Source: Spirochaetaceae bacterium (GTDB taxonomy: Bacteria > Spirochaetota > Spirochaetia > SZUA-6 > Bin103). From it: a DNA stretch of 64,000 nucleotides. A program made the translations under genes and the position numbers. Location of the stretch: the NCBI GenBank assembly GCA_028821475.1, contig JAPPGB010000071.1, forward strand, positions 1-64,000, given 5' to 3'. Of this stretch, positions 1-64,000 are shown piece by piece; position 1 is the first letter of the stretch; the number at the start of each line of letters is the position of its first letter. The notes beneath the pieces were generated by a model. It saw only the letters and a list, made by a program, of their open reading frames with translations. It made no database searches and was not told where the DNA came from.

Positions 1-175
1 ACTCGATGCCATGGAAGACGATGAAACCCGGCACCCAAGCATTGCCCGCCGGCCGACTCTGTCGGAACACGCTACCGCTTTCGGCGTTCGCACCCAGTGA
101 GCGCGGTGTTGATGGATCGGGTGTTGTTCACGGTGTATCCTGCGGTCCACCATATCGAACCGAGGAGGGCGGGCC
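1..175. other. Upstream non-coding region with a diverged repeat
   Basis: No convincing gene. Bases about 13-65 match bases 48394-48447 at roughly three quarters identity, sharing the exact stretch ggaagacgatgaaa and later agcat and gccc blocks. A strong ribosome-binding site (cgaggagggcggg, about 161-173) ends the region and serves the dehydrogenase that starts at 176. Confidence 0.5.
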
Positions 176-1267
176 ATGAAAGCTGCCATTCTGTACGAGC
201 CGCACCAGCCGCTGGTGATCGAGGAGATTCGCGTGCGCAAGCCGGCGGCGCGCGAGGTGCTGCTGCGCACCGCGGTGGCTGGGCTGTGCCACTCCGACCT
301 GCACTTCATGGAGGGGTTGTACAAGACTCCCCTGCCGGTGGTGCTCGGGCACGAGTCGTCGGCGGTGGTCGAGCAGGTCGGCCCCGAAGTGACCTACGTC
401 GAGCCCGGCGACCGCGTCGTGACCTGCCTGTCGGTGTTCTGCGGCACCTGCGAATACTGCACCACCGGGCGTCCCGCGCTGTGCAATAGCACCGACGTGA
501 AGCTGGACCCGGAGAAGTCGGATCGCCTGCAGTGGGACAAGCCGGGGCGGCCGCACACGTTTGCCAACCTGTCTTCGTTCGCGGAGCAGATGCTGGTGCA
601 CGAGAACGCGATCGTGAAGATACGCGACGAGATGCCGCTCGACCGCGCCGCGCTGATCGGCTGCGGGGTGATGACCGGCTTCGGGGCCGCCGTGAACACG
701 GCGGGGGTGCGTCCCGGCGAGACGGTGGCCGTGCTCGGCTGCGGCGGCGTCGGCATGGCGGCGGTCAACGGCGCCTACGTCGCCGGGGCGGGGCGCATCA
801 TCGCGGTGGACACCAACCCGGCCAAGCTGCAGGCCGCAAGCAAGCTCGGCGCGACCGACCAGGTCAACCCGGCCGACGGCGACCCGGTGGAGCGGATCAA
901 GGAGCTGACCGGCGGCGGCGTGCACCATGCGATCGAGTGCATCGGCCTGAAGGTGACCGCCGAGCAGTCGTTCGACATGCTCGCGTCCGGCGGCACCGCC
1001 ACTATTGTCGGCATGGTGCCGTTCGAGGAGAAGATCGAACTGCACGCGGCCACTCTGCTGCGCGAGCGCAAGTTGCAGGGCTCGTCGATGGGCTCCAACC
1101 GATTCCGGGTCGACATGCCGCGCCTGGTCGACCTGTACCTGCAGGGCCGCCTGCACCTCGACGACTGGATCTCCCGCCGCATCCGCCTGGATGAGATCAA
1201 CGAGGGCTTCGCGGCGATGAAGGCCGGCGAAGTAATCCGCTCCATCATCGACTTCCAAGCCGCTTAG
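176..1267 (+). CDS. Zinc-dependent MDR alcohol dehydrogenase
   Basis: A cytosolic medium-chain dehydrogenase of 363 residues that should oxidise an alcohol or reduce an aldehyde with NAD(P). Catalytic zinc ligands are visible as C38 (in CHSD) and H59-E60 (GHE). All four structural-zinc cysteines are present at 89, 92, 95 and 103 (CGTCEYC...C). The Rossmann glycine motif GCGGVG lies near residue 188. The ATG at 176 follows an excellent Shine-Dalgarno, which fixes the start. Overall it resembles the class III/Rv-type alcohol dehydrogenases, but the substrate cannot be read from sequence. It is a single gene; the next gene downstream is an unrelated toxin-antitoxin pair with its own promoter-like sequence. 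Confidence 0.9.
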   Translation: MKAAILYEPHQPLVIEEIRVRKPAAREVLLRTAVAGLCHSDLHFMEGLYKTPLPVVLGHESSAVVEQVGPEVTYVEPGDRVVTCLSVFCGTCEYCTTGRPALCNSTDVKLDPEKSDRLQWDKPGRPHTFANLSSFAEQMLVHENAIVKIRDEMPLDRAALIGCGVMTGFGAAVNTAGVRPGETVAVLGCGGVGMAAVNGAYVAGAGRIIAVDTNPAKLQAASKLGATDQVNPADGDPVERIKELTGGGVHHAIECIGLKVTAEQSFDMLASGGTATIVGMVPFEEKIELHAATLLRERKLQGSSMGSNRFRVDMPRLVDLYLQGRLHLDDWISRRIRLDEINEGFAAMKAGEVIRSIIDFQAA

Positions 1268-1300
1268 TAGCGGCGGCAGGACTTCCAAGGTCCGGCGGTG

Positions 1301-1336
1301 TTGGACATAGTCAGGTAGCTGATCTATTGTTTGACC
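1301..1336 (+). promoter_or_regulatory. Putative TA promoter with operator dyad
   Basis: A -35-like TTGGAC (1301-1306) and a -10-like TATTGT (1325-1330) are separated by 18 bp. Between them lies an imperfect palindrome, ATAG-TCAG / CTGA-T-CTAT (1307-1327), a typical site for an autoregulating antitoxin. Transcription would begin close to the antitoxin ATG at 1337, suggesting a leaderless message; no Shine-Dalgarno is visible. Inferred from sequence only. Confidence 0.45.
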
Positions 1337-1585
1337 ATGAATCGGATCAACGTGGCCGAGGCGAAGGCTCGGCTGTCGCACTACCTCGCCAAGGTCGGCG
1401 AGGGTGAAACCGTGCTCATCTGTCGCCGGAACGTCCCGATAGCCGAACTGCGTCCGATTCGGACGCCACTGCGTCAGCCGCGTCCCGTGGGGATCGACCG
1501 CGGCATGACGATTCCGGACAGCTTCTTTGAACCGCTTCCTGACGATCTGCTCGACGCTTTCGAGGGGAGAGGCAGCACAGGGTGA
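1337..1585 (+). CDS. Phd/YefM-type antitoxin (VapB-like)
   Basis: An 82-residue antitoxin. The N-terminus (MNRINVAEAKARLSHYL) is the Phd/YefM DNA-binding fold and is followed by the family's GETVLI...RNVPIAEL strand. The C-terminal part, with PDSFFEPL, should wrap the toxin. I chose ATG 1337 rather than TTG 1331 because the family starts right at this motif. The stop overlaps the toxin start by four bases (GTGA), so the two are translationally coupled. The antitoxin is expected to neutralise the PIN toxin and repress its own promoter. A near twin is encoded at 7743-7979 on the other strand, with the same PDSFFEPL motif. Confidence 0.88.
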   Translation: MNRINVAEAKARLSHYLAKVGEGETVLICRRNVPIAELRPIRTPLRQPRPVGIDRGMTIPDSFFEPLPDDLLDAFEGRGSTG

Positions 1586-1968
1586 GACTTCTGGTCGATA
1601 CCTGCACGTTTCTCTGGCTGGCGGCTGACGACCGCCGGCTGACGCCGCATGCCCGGAGCATGTGCCGCAGCCCCGACAACGACGTGTTTCTGAGCGCGCT
1701 GTGCGCGTGGGAGATCGCGATCAAGCACCGCCTTGGATGCTTGCCACTGCCGGAGTCGCCCGTGCGCTACGTGGTGAGCCGGCGCGAGGCGCTCCAGCTC
1801 GAGCCGCTGAGTTTCGACGAGTCCTGCGCCGTCCACGAAGGGCTGCTTCCGCCGCATCACCGTGACCCGTTCGACCGCGGGCTCATCGCCCAGGCGATCG
1901 TCAACGGCATGACGCTCGTGACCCCGGATCCGGTGATCGCCCACTATCCCGTTCCTATTCTCTGGTAG
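1582..1968 (+). CDS. PIN-domain toxin (VapC-like ribonuclease)
   Basis: A 128-residue PIN-domain protein, the usual size for a VapC toxin that cleaves RNA using divalent metal. The acidic catalytic residues are all present: D6 (LLVDTC), E44 (WEIAIK), D95 and D98 (HRDPFDR) and D116 (TPDP). The GTG start lies inside the antitoxin stop codon. It shares length and exact catalytic spacing with the second PIN toxin at 7360-7746, so the two modules are probably paralogues. The target RNA is unknown. Confidence 0.9.
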   Translation: MRLLVDTCTFLWLAADDRRLTPHARSMCRSPDNDVFLSALCAWEIAIKHRLGCLPLPESPVRYVVSRREALQLEPLSFDESCAVHEGLLPPHHRDPFDRGLIAQAIVNGMTLVTPDPVIAHYPVPILW

Positions 1969-2092
1969 TGCAACTCGGCGACCTGGAGTCGGCGGCGGTG
2001 GACGGTCGTGCCGGGAATCCCGGTACCACGTGGGCCACGGGGCTGGGCGTGTTTGACAGCGGGGGGGCGATGGGTTAGCACTGTTCGCTACG

Positions 2093-3043
2093 ATGTCGGC
2101 TGACGTGCACGCGGTCACATCCCTGCGCCGGAGCAGCGCCAGCAGGATCGGCAGGCGGATTCTCAAGCACTGGGAGTACTACCTGCTGGTGCTGGTGCCG
2201 ATGGCGTACATCGTCATCTTCAAGTACGTGCCGATGGTAGGCGCGCAGATCGCGTTCCGGGACTTCAACGTGATCGACGGCATGTGGGGCAGCCCCTGGG
2301 TGGGGTTCCGGGAGTTCGTCCGCTTCTTCGAGTCGCCGAGCTTCTGGCGGTTGATCGAGAACACCTTTTCCATCAGCCTGACCCGGCTGCTGCTGGGCTT
2401 CCCGGCGCCGATCATCCTGGCGCTGGCGCTCAACGAGATCAGCCAACGCACCTTCAAGCGGTCGGTGCAGATGGTCACCTACGCGCCGCACTTCATCTCC
2501 ACGGTAGTGATGGCGTCGATGATCATCCTGTTCCTGAACCCGCGGCTCGGCTTGTTCGGCGTGCTGATGCGCGCATTCGGCATGCAGCCGGTCAACTACC
2601 TGGCGGTGGCCAGCCACTTCAAGTTCGTCTATGCCCTGTCCGACATCTGGCAGCACGCCGGCTACGGCGCCATCATCTACATGGCCGCGCTCGCCGCCAT
2701 CAACCCCGAACTGTACGAGGCTGCCCGCATCGACGGGGCGTCACGCCTGCAGAAGATCATCCACGTGGACATTCCCGGCATCATGCCGGTGATGGTGATC
2801 CTGCTGATCCTGGAGTTCGGTGAGATCATGGAGGTCGGGTTCGAGAAGATCTACCTGCTGCAGAACCCCGTCAACATCTCGGCATCGGAGATCATCCAGA
2901 CCTACGTCTACAAGATCGGCATCATCAACGCCAGCTTCAGCTTCGCCTCCGCGGTGGGGCTGTTCAACTCGGTGATCAACTTCATCCTGCTGGTCGGCGT
3001 GAACGCGGCGGCCCGGCGGATATCCAACAACAGCCTATGGTAG
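2093..3043 (+). CDS. LplB-type sugar ABC transporter permease
   Basis: A 316-residue inner-membrane permease of the LplB/COG4209 type (carbohydrate importers of the CUT1 group), with six predicted membrane segments; the first is at about residues 30-50. The EAA loop that docks the ATPase appears as LYEAARIDGASRLQKI near residues 204-219. It pairs with the YtcP-type permease directly downstream, which begins before this gene ends (7-bp overlap). The family commonly handles oligosaccharides or uronides, but the substrate is not readable here. No ATPase gene is nearby, so a shared MsmK/UgpC-like ATPase elsewhere is likely. Confidence 0.92.
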   Translation: MSADVHAVTSLRRSSASRIGRRILKHWEYYLLVLVPMAYIVIFKYVPMVGAQIAFRDFNVIDGMWGSPWVGFREFVRFFESPSFWRLIENTFSISLTRLLLGFPAPIILALALNEISQRTFKRSVQMVTYAPHFISTVVMASMIILFLNPRLGLFGVLMRAFGMQPVNYLAVASHFKFVYALSDIWQHAGYGAIIYMAALAAINPELYEAARIDGASRLQKIIHVDIPGIMPVMVILLILEFGEIMEVGFEKIYLLQNPVNISASEIIQTYVYKIGIINASFSFASAVGLFNSVINFILLVGVNAAARRISNNSLW

Positions 3044-3969
3044 GAACGGTCGAGCATGCGGGCCGCGCGCTGCCGCGCCGCGGCGGCCGGATCAGGGAAT
3101 CGCGCGTCGACCGCGTGTTCCTGACGGTCATCGTCATCTTCCTCACCTTCGTGCTGATCTCGGTGCTGTACCCGCTCATCTTCATCGTCAGCTCGTCGTT
3201 CAGCTCCACCAGCGCGGTGATCGCCGGCCGAGTGTGGCTGTTTCCCGTCGAACCCTCGCTGCTCGGCTACGAGGCGGTGTTCGAGCACCGCTCGGTGCTG
3301 ATCGGCTACGTCAACAGCGCCGTCTACACGTTCTTCGGCACCATCATCAACGTGGTGCTGACGGTGTGCATCGCGTTCCCGCTGTCGCGCTCCGATTTCT
3401 TCGGGCGCAACTTCCTGATGATGAGCCTGGTATTCACGATGCTGTTCAGCGGCGGGCTGATTCCGCTCTACCTGGTGGTGCTCAAGCTCGGCCTGATGAA
3501 CACGCGCTGGGCGATGCTGCTGCCGGAGGCGCTGGTGGTGTGGTTCGTGATCATCGCCCGCACCTACTTCCAGACTTCGATTCCCGACGAGCTGGCGGAG
3601 GCGGCCTCCATCGACGGCTGCCGCGACACCTACTTCGTGTGGGCGGTGGTGCTGCCGCTGTCCAAGCCGATCGTCGCGGTGCTGACGCTGATGTACGCGG
3701 TCGCGCACTGGAACCGCTACTTCCACGCGTTGATGTTCCTGAGCAGCGAGCGGCTGTATCCGCTGCAGATCGTGCTGCGCAACATTCTCATTCTGAACCA
3801 GACCCAGGAAATGGCGGTCGAGGTGAGCGAGGAGCTGATGCGCCAGGGGCTCGCCGACCTGATGAAGTTCTCTCTCATCGTGGTGGCGAGCGCCCCGGTG
3901 CTGGCGCTGTATCCGTTCGTGCAGCGCTATTTCATCAAAGGCATAATGATCGGTTCTCTGAAAGGCTGA
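3037..3969 (+). CDS. YtcP-type sugar ABC transporter permease
   Basis: A 310-residue second permease (COG0395, MalG-like, YtcP subgroup), forming the membrane channel with its upstream partner. Hydrophobic segments start at about residue 28. The EAA loop reads LAEAASIDGCRDTYF. The C-terminus FIKGIMIGSLKG is typical of this subgroup. The start overlaps the upstream stop. The binding-protein gene follows about 80 bp downstream. A close relative of this arrangement occurs at 50547-53955, where the paralogous permease ends in FVKGVMIGALKG. Confidence 0.92.
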   Translation: MVGTVEHAGRALPRRGGRIRESRVDRVFLTVIVIFLTFVLISVLYPLIFIVSSSFSSTSAVIAGRVWLFPVEPSLLGYEAVFEHRSVLIGYVNSAVYTFFGTIINVVLTVCIAFPLSRSDFFGRNFLMMSLVFTMLFSGGLIPLYLVVLKLGLMNTRWAMLLPEALVVWFVIIARTYFQTSIPDELAEAASIDGCRDTYFVWAVVLPLSKPIVAVLTLMYAVAHWNRYFHALMFLSSERLYPLQIVLRNILILNQTQEMAVEVSEELMRQGLADLMKFSLIVVASAPVLALYPFVQRYFIKGIMIGSLKG

Positions 3970-4049
3970 TGTCCGCACCGAGAGCGGGCACCAGGGGCTT
4001 GGGTGCACCGGCTCATGTGGCCGGTGAAGACACTTTAGGAGGTAGCACG

Positions 4050-5675
4050 ATGAAAAGGATTTCGTGCATTGCGTTGACGTTGTTCCTTGTCGCGGCCGCG
4101 TACGCGGCGGCAGGAGCAGAAGGGGAGGCCGGAGCCGCCGGGGAGGCCGGAGACGGGCCGCTGGTCTTGAGCATGTTCATTACGCTCGGAGAGCGGCAGC
4201 AGTCGATGGCTCCCGGCGAGAACAGGTATACCGACTACCTGGAGGAGAAGTTCAACGTCAGCTTCGACCTGACCGTGGTTCCGGGCGAGGCGCGACTGGA
4301 GAAGCAGAACCTGCTGCTCGCCAGCGGTACCTATCCCGACATCTTCTTCGACGGCCAGTTCAGCCCTGCCGACCAGATGAAGTACGGCGGCCAGGGGGTG
4401 CTGATCCCGCTCAACGACCTGATCGCCAACCACGGGCCGGACATCGAGAAGGCGTGGGAGATCCTGCCGGTGCTGCAGAAGTGGATGGTGACGCCGGACG
4501 GCAACATCTACAGCATTCCGGCGGTGGAGGAGTGTTATCACTGCAGCGTGAACCAGAAGCACTGGATCAACACCACCTGGCTGGAAGGGCTGGGCCTGGA
4601 CATGCCCGGCACCACCGATGAATACGAGGCGGTGCTGACGGCGTTCCGGGATGACGACCCCAACGGCAACGGCCAGCAGGACGAGATTCCGCTGACCGGT
4701 GCGGTCAACACCTGGTCCGCCGACGTGCAGGACTTCCTGATGTCGGCGTTCATCTACACCGACGGGCAGCGCTTCCTGACCGCCGACAACGGCACCATCA
4801 TCTTCACGCCGGACAAGCCCCAGTGGCGTGACGGGCTGCGCTGGATCAACCGCCTGTACACGAGCGGCCTGATCGACAGCGAGGCGTTCACCAACTCGCG
4901 GGACACCCTGCGCGCGCTGGCCAACCGGCCGGACGACCTGATCGTCGGCGCCTACGCCGCCGGCCATGCCCTGATGGGGGCGCAAGAGGAGGGCATCTGG
5001 CAGCAGTACCGCGTGGTGCCGCCGTTGCGCGGCCCGGGCGGCGTGCAGCTGACCGCCTACCGGCCCTACATGCCCAACTTCGGGCGCTTCGCGATTACCA
5101 ACAAGGCGAGTCCCGAGGTGCAGCAGCGCGCCATGGAGCTGGCCAACTGGTTCTACACCACGCAGGGCACCCTGGAGATGGGCGCCGGGCTGCGCGGTCC
5201 GGAGTCGGAAGGCTTCTACTGGGACTGGGCCGGTCCGGACGACATGGGTCTGAACGGCGAGCCGGCCATCTACCTCAAGCTGCCGCCGCCGCCGATGAGC
5301 GAGGTGACCAACTACAAGTGGCACACCGAGTTCCGGTTCTGGCACAAGGAGCTGTTCAACGGCTGGGCGGCCAGCCAGGACATCATGACGCGCGACGGCT
5401 ACGAGCGCTTCCTGGTGGTGGAGTCGGACAAATACATCGACCACGTGCCCGCCGAGGTGGTGCCGGCGTCGATGTACTTCGCGCCGGAAGACGCACAACT
5501 CACCGCGCAGTTGCAGGTGGAGATCCAGAACTACGTGGAGCAGAACACCGTGGCGTTCATCACCGGCCAGCGCGACCTCGACACCGAGTGGGACTCCTAC
5601 GTGCAGGGTTTCGAAGGCCTGCGCCTGGCCCACTACCTGGAGGTAATGCAGAAGACCTACGACGACTTCCAGTAG
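4050..5675 (+). CDS. Extracellular sugar-binding protein of ABC importer
   Basis: A 541-residue family 1 solute-binding protein that captures substrate in the periplasm for the two preceding permeases. The N-terminus MKRISCIALTLFLVAAAYAAA is a signal peptide without a lipobox cysteine in the right position, followed by a repetitive EGEAGAAGEAG linker. The ATG at 4050 is preceded by a strong TTAGGAGG. The large size fits the LplA-like proteins that partner LplB/YtcP permeases. A stable hairpin lies 14 bp after the stop. The ligand is unknown. Confidence 0.9.
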   Translation: MKRISCIALTLFLVAAAYAAAGAEGEAGAAGEAGDGPLVLSMFITLGERQQSMAPGENRYTDYLEEKFNVSFDLTVVPGEARLEKQNLLLASGTYPDIFFDGQFSPADQMKYGGQGVLIPLNDLIANHGPDIEKAWEILPVLQKWMVTPDGNIYSIPAVEECYHCSVNQKHWINTTWLEGLGLDMPGTTDEYEAVLTAFRDDDPNGNGQQDEIPLTGAVNTWSADVQDFLMSAFIYTDGQRFLTADNGTIIFTPDKPQWRDGLRWINRLYTSGLIDSEAFTNSRDTLRALANRPDDLIVGAYAAGHALMGAQEEGIWQQYRVVPPLRGPGGVQLTAYRPYMPNFGRFAITNKASPEVQQRAMELANWFYTTQGTLEMGAGLRGPESEGFYWDWAGPDDMGLNGEPAIYLKLPPPPMSEVTNYKWHTEFRFWHKELFNGWAASQDIMTRDGYERFLVVESDKYIDHVPAEVVPASMYFAPEDAQLTAQLQVEIQNYVEQNTVAFITGQRDLDTEWDSYVQGFEGLRLAHYLEVMQKTYDDFQ

Positions 5676-5689
5676 TCATCGCAGTCAGT

Positions 5690-5727
5690 CGGGTGGCGCC
5701 CGGAGGCATTCGCTTCCGGCCCACCCG
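5690..5727 (+). terminator. Long hairpin after binding-protein gene
   Basis: A two-part stem: CGGGTGG (5690-5696) pairs with CCACCCG (5721-5727), and inside it CGGAGGC (5701-5707) pairs with GCTTCCG (5712-5718, one G-U) around an ATTC loop. There is no U-run, so it could be a Rho-type boundary or an mRNA 3'-end stabiliser. Confidence 0.6.
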
Positions 5728-5808
5728 GCAGCCGAGCGAGTTGAAATGTGAGATGTCTCAACGCGTGGGACAGCAGGAGCCCGGGAGGCTCGACAAGGAG
5801 TCAGGAGA

Positions 5809-7017
5809 ATGAGTGAACAGGCGACCGCGCCCGCGGCGCGCACGGTCGAGTTTCCGCCGCTCGACGAGGTTCGACGGAACCTGCGGGTGAAGTGGTACCG
5901 CTCGCCGATCGACCCGTCGACGTTGCGCCGGCTGATGCGGCGCAGCGACCTGCAGGGGGCGCTGCAGGCGGTGGGCCATCTCGGCCTGTTCGCCGCTACC
6001 GGCATGCTCACGGCCTGGTGCTTCATCCAGGCGATGTGGCTGCCGTTCGCGCTGGCCCTTTGGTGCCACGGCACCTTCGGCACGTTCATGTACATCGCCG
6101 GTCACGATCTCGGCCACGGTACCGTGTTTCGCACGAAGTGGCTGAATCGTTTCTTCCAGAGCATCTTCGGCGTGCTGTCGTTCTGGAATCCGCACGAGCA
6201 CGACCTGAGCCACATCTACCATCATCGCTACACCCTCTATCCGGAGGGCGACCGCGAACTGCCCGGCCAATACTACGATACCGGCGCAGTGGTGCACCCC
6301 TGGCTGCTGAACATCACGCCGTGGTGGGCGGTTCAGGAGTTGACCTTCAGCTTCGCCAGCCTGCGCCACCTGACGCTTTCCACGCTGCGCCTGGCCACGC
6401 GCCGTTACCGGATGAAGTTCACCGGCATCTTCGCCAGCGAGTGGGCCGCCGCCCTGTTCGCGACCAGCCCGGTGATCGAACGCAAGGCGGTGCGTTTCGC
6501 ACGGCTCACCCTCGCCTTTCACCTGGCCGCGCTGCTGACCGGGGCGCTGCTGGGGGCGTGGTGGCTGCCGATCGTCCTGACCGGCTCGGTGTTCGTCGGG
6601 CGCTGGCTGTTCACGCTGATCGTGATTCCGCAGCACTTCGGACTGATGGACAGCGTCCCCGATTTCCGGATGACGACCCGCTCCATCAAGCTGAACCCGT
6701 TCACCTCGTTCCTGTACTGGCGCATGAACTGGCATGCCGAACACCACATGTACGCCGGCGTGCCGTGCTACCACCTCAAGGAGCTGGCCCGGGAGATCGC
6801 ACCCGACATGCCGCGGCTGCGCACCTTGTGGCAGGCGTGGGCGGAGATGATCGAAAGCGTCCGACGCCAGCGCCGCGACCCGAGCTACCAGTACCGGACG
6901 CCGCTGCCGGCCAGCGCCCACCCGGCGGTGCTGCGCGAGGACGAGGTCGTGCTGCCGGAGGGCGAGCGGCTTGCCGCCGAGGCCTCCATCGGCGACCTGG
7001 CACACCAGCGCCAATAG
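5809..7017 (+). CDS. Membrane fatty-acid desaturase family protein
   Basis: A 402-residue integral membrane di-iron enzyme. The three histidine boxes are present: HDLGH (99-103), HIYHH (135-139) and HAEHH (309-313), with hydrophobic stretches before and between them. The family inserts double bonds or hydroxyl groups into acyl chains or related lipids such as carotenoids; the exact substrate is not clear. ATG 5809 has a GGAG-type site (aaggagtcaggagaatg). It appears to be a single gene. A 57-bp piece encoding the third histidine box is duplicated almost exactly at 11322-11378. Confidence 0.85.
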   Translation: MSEQATAPAARTVEFPPLDEVRRNLRVKWYRSPIDPSTLRRLMRRSDLQGALQAVGHLGLFAATGMLTAWCFIQAMWLPFALALWCHGTFGTFMYIAGHDLGHGTVFRTKWLNRFFQSIFGVLSFWNPHEHDLSHIYHHRYTLYPEGDRELPGQYYDTGAVVHPWLLNITPWWAVQELTFSFASLRHLTLSTLRLATRRYRMKFTGIFASEWAAALFATSPVIERKAVRFARLTLAFHLAALLTGALLGAWWLPIVLTGSVFVGRWLFTLIVIPQHFGLMDSVPDFRMTTRSIKLNPFTSFLYWRMNWHAEHHMYAGVPCYHLKELAREIAPDMPRLRTLWQAWAEMIESVRRQRRDPSYQYRTPLPASAHPAVLREDEVVLPEGERLAAEASIGDLAHQRQ

Positions 7018-7359
7018 CGGACGGGAGCCGAGCCGCGGCGATCCGGCATGCGGGGTTGCGGCAACTGCCTCTTCCGGCAGTCTTGTTCCCATATGGTAAT
7101 GACGCAGGTGCCAGATGGAATCAGCGGTGCGTGATGATCGCCGGAGCCGCGCCGGGGTGTCATGCCCGCTCGACAACAGGTTCCCCGGTGCGGCAGGAAC
7201 GGCACTCTGCCGTGCCGCCGCTGAGCCGCCTTCTGCTGGCCGGTCGTACCGGCGCGACCTGGTGTTCACCCACGCCGGTAACCGCCCCTCATTGTGACGC
7301 GCCGGCGACGCCGGCGTAGTCCCACAGCAACATCGCCCGATGACCCGCGCGTAGCCGGG
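7018..7359. other. Intergenic region carrying a gene scrap
   Basis: No intact gene. Bases 7255-7300 are a diverged copy (about 85% identical) of 13264-13309, an internal piece of the FG-GAP gene encoding DLVFTHAGNRPS. The rest is unremarkable. Confidence 0.5.
7255..7300 (+). pseudogene. Fragment of CRTAC1-like (FG-GAP) gene
   Basis: A 46-bp match to 13264-13309. It still translates to DLVFTHAGNRPS before a TGA. Mismatches are mainly at third positions, so the source was probably a once-functional paralogue rather than a recent copy. It lies about 60 bp from the end of the toxin gene at 7360. Confidence 0.55.
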
Positions 7360-7746
7360 CTACCAGAGCGTGTCGGCGCCGAGCGTGGCGATGGCCGGGT
7401 CGGGAGTCGCCACCCTGATCGTTTCCATCATGCCCTGGGCGGCGATCATGCGGTCGAAGGGGTCGCGGTGGTCGCCGGGCAGGGAGCCGGCTCGCAGCGC
7501 ATGGGCGCAGGACACGTCGAGCTGGCGAAACCCGTCGCGAGCGATCCGGTCGTCCCACTCCGCGATAATGGGGCCGCCGGCGGGGTACTTTCCGACGCGG
7601 TGCTTGGTCGCGATTTCCCACGCGCTGGCGGCGCTGACCCACACCTGGTTGTGCGGGTCCCGGAGGAGGCCTTCGAGCCGTGCGCTGAGCTTCTCCGGTT
7701 CCGCCCACGCCCACAGCAGCACGCACGTGTCGAGCAGGAGGATCAC
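7360..7746 (-). CDS. PIN-domain toxin (VapC-like), second copy
   Basis: A 128-residue PIN ribonuclease toxin. The catalytic acids sit at D6, E44, D95, D98 and D116, the same positions as in the toxin at 1582-1968. The sequence outside the motifs is clearly different, so the modules are old paralogues. It begins inside the stop of its antitoxin (4-bp overlap), the classical coupled TA arrangement. Confidence 0.9.
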   Translation of the reverse strand: MILLLDTCVLLWAWAEPEKLSARLEGLLRDPHNQVWVSAASAWEIATKHRVGKYPAGGPIIAEWDDRIARDGFRQLDVSCAHALRAGSLPGDHRDPFDRMIAAQGMMETIRVATPDPAIATLGADTLW

Positions 7747-7979
7747 CCGCCCTCCCAGGAGGCCAACTCGGCATCATCGAGCGGCTCGAAGAACGAGTCG
7801 GGCACCGGGCCGTCGCGGTCGCGGTAGCGGCCGAGGGTTCGCGGAGCGGGAGCTTGCAGCGGCACCAACCGGGCGTACGGCGTGCCCGCCTTGGCGATGA
7901 CGATTTCCTCGCCGGCGTGCGCCCGTTCGAGCAGCCGCGAAAGCTGCGTCTTGGCCTCGTGCACGTTCACGGTAGCCAT
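7743..7979 (-). CDS. Phd/YefM-type antitoxin, second copy
   Basis: A 78-residue antitoxin beginning MATVNVHEAKTQLSRLLERA, followed by GEEIVIAKAGTPYARLVPL, the standard Phd fold. The C-terminal toxin-binding part again contains PDSFFEPL. A much longer reading frame upstream exists, but the ATG at 7979 fits the family start and lies directly downstream of a good promoter. It should repress that promoter together with the toxin. Confidence 0.9.
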   Translation of the reverse strand: MATVNVHEAKTQLSRLLERAHAGEEIVIAKAGTPYARLVPLQAPAPRTLGRYRDRDGPVPDSFFEPLDDAELASWEGG

Positions 7980-7986
7980 GCCTGGT

Positions 7987-8015
7987 ACTTTAGTCTGACT
8001 ACAAGACTTAGTCAA
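7987..8015 (-). promoter_or_regulatory. TA promoter with nested operator dyads
   Basis: On the minus strand, TTGACT (8015-8010) and TAAAGT (7992-7987) are separated by exactly 17 bp. The spacer region contains overlapping inverted repeats: AGTCT-N7-AGACT (7992-7996/8004-8008) and GACTA-N7-TAGTC (7997-8001/8009-8013). Transcription should start at about 7980, at the antitoxin ATG, so the message would be leaderless. Confidence 0.6.
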
Positions 8016-8055
8016 CCAGATTTTTCCCAGCCACGCAGGGTACTTGTCGCAACGA

Positions 8056-8151
8056 GTTTGGCGGGAACCGGCGCCGCGGTAAGGTGTAGGATTGAACCAG
8101 GGAGGCCTTGTGTTTCGGAAGGAGACCCTGGACATCGACGGCAGCCGCGCG
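8056..8151 (+). pseudogene. Internally deleted 5' remnant of a CRTAC1-like gene
   Basis: Bases 8056-8094 match 12797-12834 (the region just upstream of and at the start of the FG-GAP gene). Immediately after, 8095-8151 matches 13171-13229, inside that gene, ending in the codons for LDIDGSR. About 335 bp between the two source segments is missing. This is a decayed paralogue with an internal deletion, lying on the opposite side of the toxin-antitoxin pair from the fragment at 7255. Confidence 0.6.
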
Positions 8152-8179
8152 CCTCCCGCCAAGGGAGTGGCGGGCGCAA

Positions 8180-9226
8180 TTACCGGTCTGGATAGAGGAG
8201 TATCTTTATTCCCTGCCGGTCCTGCAGCGTGTCGAATGCCTGCCGCCACTCGGACACCGGCATTGTGTGGGAGATGAGCGGGCGCGGATCGACCTTGCCG
8301 GTGCTCATCAGTTGCAGGCTCCGTTCCCAGTCGCGATGGTGGTAGCCGAAACTTCCGACCACCTTCAGTTCCTTGTAGGCAATCTGCATGAAGTCGATCT
8401 CGTAACGGTGCATGGAGGTGCCGAGTTGGATGAACTGCGCCCCGCGGCGTCCGTAGTCGAACAGCCGATTGACCGATGACCCGTGGCCCGAGCACTCGAT
8501 CAGCACGTCCGCGCCGCCACCGGCGGTAAGGTCCAGGAGGTGGGGGAGGGGATCCTCGCGTTCCACGTTGTACACCGCGTCGACGCCGATCTCCCGCGCC
8601 ACCTCGAGCTTGGCCTCGTCGCCGTCGACCCCGCACACCACCACGTAGCCGCCTTCGGCCTTGGCGATCTGCGCGGCCAGCAGGCCGATCGGACCGGGGC
8701 CGGACACGACCACGAGGTCGGTGGCGCGAATCTCGCCGTGCGAGAGGATGCCCCTGGTGCACACGGCGAGCGGCTCGGTCATGGCGGCCGATTGCAGGTC
8801 GACGCCGGGCGGCAGCCGAAGTACCGCGTCCTCCTCGTACACCCCGAACCGCGTCATGCCGCCGTAGGTGGCGATGCCCCAGGCGGTCTCGAACCCACGG
8901 CGTCTGCCATCCGGCCGGTCCCAGCCATGGCGCTGATGGAGGGTGACACGGGAGTCCAGGGGCGCCACCACGATCTCGTCGCCGGGCTGCACGCGCGTGA
9001 CCTGTTCGCCCACTTCGGCCACGACCGCGCTGAACTCGTGACCGAGCACCATGGGAGGACGGTAATAAGCGTGATCGTCGCTGACGATCTTCCGGTCGGT
9101 GGCGCAGATACCGCAGAAACTGATCTCGGCCTTGATCTGCCTCGGGCCGGGTTCCGGCACCGGGATCTCGACCAGTTCGGTGTTGCCGTGGCCTCGATGG
9201 GTCTTGAGCACCGCCTGCATGGTCAT
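8180..9226 (-). CDS. MDR-family dehydrogenase lacking structural zinc site
   Basis: A 348-residue medium-chain dehydrogenase/reductase. Catalytic-site features are kept: C38 (CGICATD), GHE, and GPGPIG as the nucleotide-binding motif. The lobe that normally carries four structural-zinc cysteines contains none; it reads PLDSRVTLHQRHGWDRPDG instead. Polyol and sugar dehydrogenases in this superfamily often vary here, so activity on a sugar alcohol or threonine-like substrate is plausible. It starts 4 bp after the glyoxalase-like gene ends, so the two form one minus-strand operon. Confidence 0.85.
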   Translation of the reverse strand: MTMQAVLKTHRGHGNTELVEIPVPEPGPRQIKAEISFCGICATDRKIVSDDHAYYRPPMVLGHEFSAVVAEVGEQVTRVQPGDEIVVAPLDSRVTLHQRHGWDRPDGRRRGFETAWGIATYGGMTRFGVYEEDAVLRLPPGVDLQSAAMTEPLAVCTRGILSHGEIRATDLVVVSGPGPIGLLAAQIAKAEGGYVVVCGVDGDEAKLEVAREIGVDAVYNVEREDPLPHLLDLTAGGGADVLIECSGHGSSVNRLFDYGRRGAQFIQLGTSMHRYEIDFMQIAYKELKVVGSFGYHHRDWERSLQLMSTGKVDPRPLISHTMPVSEWRQAFDTLQDRQGIKILLYPDR

Positions 9227-9230
9227 GCGT

Positions 9231-9758
9231 TCATGCCTGCATGAGCTCGATGATGAGGTTGCTGAACTTGCTGCGGGTGTCGAGGTATACCGCGCTGCGG
9301 GTGTCGTTACCGGCCTGCTTGATGCTCAGGATGACCGGGAAACCCCGCTCCACCAGCTTGGCCGTCTCCGCCTCCAGGTCGTCTACCGTGTAGGCGACAT
9401 GGCCAACCCCCTCGCCAGCGCTCTCCAGCAACTCCTTGTGGACCGTGTGTCCCTGCACCGGCTGCAACAACTCGACCGTCACCGGGCCTACCTTGCCCAT
9501 CACAGCGCGCGTCCGGACCACCGGCTCCGGCGTCTTGCCGTACACCAGGTACTCCTCGATCCTGCTGCTATCGATGACGAATTCCTGCCGAAAGGACGCG
9601 GTGCCCAGCGCCTCGTACGCCTCGCGAGATTTGTCCAGGTCGCGGACCGGGATGCCCAGGTGATGGAACCTCCAGTTGCTTTCCACGGATGCGACTATAT
9701 CATGGCCACCGCCGCTGAGCGACTGCGTCACCGGCGGGTCGGCGGGGACCGCGTTCAT
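9231..9758 (-). CDS. VOC/glyoxalase-like dioxygenase family protein
   Basis: A VOC-superfamily protein with the start motif FHHLGIPVRDLDKS and a second betaalphabetabetabeta half containing GVGHVAYTVDDLEAE. It resembles methylmalonyl-CoA epimerase and lactoylglutathione lyase relatives; metal ligands are likely the early H and the late E (NLIIELMQA). The start is uncertain: ATG 9758 is used here, while GTG 9686 lies only a few codons before the first conserved strand, and neither has a clear ribosome site. It is probably co-transcribed with the dehydrogenase at 8180-9226. Confidence 0.75.
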   Translation of the reverse strand: MNAVPADPPVTQSLSGGGHDIVASVESNWRFHHLGIPVRDLDKSREAYEALGTASFRQEFVIDSSRIEEYLVYGKTPEPVVRTRAVMGKVGPVTVELLQPVQGHTVHKELLESAGEGVGHVAYTVDDLEAETAKLVERGFPVILSIKQAGNDTRSAVYLDTRSKFSNLIIELMQA

Positions 9759-9871
9759 CGGCGCCGGGGCGGCGGTTGCGTGGACCAATGTGAGGCTCGC
9801 CGAGCCGGACTTGCCGTGCTAAGCTGGGCCGCGCTTGAGTTGCGGTGAGTCGTGCTCGAGCCGGAGGTGTG

Positions 9872-11290
9872 ATGCGAGTTGGCGAACGGCTGGCCCGATT
9901 GTTCGTGGAGAGCGGGATAGACAGGGTGTTCGGCGTGCCGGGCGGGCAAACCCTGCCCCTCTACGAGGGAATTCGCAGGCTGCCGGGTCGCATCTCCCAC
10001 GTGCTGATGCGCGATGAGCGCAGCGGCGGATACGCGGCCGATGCCTACGCGCGCATGACCGGGCGGGTGGGGGTGTGTGACGGCACCGTCGGACCGGGCG
10101 CCACCAACCTGCTCTCCCCGCTGGCGGAGGCGTACTGCTCGTCCATCCCGGTACTGGCAGTGGTCTCGGACGTGGCACTGGGCTGGGAGCACCGTCGCAC
10201 CCGCGGCAACGCATCGCAGGCGCTGGATCAGATGGATGCGTTCAAGCCGGTCAGCAAATGGCAGGTGCGCGTCACCGATCCGAGGTCACTGGACGCCACC
10301 TTTGCACAAGCGCTGCGGGTGGCCACCACCGGCAAACCGGGGCCCGTCGTGCTGAACGTGCCCGTCGACGTTGGCACCGCCGACGTCGAGTTCGGTCCGC
10401 TGCCGGAGATCGGCGCGGCGGCAACTTACCCGCGCTTTCGCATGGCCCCCGACCCGGCCGATCTGGCCCGGGCGGTCGCCGCCCTGGCGGAAGCAGAACG
10501 GCCGGCCCTCCTGGTTGGCGGCGGTGCGCACATCTCCGGCTGCTACGACCAGGTCGAGGCGCTCGCCGAGCGACTGCAGCCGTCGAGGGGATGGGAGCTG
10601 GTCAAGCACGCCGACGCGCGGGCGCGCTGGTACGAGGAGATGACCGACCCCGCCCGCGAGCCCACCGCGCCGCTGCGAGCCCAGGCGATCATGGGTGTCA
10701 TCAACGAGTACGTGACCGATGCCGATACGGCGGTAGCGGATGCCAGCCTCGCGTCCGGCTGGGTGGCGTGTTACCTCTCCTTCGCTGCCGCCGGGCGGCG
10801 GAGTATCGCGCCACGCGGTCTGGCGGGGCTGGGTTGGGGCTGCCCGGCGGCGGTAGGGGCAGCGCTGGCCAGCCGGAACCAGGGCCGCATCCTGCATTTC
10901 GCCGGCGACGGCGGCTTTGGCTATTCCCTGCAGGAGATGGAGGTGATGCACCGCGCCCGGCTGCCGATCGTCACGTTCATCTTCAACAACGACACGCTCG
11001 GATGGATCAAGCACGTACAAAGGGACAGCTACGACGGCAACTACGTGTCCACCGACTTTCACCACATCGACTTTGCCCAGGTGGCGCGCGGATTCGGTCT
11101 GCGCACCTATAACGTGGCGACGCTGGACGAGTTGCGCGCTGCGCTCGAGCAAGAGCGCGATGCAGGCGGCCCGGCGCTCATCGACATGATCTCCGATCAG
11201 TGGGAGACCCCGGTGCAGCGCCTCGAGGATCCGGCAGCAACCACCGCCAAGCGCTCCGAACCGGAACCCGCTCTCGCCTACAGCGCCTGA
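9872..11290 (+). CDS. Acetolactate-synthase-like ThDP enzyme with deleted central domain
   Basis: A thiamine-diphosphate enzyme. The N-terminal PYR domain (FGVPGGQTLPLYEG, RDERSGGYAADAYAR with the catalytic glutamate region) and the C-terminal PP domain (GDGGFGYS...FNNDTLGWIK, the GDG-NN cofactor motif) are both complete. Between them, ALAERLQ jumps straight to WELVKHADARARWYEEM, so about 80-90 residues of the usual central beta-sandwich domain are missing in frame. The length is 472 residues against about 550 for the family. ATG 9872 has GGAGGT nearby. The product may be a relic or an unusual two-domain variant. Confidence 0.8.
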   Translation: MRVGERLARLFVESGIDRVFGVPGGQTLPLYEGIRRLPGRISHVLMRDERSGGYAADAYARMTGRVGVCDGTVGPGATNLLSPLAEAYCSSIPVLAVVSDVALGWEHRRTRGNASQALDQMDAFKPVSKWQVRVTDPRSLDATFAQALRVATTGKPGPVVLNVPVDVGTADVEFGPLPEIGAAATYPRFRMAPDPADLARAVAALAEAERPALLVGGGAHISGCYDQVEALAERLQPSRGWELVKHADARARWYEEMTDPAREPTAPLRAQAIMGVINEYVTDADTAVADASLASGWVACYLSFAAAGRRSIAPRGLAGLGWGCPAAVGAALASRNQGRILHFAGDGGFGYSLQEMEVMHRARLPIVTFIFNNDTLGWIKHVQRDSYDGNYVSTDFHHIDFAQVARGFGLRTYNVATLDELRAALEQERDAGGPALIDMISDQWETPVQRLEDPAATTAKRSEPEPALAYSA

Positions 11291-11304
11291 GCAGGGCAGC
11301 CGGC

Positions 11305-11378
11305 GAAACCGTGCTCATCTGCTCGTTCCTGTACTGGCGCATGAATTGGCATGCCGAGCACCACATGTACGCCGGCGT
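11305..11378 (+). pseudogene. Chimeric scrap: antitoxin motif fused to desaturase box
   Basis: Bases 11305-11321 are identical to 1406-1422 (antitoxin codons ETVLIC), and 11322-11378 match 6705-6761 (desaturase third histidine box) with two mismatches in 57 bp. The two segments abut and stay in one reading frame, giving GETVLIC followed by SFLYWRMNWHAEHH. There is no start or stop logic for a gene. Confidence 0.65.
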
Positions 11379-11412
11379 CGCGTCCCCGGATGGTCGATCG
11401 ATCCGCTGGGCA

Positions 11413-12573
11413 TCACGTCGAATCGTGGGGCGGGGTCAGAATTGATGCGGGGCCGGCGAGCGCGTCTTCCACCGGCAGCAACTCGATGCCATCGCGGTAC
11501 TCGCGGCGGTCGCCGCCGAACAGCAGCAGGCAGCGCGCCATCGGGTAATCATTCTTGAACTGCCTCAGGCCGCGCAAGTCGGCGTGCCGGACGGTGCGGC
11601 TGCGCTTCACCTCGATGGCATACAGCCCGTCGCCGCCGTAGGCGACGAAGTCCACCTCCGCCCCGGCGGCGGTGCGCCAGAAAAACAACTCCAGCTTGAG
11701 CGAGCGGTAGGCGATGGCGGCGCGCAACTCGTGGAAGACCAGCGTTTCCAGCGCGGCGCCATCGATCTCCTCGGGGCGGTCGACCGGACCGGTGGGACGG
11801 ATCGCACGGTACACGCCGGCGTCGAACAGGTAGAACTTGGGATGCACGGTCATGCGCCGCTTGGCTCGCCGGGCGAATACCGGAACCCGGCTCGCTATCA
11901 GCAGGTCTTCGAGCAGATCGAAGTATGCGGACGCCGTCTTGCGGTCCACCCCGATGTCGCGCGCCACCTCGGCCACGTTGAGGGGTGCCGCCTGCGAGAA
12001 ACTGGCACTCTCCAGGAAGCGGCCGAATGCCGCCAGGTTGCGGGCACGTCCCTCTTCGATTACCTCCTGGCGCAGATAGTTCTCGACATAGGAGGCGAGG
12101 TAGCGTTCCGGATCCGGCTGGATATATACCGAGGGGAGCTGGCCGTGGATCAGCGCCCGCGTCAGCGAGAAGTCGGCGCCGGCCTCGAGCGCCGTCAGCG
12201 GGTAGAGCCGACGGGTGTGCGCCCGTCCGCCGAGCAGGTTGACGCCGCGACGGCGCAGACTGCGCGCGCTCGATCCGGTGAGGATGAAACGGTTCCCCGT
12301 CTCCTCGATCAGCCGGTGTACTTCGTTGAGTACGAGCGGCGTACGTTGTACCTCGTCGAGCACCACCCACCCGTCATGACCGGGGGGGATCAGATTCCGC
12401 AGTCGCTGCGGTTGTGCCAACAACTCCAGGTACAGCGCATGGTCGAGCAGATCCAGGTAGACTGCATCCGGGAACCGCTGCTTCAACCACGTGGTCTTGC
12501 CGGTGCCCCGCGGCCCGAACAGGAAGAAACTCTGAGGGCTCTCGTGAGAGACATCCAGGATTCTGGGATACAT
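11413..12573 (-). CDS. AAA ATPase with DUF4143 (nuclease-like) domain
   Basis: A 386-residue member of the AAA_14/DUF4143 family. Walker A is GPRGTGKTT (20-28) and Walker B is WVVLDEVQ (69-76), followed by a sensor-like FILTGSSA. The C-terminal half carries EVDFVAYGGDGLYAIEVKRS, which resembles a PD-(D/E)XK core. Such proteins are common on mobile or accessory regions and their cellular role is poorly understood. ATG 12573 has no strong ribosome site. An inverted repeat ACGGGA...TCCCGT (12596-12614) lies just upstream and could be an operator. Confidence 0.88.
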   Translation of the reverse strand: MYPRILDVSHESPQSFFLFGPRGTGKTTWLKQRFPDAVYLDLLDHALYLELLAQPQRLRNLIPPGHDGWVVLDEVQRTPLVLNEVHRLIEETGNRFILTGSSARSLRRRGVNLLGGRAHTRRLYPLTALEAGADFSLTRALIHGQLPSVYIQPDPERYLASYVENYLRQEVIEEGRARNLAAFGRFLESASFSQAAPLNVAEVARDIGVDRKTASAYFDLLEDLLIASRVPVFARRAKRRMTVHPKFYLFDAGVYRAIRPTGPVDRPEEIDGAALETLVFHELRAAIAYRSLKLELFFWRTAAGAEVDFVAYGGDGLYAIEVKRSRTVRHADLRGLRQFKNDYPMARCLLLFGGDRREYRDGIELLPVEDALAGPASILTPPHDST

Positions 12574-12845
12574 ACTCCCATTTTATCATGTAGAAACGGG
12601 ATTTCCACTCCCGTATTGCAGGACGACGGCGGTGGCGGTATTCAAGCCGCCAGGAGAACGACTTCGGCTTCACCCCGGCGGACATCCTGCCCATCCTGAC
12701 TGGCGAGCTGGAGTAGCCGACCCTGCTCAGGGCGAGCCTGACGCTCGGCGACGACACGCCGGAAGGTATCCGCCGCAGCTCGGTTGTGCCATACTGGCTT
12801 GGCGAGAACCTTCGCTGCGGTAAGTGTAGGATTGCCGCGGCAGCC

Positions 12846-14537
12846 ATGGCGATTCGAATTGGCGCGGGCTTCGGCTACCGGCTCTTCCTTGTTCTCGTTC
12901 GCGCGGCGGTGTTCGTGGCCGGGTGTGCCGGCGCGTATGCGCAGGCGCCGGTGGTGCCGGTGGAGGTTGCGGCGCAGCCGTTTGCGCTGGGCGCCGGCGC
13001 CTGCACGGGGGCGTTCGTGGCGCATCCGCTGCCCCACACTACCCGCAGCGACCGGGAAGAGCTGGTGTTTTTCGTGGCCAACGGAGCGGGTGTGGCGTTG
13101 GCCGATCTCGACGACGACAATCTCATCGACATCGTCCTCGCGGGCATGCACGCGCCGCCGTCCGTGCTCTGGAACCAGGGGGACCTGCTGTTTCGCAAGG
13201 AGACCCTGGACATCGACGGCAGCCGAGCGGTCAACGCGGTGGACGTGGACGGCGATGGCCGGCTCGACCTGGTGTTCACCCATGCCGGCAACCGGCCTTC
13301 GCTGTGGCGGCTCGATACCGGTCTCGCACCGCCCGCCTTCGGGCAGGTTCCGCCGCGGCAGTTCATCGGCCGGTACAATCCCTACTCGATCGCCTGGGCC
13401 GACCTGGACGGCGACACCGACCTGGACATGGTGGGCGCCTCCTACAACGCCGAACTGATGGCGCGCGGCTTCGGCACGCCGTCCGGCGGCGGCGTGTTCC
13501 TGTTCACCAATGAGGGCGGTGCGCTGAAGCCCGACTTGCTGGTCTCCCATGCCCAGGCGCTGGCGGTACTGCTGACCGACCTGGATGGCGACGGGCGGCG
13601 CGACATCCTGGTAGGGAACGACTTCGCCACCCCCGACGAGGCGTTTCTCAACAAGCCGGAGGGCTGGATCGATGCCGCCCCGTTCGAGCGCACCACCGCC
13701 AACACCATGGGCTTCGCGGAGGGCGACACCGACAACGACGGCCGCTTCGAGATCATCGGCATCGACATGAAGCCGTACCAGGAGGACCCGGTGTGGACCC
13801 CGCCGCTGGAGGGGAAGGGCTCGATGCAGGCCGACGACGGCGTGCAGTTCGTGGCCAACACGTTGCAGTTTCGCCGCGGCGACCCGCCGGTGTTCGTGGA
13901 CGAGGGCGGCGCGCGCGGCGTCGATGCCACCGGCTGGAGTTGGTCGGTGCAGTTCGGCGACCTGGACAACGACGGCGCGCTCGATCTGTACGTGGTCAAC
14001 GGCATGATCAACGAGGGCCTGTTCGGCGACCTCCCGGGAGATGAGCTGGTGGAGGAGAACCAGGCGCTGCGCAACGACGGCACGGGGCACTTCGCACCGG
14101 CGCCGGAGTGGGGCCTGGGCGCCACCGAGGGCGGGCGCGGCATGAGCTTCGCGGACCTGGACAACGACGGCGACCTGGACATCGTGGTCAACAACTTCGC
14201 GCAGCCGTCGGTGCTGTTCGAGAACCGGGTGTGCGGCGGCGCCGCGCTGCAAGTGGAGCTGCATTGGGAAGGCTCGCTCAACAGCCGCGCGATCGGCGCT
14301 CGGCTATGGCTGCATACGTCCGAGGGGCGCTACGTTCGCGAGATGCGCGCCGACAGCGGGTACCTGTCCAGCCTGCCGGCCCGGGTTCACTTCGGCCTCA
14401 GCGACGCCGCCAGCGGTGACGTGCAGCGCCTGGAGATAATCTGGCCCGATGGCGCCGCGTCCCGCATCGACAATCCCCCGGTCGGCTCCCTGCTCGAAGT
14501 CCGCCGCCCGGTGGGCGCTTCGCAACCCGCCCCCTGA
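12846..14537 (+). CDS. Secreted FG-GAP/ASPIC-UnbV (CRTAC1-like) repeat protein
   Basis: An exported calcium-binding beta-propeller protein of 563 residues. A signal peptide (about 1-33, ending AGAYAQA) is followed by at least seven DxDxDG-type loops such as DVDGDGRLD, DLDGDTDLD, DLDGDGRRD and DLDNDGDLD. The C-terminal ASPIC/UnbV domain contains NSRAIGARLWL and EIIWPDG. I chose ATG 12846 because it places the signal peptide at the N-terminus; an earlier in-frame start at 12786 is possible. The gene runs convergently into the haloperoxidase gene, 4 bp apart. Pieces of a relative lie at 7255 and 8056. Confidence 0.85.
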   Translation: MAIRIGAGFGYRLFLVLVRAAVFVAGCAGAYAQAPVVPVEVAAQPFALGAGACTGAFVAHPLPHTTRSDREELVFFVANGAGVALADLDDDNLIDIVLAGMHAPPSVLWNQGDLLFRKETLDIDGSRAVNAVDVDGDGRLDLVFTHAGNRPSLWRLDTGLAPPAFGQVPPRQFIGRYNPYSIAWADLDGDTDLDMVGASYNAELMARGFGTPSGGGVFLFTNEGGALKPDLLVSHAQALAVLLTDLDGDGRRDILVGNDFATPDEAFLNKPEGWIDAAPFERTTANTMGFAEGDTDNDGRFEIIGIDMKPYQEDPVWTPPLEGKGSMQADDGVQFVANTLQFRRGDPPVFVDEGGARGVDATGWSWSVQFGDLDNDGALDLYVVNGMINEGLFGDLPGDELVEENQALRNDGTGHFAPAPEWGLGATEGGRGMSFADLDNDGDLDIVVNNFAQPSVLFENRVCGGAALQVELHWEGSLNSRAIGARLWLHTSEGRYVREMRADSGYLSSLPARVHFGLSDAASGDVQRLEIIWPDGAASRIDNPPVGSLLEVRRPVGASQPAP

Positions 14538-14541
14538 CCCC

Positions 14542-16581
14542 TCACTCGACCCGGCCAAAGAAATAGCGTTCGGCGAGGTGGAAGGCGGCGATGCCGACCC
14601 GCTCGCCGATCAGGCGGCCGGGGATGTCGTCGGCGGGCGGGTGGATGCCGCCCCAGATGCGGGATAGGCTGCACTGGTCCGCGGCGTCCCGGTAGGTGGC
14701 CCATTGCAGCGTCAGGTCGACGCTTGGGCCGTCCTCGAACACCAGGAACTCGTTCTTCGCGGCCGGGAACTCGCCGATGCCGCCGGGAAAGAACGCGTCG
14801 CCGGTCACCAGGGTCAGCACTTCGGCGCCGGCGCGGGAGTAGGTGGAGTGGCCCGACACGTAGCCGGCGAACGGCGGGGTGACGAATGACGGCCGCTGGT
14901 AGGGCCACCAATTCTCGGCCAGGATCCAGCCCACTCCGGCCACGTCCGATTCAGGCCGCTCGATGAACGCCGGTCCGCGCCAGGCATACAGCTTCACCTT
15001 GCCGACGTGCTCCCCCTGCTCGCCGGCCAGCGCATCGCCCGCTTCGACCAGTTCCACGTAGCCGTCCACCAGGGGGATCCCCTCCGGGTGGTACCGCGGT
15101 AGCGCCGGGTCCGTACTCTGGCCGCGCTCCGCCATGCCGCGGATTGCCGAAATGGGACGAATGTAGTCGTACCAGCCCTTGAGGCCCCAGGCGGCTATGG
15201 CGGCGTCGTGGACGGCGCCGCCCAGCGCGAAGTAGGTCTTCACGTCCCACTCCAGGCCGTCGAGCTCGGCGCCTTGGCCCCGAAATCGCCTCACCAGGGC
15301 AGGGTGATCGTTGACGTAGTTCAGGATCGTGAACCAGTGGCCGGGCGGCGTCTCCGAGTCGGGGCCGTCGGCCCAGAACTCGGCCAGCACGCGGGCATAG
15401 TCGGCGCGCGGCACCCACTGCGGCGCATAAGGCTCGCCGGTGTGCGGGTTCAGATCATGTCCGCGGCCGGGATCGCCGCCTTCGAACAGGTCGAAGAAGG
15501 CCGGATAGGCCTCGACACCGCGCGGCAACCCGGGGAGGTTGCCGATCGACGCCGGTGAGATGTCCCACAGCACGCCGTCCGCCGGATCGAGGTGGGAAGA
15601 CCAGATCGAGACCAGCACGAAGCCCCACTGGTAGGCGGCGGACTGCCGGTAGCGGCCGCCGGGGTCCAGGAAGGGCGGGGCGCCGGGGTCGTGGTACACC
15701 CGGTACCGGTAGCCGTCCCGTTCACGGATGGTGAGGTCGTCCTCGGCGAGTGCGAACGGGACAACTTCGCCCCACTCGGGGCTGATGAACGGCGGGGTGG
15801 CGCCGGGGAACTCGTTGCCCGCCTGGTCGATGTATACCTCCAGGGTGAGCGGCTGCCAGCGGTTGGGGTCGACCAGCGCCGGGTTGCCCGGCTCCAGGAG
15901 GTTGAGCGGCGGGTTGACCGGCCGGTAGTAGCGGTTGGCATAGCTGTCCCACTCGTTGGCGCCGTCCTGCAGGCCGAATTCGAGCAGGCAGCCCGCGATG
16001 TGGTTGCCGAGGGCGGCCGCCGAGCCGGTGGCATAGTAGTCGGAGGAAGTGAACGCTCGGTCATGGCCCTGGGCAGCGAGCAGCGCGTTGATGCGGGCCA
16101 GTGTCTTGCGGGCGCCCGGCGACACCCGGAACCGCTCCCGGATGATGCGGTACATGGCGTAGCCGATCGCCTCTTCGCGCGCCTCGCGCACCTCCGGCGG
16201 CGTGTCCATGCCGTCGAAGGGACAGGAGAACCCGCCGACCGTGCGTCCCAGCAGGTAGGGGGCGGCCGTATCGTCGAATGCCGCCCACGCGTCGTACATG
16301 GCAATCGCCGCGTGGAACAGGTTGCGCGCGTGCACCGTCGGGCGTGCATAGTCGTTGCGGATCGCCTCCAGCAGCGCCTCGTTCCACACGCGGGCAACCG
16401 AGTGTGAGCCGCGATCTCGGGCCGCGAAGTCCTGGCTCGGCGGTGCGTCGGGCGCAAGCGGTTGCGTCGATGCGGACTCGGCAGACGCCGGCTCTTGCGC
16501 TTGGACGCTGACGGCTGCTGCGAGCAGCGCTGCCGCGACGGCAGCCTGGGCGGCCCGTATCCCGTGGCGAACCGGCTGCAT
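14542..16581 (-). CDS. Vanadium-dependent haloperoxidase (PAP2-type), exported
   Basis: A 679-residue protein with an N-terminal signal peptide ending AAAVSVQAQ. The C-terminal third carries vanadate/phosphate-site motifs of the PAP2/vanadium haloperoxidase superfamily: FVTPPFAGYVSGHSTYSRA and LSRIWGGIHPPADDIPGR. The family oxidises halides with peroxide, or acts as a phosphatase. An upstream in-frame extension exists, but ATG 16581 gives a proper signal sequence. In many bacteria such proteins sit beside CRTAC1-like proteins, as here. Confidence 0.85.
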   Translation of the reverse strand: MQPVRHGIRAAQAAVAAALLAAAVSVQAQEPASAESASTQPLAPDAPPSQDFAARDRGSHSVARVWNEALLEAIRNDYARPTVHARNLFHAAIAMYDAWAAFDDTAAPYLLGRTVGGFSCPFDGMDTPPEVREAREEAIGYAMYRIIRERFRVSPGARKTLARINALLAAQGHDRAFTSSDYYATGSAAALGNHIAGCLLEFGLQDGANEWDSYANRYYRPVNPPLNLLEPGNPALVDPNRWQPLTLEVYIDQAGNEFPGATPPFISPEWGEVVPFALAEDDLTIRERDGYRYRVYHDPGAPPFLDPGGRYRQSAAYQWGFVLVSIWSSHLDPADGVLWDISPASIGNLPGLPRGVEAYPAFFDLFEGGDPGRGHDLNPHTGEPYAPQWVPRADYARVLAEFWADGPDSETPPGHWFTILNYVNDHPALVRRFRGQGAELDGLEWDVKTYFALGGAVHDAAIAAWGLKGWYDYIRPISAIRGMAERGQSTDPALPRYHPEGIPLVDGYVELVEAGDALAGEQGEHVGKVKLYAWRGPAFIERPESDVAGVGWILAENWWPYQRPSFVTPPFAGYVSGHSTYSRAGAEVLTLVTGDAFFPGGIGEFPAAKNEFLVFEDGPSVDLTLQWATYRDAADQCSLSRIWGGIHPPADDIPGRLIGERVGIAAFHLAERYFFGRVE

Positions 16582-16849
16582 TCGAGTGCCGATGCATCCC
16601 GTCCGGCGGCGTTGCTCCTCGCTCACATATCGCCCCGAAACCGCCGTCCAATGGACGCCGCTTTCGGCCCGTCCCCACCTACGCGCAGGAGCCTGTCGTA
16701 ACCCGACAACCTCCTGCGCCCCGACGTGCTCGTTGGTCGTCGTGCCTTGCCGGCCGGGCGCATCGCCGCTCTTGGTGCGGCGCCGGTTTCCACCACGGGC
16801 TGCCCGCCTGCAGCGCGCCGTCATCTGCCCGCGTTCGCCACTCGGCGGT

Positions 16850-17794
16850 TCAACCCTTGATCGCCCCAGCGGTGATCCCGGAGACGTAGTATTTCTGCAG
16901 CCACAGGAAGAGCATCACGATGGGTGCGGTGGTGAACACGATGCCGGCCGCCAGCAGCCCGTACGTGTACTGGAACACCCCGGCGTAGCTGGTCATGATT
17001 CCGTACGGAACCGTAATCGTGCTGTTGTCGGTGGCGAGCAGCAACACGTACAACATGTGGTTCCAGGATGCCAGGAAGCAGAAAATGGAGACCGCGGCGA
17101 TGCCCGGCCCGATCAACGGCACCACGATGCTCCAGATCACCCGGAAGCTGGTGGCGCCTTCGATGAACGCCGCATCCTCCAGGTCGCGGTCCACGGTATC
17201 GCAGAATCCCTTCATCATCCAGATCGAAAACGGCAGCACCAGGCCCATTTCGGCCAGGATCAGACCGAGGTGGGTGTTCACCAGGCCGAGCGTCCGATAC
17301 ACCATGTAGATGGGCACGATGATCGCAATGTAGGGGAACATCTGCGTGTTCAGAATGGAGATCAGCAATACCTTCTTGCCGGGAAACTCGAATCGGGAAA
17401 AGCTGTAGCCCGCCAGTATCGCGAACACGCCGGCCAGCGCCGTTACCGAGCCGGTGATGATGATGCCGTTCCTGATGTAGCTCGCCAGCGTCTTGAACGG
17501 CAGTGTCTGGGTGCGGTCGGTGTCCAGGTTGATGCCGAATATCATCAGGTAGTTGTCCAGCGTCCAGGTTACCGGCAGCAGCGTCGGATGCTTGCCCAGC
17601 GTCTCCGGATTGGGCCGCAGCGACAGCGATACGTACCAGAACACCGGGAACATCGCGACCACGATCAGCACCAGCAGGATCAACGCCCTGACGATCGGCG
17701 CGAGCACGTTGGTGGATTGCACCGGGCCCGCGTGCCGGGGCCGCAGCCTGGTCAACAGGCCCTGCCGCGGCAGTACCGATTCGCTGTCCGTCAC
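16850..17794 (-). CDS. MalG-type sugar ABC transporter permease
   Basis: A 314-residue CUT1 permease (COG0395). Membrane segments start near residue 35. The EAA-type loop reads LEDAAFIEGATSFRV, and the C-terminus ends YVSGITAGAIKG. The GTG start at 17794 overlaps the stop of the MalF-type partner (GTGA), so the two are coupled. It forms the channel for the binding protein at 18779-20089. No ATPase gene is adjacent. Confidence 0.9.
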   Translation of the reverse strand: MTDSESVLPRQGLLTRLRPRHAGPVQSTNVLAPIVRALILLVLIVVAMFPVFWYVSLSLRPNPETLGKHPTLLPVTWTLDNYLMIFGINLDTDRTQTLPFKTLASYIRNGIIITGSVTALAGVFAILAGYSFSRFEFPGKKVLLISILNTQMFPYIAIIVPIYMVYRTLGLVNTHLGLILAEMGLVLPFSIWMMKGFCDTVDRDLEDAAFIEGATSFRVIWSIVVPLIGPGIAAVSIFCFLASWNHMLYVLLLATDNSTITVPYGIMTSYAGVFQYTYGLLAAGIVFTTAPIVMLFLWLQKYYVSGITAGAIKG

Positions 17795-18699
17795 GACATT
17801 ACCTTCATCTGCCTGAGATAGGTGTACGAAGCCACCAGCAGCAGCAACAGCCATACCACCCCGAGGGCGGCGGTGTAACCCACGTCAGCCTGGTCGAAGG
17901 CCATGCGCTGGGCAAGAATCACGAACGTCTCCGACCTGCCGAGCGGCCCGCCCTTCGACACCGTGTAGATCAAGTCGAAGAAGTTGAATCCCCATACCAC
18001 CGACAGCGTCGTGGAGATCACGATGACTCCCTTGAGCGACGGCAGCGTGATGCGCAGGAACCTCTGCCACCCGTTGGCGCCGTCGATGGTGGAGGCCTCG
18101 ATGATGTCCTGGGGAATGGTCTTGAGGCCGGCGAGAAACATCGCCATGAAAAAGGGAAACGCGATCCACATGGTGGCGCCGATCACCGACGCTCCCACCA
18201 TGTCCGGGCTCTCGAAGAACTTCAGTGCTCTCGATATGAGTCCGAGGTTCAGAAGGAGTTCGTTGATGATGCCGTTGCGCGACGATGCCATGGTGCGGAA
18301 CATGAACGCGACGGCGACCGGCGGCAGAATCCACGGGATCAGCAGCATGCCCACGAGAAAACGGTTGGCGCGCGTCTCCCGGTTCAGCAAGACCGCTGCC
18401 AACAGGCCGATGAACGCCGCGCCGAACGTCCACACGGTGGTGAAAATGGCGGTGTTCCGGAGCGCGTTCCAGAAGTAGCGGTCGTTGAACAGCTTGACGT
18501 AGTTGTCAAATCCGATCCACGGCGTGTCGCCGAGACTGGTCAGGCGCACCTGCTGAAAGCTGCTGACGATGCCGAGCAGGAGCGGGTAGAAGATGGTGGA
18601 GAAGATCGTGATTACCGCCGGCAGGGAGATGAACAGGCCGAACCACTTGCGGCGCTGCTCCAGGGGCAGATTGGTGAACTTGAATGCGCGGGCAACCAT
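17791..18699 (-). CDS. MalF-type sugar ABC transporter permease
   Basis: A 302-residue CUT1 permease (COG1175) with six hydrophobic segments and the ATPase-docking loop DIIEASTIDGANGWQRF. It is transcribed after the binding-protein gene, from which it is separated by 79 bp containing a strong hairpin, and it overlaps the next permease by four bases. Confidence 0.9.
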   Translation of the reverse strand: MVARAFKFTNLPLEQRRKWFGLFISLPAVITIFSTIFYPLLLGIVSSFQQVRLTSLGDTPWIGFDNYVKLFNDRYFWNALRNTAIFTTVWTFGAAFIGLLAAVLLNRETRANRFLVGMLLIPWILPPVAVAFMFRTMASSRNGIINELLLNLGLISRALKFFESPDMVGASVIGATMWIAFPFFMAMFLAGLKTIPQDIIEASTIDGANGWQRFLRITLPSLKGVIVISTTLSVVWGFNFFDLIYTVSKGGPLGRSETFVILAQRMAFDQADVGYTAALGVVWLLLLLVASYTYLRQMKVMS

Positions 18700-18730
18700 C
18701 TTTGATCAGTGGACTTCCGATGGGTCGATG

Positions 18731-18759
18731 GTGGGAGAGGGCGGCGTGCCCCCTCCCAC
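18731..18759 (-). terminator. Hairpin between binding protein and permease genes
   Basis: GTGGGAGAGGG (18731-18741) pairs with CCCCCTCCCAC (18749-18759), 11 bp with one G-U on the transcript, around a 7-nt loop. There is no U-run. It lies just after the binding-protein stop and probably stabilises that part of the message or attenuates permease expression. Confidence 0.6.
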
Positions 18760-18778
18760 ACGACAAGCGTGGAACCTG

Positions 18779-20089
18779 CTAGAACAGGACCGACTGCAGA
18801 CCCTTTTCAGCAGTCTTGATGATCTCTTCGATGGGCTCATCGGTCAGCACCGACGCCTGCCAGGAGTCGATAATGAGTTTCCCCGTGGCGTGCCAGGCGG
18901 GATTGTACGGCATAACCTGCAGGTAGGGATAGGAATTCTCCAGGAACCCGCGATGGATGTCATTGTCGTATTCGTTGGCCAGGCGCTTCTGTGCCAGCGA
19001 CTGCGGCGGCACGATCGAGCCGGTCATCTTGATGTAGTTCTGTGCGGCATATTCGCTGCCGGCAAAGTACTGCACGAATGCCCACGACTCCGGCTTGACG
19101 CCGCTGCCTTCCCAGATCGCAAGCGTGTGGTCGATCACCGGGATGACCGGATCCATGCCGGCCTCCACGACCGGGAACCGCTCCACCGAGAACACGTCGA
19201 AGATCTTGTCGCCGCCGAGCAGGTCGGGGTTGGTGTTGCGCCCGAGCGGCAGGGTGTTGCCGGAATCGGTCAGGTACGGCACCTCTTCGAAGTAGAGGGA
19301 CTGACGGCCGTCGCCGCAGGTGGCCGCGAACGCATCGATCTCGGCCATGTTGCGCATGAAGCCGTACATGGCGTGCAACTCGGGGGAATCGAACCCGGTC
19401 TCCCCGTTCGCCACGGCGTCGGGATTCATCGGGAACACGCCGAAGTTCCAGAACGCCCACAGCACCATGCCGAGGTTGTCGCCGCACATTTGCCAGTTGT
19501 GCATGCCGTAGATGTCGTTCTCCTTCAGCTTGACGGCGTTGGCGTAGACGTCGTCCCAGGTGACGGGAACGGTGAGCCCGTTGCGCTCCAGGAGGCCGCG
19601 GTTGGTCCACCAGCCGTGCGAGTTGACCGCGTTCGGTACCGCGAACAGCTTGCCGTCGACGGTGTTGGTCTGCAGCGACGCCTGGTAGTTGTCGTCCAGG
19701 TAGTCCTGCGGCGCCAACTGGTTGAGGTCGGCCAACGCGCCGGCGATGCCGAGCTGGTAGGGCCAGTCGGAGTCGAGCATCATCACGTCGACGGAGTCGC
19801 CCGCCGCGGCGCGCGTCATCAGCTTGTTGCGGGTCTCGGCCCAGCCGCTCGCCTCCATGCGGATGTCGATGTCGGGGTTCAGCCGCATGTACTCGTCCAC
19901 GACCGATTGCACGGGGGCCTTGAAGTCGGACTCGCCCCACATCCAGGAGTCGAACCGGATCACGGTCTTGCCGGCGGCTGCCGCCGCGTCGCCTCCCTCG
20001 TCGTCGCCGCTTGCCCACAGGGCAGTGGCGGTCAGGGCGAGTCCGCAGAGGACCGCCAGAAATGTACGGAATGTTGCGTGTTGCACCAT
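18779..20089 (-). CDS. Extracellular sugar-binding protein (family 1)
   Basis: A 436-residue periplasmic binding protein. The signal peptide MVQHATFRTFLAVLCGLALTATALWASG is followed by an acidic linker GDDEGGD. ATG 20089 has AAGGAG at good spacing, which decides against the longer frame. It is first in a minus-strand operon with the MalF- and MalG-type permeases. Typical SBP family 1 features include a hinge-rich core and FVQYFAGSEYAAQNYIK near the C-terminus. The substrate is unknown. Confidence 0.9.
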   Translation of the reverse strand: MVQHATFRTFLAVLCGLALTATALWASGDDEGGDAAAAAGKTVIRFDSWMWGESDFKAPVQSVVDEYMRLNPDIDIRMEASGWAETRNKLMTRAAAGDSVDVMMLDSDWPYQLGIAGALADLNQLAPQDYLDDNYQASLQTNTVDGKLFAVPNAVNSHGWWTNRGLLERNGLTVPVTWDDVYANAVKLKENDIYGMHNWQMCGDNLGMVLWAFWNFGVFPMNPDAVANGETGFDSPELHAMYGFMRNMAEIDAFAATCGDGRQSLYFEEVPYLTDSGNTLPLGRNTNPDLLGGDKIFDVFSVERFPVVEAGMDPVIPVIDHTLAIWEGSGVKPESWAFVQYFAGSEYAAQNYIKMTGSIVPPQSLAQKRLANEYDNDIHRGFLENSYPYLQVMPYNPAWHATGKLIIDSWQASVLTDEPIEEIIKTAEKGLQSVLF

Positions 20090-20379
20090 AGAACTCCTTT
20101 TCCTGTGCAATACGAGGATCACTGCCGGCCCCGCGGCGTACAGCGCGGGCGGCACCCTTGATGTTCAGCGGGAAACGCGGTTGCCGCATCCGATCCCGCC
20201 GGTCTGTCTGTCAGTGTTGTATCCGCTGCCCTCCCGGGCACACTGCGGATTCGGTATGAGACCATGCCGCCGGGACCGCGTCAAGGGGCCGTTTCCGTCA
20301 CGCCGCCCACGTTTGCCGGTGTGGCGGGGCAGGTGTGCGCCTGGCGCCGCGCAACGGCTCGGGTGGCCATTGCGGGCTA

Positions 20380-20408
20380 TTGCGTCGTTGCCTGGGGATG
20401 CCTAATAT
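20380..20408 (+). promoter_or_regulatory. Sigma70-type promoter for binding-protein operon
   Basis: TTGCGT (20380-20385) and TAATAT (20403-20408) with exactly 17 bp between them, about 50 bp before the start codon at 20460. Confidence 0.6.
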
Positions 20409-20423
20409 CGAAGGTGCATTCAG

Positions 20424-20440
20424 GAGCCCGACGAGGGCTC
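20424..20440 (+). promoter_or_regulatory. Leader hairpin before binding-protein gene
   Basis: GAGCCC (20424-20429) and GGGCTC (20435-20440) form a perfect stem around GACGA. It lies between the predicted transcription start and the ribosome site (GGGAAGGAG, about 20446-20454). It could stabilise the 5' end or be an operator dyad. Confidence 0.45.
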
Positions 20441-20459
20441 GACAAGGGAAGGAGCAACG

Positions 20460-21770
20460 ATGCATCGACACGTTCTATTGATGATGGCCGCCGGTCTGCT
20501 GGCGGCCATGCCGCTGGCGGCCGCGGGCGAGGATGAGAGCGCCGCACCCGAGAGCGACGAGCCGGTCAAGCTGGTCACCACGTTCTGGGGCGGCGCGGTC
20601 AAGGCGACCGCGTTTGAGAACTCCGCCGACGCCTACATGGAGAAGCACCCCAACGTCGTGATCGAGCTGATCAACATCCCCGGCGGCGACTACAGCAGCA
20701 AGCTGCTGGCGATGATCGCGGGCGGCACGCCGCCGGACGTGATCAACATCAACAGCTTTCTGACGCTGGAGCTGGACGGCATGCTGGTGGAGTTGACCGA
20801 CAAGATGGACGACCTCGGCTACTTCGACCCGCAGAACGGCCTGTACGCGGGCTGGTTTCACATGCTGTCGTCGGACGGCTTCTATGACCGCGGCGAGTCG
20901 CTGTACCAGGCGCCGCTGGGCACCGGCACCACCATCCTGGCCTACAACAAGCGGCTGTTCGACGAAGCGGGCGTGGGCCACCCGTCGGCGGACTGGACCT
21001 GGGAGGGCGAGTTCCTGGCGGCGGCCAAGAAGCTGTCGGAGCCGGAGAACCAGTGGGGCGTCAACGGAATCAACCGCGGCCGCTTCGGCATCACCGGCGC
21101 CGTGCCGGCGGCGTTTGGGGGTACCTTCATCGACACCGAGACCATGACCTTCGCCGGCGACAGCGAGGAGACGCTGGCCGCGCTGGAGTTCATGCAGGAC
21201 CTGATCTACGAGCACGGCGCCCATCCGACGCCGGCGGAGCAGGAGGCGTTCGGCGGCCAGGTCGGCATGTTCGAGAACGGCTCGGCGGCGATGTACATGC
21301 TGCACACGTTCGAGATGCCCACCATCTACGATATGCAGGATCCGTGGGACATCCAGTTCCTGCCGCAGGGCCCGGCCGGAAGCTGGGCGCCGCTGTACGG
21401 CGGGCGGCTGGCGGTGATGGCGTCGAGCGAGAATCCGGAGCACGGCTGGGAGTTCGTCAACCTGATCAACGGCCCGGTGGGCCAGGGCTTCTTCAGCATC
21501 TCGAGCGGGTTCAACAACCCGCCGCTGCAGCACGTGGCCAACACCGACGAGTTCCGCACCGGCCCCGAGGGGGCACCGCCCAACAACTGGATCCGCGTGG
21601 ACGCCCTCAAGCAGGCGGTGGTAACCGGGCCGATCGTGCCCAACATCGGCCGCGTCAACACCCTGATCGACGATCAGCTCGCGCTGATATGGCAGAACGA
21701 GGTCACGCCCGAAGAGGCGATGGCCACGATCAAGGACGAGGTGCAGTCGCTCCTCGACGAGGGCTTCTAG
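20460..21770 (+). CDS. Extracellular sugar-binding protein (family 1)
   Basis: A 436-residue binding protein. A signal peptide (MHRHVLLMMAAGLLAAMPLAAAG) is followed by an acidic linker EDESAAPESDE. The mature part has the CUT1 binding-protein pattern (KLLAMIAGGTPPDVI, AYNKRLFDEAG, YGGRLAVMASSENPEHGWEF). It heads an operon with MalF- and MalG-type permeases, a GMC oxidoreductase and a PhyH dioxygenase, so the imported compound is probably a sugar or polyol that is then oxidised. Confidence 0.92.
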   Translation: MHRHVLLMMAAGLLAAMPLAAAGEDESAAPESDEPVKLVTTFWGGAVKATAFENSADAYMEKHPNVVIELINIPGGDYSSKLLAMIAGGTPPDVININSFLTLELDGMLVELTDKMDDLGYFDPQNGLYAGWFHMLSSDGFYDRGESLYQAPLGTGTTILAYNKRLFDEAGVGHPSADWTWEGEFLAAAKKLSEPENQWGVNGINRGRFGITGAVPAAFGGTFIDTETMTFAGDSEETLAALEFMQDLIYEHGAHPTPAEQEAFGGQVGMFENGSAAMYMLHTFEMPTIYDMQDPWDIQFLPQGPAGSWAPLYGGRLAVMASSENPEHGWEFVNLINGPVGQGFFSISSGFNNPPLQHVANTDEFRTGPEGAPPNNWIRVDALKQAVVTGPIVPNIGRVNTLIDDQLALIWQNEVTPEEAMATIKDEVQSLLDEGF

Positions 21771-21771
21771 G

Positions 21772-21819
21772 GCCGCATTCCATTGCGGCACGTTCATAGG
21801 CAGGCCGGCCGGGCCGCAA
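21772..21819 (+). terminator. Mutually exclusive hairpins after binding-protein gene
   Basis: GCCGCA (21772-21777) can pair with TGCGGC (21784-21789), or TTGCGGC (21783-21789) can pair instead with GCCGCAA (21813-21819). The middle arm is shared, so only one can form. This lies directly after the stop of the binding-protein gene and before the permease genes. It could tune read-through. Confidence 0.45.
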
Positions 21820-21898
21820 GCGCCTCTGCAAGGAGCGGTTGCGCGGTGCCCGGCCCGGCCCGCCGGTCGACACGGCGGGCGCGCGGCAGGTCGGCGGC

Positions 21899-22783
21899 GT
21901 GACCCCGATCAAGCGGCAGGAGATCATCTCCGCCTACGTGTTCACGGCCCCGTGGTTGATCGGGTTCCTGGTCTTCCTGGCGGGCCCGATGCTCGGCGCC
22001 TTCGTGCTGGCGCTGTACGAGTGGAACGGCATCGGCGCGATGAAGTGGCGCGGGCTGGGCAACTTCTCACGCGCGTTTTCCGACTTCGACTTCTGGCAGT
22101 CCCTGCGCGTCACCTCCAGCTTCGTGTTCACGGCGCTGCCGGCACGGGTGGTGGTGGCGCTGGCGCTGGCCCTGCTGGTCAACCGCATCCGTACCAACCA
22201 GAACCTGTTCTCGACCGTCATCTTCATCCCGGTGGTGATCCCGGGGGTGGCGCTGGCGATCCTGTTCGCGCGCGTGCTCAACCCGGAGGTGGGGCTGCTG
22301 AACCGCTTCCTGGAGCTGTTCGGCATCGTCGGGCCGGGCTGGCTGTTCTCGCCGGCATGGGCGCTGCCGGGCCTCGGGCTGATGTTCCTGTGGCAGTCGG
22401 GCGGCGCGATGATCCTGTACATCATCGGGCTGGAGGCGATTCCGGGCGAGCTGGTGGAGGCGGCGGCGATCGACGGCGCGGGCGCCTGGCGGCGCTTCCT
22501 GCGCATCACGCTGCCGCTGCTGACGCCGATCATCCTGTTCAACCTGATCGTCGGCGTAATCGGCAACTTCCAGTACTTCGCGCCGGTGTTCGTGATGACC
22601 CAGGGCGGCCCCAACAAGGCGACGCTGTTCTTTGTGTTCAACGTCTACCGCACCGCGTTCCAGTACTTCGAGTTCGGGTACGCCTCGGCGCTGACCGTGG
22701 TGCTGTTCTTCCTGATTGCGCTGATGACCTTCGGGCTGCTGCGCAGCTCGCGCGCCTGGGTGTTCTACCGTGGCGCGGCGTAG
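21899..22783 (+). CDS. MalF-type sugar ABC transporter permease
   Basis: A 294-residue CUT1 permease, with YVFTAPWLIGFLVFLAGP as the first membrane helix and LVEAAAIDGAGAWRRF as the docking loop. The start is uncertain: GTG 21899 places the N-terminus about ten residues before the first helix as in relatives, while TTG 21839 has AGGAG just upstream but only 3 bp away. It follows the binding-protein gene and precedes the MalG partner by 66 bp. Confidence 0.88.
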   Translation: MTPIKRQEIISAYVFTAPWLIGFLVFLAGPMLGAFVLALYEWNGIGAMKWRGLGNFSRAFSDFDFWQSLRVTSSFVFTALPARVVVALALALLVNRIRTNQNLFSTVIFIPVVIPGVALAILFARVLNPEVGLLNRFLELFGIVGPGWLFSPAWALPGLGLMFLWQSGGAMILYIIGLEAIPGELVEAAAIDGAGAWRRFLRITLPLLTPIILFNLIVGVIGNFQYFAPVFVMTQGGPNKATLFFVFNVYRTAFQYFEFGYASALTVVLFFLIALMTFGLLRSSRAWVFYRGAA

Positions 22784-22849
22784 GCGCGGCAGCGAACCGG
22801 CCGGCGGCGGGCCGGCGGGCGGCGGCATGCTGCGGATGGAGCGAGGCTG

Positions 22850-23713
22850 ATGCCCGCAACGCTGTCGGGGGCACGGTCACGTCACGCCGTGGGGCAGGTC
22901 GGCACCTACCTGGTGGTGGTGGCTATCGTGCTGGCGGTGCTGATACCGCTGTTCTGGATGGTCTCGGCCAGCCTCAAGACTCAGAACGAGGTGTACGACT
23001 TCAAGTGGCTGCCGCGCGTGCCGCAGTGGCACAACTACGTGATGGGGCTCACCACCTTCCAGTTCGGGCGCTACTTTCTGAACACCATCCTGGTGACCGG
23101 CATCAACGTGGTCGCCGGCGGCATCGTGGCGTCGTGGACGGCGTTCGCCCTGGCGCGGCTGGAGTTTCCGGGCCGCAACCTGATCTTCGCGCTGGTGCTC
23201 GGCACCATGATGCTGCCGTTCGCGGCCTACATGATCCCGAGTTTCGTGCTGTTCCGCTGGCTCGGCTGGATCGACACCTACACCGTGCTCACCGTGCCGT
23301 TCTTCCTCGCCGTACCCGGCTTCTTCGTGTTCCTGATCCGCCAGTACTACATGACCATCCCGCGCGAGTTCGACGACTCGGCGAAGATGGACGGCTGCAA
23401 CTTCTTCAAGATCTACTGGTACCTGCTGCTGCCGCTGTCGCGCCCCGCGCTCACCACCGTCGGCATCTACATCTTCCTGGCCAACTGGGAGGACCTGATC
23501 CGCCCCGTGCTGTTCATCAACAGCAAGGAAATGCGCACCGTCAGCGTCGGCCTGGCGCTGCTCAGCGAAGCCACCGAGCAGGCCCCGGAGCACCACCTGA
23601 TGATGGCCGTGTCGGTGATCTTCATCATCGTCCCCATCGTGATCTTCCTGATGTTCCAGCGCTACTTCCGCCAAATGGGCGAAGGCGGCCTCGACACCGT
23701 CTCCATCAAGTGA
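22850..23713 (+). CDS. MalG-type sugar ABC transporter permease
   Basis: A 287-residue CUT1 permease with six membrane segments. In its docking loop, FDDSAKMDGCNFFKI replaces the usual EAA. ATG 22850 follows GGAGCGAGG. It is paired with the preceding MalF-type protein. The operon has no ATPase and continues with oxidoreductase genes 76 bp further on. Confidence 0.9.
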   Translation: MPATLSGARSRHAVGQVGTYLVVVAIVLAVLIPLFWMVSASLKTQNEVYDFKWLPRVPQWHNYVMGLTTFQFGRYFLNTILVTGINVVAGGIVASWTAFALARLEFPGRNLIFALVLGTMMLPFAAYMIPSFVLFRWLGWIDTYTVLTVPFFLAVPGFFVFLIRQYYMTIPREFDDSAKMDGCNFFKIYWYLLLPLSRPALTTVGIYIFLANWEDLIRPVLFINSKEMRTVSVGLALLSEATEQAPEHHLMMAVSVIFIIVPIVIFLMFQRYFRQMGEGGLDTVSIK

Positions 23714-23789
23714 TCACAAGCAACGTAGGAGACGCTCACCCAGCGATCGAGAGCACGAGAGAGTACGAGTTCATCCACGGCACGTCTTC

Positions 23790-25355
23790 ATGAGTGAGCG
23801 CGTCGATGTGCTGGTGGTGGGAGCGGGCTCGGCGGGGGCGGTGCTGGCGGCGCGGCTGAGCGAGGATGCGCGCCGGTCGGTGCTGCTGCTGGAGGCGGGG
23901 CCGGACTATCCCGATCCTGAGGCGATGCCGGCCGACTTGCGGAACGGCAACAATCCGTGGCGGTCGGTGTATGGGCCGGGGGCGCATACCTGGGGATACC
24001 GGGCGCGGTCCAACCCGTCGCGTCCCGAGATCGAGCTGCCGCGCGGCAAGGTGGTGGGCGGGTCGAGCGCGATCAACGGGCAGGTGCTGCTGCGCGGGCT
24101 GCCGGGGGACTTCGACCAGTGGGCGGCGGACGGGAATGACCTGTGGTCGTTCGCGCGCGTGCTGCCGTTCTTCCGCAAGCTGGAGACCGACCTCGACTTC
24201 GGGGACGGCCCGATGCACGGGGCGAGCGGGCCGATCCCGGTGCGGCGCATCCCGAAGGCGGAGATGGTGCCGGCGATTCGGGCGTTTCACGATGCCGCGG
24301 TGGCCGCCGGCTTTCCCGAGACCCGCGATCACAACCACCCGGAGACGGCCGGCGGGGTCGGCCCACGGCCGATCAACAACGTCGGCGGGCTGCGTATGAG
24401 CACCGCCGTGACCTACCTGCACCAGGCGCGCGGGCGGCCCAACCTGACCATCCGCGGTGACACGCTGGTGCGGCGGGTGCTGGTGGAGGGGGAGCGGGCG
24501 GTCGGCGTGGAGGCCGAGTGCGGCGGGCGCATCGAGACCATCGTCGCCGATCAGGTAATCGTCAGCGCCGGTGCGATCAGCTCGCCGCAGCTCCTGATGC
24601 TGTCCGGCATCGGCCCCGGCGGCAGCCTGAGCGCGCACGGTATCCACGTGGTTCGCGACCTGCCGGGAGTAGGCGGCAACCTGCGCGACCATCCCGCCGT
24701 GGCGCTGGTGTATCGCACCCTCCCGGTCGACAACGAGCAGCAGGTGGTGCCGATGCAGGCCGGCCTGATCTGCACGATGCCGGGGTCGCGGTTCGAAAAC
24801 GACATGCAGATCAACCCGATGCTGTTTCACAGCGAGCATCGTCCGCCCGCGTTGCGCCTCGATCCGGCGGCCGCGTACCTGGGGTTCAACGTCGCGTTGC
24901 AGAAGCCGCTCTCGCACGGCCGGGTCGAACTCGCCGCCGCCGACCCGCGCCGCCCGCCGCTGGTCGACTTCCGCCACCTGAGCCATCCGAGCGACCTGGA
25001 GCGCCTGCGCGGAGGCGTCCGCCTGGCGGTGCAGCTCGCGGAGCGGCCCGAGTGCCGCGGCTTCCTGTTCGAGCGAATCCGGCCGCCGTCGTCTGCGCTG
25101 ACCTCGGATGCGGCGCTCGGTAAGTGGGTCATGGCGCACACCGCCACCCAGCACCACGCCTGCGGCACCTGCCGGATGGGCCGGGCCGGCGACCCGGCGG
25201 CGGTGGTGGATCAGCACTGCCGCGTGCACGGCCTGCAGGGGCTGCGCGTGGTCGATGCATCGGTGATGCCGGACGTGACGCGCAACAACATCAACTCGGC
25301 GGTGATGATGATCGGCGAACGGGTTGCTGCTATGATGGCCGGCGAGGTTGCATGA
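23790..25355 (+). CDS. GMC-family FAD oxidoreductase
   Basis: A 521-residue flavoprotein of the glucose-methanol-choline family, which oxidises alcohols, sugars or polyols. The FAD-binding GAGSAGAVLAARLSE motif is at residues 11-25. GKVVGGSSAINGQ is the family signature region. The active-site His lies in HHACGTCRMG and the second catalytic position is in TRNNINSAVM. The stop overlaps the dioxygenase start (ATGA), so both are co-translated. Its place in a sugar-importer operon suggests that it acts on the imported compound. Confidence 0.92.
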   Translation: MSERVDVLVVGAGSAGAVLAARLSEDARRSVLLLEAGPDYPDPEAMPADLRNGNNPWRSVYGPGAHTWGYRARSNPSRPEIELPRGKVVGGSSAINGQVLLRGLPGDFDQWAADGNDLWSFARVLPFFRKLETDLDFGDGPMHGASGPIPVRRIPKAEMVPAIRAFHDAAVAAGFPETRDHNHPETAGGVGPRPINNVGGLRMSTAVTYLHQARGRPNLTIRGDTLVRRVLVEGERAVGVEAECGGRIETIVADQVIVSAGAISSPQLLMLSGIGPGGSLSAHGIHVVRDLPGVGGNLRDHPAVALVYRTLPVDNEQQVVPMQAGLICTMPGSRFENDMQINPMLFHSEHRPPALRLDPAAAYLGFNVALQKPLSHGRVELAAADPRRPPLVDFRHLSHPSDLERLRGGVRLAVQLAERPECRGFLFERIRPPSSALTSDAALGKWVMAHTATQHHACGTCRMGRAGDPAAVVDQHCRVHGLQGLRVVDASVMPDVTRNNINSAVMMIGERVAAMMAGEVA

Positions 25356-26416
25356 CGATGAAGGCGGAAGCGCAGGCAACGCGGAGCGGCGGGCACGGGC
25401 AGGCGGGCGACACCGGCGTCGGCGGCGCGTCGCGCGGCGGCGGGCTGAGCGCCGCCCAGCTCCAGCATTTGGACGAGCATGGCTACGTGCTGGTGCCGGG
25501 GATGCTCGACCCGACGGCGGACCTGGACCCGATCCTGCACGAGTACGACGGTGTGCTCGACCGCTTGGCGCACACGCTGTTCGCACAGGGCAAGGTGACC
25601 TCGCCCTACCCGGAGTTGCCGTTTGGCGAGCGCGTGTCGCGGATGTACGAGGAGTCGGGCGAGATGCTCAACCATTGGTTCGATTTCCACCTGCCGCAGC
25701 GCCACGTAACCCACGACACGCCGTTCTGGGTGGGGCCGGCCGTGTTCCGAACGCTGGTCAACGCGAAGCTGCTCGATGCGGTGGAGTCGGTGATCGGCGG
25801 CGAGATCTACTCCAACCCGGTGCAGCACGTGCGCATCAAGCCGCCGGAGCGGCGCATGGGCCGGCAGCCGGATGGCCGCCCGGTATACGGTGCCACCGTC
25901 TGGCACCAGGACAACGGCGTGATCCAGGAGGACGGCGACCAGTCCAACATCCTCACCGTGTGGTTCCCGATCACCGACGCGCTGGTCGAGCACGGCTGCC
26001 TGCACGTGGTGCCTGGCAGCCACCGCAATGGCATCTACACCCACTGTCCGATGGAGAAGGGCTCCAACGAGGTCCGCATCCCCGACCACCTGTTCCCGAT
26101 CGAGCGCGCGCTGCCGCTGCCGATGCGGCGCGGCGACGTGCTGTTCCTGCACAAATGCACCTGCCACGGCTCGCTGAGCAACCTCAGCGACGAGGTGCGC
26201 ATCAGCTTCGACCTGCGCTACAACCCGGTCGGCGAGCGCACCGGGCGCGAGGTGTTCCCCGGCTTCGTGGCGCGCAGCCGCGCCAACCCGAGCAGCGAGC
26301 TGCGCGATCCGGAGGCGTGGGCCGAACTATGGTACGCCACCCGGCGCCACATGGCCGACGCCAACGTCGACGTGTCGTTCAACCGCTGGGACCCCGACGC
26401 CGCCGGCTGCGCCTGA
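25352..26416 (+). CDS. Phytanoyl-CoA-type Fe(II)/2-oxoglutarate dioxygenase
   Basis: A 354-residue PhyH-superfamily protein that should hydroxylate an organic substrate using Fe(II), 2-oxoglutarate and oxygen. Iron ligands are H185 and D187 (WHQDN) and H272 (CHGS), with R283 as the 2-oxoglutarate-binding arginine. About 30 N-terminal residues are glycine-rich and outside the fold. ATG 25352 lies in the stop codon of the GMC gene. It is the last gene of the import-oxidation operon. The substrate is unknown. Confidence 0.9.
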   Translation: MTMKAEAQATRSGGHGQAGDTGVGGASRGGGLSAAQLQHLDEHGYVLVPGMLDPTADLDPILHEYDGVLDRLAHTLFAQGKVTSPYPELPFGERVSRMYEESGEMLNHWFDFHLPQRHVTHDTPFWVGPAVFRTLVNAKLLDAVESVIGGEIYSNPVQHVRIKPPERRMGRQPDGRPVYGATVWHQDNGVIQEDGDQSNILTVWFPITDALVEHGCLHVVPGSHRNGIYTHCPMEKGSNEVRIPDHLFPIERALPLPMRRGDVLFLHKCTCHGSLSNLSDEVRISFDLRYNPVGERTGREVFPGFVARSRANPSSELRDPEAWAELWYATRRHMADANVDVSFNRWDPDAAGCA

Positions 26417-26472
26417 GTCACCGACCCGGGGCCGCCGGTGCAGAGATCGCCCGGGTCGCTTGTCCGGTTTGA

Positions 26473-27456
26473 TCAAAAATCGCCGCGCTCCATGAGGGTC
26501 GTGATGTGCTGTGGTCCTCCGGCTCGAAGTGCACGAAGAAACGTGCGAAGTGGGATGAGATCGGTCGACAGCGAGAAATGCATGTCCAACTCTGCGCCCC
26601 TGAACGCCCGTGCAAAGTTGCGAACCCTCAATGCGAATACCCTTTCGAAGAGCAACTTCCGCAACAATATGTCCGCCCGGCGAGCCGACAGCACATACCA
26701 ATCGGAATTCAGAATTCGCGATAAAGTGTGTCGGTATGTGGTATTCTTCGCCACGACCATGAAGTTGACTACGGCATCCTCGATGTCCCGTTTCCTTGTT
26801 GCTCTCTTTGATCGCTGCACCAAGGCAACGAGCTCGATCATCGACTCGGGAATCCCTTCTCCGACTATCGCTCCGGTCAGATGAGGAACGCCAACTATCG
26901 CGAAGAAGTACGGGAGACCCTCTTCGGATTGTTTTTGGAGCGCGCTATTGATCTTATAGGTAGCAAGGGGGAAGCAGTCCTCGGACGCAAGCCCAACCAG
27001 CTCCAGGGCGCGTCTGAATTGAGAGCCATGAAACTTGATGTTGATGCGGTATACCGGACGCCCCTGGCCGTTGTACAAGCGGTAGTCAGTGTCGGTGCGA
27101 CTCTCCCTCAGGTCTCGGAGTTCGAACTCATCCGTCTCCATTTCTGCCGTGTAGATTCTTTCGAATGCCAATTCGGCGCAGCGTCCCAAGAGTAGCCCGC
27201 CAAGTATCTGAGCTGCCCTCTCAAGATGTGACGGCTCAATATCGCTCATTCCGACATCGAGTACGTCGCGTATAAGATCGGGGGAACGACAAGCACGCTC
27301 TACCCGCTTACCAGTTGTCCCGACTTCTTGTGCTGCGACCGCGACATCGAAGCCGTGATCGACAAGATCGGTCGCCCGCACAATATGAAATGGCTTTGGC
27401 CACGCCTGATCGCCAAATAAGACATCCATGGTCGCCAAGAGGTCGGCAGTGGTCAC
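26473..27456 (-). CDS. Probable restriction endonuclease partner of DNA methyltransferase
   Basis: A 327-residue protein that I do not recognise as a named family. It begins with GTG overlapping the methyltransferase stop (GTGA), which is the main evidence for a restriction role. A possible nuclease core is RTDTDYR...[10 protein letters not shown], reminiscent of a PD-(D/E)XK strand (D...NxK), although the middle acid is an asparagine. The two genes have visibly lower GC than their neighbours, implying horizontal transfer. Alternative: a protein of unknown function carried along with an orphan methyltransferase. Confidence 0.65.
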
Positions 27457-28403
27457 TGAATATCCATTCCGAACCTCAGCGCGGAGTCGATCACATACTG
27501 TTCATCGTTGTCGACTGACAGCCACCTTCTGTGTAGAGACTCCGCCACGCTACCCGTAGTATTGCTGCCAGCAAAGGGGTCAAGAACAACATCTTCCACG
27601 TCGGTAAGCATCTTCACGAAGAACTCCGGAAGTGCCGAGGGGAAACGAGCCGGATGCGGCCTACGCCCAAGTTCGGCACACGTCCTAATGTAGGTCGAGT
27701 TGCTCTCATTGTTCCCTCGTCTAATGACGTTCTCGGGAATCGCACCATCATTGTCGCAGCGGAACTTCTCGGTTATCGTGTGACCGCTAGGCCTCCGTTT
27801 GGTACGGTAACCTCTCTTGATCAGACGTTTCATGTCGTCGCTGTATGGCACTAGAACATGACGGTTGTCAGCTTTCGGCCACTCACTTGGCGACAGCCAC
27901 CAGATGTACTCGACCGCGTCCTTGACACGGATACGTCGCACATTTACCCACTCTGCAGGTGCCGGTAGCTTCGCTGGATTGTACCAAAAAAACTCCTGAC
28001 ACAGATGAAATCCGACTTGTTCGCATAGCGCGATCAAGAGTTTATGGTGGTATAGCGAACGCGTTGGAGTTCCTTTGTTGTAGCTCCCGCCGATGTTCAG
28101 TACGAAACTTCCGCTGGGCTTTAATATCCGAATGATCTGCATGGCGAACGGCAGGAACCAGTCTACATATCTATTTTTTTCGACGTTGCCGTACTCTTTC
28201 TTGAAGTGGAGTGCATAAGGAGGTGAGGTGAGCACGAGATCCACCGATTGGTCAGGTAGTTGAGCCATGAGGGTGCGAGAATCGCTGCAGTACGCTGACC
28301 CATAGGCGGTATTGTATTGGGCCGCCACACTGGCGATGAGTCGAGATGGATGACCTTGCTTCGGGACGAACAACTCAGCCTGCGATGAATTAGCCGGTGA
28401 CAT
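27453..28403 (-). CDS. Type II DNA methyltransferase (N4/N6, beta class)
   Basis: A 316-residue DNA methyltransferase. The catalytic motif TSPPY is at 59-63 and the AdoMet motif [10 protein letters not shown] lies near the C-terminus, the order of the beta class. TSPPY points to N4-cytosine or N6-adenine methylation. ATG 28403 is my choice; ATG 28469 and TTG 28523 are in frame upstream. AT-rich codon use compared with flanking genes suggests recent acquisition. It forms a coupled pair with the probable nuclease downstream. Confidence 0.85.
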
Positions 28404-28815
28404 TCTACCGTCTTGGTGAGCGTGGCAGTTGCCGCTGTATGCTGACACAACGCCCGAGTGAGCCGACATCCATGATTTGATAACTGCTCCAAGTAGGCTA
28501 ATGAGTCGTGCTTGCGGCGTCAAGGGGCTCGCAATGAGACGGCTCTCTTCGGTGGTGCGGCGGGCTCCGCCCCGGTGACAGAGCCTGACGATTCGATCCT
28601 GTCATGTGTCACACCGAGTGACGACGATCGCAGAGCGAGGTCTTCTCTGCGGGACAGGTCGGTCGGCACCCCAGGCCAGACCCGAGAGGGCCGTGGGCGA
28701 GGATTTGGCTTCCAACTGAGCGCGGATGGCCTCCGGGCGCTACCCGGCGCGCTTCGCTTCGACGACGCCAAGCTCCCGGCTTGGCCTTGTGAGGGTGTGT
28801 GCACTGGTGTGCCGG
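28404..28815. other. Intergenic region at the edge of the RM island
   Basis: No supported gene. GC rises again through this stretch. On the minus strand at about 28740-28790 a short frame reads ELGVVEAKRAG before a stop, which faintly resembles a nuclease strand, but it is too short to call. Confidence 0.35.
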
Positions 28816-30042
28816 CTATTGGCTGAGGGCGGCCTCGAGAGCCGCGAGGTCGGGAGGGATTCGGGGCGCTTCCGGAAGCTCCGAGAGCGCGGCGGCGACC
28901 TGGTTCTTGCCGGAACCGGTACCGATGCCGACCACGAGCTGCTCCGGCCCCAGGTTCGCCAGTTGGCCGGTCATGAGGCAGGCTGCCGGGGCGGCGGCGG
29001 CGGGCTGCAGAAACAGGCCCTCGTGGCGTGCCAGCCAGCGCGCGGCGGCGAAGCTGTCTTCGTCGGCGACCGCGCGGCCGCGCCCGCCGGTTTTGCGCAT
29101 GATGCGTACCACCTCGTCGCCGGCGCGCGGGAACGGGTGGGTCATGCCGGTGGCGCGCGCGGTGGAGCGCCCCCAGTGGCACACTGGCTCGTTCCGCTGC
29201 CAGGCGCGTACGATGGGTGCGCAGCCGGTGGACTGCACCACGTCCAGCGCCGGCATGCGGTCCACCCAGCCCAGGGCGATGAGCTGGCTGAAGCCGAGGT
29301 GCAGCGCCAGCACGTTGGTGCCGCCGCCGGTGGGGATCAGGATCCGGTCCGGCGCCCGCCAGCCGAGCGCCTCGGCGATCTCGAACGCCAGCGTCTTCTT
29401 GCCCTCGATGCGGTACAGGTTGTAAGGCTGGGTGGCGTGGAACCACCCGTACCGGTCGGCGGCCTGCTGCGCCAGCCGGGTGCCCTGCACCATGTCGCCG
29501 TCCACCACCAGCGCATCGGTGCCGCAGATCAGGTTCTGCAGCAGGTGGCCGGGCACCGTCTCCGGGCGCATCAGGGCGGTGAGCTTCAGGCCGGCGCGCG
29601 CGCAGTAGGCGCTCATGGCGGCGGACGCGTTGCCGGAGGAGGCGATGACCAGGTGCTCGATGCCCACCTCCCGGCACTTGCCGGCGGTGACGCTGGCGCC
29701 GCGGTCCTTGAACGATCCGGTCGGGTTGCGCGATTCGTCCTTGATGAAGAACGGCGGGCAGCCGAATTCCGCTTCCAGCCGCCGCATGCGCAGCAGCGGG
29801 GTGTCGCCCTCCTGCAGCGTCACCACGTGGCGCTCGTCCCGTACCGGCAGCAGGCAGCGCCAGCGCCACATGCCGGGCGGCTGCGCCGCGAGCGCGTCCC
29901 GGTCCACCTCGGCGCGCAGCTTCTCCAGGTCGTACTCCGCCTGCAGAAAGCCGCCGCAGGCCGGGCACAGCGGGTCGCGGGTGCGGTCGGTGGTGGGCGC
30001 GCGGCACGAGAGGCAGCGCAGGCCGACCAGGTAGCTGGTCAT
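28816..30042 (-). CDS. Threonine-synthase-like PLP enzyme
   Basis: A 408-residue fold-type II PLP enzyme. It has an N-terminal zinc ribbon (C10, C13, C26, C29) as in archaeal-type threonine synthases, and the PLP lysine K112 in NPTGSFKDRG. The phosphate loop SSGNASAAMSAY and the later GGGTN are present. ATG 30042 has GGAGGG upstream. It overlaps the end of the HyuB gene by 4 bp, so it is probably part of the catabolic operon rather than threonine biosynthesis; a role as an amino-acid lyase or dehydratase is possible. Confidence 0.85.
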   Translation of the reverse strand: MTSYLVGLRCLSCRAPTTDRTRDPLCPACGGFLQAEYDLEKLRAEVDRDALAAQPPGMWRWRCLLPVRDERHVVTLQEGDTPLLRMRRLEAEFGCPPFFIKDESRNPTGSFKDRGASVTAGKCREVGIEHLVIASSGNASAAMSAYCARAGLKLTALMRPETVPGHLLQNLICGTDALVVDGDMVQGTRLAQQAADRYGWFHATQPYNLYRIEGKKTLAFEIAEALGWRAPDRILIPTGGGTNVLALHLGFSQLIALGWVDRMPALDVVQSTGCAPIVRAWQRNEPVCHWGRSTARATGMTHPFPRAGDEVVRIMRKTGGRGRAVADEDSFAAARWLARHEGLFLQPAAAAPAACLMTGQLANLGPEQLVVGIGTGSGKNQVAAALSELPEAPRIPPDLAALEAALSQ

Positions 30043-32000
30043 GCGCCGCCCTCCGCGGTGCGCGGCGGCGGGCCGCTGCACACCGCCTCCGAAGGCGCGC
30101 CGGCTTTTCCGCCGGCTTCCTTGCGCGACTTCCGTTGGGAGACCGGTGCGCGGCGCCCGGACCGACCGCCGACTGCCTCTTGGCGTGCGGACGGGGTTTC
30201 CGGGCCGGCCCGCTCACCGGCTTCCTCGCCGGTGTCGGCGGTGCCATGGCGGGACCGGTTGCCAGCCGCCTCTTCGCGTAGGCGCGTGGTGGCCTTTTTG
30301 TCCACCGTGCCGCTGGCGGGGTCGATCACCACGCCGTAGCGGTCGCGGGCGGCGGCGGTCGAGACCTTTTCGTCGCGCACGTCGCGACGTACCAGTTCGG
30401 GGTCGCGGGTCAGCGGATCGCCGAAGCCGCCGCCGCCGGCCGCGGCCCAGTGGAAGCGGTCGCCGGCCGCCAGCGCGTGCGAGGTGGCTTTCGAGTGCAG
30501 CGCCCGCTCGGCGGCGGTACCCGCGTTGAGCGCGAATTCCGCCGGCTCTCCCGGCAACCCGCCGAAGTAACCGCCGGGGGGGAAGCGGGCGCGGTCGCAT
30601 TGCACGGTGAGCAGCGCCTCGTCGGCGGCGCTGCGGAAGTCGCGCGCGATCGCCAGCCCGCCGCGGAAACGGCCCGCTCCCCCGGAGTCGGTCACGAATT
30701 CGTAACGCTCGAACAGCACCGGGTGGCGCACCTCGATCGCCTCGATCGGGGAGTTGGCGCTGTTCGACGGGCCGGAGGTGCAGCCGTCGATGCCGTCCTT
30801 GTTGTGGCGCGCGCCCCAGCTCGCGTGGTTGCCGTCGAAGAACACGAAGTAGCGCCCGGTATCCGGGTGGCGGCCGGTCAGGCCCAGGTTGGGAGCGCAA
30901 CCGTAGGAGGGGGTGACCACGCGCCCCGGAGCGACTTCGCGCAGGGCGCGGAAGATGGCATCCACGACCCGCTGGCACACGATCATGCGGCTGTTGCACG
31001 CCGCCGGCGGCAGCGGATTGACCAGGCTGCCGGCGGGCAGCACGGTGCGCACGGGCTCGTAGCAGCCCTCGTTCATCATGATGTCGGCGTCGCACAGCGC
31101 GCGTACGGCGTAGTAGACGGCGGAGCGGGTGGCGGCCGCCACCGCGTTCACCGAGCCGGGGCGCTGCCGGTCGGTACCGGTGAAATCCGCCGTGACGTCG
31201 CTGCCGGAAATCTCGACGCTGACCCGGACGCAGGCGGGTTCGTCGGTCACGCCGTCGTCGTCGATCCACTCTTCGGCCGCGTAGCGGCCATCCGGAAGCG
31301 CCGCCAGGTTGCGCCGGATGCGGCGTTCCGAGTAGTCGATGAGCTGCTCGATGCCGGCCAGCAGGGTGTCGCGGCCGTAGCGGCGCACCAGGTGTTCGAA
31401 GCGGCGCGCGCCAAGCTGCACCGCCGCCACCTGCGCCCGCAGGTCGCCGAGCACCACGTCGGGGGTGCGCACGTTGGCGCGGATCATGTCCATCACCGGC
31501 GCAATCGGCTCACCTGCCTGGTACAGCTTGATCGGCGGAATGCGCAGGCCCTCGTGGAAGATCTCGCGCCCGCTGTTGGCCAGGCCGCCGGCCGCCACCC
31601 CGCCGATGTCGACGTGGTGCGCGAGCGCCGCGGTGAATGCCACCAGCTCCCCATCGTGGAACACCGGCATCGAAAGCTGCACGTCCGGCAGGTGCTGGCC
31701 GCCGCTGTAGGGATCGTTGGAGATGAAGATGTCGCCCGGCTCGATGCGGTCGCGCGGGAAGCGCTTCAGGGTGGACTTGAGCAGCGGCCCGATCGAGTTG
31801 AGGTGGATCGGGATGCGCGCCGCCTGGGCGACGATGCGGCCGTCCGCGGCGCACACGCACGACGAGAAGTCGGCACGCTCGCGCACGTTGAGCGAGTAGG
31901 CGGTGCGGCGCAGCACCGCGGCGGTCTCCTCGGCGGTCGCGGTGAGGACGTTCTTGAGCACCTCGAGGGTGATCGGGTCGATGCGCGGCGCATCAGCCAT
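30039..32000 (-). CDS. hyuB: Hydantoinase/oxoprolinase subunit B (HyuB)
   Basis: A 653-residue HyuB subunit, which with HyuA opens cyclic imide or amide rings (hydantoins, 5-oxoproline) using ATP. Family motifs include ISNDPYSGGQHLPDV, HHVDIGG and NEGCYEPV. About 85 residues at the C-terminus (from KKATTRLREE on) are basic, low-complexity and outside the family fold. Its start lies 8 bp inside the end of hyuA, and its stop overlaps the PLP-enzyme start, so three genes form one tight operon. Confidence 0.92.
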   Translation of the reverse strand: MADAPRIDPITLEVLKNVLTATAEETAAVLRRTAYSLNVRERADFSSCVCAADGRIVAQAARIPIHLNSIGPLLKSTLKRFPRDRIEPGDIFISNDPYSGGQHLPDVQLSMPVFHDGELVAFTAALAHHVDIGGVAAGGLANSGREIFHEGLRIPPIKLYQAGEPIAPVMDMIRANVRTPDVVLGDLRAQVAAVQLGARRFEHLVRRYGRDTLLAGIEQLIDYSERRIRRNLAALPDGRYAAEEWIDDDGVTDEPACVRVSVEISGSDVTADFTGTDRQRPGSVNAVAAATRSAVYYAVRALCDADIMMNEGCYEPVRTVLPAGSLVNPLPPAACNSRMIVCQRVVDAIFRALREVAPGRVVTPSYGCAPNLGLTGRHPDTGRYFVFFDGNHASWGARHNKDGIDGCTSGPSNSANSPIEAIEVRHPVLFERYEFVTDSGGAGRFRGGLAIARDFRSAADEALLTVQCDRARFPPGGYFGGLPGEPAEFALNAGTAAERALHSKATSHALAAGDRFHWAAAGGGGFGDPLTRDPELVRRDVRDEKVSTAAARDRYGVVIDPASGTVDKKATTRLREEAAGNRSRHGTADTGEEAGERAGPETPSARQEAVGGRSGRRAPVSQRKSRKEAGGKAGAPSEAVCSGPPPRTAEGGA

Positions 32001-34107
32001 CGGCGGGACCCCGTGATGGCGGCGCCGGGAGCGGGCTGATGACCAGGTTGGCGAACCGGTCCACGGCCGCCTCCTGGCCGGGGTAGACGATGGTGGTGGT
32101 GTCGTCCTGTTCCACCACCGACGGCCCCGGCAGGCGCATGCCGCGGCGCAGGTCGGCGCGCCGGTACACGGGGCAGCGCCGGAATTCCGCCTCCCCCTCG
32201 AACAGCAGCTCGCGGCCGGCGTGCTTCGGCGGCGGTGGATGGTGGCTTCCGGCAGGCGCATGCTGCGCCTCCGCGATCCGCGGTTTCGGGATCTCGCCAA
32301 TGCCGAGCACGCGCAGGTTGACGATTTCAGTGGGTTCGCCGTACGCCGCGTGCGTATACAGCCGCTCGTGCAGCCGGTGGAACCCGCAAATCGTGTCACG
32401 CAGGGTGTCTGCTCCGAACGCCCGCCCTGAAACCGGCACGGTGACCTCGTGGCCCTGCCCCCGGTAACGCATGTCGAGGGCGCGCACCGTGCTCTGCGCC
32501 GCGCCGTCGATGCCCTGTTCGCCCAGCCACGCGTGTGCCTGCCGCTCCAGGTCCGCGAACCCGCGCTCCAGCTCCGCCGGGTCGGCATCGTCGGCGTCGC
32601 GCAGCACGGTCTGCACGTAGTCGGTGCGGGCATCCGCCACCAGCAGGCCCCACGCGGACAGCACGCCCGGTTCCGGCGGCACCACCACCATCGGAATGTT
32701 CAGTTCCAGCGCCAGCCGCCCGGCGTGCAACGGCCCGGCGCCGCCGAACGCGACAAGAGCGAAGTCGCGCAGGTCGTGGCCGCGGTCAACCGAAATCACC
32801 CGGATCGCGCGGATCATGTTGGCGTTGGCGACGCGCACGATGCCGAGCGCCACCTGTGCCGGGTCCATGCCCATCTGCCACCCCAACCGCTCGATGCTGC
32901 GCTGCGCCACGTCACGGTCGAGCGCGATGCTGCCGCCCAGCGGGTGCTCGGGGTTGAGCCGCCCCAGCGCCAGGTTGGCGTCGGTCACGGTGGGCTCGGT
33001 GCCACCGCGCCCGTAGCATACCGGGCCCGGCACCGCGCCGGCGCTGCGCGGACCGACCCGCAGGATGCCGCCCGGGTCAAGCCAGGCGATGCTGCCGCCG
33101 CCGGCGCCGATGTAGTTGAGGCCGATCATCGGGATCGACAGCGGGTAGCCGCCGAGGGTGCCGCCGGAGGTGATCTCCGGTTCCCCGGCGCGGACCAGGC
33201 TGACGTCGGTGCTGGTGCCGCCCATGTCGAGCGTCACCACGTCCGCGAGGCCGGCGTGGCGGGCGACGTGGGCGCCGGCGAGCACGCCGCCGACCGGCCC
33301 CGACACCGCCGTATGGACGCTGCGCCGGCGCGCCGCCGCGCTGCCCATCACGCCGCCCATGCCGTGCATCACGTGCAGCGGCGCGTCGAAGCCGGCCGCC
33401 GCGAGCCGCTCCTCCATGTCGCCCAGGTAGCGGTCCAGGATCGGCATCACCGCGGCGTTCAGCACCGTGCTGCTGACCCGCTCGTACTCGCGGTACTGCG
33501 GCAGCACCTCCGACGACAGGCATACCGCCAGCTCCGGGTGGCGGCGTGCGCACCAGTCGGCCACCAGCCGTTCGTGCGCCGGGTTGGCGTAGGAGTGCAG
33601 GAAACAGACCGCCACCACCTCGACGCCGTGGCGGCACAGTTCGGCGACCGCTTCCGCCACGCCCGCCTCGTCCAGTTCGGTCAGCACGCGGCCGGCGGCG
33701 TCGATCCGCTCTCTTACGCCGAGGCGCAGGTAGCGCGGCACCAGCGGCGGCGGCTTGTCGTACTGGGTGTCGTACAGCGCCGCCTCGGGGTTGCCCGACT
33801 CCGGCACGCGCGTCAGCCGGCCGATCTCCAGCACGTCGCGGAAGCCCTCCGTGGTGAGCAGGCCGACGCGCGCCGCCTTGCCCTCCAGGATGGCGTTGAG
33901 CGCCACCGTGCTGCCGTGCGCGAGGTGTCCCACCGCCGCCGGCGCCACCCCGGCCGCGCGGGTCAGCCGGCGCAGCCCGTCCAACGCGCCGTCCGCCGGG
34001 GCCGCCGGCGTGGACGGCACCTTGGCGGTGTGCGCCGCCCCGCCGGCATCGTCGACCAGTATGAGGTCGGTAAAGGTGCCGCCGATGTCATAGCCCAAGC
34101 GATACAT
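31993..34107 (-). CDS. hyuA: Hydantoinase/oxoprolinase subunit A (HyuA)
   Basis: A 704-residue ATP-binding subunit with the actin-like fold. N-terminal GYDIGGTFTDLIL and the second phosphate motif LDMGGTSTDVSLV are intact, and GAGGGSIAW follows. It works with HyuB in ATP-dependent ring opening. ATG 34107 begins the minus-strand operon hyuA-hyuB-PLP enzyme, divergent from an amidohydrolase gene. A 5' fragment of a second hyuA is present at 47871-48072. Confidence 0.93.
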   Translation of the reverse strand: MYRLGYDIGGTFTDLILVDDAGGAAHTAKVPSTPAAPADGALDGLRRLTRAAGVAPAAVGHLAHGSTVALNAILEGKAARVGLLTTEGFRDVLEIGRLTRVPESGNPEAALYDTQYDKPPPLVPRYLRLGVRERIDAAGRVLTELDEAGVAEAVAELCRHGVEVVAVCFLHSYANPAHERLVADWCARRHPELAVCLSSEVLPQYREYERVSSTVLNAAVMPILDRYLGDMEERLAAAGFDAPLHVMHGMGGVMGSAAARRRSVHTAVSGPVGGVLAGAHVARHAGLADVVTLDMGGTSTDVSLVRAGEPEITSGGTLGGYPLSIPMIGLNYIGAGGGSIAWLDPGGILRVGPRSAGAVPGPVCYGRGGTEPTVTDANLALGRLNPEHPLGGSIALDRDVAQRSIERLGWQMGMDPAQVALGIVRVANANMIRAIRVISVDRGHDLRDFALVAFGGAGPLHAGRLALELNIPMVVVPPEPGVLSAWGLLVADARTDYVQTVLRDADDADPAELERGFADLERQAHAWLGEQGIDGAAQSTVRALDMRYRGQGHEVTVPVSGRAFGADTLRDTICGFHRLHERLYTHAAYGEPTEIVNLRVLGIGEIPKPRIAEAQHAPAGSHHPPPPKHAGRELLFEGEAEFRRCPVYRRADLRRGMRLPGPSVVEQDDTTTIVYPGQEAAVDRFANLVISPLPAPPSRGPADG

Positions 34108-34162
34108 GTCAGCCGGCGCCGATCATAGCGTTTCGTACCCGATAGATGGTACCAATGGCGTG

Positions 34163-35140
34163 ATGCGCGACATCGACCGCCGGCTGCTGGCGGAAGTCGA
34201 GGAGCTGCTGCCCGAGCGCGTGTTCGACGTGCACGTGCACGTGTGGCGCCGCGACCACCTCGGGCCTTCCGGGGTGGCGGCGTTCGGCCACTGGCTGACG
34301 CGCGACCAGTACCTCGGCGAAGATCTGGCCGGCGAGTTCGCGCGCCTGTTTCCGGGCCGCGCCTGCGGCGCCCTGCTGTTTCCGCTGCCGGTGGCGGACG
34401 GCGACATCGTGGCCATGAACGGTCACCTGGCCGACCTGGTGCGCGGCGCCGAGCGCCGGCACGCGCTGATGATCCCCCCGCTGGCCGCCTCGGCGGCGGA
34501 GTTGAGCGACCAGATCGCGGGCGGCGGCTTTCTTGGTTTCAAGCCCTACTGGACGTTCGCCGGCAGCGACTTGCGCGGCGTGGCCGTGGACGACATGGTG
34601 ACTCCGGCGATGCTGGCGGCCGCGCACGAGCTGCGCCTCATCGTGATGCTGCATCCGCCCGGCAGCCTGCGGCCGCACCAGGACGCCATCCGCGCGGCGG
34701 CGCTGCGCCATCCCGGCGCCACCTTCATTCTTCCGCACTGTGCCACCTGCTACCACTACGCGTCGCTGGCCGCCTCCATCGACAGCGTGAGCGACTTGGC
34801 CAACGTCCACTTCGACCTGTCCACGGTCACCGCCGGCGACGTGGTGAGCCTGCTGCTGCGCGAGGTGGGGCCGGAGCGGGTGATGTTCGGCACCGACTTC
34901 CCGTTCGCGTCGGAGCGGATGACGCTCGCCTACCTGGAGAGCGGGCTGGTGCCGCTGCGGGACGAGACCGCGCCGCCGCCCCCGGCCGGCCGCCGCTACG
35001 CGTTCACCTACCTGATCTACGAGCAGATGCGGGCGCTGCGGGCGGCGCGCGACCTGGTGGGTCTGAGCGCCGCCGACATCGAGGCGATCATGTACGGCAA
35101 CGCGGAGCGGCTCGTGCGGCGCACGGCAGCCGGCGGCTGA
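34163..35140 (+). CDS. Amidohydrolase-2 family metal hydrolase
   Basis: A 325-residue TIM-barrel hydrolase of the amidohydrolase-2 (ACMSD-like) type. The metal motif is DVHVHVW, a conserved histidine lies in ILPHCAT, and the active-site aspartate is in FGTDFPFASE. Such enzymes hydrolyse or decarboxylate. ATG 34163 is preferred; ATG 34106 would overlap the hyuA start. It is followed by DppB and DppC genes, so import and hydrolysis are probably expressed together. Confidence 0.83.
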   Translation: MRDIDRRLLAEVEELLPERVFDVHVHVWRRDHLGPSGVAAFGHWLTRDQYLGEDLAGEFARLFPGRACGALLFPLPVADGDIVAMNGHLADLVRGAERRHALMIPPLAASAAELSDQIAGGGFLGFKPYWTFAGSDLRGVAVDDMVTPAMLAAAHELRLIVMLHPPGSLRPHQDAIRAAALRHPGATFILPHCATCYHYASLAASIDSVSDLANVHFDLSTVTAGDVVSLLLREVGPERVMFGTDFPFASERMTLAYLESGLVPLRDETAPPPPAGRRYAFTYLIYEQMRALRAARDLVGLSAADIEAIMYGNAERLVRRTAAGG

Positions 35141-35152
35141 GGCGGGGTACGA

Positions 35153-36097
35153 TTGTTCCACTTCATCCTGCGCCGGGTGCTGCAGATGCTGCTGATCCTG
35201 TTCCTGGTGAGCAGCGCGGTGTTCTTCATGTTCAAGCTGGTGCCGGGCGACGTGGCCGCGGTTCGCCTCGGCATCGAGCAGACCCCGGAGGCGTTGGCCG
35301 CCCTGCGCGCGCAGCTCGGCCTCGACCGCCCGCTGATCGTGCAGTACCTCACCTGGCTGGGCGGGCTGGTGCGCGGCGACCTGGGTACCTCGTACGTCGA
35401 CGGTGCGCCGGTGTTCGGCATCGTCGCCAGCCGCTTCTTCATTACCCTGGAGTTGGTGCTGGTGATCACCGTGCTGTCGGCGCTGATCTCGATTCCCGTG
35501 GCGGTGGTGGCGGCGCAGCGCAAGGGCACGGTGGTGGACAGCGGCATTCGGGCGCTGTCGATGGTCGGCTACAGCCTGCCCACCTACTGGTGGGCGATCC
35601 TGCTGATGCTGCTGTTCTCGGTGGCGCTGGGCTGGCTGCCGGCGGGCGGCTACGTGTACCCGGGCCGCGATTTCGGGCGCCACCTGCTGCACCTGATCCT
35701 GCCCACCCTCGCGATGGTGCTGATCCTGGTCGCCGCGCAGGTGCGGTTCCTGCGCGCGAGCATCCTGGACATCATCGGGCTCGACTACGTGCGCACGGCG
35801 CGCGCCAAGGGGTTGTCGTCGCGCCGGGTGCTGTACAAGCATGTGCTGCGCAACTCGCTGGCCGCGTTCATCACCGTGGTGGGCCTCAACTTCGCCACCC
35901 TGATCGGCGGCATGGTGATCATCGAGCAGATCTTCACCTGGCCCGGCCTCGGCTGGCTGATCATCACCTCGATCCTGAACCGCGACTTCCCGGTGGTGCA
36001 GGGCGCGGTGCTGTTCGTGGCCGCGATCTTCGTGTCCGTCAACCTGGCCGTGGACATCCTGTACGCGGCCCTGGACCCGCGCATCCGCTATGAGTGA
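35153..36097 (+). CDS. Dpp-type peptide ABC permease (DppB-like)
   Basis: A 314-residue permease of the oligopeptide/dipeptide family (COG0601). It has the N-terminal FHFILRRVLQMLLILFLVS helix and a docking loop around YVRTARAKGLSSRRVLYKHVLRN. The TTG start at 35153 lies 13 bp after the amidohydrolase stop. The stop overlaps the DppC-like gene by 8 bp. ATPases DppD and DppF lie on the opposite strand just beyond. Confidence 0.9.
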   Translation: MFHFILRRVLQMLLILFLVSSAVFFMFKLVPGDVAAVRLGIEQTPEALAALRAQLGLDRPLIVQYLTWLGGLVRGDLGTSYVDGAPVFGIVASRFFITLELVLVITVLSALISIPVAVVAAQRKGTVVDSGIRALSMVGYSLPTYWWAILLMLLFSVALGWLPAGGYVYPGRDFGRHLLHLILPTLAMVLILVAAQVRFLRASILDIIGLDYVRTARAKGLSSRRVLYKHVLRNSLAAFITVVGLNFATLIGGMVIIEQIFTWPGLGWLIITSILNRDFPVVQGAVLFVAAIFVSVNLAVDILYAALDPRIRYE

Positions 36098-36995
36098 GCG
36101 CACGGCGACCTCGGCGGCGCCGGCAACGGGTACTGGTGCGCGCGGCAGGCGCAGCTTCGTGCGCCGCCTGCTGCGCGACCGCAGCACCACGCTGCCGCTG
36201 CTGTTCCTGCTCGCCCTGGTGTCGGTGGCGGCGGGGGCCGACCTGCTCACCCGCTACGACCCGCTCGACCCGGTGGCCGAGCCGCTGCAGCCGCCGAGCG
36301 GGCCGTTTCCGATCGGCACCGACGAGATCGGCCGCGACATCCTCACCCGGGTGGTCTACGCTTCCCGCATCACCCTGGCGGTCGGCGTCATGTCGTCGGT
36401 CGGGGCGCTGCTGATCGGCGTCCCGCTGGGCCTCCTGGCCGGCTGGTTCGGGCGCTTTGCAGACGCCGTGGTGATGCGCGCCATGGACAGCGTGCTGTCG
36501 ATCCCGCCGCTGCTGCTGGCGCTGGTGATGGTGAGCGTGCTCGGCAGCAACGTGTTCGTGGCGATGCTCGCCATCGTGGTGGTGTTCATCCCGCACTTCG
36601 TGCGCATCAGCCGCGCGGAGGTGCTCAGCTTGCGCAACCAGGAGTTCGTGCTCGCCGCCCAGGCGATCGGCATGCCCACCTGGCGGCTGCTGCTGGGCAC
36701 CATCCTGCGCAACGCCATCTCCCCGGTCATGGTGCAGTTCTCGCTGGTGTTCTCGCGCGCGGTGATCGTGGAGGCGGGCCTCAGCTTCCTGGGCCTCGGC
36801 GCCCAGCCGCCCACCCCCACCTGGGGCAACATGCTCAACACCGGGCGCGGCTACCTGTACTACAACACTCTGTACGCCATCATCCCCGGCGTCGCCATCT
36901 TCCTCACCGTGCTGTCCCTGAACATCGTCGGCGACTCCCTGCGCGACCGCCTCGACCCGCGCGACGCCAGCCTGATCAAGGAAGACAACGCGTAG
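36090..36995 (+). CDS. Dpp-type peptide ABC permease (DppC-like)
   Basis: A 301-residue permease (COG1173). It has the family pattern FPIGTDEIGRDILTRVVY and the docking loop FVLAAQAIGMPTWRLLLGTILRN. It ends 12 bp from the convergent ATPase gene. With DppB it forms the membrane channel of an importer for peptides or peptide-like compounds. Confidence 0.92.
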   Translation: MSERTATSAAPATGTGARGRRSFVRRLLRDRSTTLPLLFLLALVSVAAGADLLTRYDPLDPVAEPLQPPSGPFPIGTDEIGRDILTRVVYASRITLAVGVMSSVGALLIGVPLGLLAGWFGRFADAVVMRAMDSVLSIPPLLLALVMVSVLGSNVFVAMLAIVVVFIPHFVRISRAEVLSLRNQEFVLAAQAIGMPTWRLLLGTILRNAISPVMVQFSLVFSRAVIVEAGLSFLGLGAQPPTPTWGNMLNTGRGYLYYNTLYAIIPGVAIFLTVLSLNIVGDSLRDRLDPRDASLIKEDNA

Positions 36996-37007
36996 ATCGT
37001 CCTGAGC

Positions 37008-37991
37008 TCAGCGGTGGTGGCAGGCCACCAGGTGGCTGCCGGCGGTGCGGGGAGTGAGGGCGGGGTCCTGCTGCTTGCACAGGTCGGTGGCCAGGGGGCA
37101 GCGGGTGTGGAAGCGGCAGCCGGGGGGCGGGTCCATGGGGCTCGGCACGTCGCCTTCCAGCGGCGGTTGCTCGGTGCGGGCCGCCGGGTCGGTGTTGGGG
37201 ACGGCGGCGAGCAGGGCCTCGGTGTAGGGGTGCAGCGGCCGCGCGAACAGCGCCGCCTTGGGGGCCAGTTCCACGATGCGGCCGAGGTACATCACCGCGA
37301 CCCAGTCGCAGATGTGGCGGATCACGCTCAGGTTGTGGGAGATGAACAGGTAGGACAGGTTCAACTCGCGCTGCAGGTCGGCGAGCAGGTTGATGATCTG
37401 GGCCTGGATCGACACGTCCAGGGATGACACCGGCTCGTCGCAGATTATCGCCTCCGGTTCGGAGGCGAGGGCGCGGGCGATGCCGATTCTCTGCCGCTGG
37501 CCGCCGCTGAATTCGTGCGGGTAGCGGTTGCGCCCGGTAGCGGACAGGCCGACCTGCCCGAGCAGCTCGTCGATGCGCTGCTCGCGGGCGGAGCCGCCGG
37601 CCAGCCGGTGCACCGACAGCGGTTCGGCCAGGATTGCGCGCACCCGCTTGCGCGGGTCGAGCGACGAGATCGGGTCCTGGAACACGATCTGGATGTGGCG
37701 CCGCAGGGCGCGGAGCTGGGCGCGCGGCAGGTCGAACACCGGCTCGCCGCGGAACAGCACGGTGCCGCCGGTGGGTTCGTACAGGCGCAAAATGGTGCGG
37801 CCGGCGGTGGACTTTCCGCAGCCCGACTCGCCCACCAGGCCCAGGGTCTCGCCCGGTGCCAGCGAGAAGGAGATGCCGTCCACCGCCTTGATGTTGCCCA
37901 CCACGCGGCGCGGGAAGCCGCCCATGACCGGGAAGTACTTGACCAGGTCGATCACCTCGAGCAGCGCGCGAGAATGGGCCGGCGGTCTCAC
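37008..37991 (-). CDS. Dpp-type ABC ATPase (DppF-like)
   Basis: A 327-residue ATPase. Walker A is GESGCGKST, the signature is [15 protein letters not shown], Walker B is [12 protein letters not shown], and the Dpp-type C-terminus has an iron-sulphur-like cysteine cluster ([14 protein letters not shown]). The GTG start has a strong AGGAGGG and overlaps the DppD stop. It is the second ATPase of the same importer. Confidence 0.93.
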
Positions 37992-39055
37992 CTGCCCTCC
38001 TGACCCGGCGCGGCAAGCGCGCCGGCGCCCGGGTGCTGCGCGGCCTCGTCGTACAGGAGGCAGCGGGCCAGGTGGCCGGCGCCGGTGTCGAACAGGCGGG
38101 GTTCGCGCCGTTCGCACACCGCGGCGGCCTGCGGGCAGCGCGGATGGAAGGTGCACCCCGGCGGCAGCGCGCCGGCGTCGGGTACCGTGCCGCCGATCGC
38201 CTGCAGGCGATCGATTTCGCCCTCCATGCGCGGCATCGAGTCGAACAGCGCGCGCGTGTAGGGGTGGCGCGGTTCCCGGAACAGCGGCCCCACCGCCGCC
38301 TGCTCCACCACGCGCCCGGTGTACATCACCGTGACCCGGTCGACCAGTTCCGCCACCACGCCGAGGTCGTGAGTGATCAGCAGGACCGCCATGGCGCGCC
38401 GGCGCGCCAGATCGCGCAGCAGGTGCAGGATCTGTGCCTGAATGGTGACGTCAAGGGCGGTGGTCGGTTCGTCGGCGATCAGGAGCCGCGGGCCGCACGA
38501 CAGCGCCATCGCGATCATCACCCGCTGCCGCATGCCTCCGCTGAGCTGGTGCGGGTACTCGTGGGCGCGCTGCTCGGGCAGCGGCACGCCCACCTGGCGC
38601 AGCGCGTCGACTGCAAGCTCGGCGGCGGCGGCGCGCGACTGCGCCTGGTGCAGCTCCACGGCCTCGGCGATCTGGTCGCCGACCGGGAACACCGGGTTGA
38701 GCGAGGCCATCGGGTCCTGGAACACCATCGCGATGTCGTTGCCGCGGAGGCGCTGCATCTCGCGCTCGCTCTTGCGCAGCAGGTCCTCGCCGCGGAATCG
38801 GATCGCTCCGCGGTCGAAGCGCCCGGGCGGGACCGGCACCAGGCCGAGGATGGAGAGCGCGGTGACGCTCTTGCCGCATCCCGACTCACCCACCAGCCCC
38901 ACGATCTCGCCGTCGTCCACGTGCAGGTCGACCCCGTTGACCGCATGAATCAGTCCTTCCGGGGTGCGGAAGGTCACCGCCAGGTCCTCCACCTGCAGCA
39001 GCGGCGACGCGGCGGCGCGGCTGCTGCTGCCGGGTCTGCGGGCAGGGCGGGTCAT
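37988..39055 (-). CDS. Dpp-type ABC ATPase (DppD-like)
   Basis: A 355-residue ATPase. Walker A is GESGCGKSV, the signature is [15 protein letters not shown], Walker B is [12 protein letters not shown], and the C-terminal cysteine motif is [14 protein letters not shown]. It overlaps the upstream aminotransferase gene by 4 bp (ATGA) and the downstream DppF gene by 4 bp, so the four minus-strand genes form one operon. Confidence 0.93.
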
Positions 39056-40347
39056 CGGTCGAGCGTTTGCACGGCGTGCAGGGAGCGCTCCAGTGCGGCC
39101 AGGGTCTGGTCCACGAGGTAGGGCGTGTGGGCGCTGCTGATGAACCAATGGGTGTTGGGGTGCAGGAACACGCCGTGGTCGAGCGCGCTGCGGTAGAACA
39201 CCCGCTTGCGCTCCAGGTCGCACGCCGGGTCGCCGCTGTCGAACAGCAGGAACGGCTGCGGCGGGATGCCGAGCACGCGCGCCTGCACGCCGCTGTCGGC
39301 CACCAGTTGCGCGAGCCCGTCGCTGAAGCGCCGGCCCAGTTCCCAGATCCGCTCCAGGGCACCGGCCTGCAGTTGGCGCAGCGTCTCCAGCGCCGCCGCC
39401 ATCTCGAACGTGCTCACCAGGTAGGTGCTGGAGTAGAACACGTCGGTCTCCATCACCTCGGCCTTGCCCACCAGTGCCGAGATCGGGTAGCCGTTGGCCA
39501 GCGCCTTGCTAATCGCCGTGAGGTCCGGGGTCACCCCCAGGTAGTGCTGCGCGCCGCCGAGGTGGACCCGCGGCCAGGTGCGGATCTCGTCGAACACCAG
39601 CACCGCGCCGTGGCGGTCGGCCAGCGCCCGCACGCCGGGCAGGAACCCCTCCGGCGGCAGCTCGAACTCGAACGGCTGCAGGATGATGCACGCCACCTCC
39701 CCGCGGCGACGCTCCAGCGTCTGCTCCAGCGATGCCAGATCACCGTATACGAAGGTGTCGGTGAGTTCGGCGACCTGGTCCGGGACCCCGGCGGCGTCGA
39801 GGTAGGGGCCGGTGCGCTGGCCCAGCACGTCGCCGGCGCCCTTGCGGCCCAGGCACCAGTCGTGCCAGCCGTGGTAGCCCCAGCGCACCACCCGGTCGCG
39901 GCCGGTGTAGCCGCGCGCCAGGCGCACCGCCAGGGTGCAGGCGTCCGACCCGGTCTTGGTGAACAGCACCCGTTCGGCGCTCGGCAGCAGCTCGATCAGC
40001 CGCTCGGCAAGCCGGTTCTGGATGGTGAACGACAGGTTGGCGATGAACCCGCGCCGGATCTCCCGGATCGCGGCCTCGTTGACGCGCCGGTTGCGGTAGC
40101 CGAGCACAATCGGCCCGAAGGCGCACAGGTAGTCGATGTAGCGGTTGCCGTCGACGTCCCAGACGTGGCAGCCGTCCACCCGCTCGGTGTAGATGGGCCA
40201 GTCCGCCACGTCGCTGAACGAGGTGGGGCGGCGCGCCGCCGTGACGCCGCCGGGAATCAGCCCGCGGGCGCCGGCGAACTCTTCGCGGGACTTGGGGTAG
40301 CTGTCCCCGGAGTGCCCGCCGGGCCGGCCACCTGGATGCCCGGTCAT
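39052..40347 (-). CDS. Class III PLP aminotransferase (glutamate-1-semialdehyde-like)
   Basis: A 431-residue aminotransferase or aminomutase resembling glutamate-1-semialdehyde aminomutase: it has FTKTGSDACTLAVRLAR, VLVFDEIRT with the PLP-contacting aspartate, and the PLP lysine in AISKALANGYP. The context (importer ATPases, transaldolase-like gene) argues for catabolism of an imported amine or amino acid rather than haem synthesis. Both ends overlap neighbours by 4 bp. Confidence 0.85.
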   Translation of the reverse strand: MTGHPGGRPGGHSGDSYPKSREEFAGARGLIPGGVTAARRPTSFSDVADWPIYTERVDGCHVWDVDGNRYIDYLCAFGPIVLGYRNRRVNEAAIREIRRGFIANLSFTIQNRLAERLIELLPSAERVLFTKTGSDACTLAVRLARGYTGRDRVVRWGYHGWHDWCLGRKGAGDVLGQRTGPYLDAAGVPDQVAELTDTFVYGDLASLEQTLERRRGEVACIILQPFEFELPPEGFLPGVRALADRHGAVLVFDEIRTWPRVHLGGAQHYLGVTPDLTAISKALANGYPISALVGKAEVMETDVFYSSTYLVSTFEMAAALETLRQLQAGALERIWELGRRFSDGLAQLVADSGVQARVLGIPPQPFLLFDSGDPACDLERKRVFYRSALDHGVFLHPNTHWFISSAHTPYLVDQTLAALERSLHAVQTLDR

Positions 40348-41048
40348 TGGTCCGCCGGCCGGTCGATCCAGTCGTGGTCGCCGTACACGCCGCGCCACGC
40401 GTCGGTGAACGCCGCGGTGCGGAACGCGGTCTCGTGGTCGTGGAACAGGTCGCGGAACACCGGCAGCTTGACCGTGCACAGGTGCGCCCCGGCGAGCGCC
40501 GCCTCCACCACCTGGATCGGCTCCCGCGCGCCCACCAGCACCTGCGCCGCGTAGCCGTGCCGGTCGACCACCTGCCGGGCGGCGCGGGCTATGCTCGGGC
40601 GCTCGCTGCGGTCGACCGCGATCGGGTTCTTGCTGATGCCGTGCAGCCCGCCCTCGAACAGCGCCACGATGGCGGCCCCCGCCTCGGCCGCCAGGTACGC
40701 CTGCAGGGCGTTGTAGATGATGGTGGCGGCGGTCTTGATGCCCTCGTCGTGCAGCCGGCGCACCACCCCGGCCGCGGCCGCGCTGTCGAAGGCGATCTTG
40801 ACGTGGATGCGCGGTTCCAGCGACGCCAGCAGGCGCGCCTCCTCCAGCATCCGCTCCGGGTCGCGGCTCACCACCTGCACCAGCACCGGCCCGGCCACCC
40901 GCGCGCTCATCCGCTGCACCCGGTCCAGGTAGTCGGTGCGGCCCTCCTCCGCCATCACCAGCGGATTCATGGTCAGGCCGTGGATCAGGCCGGACGCCAG
41001 CACCTCGTCCAGCACCTCTTCATTGAACGTGTCGATGCACAGCTTCAT
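40344..41048 (-). CDS. Transaldolase/fructose-6-phosphate aldolase-like protein
   Basis: A 234-residue TIM-barrel protein of the small transaldolase (FSA/TalC) family. MKLCIDTFNEE at the start and the Schiff-base lysine in HVKIAFDS are visible, and TAATIIYNALQAYLA corresponds to a conserved strand-helix. It should cleave or form C-C bonds in a sugar-like intermediate. It is the first gene of the minus-strand operon and divergent from the binding-protein gene at 41187. Confidence 0.83.
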   Translation of the reverse strand: MKLCIDTFNEEVLDEVLASGLIHGLTMNPLVMAEEGRTDYLDRVQRMSARVAGPVLVQVVSRDPERMLEEARLLASLEPRIHVKIAFDSAAAAGVVRRLHDEGIKTAATIIYNALQAYLAAEAGAAIVALFEGGLHGISKNPIAVDRSERPSIARAARQVVDRHGYAAQVLVGAREPIQVVEAALAGAHLCTVKLPVFRDLFHDHETAFRTAAFTDAWRGVYGDHDWIDRPADQ

Positions 41049-41186
41049 CCGCTGCCTGCTCTCCTTGCCTTGACCGGCGCTCCGATTCGTGGCGTACTGT
41101 CGCCTGCCTGATTGCGGCGGGCTCGCGGTGCGGGCCGCGCTGCAACTCACGGCGCATCATACCTTCCACAAAGGGGGAGACGAAAC

Positions 41187-42731
41187 ATGAAGCGAATCAT
41201 CCTGCTGGCCGGCGCACTGCTGCTGGTGGCCGGGACCGGGCTGTTCGCCGGCGGCGGAGGCGAACAGATGGCGATCGCCCAGTCGGCGTTGCGGGTGGCG
41301 ATTGCCGGCGAACCGAAGTCGGTAGCCGCCTGGCACACCGGCAGTTGGAACGACCAGATCCCGGGGCGCAGCATCTACCAGGGCCTGGTGGCGCTCGACT
41401 ACGACTCCATGCAGCCGGTCGGACTGCTGGCCGAGTCGTGGCAGTGGAACGACGACAATACCGCGGTCACGTTCAACCTGCGGCGCGGGGTCAGGTTCCA
41501 CGACGGCTCCGACTTCGACGCGGCCGACGTCAAGCACTCGCTCGAGAACGCCGCCAATCCCGAGATCGGGCTCACCGTGCACACGCTGTTGCGCGATCTC
41601 GATCACGTGGAGATCGTCGACGACCACACCGTGGTGGTGCACCTGACGCAGCCCAACAACTCGTTCCTGGCGATCATCATGGACGAGGCGTGGATCGTGC
41701 CGGAGGGCATGCTGCCGGAGGAACTCAAGACCAACCCGATCGGCACCGGGCCGTTCATGTTCGAGGCCTGGGACCGCGGCCAGGAGATCCGGCTCACCAG
41801 GTTCGACGACTACTGGGAAGAGGGCCAGCCCTACCTGGACGGCGTGGTGATCAAGTTCATCCCGGACATCGACGTGCGCATCGCCCAGTTCCGGCAGGGA
41901 GACCTGGACATGATCCTCAACGTGCCGGCGGCGCGGGTGCCGGAGATGCAGGCGATTTCCAGCATTCCGATCCTGGAGAGCGACAAGATCCTCAACACCG
42001 GTATCTACTTCGTGCTGTTGAACAACCGCATCGCGCCGTTCGACAACGAGCTGGTGCGGCGCGCGTTCAGCTACGCAGTCAATCGCGACCAGTTCATCCG
42101 CGGCGTGGCCGGCGGTTACAGTCCCGCGCGCGCCACCCTGATCGCCGACGACAGCCCGCACTCGATCGCCGGCGTCGACAACGATTACTACCCGCAGAAC
42201 ATCGCCAAGGCGCGCGAGCTGCTGGCCGAGGCCGGCTACCCGGACGGCATCGAGTTCGAGCTGATGTGGCACCGCACCGGCCCGCAGTGGGAGACCGGCG
42301 CGCAGCTCATCCAGGCCACCGCCAAGGAGGCCGGCATCGACATCACGCTCAAGGGCGAGGAGGTGGCGACGCTGCTGACCCGGTTGCGCGACTCGCGCGA
42401 CTACCAGGCGGCGTTCTCGGCGACCGCGGTGAAGCCCACCTACTACCACTCGCTGTGGGACTCGATCGGGCGCCAGCACTCCCACTACGCCGGCATCCCG
42501 GAGCGTCATCCCGAGTGGTGGCAGCGGCTGCAGGACGCGACCGCCCTGGAGCCGGACGCGTTCCGCGAGGAGATCGCCAACCTGGTGCGCGAGCACGAGG
42601 CGGGGCAGTTCGTGCTGACCCTGGGGCAACTGGTGGTGTTCGACTCGCTGAGCAAGGACCTGGCGGGGTATCGTCCGCATCCGCAAGGGGCGGGCCGCTA
42701 CAACTTCGCACCGATCCGGTTTGGAAACTAG
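41187..42731 (+). CDS. Dpp-type extracellular solute-binding protein (family 5)
   Basis: A 514-residue periplasmic binding protein for the Dpp-type importer (DppBCDF genes nearby). The signal peptide MKRIILLAGALLLVAGTGLFAGGGG is followed by EQMAIAQ. Family 5 features include YQGLVALDYD, FNLRRGVRFHDGSDFDAADV and LAEAGYPDGIEFEL. A GGGGGAG site precedes ATG 41187. A strong hairpin follows the stop. The ligand may be a peptide, an opine or another amide compound. Confidence 0.9.
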   Translation: MKRIILLAGALLLVAGTGLFAGGGGEQMAIAQSALRVAIAGEPKSVAAWHTGSWNDQIPGRSIYQGLVALDYDSMQPVGLLAESWQWNDDNTAVTFNLRRGVRFHDGSDFDAADVKHSLENAANPEIGLTVHTLLRDLDHVEIVDDHTVVVHLTQPNNSFLAIIMDEAWIVPEGMLPEELKTNPIGTGPFMFEAWDRGQEIRLTRFDDYWEEGQPYLDGVVIKFIPDIDVRIAQFRQGDLDMILNVPAARVPEMQAISSIPILESDKILNTGIYFVLLNNRIAPFDNELVRRAFSYAVNRDQFIRGVAGGYSPARATLIADDSPHSIAGVDNDYYPQNIAKARELLAEAGYPDGIEFELMWHRTGPQWETGAQLIQATAKEAGIDITLKGEEVATLLTRLRDSRDYQAAFSATAVKPTYYHSLWDSIGRQHSHYAGIPERHPEWWQRLQDATALEPDAFREEIANLVREHEAGQFVLTLGQLVVFDSLSKDLAGYRPHPQGAGRYNFAPIRFGN

Positions 42732-42756
42732 CGAAACTCTGCCGCGAGAAGTCCAG

Positions 42757-42782
42757 GCTGGCGCCCTCCCCGGGGCGCCAGC
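42757..42782 (+). terminator. Hairpin after binding protein, overlapping next gene's leader
   Basis: GCTGGCGCC (42757-42765) and GGCGCCAGC (42774-42782) form a perfect 9-bp stem with an 8-nt loop, followed by TTTG. It ends 6 bp before the ATG of the monooxygenase at 42789, exactly where a ribosome site would be. It could act as a terminator and as a translational lock. Confidence 0.7.
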
Positions 42783-42788
42783 TTTGTA

Positions 42789-43904
42789 ATGCAGTTCGGG
42801 CACTTCTCGTATCACATCACGCGGGCGGGCCGGAGCGGCGACGCCCGCGCCATAGAGGAGGCGCTCGCCGAAGCGCGCCTGGCCGAGCAGTTGGGCTACG
42901 ACGCGGTGTGGTTCTCGGAGCACCACTTCACCGGCGAGACCGTGTACGCCGACCCGATCGTGTTCGCCACGGCGGTGGCGATGCAGACGCGGCGCGTGAA
43001 GCTGGGCTTCGCGGTCCTGGAGATGGCGCTGTACCACCCGGTGCGGGTGGCGGAGCAACTCGCGCTGCTGGACAACCTGAGCGGCGGACGGGTAATCGTG
43101 GGCATCGCGCGCGGTTCGGCGTTCAACGCCTACGAGTACCGCGGGTTCGGCACCTCGGTGCAGTTCGGGCGCGAGTGCCTGGACGAGGCGGAAGAGTTGC
43201 TCATCAAGTGCTGGATCGCCCGCGACGGGATGGAGTTTCACGGCAAGTACTGGGACGTGGTGCTGCCGGAGGTGCGCCCGCACCCGGTGCAGCAGCCGCA
43301 CCCGCCGGTGCTGCGCGCCGCGGTGGGGCCGCCGTCCGTGCGCCAGATGGCGGCGCAGCGGCGCCCGGTGCTGATGCGCAGCTTCTCGACCGACTCGGCG
43401 CGCGAGACGGTGCAACTGTACCGCGACGGGTTGTACGAGGCGGGCTGCGACGAGGCGGAGGTGCGCTCCCTGCTGGCACAGTGCTGGATCTGGCGCGACT
43501 GCTTCGTGGCGGACTCGGATGCCGGCGCACGCGCCGAGTTCCTGCCGCGGCTCACGGCGTGGCTGGAGTACGTCAACGGGATCCGCGCCCGGTGGAACCC
43601 GCCCGACCCGGACCAGGAGGTGCGCACGCCGCACATGCCGCTGCCGGCGGAGGCGTACGGCGCGCGCCCCGACCCGGCGGCGCCGGAGTTGTTCGTCGGC
43701 TCGCCGGAACGGGTGGCGGAGCAGCTCTCGCAGCTTCACGAGCTGGGCGTCGGGCGCGTGATGCTCACCCACTACGGCGCCCTGATGGAGCGCGAACAGC
43801 GCGAGCGGTCGATGCGCCTGCTGGCGGAGCAGGTGTTCCCGCTGTTCCAGGGCGCCGCGTCCGCCGCGCCGCTCCCACCCGCCGTGGCGGAGACCGCCGG
43901 CTGA
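42789..43904 (+). CDS. Luciferase-like flavin-dependent monooxygenase
   Basis: A 371-residue LLM-class oxidoreductase (bacterial luciferase fold) using reduced FMN or F420. It starts MQFGHFSYH. FSEHHFTGETVYADP and GRVIVGIARGSAFNAYEY are family signatures, with GSPERVAEQLSQL near the end. Such enzymes oxygenate or desulfonate organic substrates. There is no visible Shine-Dalgarno, because a hairpin occupies that place. It is followed by two amidohydrolase genes, so it is likely part of the same catabolic route. Confidence 0.88.
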   Translation: MQFGHFSYHITRAGRSGDARAIEEALAEARLAEQLGYDAVWFSEHHFTGETVYADPIVFATAVAMQTRRVKLGFAVLEMALYHPVRVAEQLALLDNLSGGRVIVGIARGSAFNAYEYRGFGTSVQFGRECLDEAEELLIKCWIARDGMEFHGKYWDVVLPEVRPHPVQQPHPPVLRAAVGPPSVRQMAAQRRPVLMRSFSTDSARETVQLYRDGLYEAGCDEAEVRSLLAQCWIWRDCFVADSDAGARAEFLPRLTAWLEYVNGIRARWNPPDPDQEVRTPHMPLPAEAYGARPDPAAPELFVGSPERVAEQLSQLHELGVGRVMLTHYGALMEREQRERSMRLLAEQVFPLFQGAASAAPLPPAVAETAG

Positions 43905-43906
43905 GC

Positions 43907-44695
43907 GTGGACGCTCTCGACCTGTTCGACTGCAACTGCGGGCTGGGGCCGTCGCGCCGGCATCGGCCCGGCCTGATCACGGACACCGGCGGGCTGCAGG
44001 CGGAACTCGACGTGCAGGGGATCCGGCGCGCGCTGGTCTACGCGATCTCGGCGGAGGAATACTTCCCGCGCCACGGCAACGGGTGGCTGCTGGAGCAGGT
44101 CGCCGGCAGCGACCGGCTGCTGCCGTGCTGGATCGTGATGCCGCACCACACCGGCGAGTTCCCGGCGCCGAAGGAGCTGATCGGCCTGATGCGCGCACAC
44201 GGCGTGCGCGCCGCGCGCATGAACCCGCCGTCGCACAACCGCTACAGCATCGCGCCGTGGTCGGCCGGGCCGCTGCTCAAGGCGCTCGAACGGCACCGCA
44301 TCCCGCTGTTTCTGAGCGGCACCGACCTGGGCCGCTACCTGGACGACCCGGGCACCGGCTTCACGCCCGACGTGCTGCACGAGCTGTGCCATACCTACCC
44401 GCGGCTGCCGATCGTGATCCTGCGGCTCAACTTCCAGTTGACCCGGGTGGCGGTGGCGCTGCTGCAGGCGTGTCCCAACCTGTACGCCGACCTCTCCTAC
44501 CACGACGTGTTCCTGGGCATCGAACTGCTGTGCCGGGAGGTGGGGGCGGACCGCCTGCTGTTCGGGACCGGGCTGCCGATCGGTGGGCGCGGCGCCGCGT
44601 TGGCCACCCTGCAGGCGGCAGAGATCGACGACGGCGCGCGCCAACGGATCGCCGGCGCCAACCTGCAGCGCCTGCTGGACGGAGTGCGGTGGTGA
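43907..44695 (+). CDS. Amidohydrolase-like protein lacking the HxH metal motif
   Basis: A 262-residue protein of the amidohydrolase-2 fold. Where relatives have HxH at the end of strand 1, this one reads LFDCNCGLG, and the late aspartate region reads LLFGTGLPIGG instead of a GSD/GTD motif, so the usual metal centre seems absent. The cysteines might bind metal differently, or the protein may be a non-catalytic partner of its neighbour at 44692. GTG 43907 follows the monooxygenase stop by 2 bp. Confidence 0.75.
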   Translation: MDALDLFDCNCGLGPSRRHRPGLITDTGGLQAELDVQGIRRALVYAISAEEYFPRHGNGWLLEQVAGSDRLLPCWIVMPHHTGEFPAPKELIGLMRAHGVRAARMNPPSHNRYSIAPWSAGPLLKALERHRIPLFLSGTDLGRYLDDPGTGFTPDVLHELCHTYPRLPIVILRLNFQLTRVAVALLQACPNLYADLSYHDVFLGIELLCREVGADRLLFGTGLPIGGRGAALATLQAAEIDDGARQRIAGANLQRLLDGVRW

Positions 44696-45594
44696 GCGGC
44701 GGCAACGGGTCGCGGCGTGGCGGGTCGCGGGGCGGCGGCCCGATGGCCGCCGGCGCGGGCGAGTCCAGCCGGGTGGCGGAGATTGCGCGCGCGGGTCCGC
44801 CCTACGACGGCCTGGTGATCTTCGACAACCACCTGCACTTCGGCCATGCGCCGGCCGTGTTCGAGGCCGCCGCCGACCCGGTCGAGCTGGCGAGGCAGAT
44901 GAGCCGGATCGGCATCCGGGTGGCGGTGGTGAGTTCGATCTGGGCCATCTTCAGCGGCGACATCCGGGCCGGCAACGACGAGGTACTGGCGGCGCTCGAT
45001 CGCTTCCCCGACCGCTACCTGGGCTACGTGGTGGTGCACCCCGCCTACCCCGAGCTTCTGGCCGGCGAGCTGGAGCGCTGCCTGCGGCATCCGCGCATGC
45101 GCGGCATCAAGCTGCATCCCACCGAGTACAGCCATCCGGTCAAGATCACCGACCCGCGCTACCGCCCGGCGTTCGAGTACGCCCGCGACCACGGCTACCC
45201 GATCCTGATCCACACCGGCCCGGCGGCGCAGCGCGCCTACTGCGGCGCCGAGGAAGTGGCCACGGTGGCGCGCGAGTTCCCGTCGGTGCCGGTGATCCTG
45301 GCACACACCATGGGCTTCGACCGCTGGGAAGGGGTGGAAGAGGCGGTGGCCGTGGCGGCGCGGCTCGACAACGCCTACGTCGACCTGTCCGGTTCCGCCG
45401 GGCGCCACTACGGGCTGGTGGAGTACGCGGTGCAGCGCGCCGGCAGCGAGAAGATCCTGTACGGCTCCGACGTGCCGCAGCTCACCTTTACCTTTCCGCT
45501 CGGCCCGGTGTTCTACGCCGACATCCCGGACCGCGACAAGGAGAACATCCTCGGCCTGAACACCGCCCGCATGTTCGATATTCCGCTCCCGTGA
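44692..45594 (+). CDS. Amidohydrolase-2 family metal hydrolase
   Basis: A 300-residue TIM-barrel hydrolase with FDNHLHFG (HxH), GIKLHPTEYSHP, LIHTGPA, ILAHTMGF and LYGSDVPQ, a complete amidohydrolase-2 metal set. The GTG start overlaps the stop of the preceding homologue (GTGA) and has GGAG upstream; ATG 44743 is an alternative. About 25 glycine- and arginine-rich residues precede the fold. It probably forms a pair with the HxH-lacking neighbour. Confidence 0.85.
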   Translation: MSGGNGSRRGGSRGGGPMAAGAGESSRVAEIARAGPPYDGLVIFDNHLHFGHAPAVFEAAADPVELARQMSRIGIRVAVVSSIWAIFSGDIRAGNDEVLAALDRFPDRYLGYVVVHPAYPELLAGELERCLRHPRMRGIKLHPTEYSHPVKITDPRYRPAFEYARDHGYPILIHTGPAAQRAYCGAEEVATVAREFPSVPVILAHTMGFDRWEGVEEAVAVAARLDNAYVDLSGSAGRHYGLVEYAVQRAGSEKILYGSDVPQLTFTFPLGPVFYADIPDRDKENILGLNTARMFDIPLP

Positions 45595-45617
45595 CGGGGC
45601 GGGGGAGGAGAAGCGCC

Positions 45618-46121
45618 ATGTTTTCGATCAACCACTACTGCCTCATCGTCACCGACCTGGAGCGCTCGCTCGCCTTCTACCGCGACGTGCTGGGCATGAG
45701 CCTGCGCTCGCGGGTCACGCGCACGGAAGACATCGCCACCGCCATCGCGCACCCCGGCATCACCATGCACAACGCCATCCTGTACCACGCGGATTCGCCG
45801 CACCCGGCGCTGGAGCTGATCCAGTACGAGCCGGCCGGCGCCAAGGTGGACCTGCAAATCGCCAATCCCGGCACCTCCCACATCGCCTTCGACGTGGCCG
45901 ACATCCACGCCGCCGTGGCCCACCTGCGCGCGCACGGCGTGCCGGTGGTGTCCGCCCCCGTGCACCTGGAACCCAACCCCGACACCGGCGCCCGCGGCGG
46001 CACCATCGCCTACTTCAGCGACCCCGACGGCATCTCCCTCGAACTCTACCAAGCCCCGGATCCACAGGCCGCACCTCCCGCAGGCCAGGAACGCCTCGGT
46101 GCACCCGGAGTTCCCGGATGA
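45618..46121 (+). CDS. VOC-superfamily (glyoxalase/extradiol-like) protein
   Basis: A 167-residue VOC-fold metalloenzyme: INHYCLIVTDLERSLAFYRDVLGM begins it, and metal ligands include the early H, H in TSHIAFDV, and the late E in GISLELYQ. GGAGGAG precedes ATG 45618 by a good distance. It ends the plus-strand catabolic operon. Possible roles are epimerase, lyase or ring-cleaving dioxygenase. Confidence 0.88.
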   Translation: MFSINHYCLIVTDLERSLAFYRDVLGMSLRSRVTRTEDIATAIAHPGITMHNAILYHADSPHPALELIQYEPAGAKVDLQIANPGTSHIAFDVADIHAAVAHLRAHGVPVVSAPVHLEPNPDTGARGGTIAYFSDPDGISLELYQAPDPQAAPPAGQERLGAPGVPG

Positions 46122-46274
46122 CGTACGATCAGATGGTCGAACGTGGCTCAGGAGCGTACTCTTTGGTATCCGCACGAAGCAGGATCGCCGTGTACGGCCG
46201 ACACATCCGGCTCGTCGTTCCTCCATCGCGCGGACCACTTCGGTACAGCAATAGAACCTGATAGGAGCGAAAGT

Positions 46275-46924
46275 ATGGAGAATAGCCCCGCAGCAACCGA
46301 AAGACGTCCCGTTTGGTTCGTGGGGGCCGCGTTTGGCGGTCATGACGACCAAACCGACCGGTTCCTGAGGGACGGTATCTGGGTGAACGGCCACACTGAC
46401 AAATTCATCGACGATGTTAAGTCGATAGCCGTCGGTGACAAGATCGTGATCAAGTCATCCTATACCAAAAACACGATCTGCCGTTCGACAACCGTGGACA
46501 CTCCGTGTCGACAATGAGGATCAAAGCCGTTGGCGAGGTGACTGAAAACGTAGGAGATGGACGTCACCTGAGAGTCGGCTGGAGGGAACTGGATCCGCCG
46601 CGCGAGTGGTACTTCTATACGAATCTGAAAACCGTATGGAAGGTCCAACAAGGGTCCGGTGCGCAGCCACAAGCAGCGGCTGCGCTCATCCGCTTTGCAC
46701 TCTCGGGCGAAGACCAAGACATCGAGAGCTTTCGGAATCTACCATTCTGGAAGAAGCGATTTGGAAGCGATGGTGCCCAGTTCAGATGGACGCCATTCTA
46801 CTCCGAAATGGCCGATAAACTCATACGGTATCGATCTGACCGTAGCTCTTTGATATCTGGAATCGCGGAAATCTCTGACAGATTGAGCAATAGATTTCCT
46901 CCGATTCATGACAAGTACAAGTAG
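46275..46924 (+). pseudogene. Frameshifted N-terminal remnant of McrB-like protein
   Basis: The first frame (46275-46517) encodes WFVGAAFGGHDDQTDRF...GDKIVIKSSYTK, and a second frame then continues HDLPFDNRGHSVSTMRIKAVGEV...REWYFYTNLKTVW...DIESFRNLPFWKKRFG to a stop at 46924. Together they match the sensor domain found at the N-terminus of some McrB-type restriction ATPases. The switch needs one extra A in the AAAAA run at 46467-46471. The AAA domain that should follow is missing. A good ribosome site (TAGGAGCG) is still present. Confidence 0.7.
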
Positions 46925-47763
46925 CATGCCGGTTCGAGGTTCTTACGGTCGACACGCCCCGCAACCGTTTCGTGCGCGGAGCCCTGCAGCGGTTGACGAG
47001 GGTGATACGGAGGCCCGCATTGGTGTCGCGATGCACCGCGGCGGATGCACGCCTGGAACGCGCTGGTGTGAGCGCCGATCTGGTACTCGACCATCCTCGA
47101 GGTCGCAGTGCCGTTGTCGCGGAGTTGCGCGGGCGCTTGGACCCCGAGGATCGAAGAATGTTGGCCGCCGCTGAACTGTCGTTCAGCCTCGCGCTGCCCA
47201 CCGAGTCGGCCGGGAGATTGTCCTTGGCGTCACCGGATCGGGATGAGGCCTGGGCCAGGCGGTTGTTCGAGGCGGCCGTCGGCGGGTTCTATGACGTAGT
47301 CTTGTCGGCGGAGGGCTGGATTACACGGACCGGGAGCCACCAGTGGTGGCCCGTGGAACACGACACGTATGGATTACGAGATCTCCTACCATCAATGGAG
47401 GTGGACATCATTCTCGACCGGCGCGACATCGAACAGCCGAGTCGGGAACGTCGAATTCTCATCGACACGAAATTCACTTCGATCCTGACTCCAAGTCGTT
47501 TCCGGCGGGAGACATTCAGAAGCGGTTACGTCTACCAGATCTATTCGTACCTGAGGTCTCAGGAGGAGGACGGAGACCCGCTGTCTCGCGGTGCGACGGG
47601 GATGTTGCTTCACCCCGCGGTGGAAGGAGACGACGTCTTCGAGTCAGGGGTGATCCAGGGACATGAGGTGCGCTTCGCGACGGTCAATCTCGCGGCCTCC
47701 AGCCGAACGATTCGCGAGAGGCTCCTTTCTGTCGTGAGCGAGGAAGGTGCGGGCTCCCACTAA
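46912..47763 (+). pseudogene. C-terminal remnant of McrC-like restriction nuclease
   Basis: An open frame from just after a TGA at 46909 with no proper start. It encodes CRFEVLTVDTPRNRFVRGALQ, then LFEAAVGGFYDVVL, LLPSMEVDIILD, ILIDTKFTSIL and YVYQIYSYL, which is the McrC nuclease domain with its PD-(D/E)XK residues. Relatives are roughly 100-150 residues longer at the N-terminus. It begins where the McrB remnant ends, so a single deletion probably removed the McrB ATPase and the McrC head. GTG 46972 could allow translation of the rest. Confidence 0.72.
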
Positions 47764-47870
47764 CCGGCTGGGTTTCGTGCAGCTTGGTGCTACATTCCCC
47801 AGACCGTGACCGGTGTGCCGTCGTATCGTGGCAGTCTTCGGCGGTTGGGTCACGACGTGTTGACCATCCA

Positions 47871-48072
47871 GCCACCGCACTGCCATGCGCGAGGCGTCCC
47901 ACCGCTGCCGGCGCCACCCCGGCCGCGCGTGAGCCGGCGCAGCCCGTCCAGCGCTTGGTGCTCCGGGGCCGCCAACGTGGACGGCACCTTGGCGGTGTGA
48001 GCCGCGCCCCGCCATCGTCGACCAGTGTCGGGTCGGTATAGGTGCCGCCGACATCGACATGTGCGCGGTAGA
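47871..48072 (-). pseudogene. 5' fragment of a second hyuA gene
   Basis: About 200 bp closely resembles 33902-34107, covering roughly the first 69 codons of hyuA. It reads VYRAHVDVGGTYTD at the start and later GVAPAAVGRLAHGSAVA. Small deletions throw the middle out of frame, the start ATG is changed, and the match stops abruptly. It is clearly a dead copy. Confidence 0.8.
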
Positions 48073-48089
48073 CGAGCTTGTCAGGAGAC

Positions 48090-48260
48090 GTCACCCCGAC
48101 AGCCCGCGCCGCACTTCGTCCGCATCTACCGCGAGCGCCGCAGTGATGGCCTCGGCATCCTGTCCCAGGCTACGCAGGCGGCGGATCGCCTGCGTGAGCA
48201 ACGCGCGCCGCTCCTGCTCCGCCTGTTGTTGAGCCTGCTCCGCCCGCTGCGCCCGGCAGG
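48090..48260 (-). pseudogene. C-terminal tail of an unidentified coiled-coil protein
   Basis: An open minus-strand frame ending in TGA at 48090 that has no start (a TAG precedes it). It encodes RAEQAQQQAEQERRALLTQA followed by LGQDAEAITAALAVDADEVRRGL. The glutamine/glutamate-rich helix and the closing helix pair resemble the C-terminus of Rpn/PD-(D/E)XK transposase-like nucleases. Identity is a guess. Confidence 0.4.
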
Positions 48261-48718
48261 ACTATCCCACGCTACGAAACCGCGGTCTGTCAGGCGCCGC
48301 CTCGTCGCCGCCTCATCGATTCTGGCGAGCTGCACCTGATCCGCGGTTTCTCATGCCACGATTCACGTGAGCCGGTACGGTCACTCCGTGACAGGGAAGA
48401 CGATGAAAACCGATGCCCGAGCATCGCCCACCAGCCGGCTTTTTCGGACCAGCCTACGGTCAGCGAACGGTTCGCCGTGGGCCAAGCGCCTGAAAAAAAG
48501 TCGAGAAAATCGCTGGCTGCGGGCCTCAGGGGGTTGACACGGTTTTGGGCGCGCGAATGGACCACGTCCCCGACCCCGCCTGTTCCGCTCCCCTTGGCGC
48601 CCTCAGCGCGCGCTCTCGGCCCGCCGCGTCCGGGTCTGGCCCGCAAAGCCCAAATCGGACGGGCGGCTCGTCCACGGGCCGGCACGGGGCCACCGAATAC
48701 CGGGTGTACCATGGCGGC

Positions 48719-50383
48719 ATGGCACCTGACACCTATACGCTGCCGCGCCCGCCGACGCCGTCAGCGCGGCCTGAACCGGCAGCCACCGACCCGGCCGCGA
48801 CCGCGGCCACCACCGCTCCGAGAACGCCCGGCACGAGCGAGACTGCGACGGTCGCCGTTGCCGACAGCGCAGCGCCGGCCCCGGAGGCACCCCGCGACCT
48901 GAATCAGCTCGGCAACCGCATCGCCGAGCTGTCGGCGCGCATCCAGGCCGCCACCTACGAGTTGCTGTGCGACCTGCGCGAGTTCGACCGCCACCACGGC
49001 TGGGAGGGCTTCCGTTCCTGCGCCCACTGGCTCAACTGGCGCACCGGCCTCGACCTCGGCGCCGCCCGCGAGAAGCTGCGCGTGGCCGCTGCGCTGGCCG
49101 ATCTCAACCACCTCTCCGCGGCCATGGCCTGCGGTCGGCTGTCCTACTCCATCGTACGCGCCCTGACTCGAGTGGCCACCGCCGACAACGAGGCACGGCT
49201 GATTGCCGTGGCCTGCTGTGCCACCGCGGCGCAGGTGGAGCGGCTGGTGCGGGGGTGGCGGCAGGCGGACCGGGAGGCGCAGCCGGACGCCGAGCAGGTG
49301 CGGCTGGAACGGCGCACGCTGAGCACGCGGGTGGACGAGGACGGCATGGTGGTGCTGCGGGCGCGGCTCACGCCTGAGGTAGGCGCGGTAGTGCTGCGGG
49401 CCGTGGAGGCGGCCCTGGAGCAGGTGCCGGCGGCGGAGGAGGAGGATGCCGCCGGCGGCGACGAGGCGAGCATCGCGCAGCGGCGCGCGGATGCGCTGGG
49501 GCTGGTGGCCGAGAGCGCGCTGGCGGGCGGCCTTGATCCGGGCAGCAGCGGCGACCGCTTCCAGGTGACGGTGCACGTGGAGGCTGACGGGCTTTGCTGC
49601 CGAGAGGCCGCCGCGGCCCCGCGGCACGTTTCCGCGGAAATTGCGCCGGGCAGCGAGGCAGCCTGCGCACCGGCGGCAGCGTCACTGGACGGGGTGGCGG
49701 AGCAAGTGTCCATCGAGCACGCGGAGGAACTACCGGCCACCGAGGCGACGCCCGACCGCGACCCGGCGGTCCCGATGCCTGGCCCCGACGCCGGGCAGGC
49801 GGTGATCGAACAAGCAGGGGGCATCCACGTCGGCAAGGAGGCAGCGCGCCGCGTCGCCTGCGATGCCGGCCTCGTGGAGCTGCGCCACGGCGCCGACGGC
49901 GAGGTGCTCGACGTGGGCCGCAGGACCCGCACCGTCCCGACCGCGCTGCGCCGTGCCCTGCAGAGCAGGGATCGCAACCAGTGCCAGTTCCCCGGCTGCG
50001 AGTCCCGCCACTGCGACGCCCATCACGTCATGCACTGGGCCGACGGCGGGGAGACGCAGCTCTTCAACTTGGTCAGTCTCTGCCGGCTCCACCACCGCGC
50101 CGTGCACGAACAGGGCTTTCGGGTCGTTGCCGGAGACACCGATGGGGAGTTTCGGTTCCTGCGCCCGGACGGCGAGCCGCTGCCGGCGGTGCCACCGGCG
50201 CCGCGCTGGGACGGTGTCGGGCCGCCACTGGCGCCGACCGTGGAGCGCCTGGCGGCGGCCGGCATCAGCATCGGTCCGCACACCGCTACTCCCGAGTGGT
50301 TCGGCGAATCGCTGAACGTGGCGGCGGCGCTCGACGTGCTGTGGGAGCCGCCCGTGGCGGCGGCGCGCGGCGGCGCTCCCTGA
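48719..50383 (+). CDS. DUF222/HNH endonuclease family protein (13E12 type)
   Basis: A 554-residue protein. After about 60 proline/alanine-rich residues comes the DUF222 helical domain (NRIAELSARIQAATYELLCDL, LARVATADNE-like). The C-terminal HNH nuclease motif is CQFPGCESRHCDAHHVMHWADGG...NLVSLCRLHHRAVHEQG. A variable acidic linker of about 110 residues separates the two. The family is abundant in actinobacteria and is considered mobile or selfish in character. The ATG at 48719 places the start just before the disordered region. Confidence 0.87.
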   Translation: MAPDTYTLPRPPTPSARPEPAATDPAATAATTAPRTPGTSETATVAVADSAAPAPEAPRDLNQLGNRIAELSARIQAATYELLCDLREFDRHHGWEGFRSCAHWLNWRTGLDLGAAREKLRVAAALADLNHLSAAMACGRLSYSIVRALTRVATADNEARLIAVACCATAAQVERLVRGWRQADREAQPDAEQVRLERRTLSTRVDEDGMVVLRARLTPEVGAVVLRAVEAALEQVPAAEEEDAAGGDEASIAQRRADALGLVAESALAGGLDPGSSGDRFQVTVHVEADGLCCREAAAAPRHVSAEIAPGSEAACAPAAASLDGVAEQVSIEHAEELPATEATPDRDPAVPMPGPDAGQAVIEQAGGIHVGKEAARRVACDAGLVELRHGADGEVLDVGRRTRTVPTALRRALQSRDRNQCQFPGCESRHCDAHHVMHWADGGETQLFNLVSLCRLHHRAVHEQGFRVVAGDTDGEFRFLRPDGEPLPAVPPAPRWDGVGPPLAPTVERLAAAGISIGPHTATPEWFGESLNVAAALDVLWEPPVAAARGGAP

Positions 50384-50546
50384 GGGACCCGCGAACTGGA
50401 GGTGCAGCGCGGCGAGGATGAGCAGCGCGCCCGCGATGGAGACTGCCTCCAGGGATTTTCAGTCCTCATCAGCATGGGATCGTCCTGTCGACCGGCTGCG
50501 CTCGGTTGACCGCGCGGGGCGGGTTCCCTAGGATTGCCGCCATTCC

Positions 50547-51500
50547 ATGGCGGACCTGCGCGCGGCACAGCAACTGACCCGGACGCGGCCATCCACGTGG
50601 CAGCGCGCCGTGCGCGTGCTGCGCAAGGACCGTTATCTCTACCTGATCTTCCTGCTGCCGTTCCTGTACTTCCTGGTGTTCCACTACCTGCCGATCTACG
50701 GCGTCATCATCGCGTTCAAGAACTACAAGGTGGCGTTCGGCATCTGGGGCTCCAAGTGGGTCGGCCTGCAGTACTTCATCGAGTTCCTGACCGATCCCTA
50801 CGCCTGGAAGCTGATCCGCAACACCATGCTGCTGTCGTTCTACAGCATCGTCTTCGGCTTTCCGATACCGATCATCCTGGCGCTGCTGCTCAACGAGCTG
50901 CAGATCTCCTGGTTCAAGCGCGTGGTGCAGACGGTCAGCTACCTGCCGCACTTCATCTCCGTGGTGGTGGTGGCCGGCATGGTCGTGAACTTCCTGTCCA
51001 GCGACGGCCTGGTGAACCGCATCATCGTGGCGCTCGGCGGCGAGTCGTTCCCGTGGCTGATGCAGCCGCGCTGGTTTCCGGGCATCTACGTCATCTCCGG
51101 CATCTGGCAGCACGCCGGCTGGAGTTCCATCATCTACCTGGCAGCCCTGTCGGCGATCGATCCGGAACTGTACGAGGCGGCCACCATCGACGGCGCCGGC
51201 CGCTTCCAGCAGATGCGCCACATCACTCTGCCCGGCATCGCCCCCACCATCACCATCCTGCTGATCCTGGATCTCGGGCGCATCATGTCGGTCGGCTGGG
51301 AGAAGATCCTGCTGCTGTACACCGGCGCCACCTACGAGACCGCCGACGTGCTGCAGACCTACATCTACCGCCGCGGCCTGGAGGGCGCCGACTTCAGCTA
51401 CGCCACCGCGGTGGGCGTGTTCCAGGGGCTGGTGGGCCTGGCGTTCGTGGTCGGCGCCAACTACCTGTCGCGCCGGCTGTCGGATACCAGCCTGTGGTAA
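50547..51500 (+). CDS. LplB-type sugar ABC transporter permease
   Basis: A 317-residue permease of the LplB type, close in length and layout to that at 2093-3043 (SGIWQHAGWSSIIYLAAL matches the same place in the other copy). The docking loop is LYEAATIDGAGRFQQM. It overlaps the YtcP-type partner by 7 bp. It belongs to a three-gene importer with the binding protein at 52438. Confidence 0.92.
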   Translation: MADLRAAQQLTRTRPSTWQRAVRVLRKDRYLYLIFLLPFLYFLVFHYLPIYGVIIAFKNYKVAFGIWGSKWVGLQYFIEFLTDPYAWKLIRNTMLLSFYSIVFGFPIPIILALLLNELQISWFKRVVQTVSYLPHFISVVVVAGMVVNFLSSDGLVNRIIVALGGESFPWLMQPRWFPGIYVISGIWQHAGWSSIIYLAALSAIDPELYEAATIDGAGRFQQMRHITLPGIAPTITILLILDLGRIMSVGWEKILLLYTGATYETADVLQTYIYRRGLEGADFSYATAVGVFQGLVGLAFVVGANYLSRRLSDTSLW

Positions 51501-52396
51501 CCACGCGCCTGCGCACCGCGTTCAGCGACCGCTCGCTCGGCTCGTACTCGTTCGACATCGTCAACGTGGTGCTGCTGCTCGGGGTGGTGTTCGTGACCCT
51601 CTACCCGATGTACTACATCCTCATCGTGTCGTTCTCCGACGGCAAGGAGGTGCTGCTCGGGCGGGTGCGCTTCTGGCCGCGCGGCCTCAACCTGCAGTCG
51701 TACCAGATGGTGCTGCGCGACGACACGGTGATCCGCTCGCTGTTCAACTCGATCCTGTACACCTCGGTCGGCACCGCCATCAACCTGGTGCTGTCCACCC
51801 TGTGCGCCTACCCGCTGGCGCGGCGCGACTTCTCGGGGCGCAAGCTGCTGACCCTGTACGTGGCGATCACGATGTTCTTCCAGGGCGGGCTGATCCCACT
51901 CTACCTGGTGGTGCTGCAGCTCGGCCTGCTCGACACCATGTGGGCGATCGTGCTGGTGCCGGCGATCAACCAGTTCTACATGTTCATCATGCGCACCTAC
52001 TTCCAGGGCCAGCCGACGGCGCTGCACGAGGCGGCGATCATCGACGGTGCCAACGACATCCAGATCCTGGCGCGCATCGTGGTGCCGCTCGCCAAGCCGA
52101 TCATGGCCACCATGCTGCTGTTCTACGCCGTCCAACACTGGAACAGCTTCTTCCACGCGCTGATATTCCTCACCGAGAAGCGCCTCTACCCGCTGCAACT
52201 GATCCTGCGCAGCGTGGTGGTCGAGGCCACCTTCGAGCAGATGAACGACATCGGCGCCGCCACCGACTTCATGGTGCTGGAGAAGACCATCCGGTTCTCG
52301 GTGATCATGGTATCGACACTGCCGATTCTGTTGGTGTATCCCTTCCTGCAGAAATATTTCGTGAAGGGCGTCATGATCGGCGCCCTGAAGGGATAA
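51494..52396 (+). CDS. YtcP-type sugar ABC transporter permease
   Basis: A 300-residue MalG-like permease. The GTG start at 51494 lies within the end of the preceding gene. The docking loop is LHEAAIIDGANDIQI, and the C-terminus FVKGVMIGALKG is the YtcP-type ending. It is a paralogue of the gene at 3037-3969. No ATPase gene is nearby. Confidence 0.9.
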   Translation: MVTTRLRTAFSDRSLGSYSFDIVNVVLLLGVVFVTLYPMYYILIVSFSDGKEVLLGRVRFWPRGLNLQSYQMVLRDDTVIRSLFNSILYTSVGTAINLVLSTLCAYPLARRDFSGRKLLTLYVAITMFFQGGLIPLYLVVLQLGLLDTMWAIVLVPAINQFYMFIMRTYFQGQPTALHEAAIIDGANDIQILARIVVPLAKPIMATMLLFYAVQHWNSFFHALIFLTEKRLYPLQLILRSVVVEATFEQMNDIGAATDFMVLEKTIRFSVIMVSTLPILLVYPFLQKYFVKGVMIGALKG

Positions 52397-52437
52397 CGAC
52401 CCCAATCGCGCGCGACGAGCGCGCCAAAGGAGATTTC

Positions 52438-53955
52438 ATGAGGTTTTCGTTCGTTGCGGCGGGGCTGGCCCTGCTGCTCGTTTCCGGCATGGTGTGGGCC
52501 GCCGGCGAGGAAGAGGGCGCCGCGTCCGAGCGCGTCACCATCACCTTCATGCGGCCCGAGCACCCGTCGTCGCCGATCCACACCGACGCACCGGTGTACG
52601 AGGCGATCCGCGAGGCGCTCAACATCGACCTGCAGATCGAGGCGATCCCCAGCGGCGACTACAACGCCAAGGTGCAGTTGCTGCTCGGCACCGCCCAGTT
52701 GCCCGACATCGCGCGGCTGCGGCAGCGGCAGGTGAACGACTTCGCCGACTCCGGCGTGTTCCTGCCGCTCAACGAGCCGCTCAAGAACCAGGCGCCGGAC
52801 CTTTGGACGTACATCGACGCCATACCCGACGCCAAGAAGACGTTCATCGACGGCACCATGTACTACGTGCCGCAGATGGACTCCTTCCAGAAGCTGCTCG
52901 CCCCGATCCCGATGATCCGGCACGACCTGCTCGACGACACGGGACAGGAGATGCCCGACACCTTCGACGAGCTGTACGAGACGCTGGCCAACTTCAAGCG
53001 CGAATTCCCGGACTCGCAGCCGTGGACCGTGCGCGGCGGCACCCGCAACCTGCTCAACCGTGCCGCGTTCCCGATGGGCATGGGCTGGGGCATTCACTGG
53101 CAGCCCGGCGAGCAGCGCTGGGTGTACGGCACCGTCAAGCCCGAATTCAAGGCGATCCTGGAGTACTTTCGCAACGCGTACGTCGACGGCGTGCTGGACC
53201 CCGACTTCGCCATCAACTCTTCCAGCCAGTGGCACGAGAAGCTGGGCTCCGGCAAGTCGCTGTTCTACTACGACAACATGACCTTCGGCCTGAACTACAC
53301 GCTCAGCCTGCGCCAAGTGAAGCCGGACGCGCTGTTCTGGCCGGTCCCGGTGATGGAGAACTCGTTCGGATCGCGGCAGAACTTCTCCTATCCGCGCCAC
53401 TGGCTGTCCAGCGGCTTCACGGTGGCCGCCAAGAGCAACCACCACGACCGCATCATGGAGCTGTTCAACTGGATGGCCCACGGCGACGGCTTGCTGATCA
53501 CCAATTGGGGCATCGAAGGCGAGCACTGGCACCGCGTCAACGGCGAGATCGAGGCCTTGCCGGAGGTGCTGGACACCTACCGCGGCGCCTCCGACCCGCA
53601 GCGCGCGATGCGTTCCTCGATCGGTACCGGCCTGCTGCAGTTCTGCCTGATCGTCGACCAGAAGCCGATCTACTACTATGATCCGCCGGAGGTCTCCGAC
53701 TGGTACGCGCAGGTGCAGGCCGACCCCAACATGCACCTGCCGGTGCTGCCGCCGCCCTTCAACGAGGAAGAGCGCGAGCGGCTCAAGCGCCTGATCACCG
53801 ACGTCGACAACATCCTCAACCCGGCGCTCGACGGCTTCATCGTCGGCACCGTGTCCCTGGACGAATTCGACAACGTGATGCAGCAGGCCATCGCCGCCGG
53901 CGCCGAGGAGATCGAACAGATCTACAACGCCGCCGAGGAGCGCCTGCGCTCGTAA
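52438..53955 (+). CDS. Extracellular sugar-binding protein of ABC importer
   Basis: A 505-residue LplA-like binding protein. The signal peptide MRFSFVAAGLALLLVSGMVWAAG is followed by an acidic EEEGAASE linker. ATG 52438 has AAAGGAG. It partners with the two LplB/YtcP permeases just upstream, the same order as 2093-5675, so this is a duplicated or independently acquired system of the same type. A hairpin lies 91 bp beyond the stop. Confidence 0.9.
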   Translation: MRFSFVAAGLALLLVSGMVWAAGEEEGAASERVTITFMRPEHPSSPIHTDAPVYEAIREALNIDLQIEAIPSGDYNAKVQLLLGTAQLPDIARLRQRQVNDFADSGVFLPLNEPLKNQAPDLWTYIDAIPDAKKTFIDGTMYYVPQMDSFQKLLAPIPMIRHDLLDDTGQEMPDTFDELYETLANFKREFPDSQPWTVRGGTRNLLNRAAFPMGMGWGIHWQPGEQRWVYGTVKPEFKAILEYFRNAYVDGVLDPDFAINSSSQWHEKLGSGKSLFYYDNMTFGLNYTLSLRQVKPDALFWPVPVMENSFGSRQNFSYPRHWLSSGFTVAAKSNHHDRIMELFNWMAHGDGLLITNWGIEGEHWHRVNGEIEALPEVLDTYRGASDPQRAMRSSIGTGLLQFCLIVDQKPIYYYDPPEVSDWYAQVQADPNMHLPVLPPPFNEEERERLKRLITDVDNILNPALDGFIVGTVSLDEFDNVMQQAIAAGAEEIEQIYNAAEERLRS

Positions 53956-54246
53956 ACCGAGCCACGCATCGTGGCAGTTCGGGCCGTGTGCCGGCCGGCG
54001 GCAACGCCGGTCCGCGCGGCTCTTCGGGCTGGCGAGATTTCGCAGCGAGTCCGCCGGGCGCTGCCACTCCGGCGGACTCTACCAACCGGGCCACCGGCCA
54101 AGTAGCTGGACAACAGTGCAAGAACTCAAGCGAGTGGCCCACGTTGCGCCCGCCGGTGGCCGTCATGTCCCTCGCCGTGGTATTGCGTCTCGGCGAGTCG
54201 GTGTCGGCATCGCGACGCAACTCCGTCTGTGATATACAGGAATAGC
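53956..54246. other. Intergenic region before defence pair
   Basis: No gene seen. It contains the 11-bp stem at 54047-54079 and, near its end, a GTGATATACAGGA stretch that could hold a weak -10 and the ribosome site for the ATPase at 54247. Confidence 0.45.
54047..54079 (+). terminator. Perfect 11-bp hairpin downstream of binding protein
   Basis: GAGTCCGCCGG (54047-54057) and CCGGCGGACTC (54069-54079) pair perfectly around an 11-nt loop. There is no U-run. It is the most likely transcript end for the importer operon, and may insulate the defence-like pair that follows. Confidence 0.6.
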
Positions 54247-55389
54247 ATGCTGCTTCGCAGATTGAGAGTATCGGGGCTTCTCTCCTTCGGGCCGAAGGGA
54301 ATCGATCTCCCACTGAAGCCACTGAATGTGCTCATCGGACCGAACGGGTCAGGAAAGTCGAATCTTCTGGAGATTCTCGCACTACTCAGGGCGACTCCCC
54401 GAGGGCTGCTCGATCCGGTTCGGCGCAGCGGCGTGGGCGAGTGGTTCTGGAAGGGCCGGGAGTCCTCGTTGGACGCCGCCGTCGATGCGGTGATCCACTT
54501 TCCGGTCGGCACGGTAGTCGAGTTGCGACACATTCTGAAACTGACGCGGCGTTCGCATCGTTTCGAGGTCACCGAGGAACGGATCGAGAGGTCGGCGGAC
54601 GGTGACCATTCGTACTACTGCTTCCAGAACGGTGATGCCGTTCTCAATGACGAGCCGGAACAGGGGCGCCACCTTGACAGCCCGAATCGCGAGGAATCGA
54701 TCCTGGCACAGCTCTATGCGCCCGGACGGTACCCTCATCTTCAATACCTGCAGGCGTCCTATCGGAGAATTAGACTGCATCGCCGGTGGGATTTCGGCCC
54801 CGCTTCGTCGCTCCGGGACCGGCAGAGCGCCGATGGTCCCAGTGACATGCTGCTCGATGGCGGCGACAACTTGGCTCTGGTGCTCTCAGGGATCAAGGGC
54901 GACACCCGAAGGAGACTATTGCATGCGCTCCGAGATGTGTATGACGGGGTGATCGACTATCGTTGCCAAGTCGATGGCGGCTATGTGTCGCTGTTCATCG
55001 AGGAGCAAGGAGACCGGGAGATTGCGGCAAGCCGCCTGTCCGACGGAACGTTGCGATATATGAGCCTGCTTGCCATCCTGCTGGATCCGAACCCGCCCCT
55101 ACTGGTGGCGATCGAAGAACCCGAGCTCGGTCTGCACCCTGACATCATTCCGACGGTGGCGGAGCTTCTGCTGGATGCCTCGCGGCGAATGCAACTCGTC
55201 GTTACGACCCACTCTCGATCCCTTATCGACTCACTGTCCGACCACCCATCCAGCGTCGTGGTGTGTGAACAGGAGGATGGTGAATCACGCTTCGAGCGGC
55301 TGGACGGCGATAGGTTGAAAGTCTGGCTCGACGAGTTCAGCCTCGGCAAAGTTTGGAGCATGGGCGAACTTGGCGGTAATCGCTGGTGA
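54247..55389 (+). CDS. AAA/ABC-type ATPase of candidate defence pair
   Basis: A 380-residue SMC/RecF-like ATPase (AAA_15/AAA_21 type). Walker A is GPNGSGKS (31-38), the ABC signature is LSDGT (264-268), Walker B is LLVAIEEPELGLHP (285-298), and the switch histidine is H322 in TTHS. The middle region is a short helical insertion without long coiled coil. It overlaps the DUF4276 gene by 4 bp. Two-gene units of such an ATPase with a TOPRIM-like partner include the PARIS and AbiL/RloB-type anti-phage systems, so sensing of phage products is a reasonable inference. Confidence 0.85.
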   Translation: MLLRRLRVSGLLSFGPKGIDLPLKPLNVLIGPNGSGKSNLLEILALLRATPRGLLDPVRRSGVGEWFWKGRESSLDAAVDAVIHFPVGTVVELRHILKLTRRSHRFEVTEERIERSADGDHSYYCFQNGDAVLNDEPEQGRHLDSPNREESILAQLYAPGRYPHLQYLQASYRRIRLHRRWDFGPASSLRDRQSADGPSDMLLDGGDNLALVLSGIKGDTRRRLLHALRDVYDGVIDYRCQVDGGYVSLFIEEQGDREIAASRLSDGTLRYMSLLAILLDPNPPLLVAIEEPELGLHPDIIPTVAELLLDASRRMQLVVTTHSRSLIDSLSDHPSSVVVCEQEDGESRFERLDGDRLKVWLDEFSLGKVWSMGELGGNRW

Positions 55390-55961
55390 AGGTGCGGATC
55401 TACATCGAAGGTGGCGGCGAGGGCAAGGAACTCGACGAAGTCTTCCGGCGTGCCTGGAAGAGATTCTTCGACGCCGCTGGCGTGCGCCACAAGCCGCGGG
55501 TCATACGAGGGGGCGGACGACAACACACCTTCGACGCATTCAGAAATCGCGCGGCTCGCGACACCGCGGAGGAAACCTCGCTCCTCCTGGTGGACAGCGA
55601 AGGCGCCGTGCGGTCCGACGTTTGGAAACACTTACACATCCGTGACGGGTGGGTGCGCCCCGCTGGGGTCAGTCATCGGCAGGCATTTCTCATGGTGCAG
55701 GTCATGGAGACCTGGTTCCTCGCCGACGTCGATTCGTTGCAGCGCTGCTTCGGAGCATCGTTCAGACCAAACGCCCTCCGCGAATGGCCCCAATTGGAGC
55801 AGGTGCCAAAGCAGACCGTCTACAACGTGCTTGCCCAAGCATCCGGCAGACGCTACACCAAACGAACGGCATTTGACCTGTTGGAGCGAGTCAGTCCCGA
55901 TCTCGTAGAGAACGCCTGTCCCCATGCCAAGGCGCTGCTGAATCAGCTACGGTCGCTCTGA
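55386..55961 (+). CDS. DUF4276 TOPRIM-like effector of candidate defence pair
   Basis: A 191-residue DUF4276-type protein. MKVRIYIEGGGEGKELDEVF begins it, with acidic E8/E12. A second acidic motif LLLVDSEG gives D70 and E72. Together they resemble the E...DxD metal site of the TOPRIM fold used by nucleases. The GTG start lies in the ATPase stop codon (GTGA), so the two are made together. It probably acts as the toxic or nuclease effector released by the ATPase, as in PARIS-like systems, but nothing here proves activity. Confidence 0.78.
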   Translation: MKVRIYIEGGGEGKELDEVFRRAWKRFFDAAGVRHKPRVIRGGGRQHTFDAFRNRAARDTAEETSLLLVDSEGAVRSDVWKHLHIRDGWVRPAGVSHRQAFLMVQVMETWFLADVDSLQRCFGASFRPNALREWPQLEQVPKQTVYNVLAQASGRRYTKRTAFDLLERVSPDLVENACPHAKALLNQLRSL

Positions 55962-55995
55962 CCGACACGTACAGCGCCGTGGTACGCTGTCCCTG

Positions 55996-57675
55996 GTGAT
56001 TGACCGCCCCAACATAGTGGTGCTGATGACGGATCAGCAGCGGGCAGACGCGATGGGGTGCGCCGGCAACCCGGTGCTGCGCACGCCGGCGATGGACGCA
56101 ATCGCGGCCTCTGGGGTGCGGTTCAGCAATGCGTGCGCGTCGACCCCGGTGTGCGTGGCGTCGCGGATGAGCTTCATTACCGGCCACCGGGCGTCGCGCA
56201 CCCACTGGGTGGACAACGGCGCCCTGCCCGGCCCGGTGCCGGAGTTGCCCACCATGATGAGCCTGTTGCTGCGCGCCGGCTACTGGACCCACGGCGTGGG
56301 CAAGATGCACTTCGGCGGGCGCTCCTACGGCTTCCGCAACCTGCTCACCATGGAGGAGGGCGTAGCGCACCGCGTCGACGACGACTACCTGCGCTACCTG
56401 CGCGACGCCGGCGTGCACGCCCGCTTTCCCAAGGGGATGCGCGACCTGCTCTACTTCCAGCCGCAGACCAGCGGCGTTCCGGTGCAGCACAGCGCCAGCA
56501 ACTGGGTCGCCGACCGCTCCATCGAGTTCCTGCACGAGCACGCCCGCTACCGCAGCGGGCAGCCGTTCTTCCTGTGGTCCTCCTGGATCGCGCCGCATCC
56601 ACCGTTCGCGCCCAGCGAGCCTTACGACGAACTGTACGATCCGGCCGCCATGCCGCTGCCGGTGTACGCCGACCGGCCGGTGCGCGACCTGCCGTCGGCG
56701 CTGTGGCCGCACCGCGCCCGCTTGGACGGCGCTCACCGCGACCCCGACCGCATGCGCCGCATCCGCGCCCTCTACTACGGCCTGATAAGCCAGGTGGACG
56801 ACGGCATCGCGTGCATCATGGCGGCGTTGCGCGAGCTGCGGCTGGAGGAGAACACGGTGGTACTGTTCACGGCCGATCACGGCGAGATGCTCGGCGACCA
56901 CGGCCTGGCGCAGAAGAACTGCCCCTACGAGCCGTCGGTGCGCGTGCCCCTGCTGCTGCGCTGGCCGGGGCGCACCCGCGCCGGAAGCACCTGCGACGAC
57001 CCGGTCGGCCTGACCGACGTGCTTCCCACCCTGGTGGCTGAGCTGGGCCTCGACTACCCCGCCGGCCACGGCCCGCTGCCCGGCGAGAGCCTGCTCGGCA
57101 AGGCCGGCGGCGGCCTCGCCTCCGGGCGAGACGACTATGTGATCGACTACGGCCAGGGTGCGCGGCGCTGGATCGCGGTGCGCACCCGCCGCCACAAGTA
57201 CGCGCTGTTCGCCTGCGACGGCGGCCGCGAGGAGCTGTACGACTTGCACGCCGACCCGCACGAGCGACACAACCTGGCCGCCGCACAACCGGCGCTCACC
57301 GCCGCGTTTCGCGAGCGCGCCCTGGAGTGGGAGCGCACGTCGGGCCTGGCCCGCGCACCGGGAGACGCCGCCTCGTTTCGCGGAGAGCGCCTCCGCACCT
57401 GGCCGGCGCCGGCGGCCATCCCCACCGAAGGCGAACTGCGCGACGTAACGGTCAACGAAGGAGCGTGGCCAAAGCGCGTGCCCGCAGACGAGGCCGCCAC
57501 CCTGGAGAGCTTCGCCGCCGCCTTCACGCGCGCCATCAGCAAGGAGACCACGCTCAGCCCCGACAAGCTCTCCCTGGCCGCCTACAAGCGCAAGATCAGC
57601 CGCCTCGGCCCCCGCGACCCCGGCGGCGAATCGCTCGCCGGCACCCCCTGGGAACAAGCCTGGCACGACGCTTGA
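55996..57675 (+). CDS. Sulfatase (formylglycine-dependent)
   Basis: A 559-residue type I sulfatase or alkaline-phosphatase-fold hydrolase. The formylglycine signature CVASRMSFITG has Cys53, the residue converted to the catalytic formylglycine, in the C-x-A-S-R form. Metal ligands start with D12 (MTDQQ) and continue in FTADHGEMLGDHG. There is no signal peptide, so it is cytoplasmic and likely acts on an imported sulfate ester. GTG 55996 is the start. The last 100 residues are an extra charged tail. The maturation enzyme is not in this window. Confidence 0.88.
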   Translation: MIDRPNIVVLMTDQQRADAMGCAGNPVLRTPAMDAIAASGVRFSNACASTPVCVASRMSFITGHRASRTHWVDNGALPGPVPELPTMMSLLLRAGYWTHGVGKMHFGGRSYGFRNLLTMEEGVAHRVDDDYLRYLRDAGVHARFPKGMRDLLYFQPQTSGVPVQHSASNWVADRSIEFLHEHARYRSGQPFFLWSSWIAPHPPFAPSEPYDELYDPAAMPLPVYADRPVRDLPSALWPHRARLDGAHRDPDRMRRIRALYYGLISQVDDGIACIMAALRELRLEENTVVLFTADHGEMLGDHGLAQKNCPYEPSVRVPLLLRWPGRTRAGSTCDDPVGLTDVLPTLVAELGLDYPAGHGPLPGESLLGKAGGGLASGRDDYVIDYGQGARRWIAVRTRRHKYALFACDGGREELYDLHADPHERHNLAAAQPALTAAFRERALEWERTSGLARAPGDAASFRGERLRTWPAPAAIPTEGELRDVTVNEGAWPKRVPADEAATLESFAAAFTRAISKETTLSPDKLSLAAYKRKISRLGPRDPGGESLAGTPWEQAWHDA

Positions 57676-57691
57676 GATTGAGGAGGTTGTG

Positions 57692-57883
57692 ATGGCTGTG
57701 AATGTCGAGGACAAGATTGCGGGGCTCGATCCCGACCGGCGCCGCAAGGTCGAGGAGCGGGCAAAGGAACTGATCGCCGAGGAGATGACGCTCCGGGAAC
57801 TGCGCAAGGCCCGGCGCCTCATCCGGGTCAACTTGGCACGCAGGCCCGACACTTCGCGGCCACGCACCGATTCAGGCTGCTGA
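57692..57883 (+). pseudogene. Truncated HigA/XRE-type antitoxin
   Basis: A 63-residue product. Residues up to about 43 (VEDKIAGLDPDRRRKVEERAKELIAEEMTLRELRKARRL) match the N-terminal lead-in of XRE-type antitoxins. Where the helix-turn-helix should continue, it runs RVNLARRPDTSRPRTDSGC to a stop. GGAGGT precedes the ATG. It looks like a broken antitoxin that lost its DNA-binding domain, with no toxin gene beside it. Expression may persist. Confidence 0.6.
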
Positions 57884-57884
57884 A

Positions 57885-59024
57885 CTACTTGTAGGGGTCG
57901 GCGGCGTCGCGCAGGCCGTCGCCGACGGCGTTGTAGCACAGCACCGTCATGAACACGAAGATGCCCGGGATCAGCAGCCACGGGTTCAGCGCGATCACGC
58001 TGACGTTGGAAGCCTGCTGGAGCTGGACTCCCCAGCTCACCGTCGGTGACGTCAGTCCCAGGCCCAGGAAACTGAGGCCGGTCTCGCCGATGATCATCGA
58101 CGGGATCGCCAGGGTGACGTGCACGATCAGGTAGCCGACGAAGTTGGGCAGCATGTGGCCGGTGATGACCCGGTAGTTGTTGGTGCCGGCCACCTTTGCC
58201 GCCGTCACGAAGTCCTCCTCGCGCAGTTGCAGGATCTTGCCGCGCACGGTGCGCGCCAGCCCGGTCCAGCCGAGAATCGACAGGATCACGGACATCAGGA
58301 AGTACTTGGTCACGGGAGGCCACTCCAGCGGTATCGCCGCGGCCAGCGCCATCCACAGGGGCAGCCCCGGCATCGCCTCGATGAACTCCACGATGCGCTG
58401 GATGATCATGTCCACGCCGCCGCCGAGCAGGCCGGAGGCGCCGCCGAGCAGGGCGCCGAGCACGAAACTGAGCGCGATGCCGACCAGGCCGATCGACAAC
58501 GAGATCTGCGCACCGTGGATGACGCGGGTCAACACGTCGCGGCCCAGGTCGTCGGCCCCGAACAGGTAGACCACCGCCGGGTCGTCGACGCCGAACAGGC
58601 GGAGCCGCGCCTCGAACAGGCCCCACAGCTTGTAAGGCTCGCCCTTGACGAACCACCTGATCGGGTAGCGCGTCTCCCGGTCTTCCGAGAACACCAGCAG
58701 GAACGTCGCGGGGTCGCGCTCCTGCGCCAGGCCGTACACGAACGGCACCTGCAGTTGTCCGTCGTGGAACACGTGGATTCGCGTCGGGGGCAGGAACGCC
58801 AGCTCCGTGCGGCTCTTGATCTTGTCGTATGGCGAGAAAAACCCGGCGAAGATCGCCGTGAAGTACAACACGCCCAGAATCACCGCCGACACCACCGCCA
58901 GCTTGTGGCGCGTAAACTTGCGCCGCATCAGCACCCAGTGGGACGCGACGTAGTACTGCTCCCGCTCTTCCTCGGCCCGGCTGGCCGCGTCCGACGACAT
59001 CGGCGCCCGCGTCTCGGTGCTCAT
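57885..59024 (-). CDS. Dpp-type peptide ABC permease (DppC-like, with insertion)
   Basis: A 379-residue DppC-type permease. After the first helix (VVSAVILGVLYFTAIFAGFF) there is an insertion of about 80 residues before YLFGADDLGRDVLTRVIHG. The docking loop is FVTAAKVAGTNNYRVITGHMLPN. ATG 59024 overlaps the DppB-like stop by one codon's edge. The long insertion is common in subgroups that go with large family 5 binding proteins. Confidence 0.88.
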   Translation of the reverse strand: MSTETRAPMSSDAASRAEEEREQYYVASHWVLMRRKFTRHKLAVVSAVILGVLYFTAIFAGFFSPYDKIKSRTELAFLPPTRIHVFHDGQLQVPFVYGLAQERDPATFLLVFSEDRETRYPIRWFVKGEPYKLWGLFEARLRLFGVDDPAVVYLFGADDLGRDVLTRVIHGAQISLSIGLVGIALSFVLGALLGGASGLLGGGVDMIIQRIVEFIEAMPGLPLWMALAAAIPLEWPPVTKYFLMSVILSILGWTGLARTVRGKILQLREEDFVTAAKVAGTNNYRVITGHMLPNFVGYLIVHVTLAIPSMIIGETGLSFLGLGLTSPTVSWGVQLQQASNVSVIALNPWLLIPGIFVFMTVLCYNAVGDGLRDAADPYK

Positions 59025-60019
59025 CACATCTGCTTCTCGAACCGGATGCGCGGATCCACCACCACCAGCAGGAGGTCCGAAATCAGCGTGCCGAACAGCC
59101 CGAGCGACCCCAGGAACAGTATCAGGCTGGCGGCGATCTGCAGGTCCTGCTCCAGGAGCGCGGTCAGCAGCAGCGGGCCCACCGTGGGCAGACTGAGCAC
59201 GATCGACACCAGCGCCTCGCCGGACACCACCCCTGCCAGCAGACCCGCCAGTCCCGACACCATCGGATTGATCGCCAGCCGGATCGGGTACTTGAACAAC
59301 AGGCGCCCCTCGGGGACGCCCTTGGCGCGCGCGGTCACCACGTACTGCCGGCCCAGTTCGTCCATCAGCGTGGTGCGCAGCACGCGGATCATGCCGGCGG
59401 TGCCGGCGGTGCCGATCACGAACAGCGGCACCGGCAAGTGCTTCATCAGGTCGATCACCTTGGCGAAACTCCACGGCGCGACCAGGTACTCGGGCGAAAA
59501 CAGGCCGCCGGGGCTGAAGCCGAGGTGACGCTGGAACAGGTACATCAGGATGAGCGCGAGCAGGAAGTTGGGCGTGGCCAGGCCCATGAACCCGAACACG
59601 ACGCCGGTGTAGTCGCCGACCGAGTAGGGGTGGGTTGCCGAGTAGATCCCGATCGGGATCGCGATGATGTAGGTGACCACCATGGTGGACAGCGACAGGA
59701 CGATCGACAGCATGATGCGCTCGCCGATCAGGTCGGCGACCGGCCGGTTGTGGGTGGCCGACTCACCGAAGTCGCCGCGCAGAATGATGTTGGTGATCCA
59801 CTTCCAGTACTGGACGTGGAACGGTTCCTTGAAGCCCCAGCGCCTGTTGAGCGCCTCGATGGCCGACTCGTCGAGCGTCACCCCGAACCGCTCCATGTAG
59901 TAGATGAAGTTGTCGATCCAGTCGCCCGGCGGGAGCTGGATCACGGCGAAGGCGACAAAGGACAGCATGATCAGCAGCAGGACCATGTAGAACAGACGCC
60001 GCCCGATGTAGCTCGCCAT
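59024..60019 (-). CDS. Dpp-type peptide ABC permease (DppB-like)
   Basis: A 331-residue DppB-type permease starting MASYIGRRLFYMVLLLIMLSFVAFA. WGFKEPFHVQYWKWI and YVVTARAKGVPEGRLLFKYPIRLA are characteristic. It forms the channel with the DppC-like protein. No ATPase gene lies in the cluster; the DppDF pair at 37-39 kb could serve, or another one elsewhere. Confidence 0.9.
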   Translation of the reverse strand: MASYIGRRLFYMVLLLIMLSFVAFAVIQLPPGDWIDNFIYYMERFGVTLDESAIEALNRRWGFKEPFHVQYWKWITNIILRGDFGESATHNRPVADLIGERIMLSIVLSLSTMVVTYIIAIPIGIYSATHPYSVGDYTGVVFGFMGLATPNFLLALILMYLFQRHLGFSPGGLFSPEYLVAPWSFAKVIDLMKHLPVPLFVIGTAGTAGMIRVLRTTLMDELGRQYVVTARAKGVPEGRLLFKYPIRLAINPMVSGLAGLLAGVVSGEALVSIVLSLPTVGPLLLTALLEQDLQIAASLILFLGSLGLFGTLISDLLLVVVDPRIRFEKQM

Positions 60020-60113
60020 CCCGCGAGCCTAAGGCCGCCAATGTCCGCTGTCAAGGAGCGGTCGGGCCGGGAGCGACGCCGCAGGCGGCGATTTCGGCCG
60101 CGCGGCTCCCTTG

Positions 60114-60146
60114 AAAAAGAGCGGCCGCCCCGCGAAGGACGGCCGC
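60114..60146 (-). terminator. Rho-independent terminator after family 5 binding protein
   Basis: On the minus strand, a 10-bp stem (60146-60137 with 60130-60121, one G-U) with loop TTCGCG is followed by a run of five T (60118-60114). This is a textbook intrinsic terminator. It stands between the binding-protein gene and the DppBC-like permease genes, so permeases would depend on read-through. Confidence 0.78.
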
Positions 60147-60171
60147 CGTGTTTGCGTTCCGGAAAGCCCTA

Positions 60172-60218
60172 GTTCCGAAAGAACGTCAGTTCTTGAAGAA
60201 CGCTAGTTCTTGAAGAAC
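60172..60218 (-). repeat. Triple 17-bp repeat of the gene's own final codons
   Basis: Three units begin at 60172, 60189 and 60206, period exactly 17 bp. Two are the 13-bp dyad GTTCTTGAAGAAC and the third is a weaker GTTCCGAAAGAAC. On the minus strand each copy reads FFKN or FRN and is followed by a stop (TAG, TGA, TAG). The first copy is the real end of the binding-protein gene. Confidence 0.75.
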
Positions 60219-62107
60219 ATCTGGTCGGCGTACAGGTTGAAGCCGATGTCACCCTCGAAGAACGCGGGCACCTTGTCGGGCACGTTGGCCAGATTCGAGC
60301 GGTACACCATCACCATCGGGGCGGCCTGCACCACGCCGATGTTCCACAGCCACTCGGCCTGCAGCTCCCACGCCCTGGTGCTGGCCGCCTTCTGTTCGGG
60401 GCTGCCGTAGGGGTGCCTCTTGCTTTCCACGATCTGCGTCTCGAAGTACTCCTTCAGTTCCGGCGGCGGCTCCTCGCCCGGCAGGTCGCCGGTTTCGTTG
60501 GAAACGCCGATCCGCCGCTTGTTCATCTCCTGCCACCAGTCCCAGTACTGGCGCGCCATGTGGGACAGCGACTGGGTGTGGCCGCCCCCGCTGCTCAGGT
60601 AGTCCTGAAACTCGCCGATGGTCTCGTTCCAGCGCACGAAGTCGATCGTTCCGCCGGACATGCCCTGGTCGATTACGCTGCCGTCCGCGGGCCGCAACTC
60701 CAGGCCGATACCGACCGCTTCGAAGTCCTCCTTGACCAGTTCGTAGGCGCGTATCGGCGTCGCGCCGTGGAACGCGTTGATCACGATAAACGGCTCGCCA
60801 TTGGGCAGCAGCCGGATGCCGTCGTTGTTGCGCTCGTCCAGGCCGAGCGCGTCGAGCATGCGGTTGGCCTCGTCCGGGTCGTGGCGCGCGTAGGGATGGT
60901 CCTCGCCCCACTCCGGCCGGTAGATGCTGGCCAGCTTGGTGATGGTCATCTGCGACGACGTGCCCTGGCCGAGCCACTGCGCCTCGTTGATCCGGTCGCG
61001 GTCGATCGCCAGCGAGATCGCACGCCGGAACTCGACGTTCTCGAAGAACGGCCGCTTCGCCTCGTCCTTGATGTTGAGGTTGAACGCGTACGCCAGGCCG
61101 GTGCCCTCGAACCACGCCTCGATCAGGTTGAGCTTGTAGTTGCCGGCCTGTTGGCCCTGCACCAGCAGCGGGTAGGCGTCCAGGGAGATCATCGCGAAAT
61201 CCGCCTCACCGCCGATAATCTTCAGTCGCATCGCCTCGCGGTCCGATATGATCTGGATCAGACCCGAATCGATGTAGGGAAGCTGCTGCCCGGCGCTGTC
61301 CACCGCGATGTAGTAGGGGTTGCGCTCCTTGAGGCGGAAGGTGGGCTGCACGTCGACGAGCATGAACGGCGCCATGGTGGGCCGTTCGATGTCGCGCTGC
61401 GGGCAGCAGAACGTGGAGTGATCGGCAAACGCATCCTGCCAGTTGTCGAAACCCTCTTCCTTGGCCTTCGCGTTGGCGTTCTCGTTGTACTCGGCGTGCC
61501 ACTGCTTCAACCAGGTGCTCGGCTGGTAGAGCGTCCAGTCGGTGCCCTTGTAGGTCACCAGGTCCTGCGCCACCTTGGGGTACGGCTCGCTGTACTCGAT
61601 CACCACCGTGACGTCGTCCACGGCGGTGACGGTCTTGACCTGCGAGGGGTATCCCCACACGTAGCCCAGCTCCGCCTTCTGCATATCGTTGAAGTGGAAC
61701 GAGAAATCCTCGGCGGTGAAGGGGTCGCCATTGGACCACTTCGACCCCTCCCGCAGGGTCAGGGTGAAGGTCCGGTAGTCGTCGGCAAGGTTGTAGTCCA
61801 GGGCCAAGTCCGGCTCGAACGACCCGTCGAAGTTCATCCGGATCGGCGTCGGCGTGCCCTCGGGATTCTCGCCGATCAGATACGCCCACGGGTTCGGGCT
61901 GTTGCCGAACGCGATGACCTGCCCGCCGTAGGTGCCGATCTCGTCGAACACCGCGCGCACCTTGGGCTCCAGCGGCAGCCGCTCCTCGACGGGAGGCAAC
62001 TCGCCGGCGGCCACCCGTGCCGCAAGCATGGGCGCTTCCTTGTAATCCGCCCAGGCCGAAGCGACAATCAGCGGCACCACCGCTGCCATCAACAGGACTC
62101 GTTTCAT
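60203..62107 (-). CDS. Dpp-type extracellular solute-binding protein (large, family 5)
   Basis: A 634-residue periplasmic binding protein, larger than the typical 500-540 residues. The signal peptide MKRVLLMAAVVPLIVASAWA is short. Family features are LREGSKWSNGDPFTAEDFSF and RRAISLAIDRDRINEAQWLG. It serves the DppB/DppC-like permeases downstream. It has a ribosome site AGGAGGAAGGAC before ATG 62107. The C-terminus ends MFFKN, and this ending is repeated twice more beyond the stop. Confidence 0.9.
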   Translation of the reverse strand: MKRVLLMAAVVPLIVASAWADYKEAPMLAARVAAGELPPVEERLPLEPKVRAVFDEIGTYGGQVIAFGNSPNPWAYLIGENPEGTPTPIRMNFDGSFEPDLALDYNLADDYRTFTLTLREGSKWSNGDPFTAEDFSFHFNDMQKAELGYVWGYPSQVKTVTAVDDVTVVIEYSEPYPKVAQDLVTYKGTDWTLYQPSTWLKQWHAEYNENANAKAKEEGFDNWQDAFADHSTFCCPQRDIERPTMAPFMLVDVQPTFRLKERNPYYIAVDSAGQQLPYIDSGLIQIISDREAMRLKIIGGEADFAMISLDAYPLLVQGQQAGNYKLNLIEAWFEGTGLAYAFNLNIKDEAKRPFFENVEFRRAISLAIDRDRINEAQWLGQGTSSQMTITKLASIYRPEWGEDHPYARHDPDEANRMLDALGLDERNNDGIRLLPNGEPFIVINAFHGATPIRAYELVKEDFEAVGIGLELRPADGSVIDQGMSGGTIDFVRWNETIGEFQDYLSSGGGHTQSLSHMARQYWDWWQEMNKRRIGVSNETGDLPGEEPPPELKEYFETQIVESKRHPYGSPEQKAASTRAWELQAEWLWNIGVVQAAPMVMVYRSNLANVPDKVPAFFEGDIGFNLYADQMFFKN

Positions 62108-62204
62108 ATCTGTCCTTCCTCCTGTAGCGCGCCACGCTAAGCCATGGCCGGGCCGCTGTCAAACACGCTTGCGCCGGGGGTACGAACGGGTGATAGGGTG
62201 AGGC

Positions 62205-63032
62205 ATGGACGAACGCCAGAAGTACCTGTTCGACACGCGCGGCTACCTCGTGCTCGACGACGTGCTGAGCGAGGACCAATGTACGCGCCTGATCGCGGCG
62301 GTGAACGAACGGATCGAGGTACCCGACGGCGAGTTGCCGGAGGGGGTTACCAGCAGCAACGAGCCCACGCTTGCGCGACTCGGCGACCTGACCAGTGCCG
62401 GCCCCGAATTCTGCGAGCTGATCGACATCCCGCGCGTCATCGACCTCCTGAGGGTGATCGTTCACCACCAACTGCGCCTGGAAAACACCTACGCGTATGT
62501 CCGCCGCAAGGGGTTCCCCGGCCTGCGCATGCACGGCGGCGGGTCATTCGACAGCAACGGCCAGGACCTGACGCTGATGTACCGCCACTTCAACGGGCGC
62601 ATCTTCAGCGGCCACACGGTGGTGGCGTTCAACCTCACCGACGTCAGCGAGGAGGAGGGCGGGTTCGCCTGCATCGCCGGCAGCCACAAGGCCAACTTCC
62701 CGATTCCGGAGGACATGAAGACGTTCGAGCACGGCGTCGACCGATCCCTGATCCAGTGCGTGCCGTGCCGTGCCGGCTCGGCGGTGATCTTCACCGAGGC
62801 GCTGTGCCACGGCGCCACCCCATGGACCAGCGACCGCGAGCGGGTCACCCTGTTCTACAAATACCACCACGCCGGCATGAAATTTCACAGCTTCTTCCCG
62901 AGCCGCGCCGCCCTCGAGCGCATGACCCCGAGCCAGCGCTCGTTCTACATCGAGGTATCCGCCGACTCGCGCGACCCACGCCTGCTCTACCCCGCGCCGG
63001 CCCGCGACGGTCACCTCGGCAGCGTCCGGTAA
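62205..63032 (+). CDS. Phytanoyl-CoA dioxygenase (PhyH) family protein
   Basis: A 275-residue PhyH-family oxygenase. YLFDTRGYLVLDDVLSEDQ is the standard start of the fold. H110 in RMHGGGSFD and H202 in CHGATPW are the probable iron histidines, with R211 or R213 for 2-oxoglutarate. The usual HxD is not clear; HGGG replaces it, as in a subgroup of this family, and D116 could serve. It is divergent from the Dpp-type operon. Confidence 0.82.
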   Translation: MDERQKYLFDTRGYLVLDDVLSEDQCTRLIAAVNERIEVPDGELPEGVTSSNEPTLARLGDLTSAGPEFCELIDIPRVIDLLRVIVHHQLRLENTYAYVRRKGFPGLRMHGGGSFDSNGQDLTLMYRHFNGRIFSGHTVVAFNLTDVSEEEGGFACIAGSHKANFPIPEDMKTFEHGVDRSLIQCVPCRAGSAVIFTEALCHGATPWTSDRERVTLFYKYHHAGMKFHSFFPSRAALERMTPSQRSFYIEVSADSRDPRLLYPAPARDGHLGSVR

Positions 63033-63131
63033 CGGCACAGCCGGGACGCAACACCGGCGCCGGGATTCCTGGGGGACTTCTGTTGGGATCTCTTGCGGTT
63101 CGTGCGTCATAATCGAGCCTGGGAGGGCGCG

Positions 63132-64000
63132 ATGGACGACAGAAGGTATCGAGCGGCGCTGATCGGATTGGGCAGGATCGCGGACACGATCGACGACGAG
63201 GTCGTGGGCAGCGGCTGGCTGGAGCCGTTCAGCCACATGGGCAGCTACATGGACGTGCCCGAGGTGCAGGTGGTCGGCGCCGCTGACAAGTACCGCGAGC
63301 AACGGGAGGCGTTCGGGAGCCGCTGGGGCGTTCCCGAAGACAAGCGCTACGAGGACTACCGGGAGATGCTGGAACGGGAGCGTCCCGATATCGTGAGCGT
63401 CTGTACCCACGTCGCGCCGCGGGCCGAGGTTACGCTGGACATCGTGCGCATGGTGCGCGAGGGCCGCACGGACGTGAAGTGCATCTGGGTGGAGAAGCCG
63501 ATGGCGACCTCGCTGCAGGAAGCCGACGCGATGGTCGAGGCGTGCCGGGAGGCGGGAGTCATTCTGATGTTGAATGCCATGCGCGCATCCGACGTGTACT
63601 ACCGCCGGGCGCGGGCGCTGATCGACGAGGGGGCCCTGGGCAGGATGCTGCAGATCACCGCGCACGGGTCGGGGGCGCTGGCGCACATGGGCGTCCACTG
63701 GATCGGCGCCATGTGCGTGCTGGCCGGCGGCAGCGAGCGGGTGTCGTGGCTCGTGGGTGAGGCCGAGAGCGACGAGAAGGCGGCAAGCGGCGGCGACCTT
63801 GCCGGCAACGCCTACTTGGCGTTCGAAAACGGCACGCGGGGTTTCTGCCGCATGATGCCGAGCGGCGCGTCCACCTGGACGCTGGACGCCATCGGCGAGC
63901 AGGGCACCATCTCCATTCGCAACGGCAACGAGGGCTACGAGTTCGAGGTGTGGCGGATGGGAGAGCTCGTGGAGGGCGCGCGGCCGACCCCGGTGCGGTA
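63132..64000 (+). CDS. Gfo/Idh/MocA-family oxidoreductase (partial, runs off end)
   Basis: The first 289 codons of an NAD(P)-dependent sugar or inositol oxidoreductase. ALIGLGRIADT is the Rossmann motif. The EKP motif (WVEKPMATSLQEAD) is intact, and HMGVHWIGAMCVLAGG follows in the C-terminal domain. GGGAGGG precedes ATG 63132. The gene continues past the window. It probably acts on an imported sugar derivative. Confidence 0.85.
   Translation, partial: MDDRRYRAALIGLGRIADTIDDEVVGSGWLEPFSHMGSYMDVPEVQVVGAADKYREQREAFGSRWGVPEDKRYEDYREMLERERPDIVSVCTHVAPRAEVTLDIVRMVREGRTDVKCIWVEKPMATSLQEADAMVEACREAGVILMLNAMRASDVYYRRARALIDEGALGRMLQITAHGSGALAHMGVHWIGAMCVLAGGSERVSWLVGEAESDEKAASGGDLAGNAYLAFENGTRGFCRMMPSGASTWTLDAIGEQGTISIRNGNEGYEFEVWRMGELVEGARPTPVR

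Follow-up and report, generated by a model that had tools for sequence, protein, structure and literature searches.

McrBC has been described in E. coli as a system in which a finger of McrC enters the ring of McrB (excerpts of PMC7680126 and PMC3874153). According to the same excerpt of PMC7680126, E. coli McrC shows no stable DNA binding on its own, and its residues Asp257 and Lys259 are catalytic. Among EVE proteins in defence systems, EVE-McrB is given as the commonest architecture (PMC7641849, in part). A broad literature search on the loss of McrBC by deletion or on McrBC pseudogenes had nothing directly on the subject among the titles listed, which is no proof of absence.

Here we describe a locus that we interpret, with high confidence, as an EVE-McrB/McrC operon for type IV restriction that was inactivated recently, that is, as a fresh pseudogene and not as a minimal sensor-nuclease system. 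It lies in a stretch of 64,000 nucleotides that was analysed as a whole (hereafter the window) and that is carried by contig C71 of a genome of 5.73 Mb (183 contigs, 95.7% complete). The comparisons below refer mostly to L007, a locus of a family-level relative that holds the whole operon, and to G002, a genome of the same genus. The initial annotation of the window had read the locus as the wreck of an McrBC operon, and this reading is supported by one deletion relative to G002 and L007 and by one single-base frameshift. The features of the locus are as follows.

46263–46277, forward strand: AGGAG ribosome-binding site and ATG start codon of the disrupted mcrB; the same TAGGAG...AGTATGGA(G/C)AAT context is found in mcrB of G002.
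46275–46466, forward strand: N-terminal part of the predicted EVE-type sensor domain of McrB in the original frame; 54% identity to L007 sensor residues 1–53, profile E 6e-20.
46467–46471, forward strand: A5 run where the reading frame is lost (-1); 32 aligned relatives have no shift, and the two halves are in different frames.
46472–46924, forward strand: remainder of the predicted EVE-type sensor and beginning of the linker to the motor, in the shifted frame and ending with TAG; 65% identity to L007 sensor residues 57–150 and 59% over residues 1–40 of the next domain, E 1.6e-54.
46922–46932, no strand: deletion junction; about 1.8–1.9 kb are gone, comprising the remaining McrB with its AAA+ motor and the beginning of McrC, as far as residue 94 or so of the L007 N-terminal part.
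46933–47763, forward strand: C-terminal part of McrC with the PD-(D/E)xK nuclease; match to PRK09736, D/D/K kept relative to E. coli McrC.
47764–47823, reverse strand: short stretch resembling the terminal part of an ATPase gene that lies convergently behind mcrC in G002; blastn similarity between the two genomes reaches 47823, and the remainder of the gene is absent from the window.

The N-terminal specificity domain of McrB is present in the window, but it is split over two frames (46275–46924). The original frame comprises 64 codons from the ATG at 46275 to 46466 (MENSPAATERRPVWFVGA...KSSYT), and its unshifted translation would terminate at 46515–46517. The second half lies one frame back (KHDLPFDNRGHSVS...IHDKYK) and stops at the TAG at 46922–46924; it is 61% identical to McrB of another genome, G003 (E 1e-51). 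Both halves match the profile built from 32 relatives, with the E-values listed above. For the underlying alignment we used 32 of 37 related loci, leaving out two loci at contig edges, one partial locus and two broken ones. When searched alone, neither half had a match in Pfam or PADLOC, and NCBIfam gave nothing informative. A frameshift in the A-run had been proposed before, and we find the break at that same position, the A5 run.

The sensor had been named an McrB-type N-terminal sensor, which is right and can be sharpened to the EVE type by the fold matches of L007. The fold was predicted for the L007 sensor with 31 aligned relatives. The predicted structure has a mean pLDDT of 83.8 and a pTM of 0.70. 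With VIA-align, the model matched 2p5d (Z 10.1, rmsd 3.3 over 113 residues), 1wmm (Z 9.5, rmsd 4.2 over 112 residues), the EVE-HNH enzyme VcaM4I (6yex; Z 9.2, rmsd 2.7, 105 residues) and the EVE namesake 2eve (Z 7.8, rmsd 3.4 over 108 residues). A Z below 8 is little proof on its own, and the EVE assignment is based on the EVE and YTH domains that fill the match list. Foldseek returned one match for the model at E <= 0.001 (2p5d), with a TM-score of 0.33 by query length. The sensor is thus predicted, from its L007 relative, to have an EVE/YTH fold.

The third open stretch (46939–47763) is in a different frame from the second sensor half. It matches the NCBIfam model PRK09736 (McrC) over positions 100–351 of 353 (E 2e-62) and is 81% identical to McrC of G002 (E 8e-139). 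Its score against Pfam PF10117 is below the cut-off (18.1 vs 23.9 bits), and no PADLOC model matched it. The PRK09736 and G002 matches confirm that the sensor is followed by the C-terminal nuclease part of McrC. The two had been called fused, but the pieces are adjacent and in different frames, which rules out a sensor-nuclease fusion. The catalytic residues D/D/K of the PD-(D/E)xK nuclease are kept in the alignment to E. coli McrC chains; a further catalytic residue of E. coli McrC is presumably Asp244, which is printed as Asp224 in the passage of PMC7680126. The first in-frame candidate start of the McrC piece is a GTG at 46972, where no ribosome-binding site is visible.

What is missing lies between the sensor and the McrC piece. 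Homology to G002 and L007 restarts at 46921, in mcrC, and the operon at the same site in G002 places the deletion at 46922. As read from the alignments and sequences, the deletion measures about 1.9 kb against G002 and about 1.8 kb against L007. By tblastn with pieces of the L007 operon, we recovered from the window sensor residues 1–53 and 57–150, the middle domain up to its residue 40 and the McrC C-terminal part (66% identity). Neither the AAA+ GTPase domain of McrB nor the N-terminal, ring-entering part of McrC (94 aa) had a match at 45001–50000, as the initial annotation had stated of the McrB ATPase and the McrC N-terminus. The only AAA_5 match on the contig is found at 102654. Since the window lacks the AAA+ domain of McrB, the locus is a remnant and not a member of the working McrBC systems. 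Within the operon, one deletion and one frameshift account for everything that is missing, as had been claimed. The longest repeat common to both deletion edges has 6 bases in G002 and 8 bases in L007. A repeat-mediated deletion or assembly join was rejected because the edges share no repeat longer than that.

To place the remnant among its relatives, we scanned the contigs of GTDB species with the second sensor half, which yielded 117 candidate stretches and, from these, 37 confirmed loci. The 37 loci were tested by tblastn with five pieces of the L007 operon (sensor, middle domain, AAA+, McrC N-terminal part and McrC C-terminal part). The sensor, the AAA+ domain and both McrC parts were matched in 32 loci, where the matches are tblastn matches and no proof of unbroken frames. 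Two of the other five end at contig edges (L024 and L026), one is remote (L043) and two are broken (L037 and L040). The arrangement of the window, with the sensor and the C-terminal part of McrC and no AAA+ domain, was found in 0 of the 37 loci. The comparison with intact McrBC operons of relatives, to which the initial annotation had pointed, is thus in agreement with its main reading: L007 is complete and 32 of the 37 loci match all four parts.

Other damaged loci were seen among the relatives. L037 (about 5780–6420) is a damaged McrBC locus of which only fragments are left. In L040 (1453–2691), a transposase-like gene, which we take to be ISAzo13-like, is inserted in mcrB, and no AAA+ or McrC match was found in the DNA examined. 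In L107 (G426:C14, about 3480–5930), the sensor is internally broken, the frame changes before the AAA+ domain and an in-frame stop lies near the end of McrB.

At the level of genomes, the McrC piece was matched in 5 of 98 relatives' genomes, the own genome included (G000, G002, G003, G031 and G045). The sensor half was matched in 3 of the 26 genomes of the order, namely the own genome, G003 and, with the linker end only, G002. The sensor profile matched 16 of 392 genomes, again including the own one; these matches are weak and many concern only the linker end of the profile, and they were examined further for seven loci. G001, of the same genus (81% complete, 510 contigs), is uninformative, with no McrC match and at most 29 bases of the flank. 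A protein search of the window's own genome, which is 95.7% complete as noted above, gave a single McrC match and thus no second copy of the operon; none was seen in a DNA search either, among the 40 of 265 candidates that were scored. A PF10117 search of the genome found nothing, and it has little power, as 1 of 14 control genomes was positive and the remnant itself was missed.

When comparing the locus to G002, we find that the two genomes are collinear upstream, along window positions 38249–46057 (7.8 kb) with 89–91% nucleotide identity. The McrBC of G002 (L044, G002:C73, 9191–12102, minus strand) thus occupies the same site. Its McrB has the matching ribosome-binding site and ATG, followed by about five codons, and then continues in frame past the sensor (GHGFGWTKFYSEV..., where the window has QFRWTPFYSEM...). 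The protein has 575 aa from the ATG and no sensor; the AAA+ domain is kept and a full-length McrC comes next. The same site is damaged in complementary ways: the window retains the sensor without the motor, whereas in G002 the motor and McrC remain and the sensor is gone. By analogy, the sensor-less McrB of G002 resembles McrB-S of E. coli, a form without the N-terminus that can sequester McrC in complexes incapable of DNA binding (PMC3874153, excerpt).

The two genomes are unlike downstream. Next to mcrC, G002 carries a convergent ATPase gene, and about 60 bp of this gene remain in the window. Furthermore, window positions 50500–53900 correspond to contig C51 of G002 and the upstream side to contig C73; given these differing 3' sides, the operon sits at a synteny break (window 46058–50500). 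The convergent ATPase gene of L044 encodes about 550 aa, and DNA matches to it, its own locus counted, occur at 31 places in G000 and at 19 in G002. The gene may be a member of a mobile or spreading family. A patchwork of fragments with copies elsewhere in the genome was observed at 47871–48580 (among the 40 of 265 candidates scored). One of its pieces is 87% identical to window 33902–34085, which lies in a presumably hydantoinase-like gene, the piece at 48089–48253 has four or more further copies of nearly full length, and 48368–48452 holds a repeat of some 85 bp with at least 29 copies elsewhere.

We compared the divergence of the operon to that of its flanks. For the C-terminal part of McrC (273 codons), the window and G002 differ by a dN of 0.120 and a dS of 0.892 (dN/dS 0.134). 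For five upstream flank genes, among them presumably a substrate-binding protein and a glyoxalase, dN is 0.012–0.040 and dS 0.213–0.340, with ratios of 0.044–0.138. The operon is thus about three times more diverged from G002 than the flanks at a similar dN/dS, which suggests that selection held for most of the divergence. The two operon copies may be different alleles, and dating against the flanks is uncertain. In a codon model of three sequences (266 codons), omega was 0.19 on the window branch (0.245 with all branches free) and 0.06–0.12 on the others. Giving the window branch a rate of its own did not improve the fit significantly over a single rate (LRT 1.9). Fixing the omega of this branch at 1 was worse, just short of rejection at the 5% level (LRT 3.81). 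Thus, these tests prove neither recent decay nor continued constraint.

The three pieces contain no additional stop. In simulations of neutral drift (2000 runs each), 9.6% of the runs stayed stop-free at 0.05 changes per site, 0.95% at 0.10 and 0.05% at 0.15; half of the flank dS is about 0.11–0.17. If the operon mutates like its flanks, the inactivation is probably younger than the split from G002. With no further stop and an McrC dN/dS of 0.13 against G002, the break looks recent. The open McrC frame and the surviving catalytic residues are to be expected of a young pseudogene and of a still-used gene alike.

By analogy with McrBC of E. coli and Thermococcus, an intact operon such as L007 would work as follows. 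The EVE-fold domain of McrB would bind a modified base in incoming DNA, and the AAA+ domain would form a translocating ring driven by GTP. The N-terminal finger of McrC would enter this ring and speed up GTP hydrolysis, and the PD-(D/E)xK domain would cut the DNA. In the window, as the comparison shows, one deletion took away the motor together with the initial part of McrC, and the loss of a single base threw the sensor out of frame. As far as the sequence tells, neither piece should work. The sensor piece is expected to be dead because its protein would stop early, at 46515–46517, and the nuclease piece because it is left without the ring, its own N-terminal part and a good translation start.

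The complementary losses at one site could mean that selection disarmed the same McrBC in two sister species, which we consider unlikely. If true, the cause may be a newly acquired DNA modification that makes the intact nuclease attack the own chromosome; McrBC of E. coli can kill its host upon genome methylation (excerpt of PMC2614495). In that case, the sensor-less McrBC of G002 would represent a natural form that is inhibitory, re-targeted or safe for its own host.

It appears very improbable to us that metagenome assembly introduced the deletion or dropped the base, and that the true genome has a full operon. The genome is split into 183 contigs, repeats adjoin the locus and some of their copies lie at contig ends elsewhere, but the deletion edges share no repeat longer than the 8 bases mentioned above. 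Furthermore, the gaps in the syntenic 7.8 kb are all multiples of three (27, 27, 9, 9 and 15), except for five single-base gaps at 41085–41168, which are intergenic by our reading of the gene starts. This pattern speaks against an assembly that is prone to indels.

A working minimal pair, in which a translational -1 frameshift at the A-run yields the sensor and the short nuclease joins it in a motor-less, modification-dependent enzyme, is in our estimate hardly credible. A -1 slip in the C-AAA-AAC context would yield a sensor of the usual length, by comparison of the sequence to the alignment, and the McrC piece is still open with its catalytic residues kept. Yet the 32 aligned sensors need no shift, and the RNA downstream of the A-run is unexceptional (z 0.66; an equally good or better fold for 144 of 200 shuffled sequences). 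A programmed frameshift was rejected on these two grounds. The minimal system itself was rejected for its absence from all 37 related loci, for the differing frames and for the missing nuclease start, as the GTG at 46972 is the first candidate; E. coli McrC without stable DNA binding of its own, as reported in the cited excerpt, also argues against it. The initial annotation had considered such a pair in case the A-run is an assembly error. This is not supported, since the deletion would persist, none of the 37 related loci has the arrangement and the McrC piece has no plausible start. The novelty it had seen in such a pair is weakened as well, because motor-less, modification-dependent enzymes of sensor and nuclease are known, e.g. 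the EVE-HNH enzyme VcaM4I (PMC7897488, in part). A remnant kept as a regulator, with the sensor fragment masking modified DNA or the nuclease fragment poisoning a rival complex, has a precedent in E. coli McrB-S, a natural truncated McrB that modulates restriction (PMC3874153, excerpt), but with the sensor itself frameshifted and no second McrC partner in the genome by protein search we give it next to no weight.

We thus return to the recently inactivated operon as our interpretation. The locus would be an example of how one deletion and one frameshift abolish a defence operon, seen at a stage before further decay. The complementary losses in the sister genomes pose the question whether the loss of McrBC is neutral or results from a clash with DNA modification by the host itself. 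With the sensor lost in frame, G002 would also offer a way to test an McrBC that has none.

Lastly, we compare the locus to known systems. With the EVE-McrB/McrC operon (Bell et al. 2020, PMC7641849, in part; here L007), it shares the sensor, the nuclease part of McrC and the gene order, whereas the AAA+ motor and the N-terminal part of McrC are absent from the window and the sensor is frameshifted. McrBC of E. coli K-12 has the McrC nuclease with the aligned D/D/K residues, and the motor of L007 McrB matches E. coli McrB structures (E 2e-73); unlike the window, the E. coli system is complete and has a sensor of its own, DUF3578 (excerpts of PMC7641849 and PMC3874153). VcaM4I (PDB 6yex) is similar in its EVE-fold sensor, as judged from the L007 model, and in being a motor-less enzyme of sensor plus nuclease (PMC7897488, in part). 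It differs in that HNH and EVE are fused in one intact protein, whereas the nuclease of the window is of the McrC-type PD-(D/E)xK kind, lies in another frame and is broken. The McrBC at the syntenic site of G002 has the same upstream neighbours, a matching ribosome-binding site and start and the 81% identical McrC, whereas its sensor is gone in frame, its motor and full-length McrC are kept and its 3' flank is another one. The remnant is thus newly described and otherwise ordinary, of a known kind, and is set slightly apart from routine cases by the complementary loss in G002.
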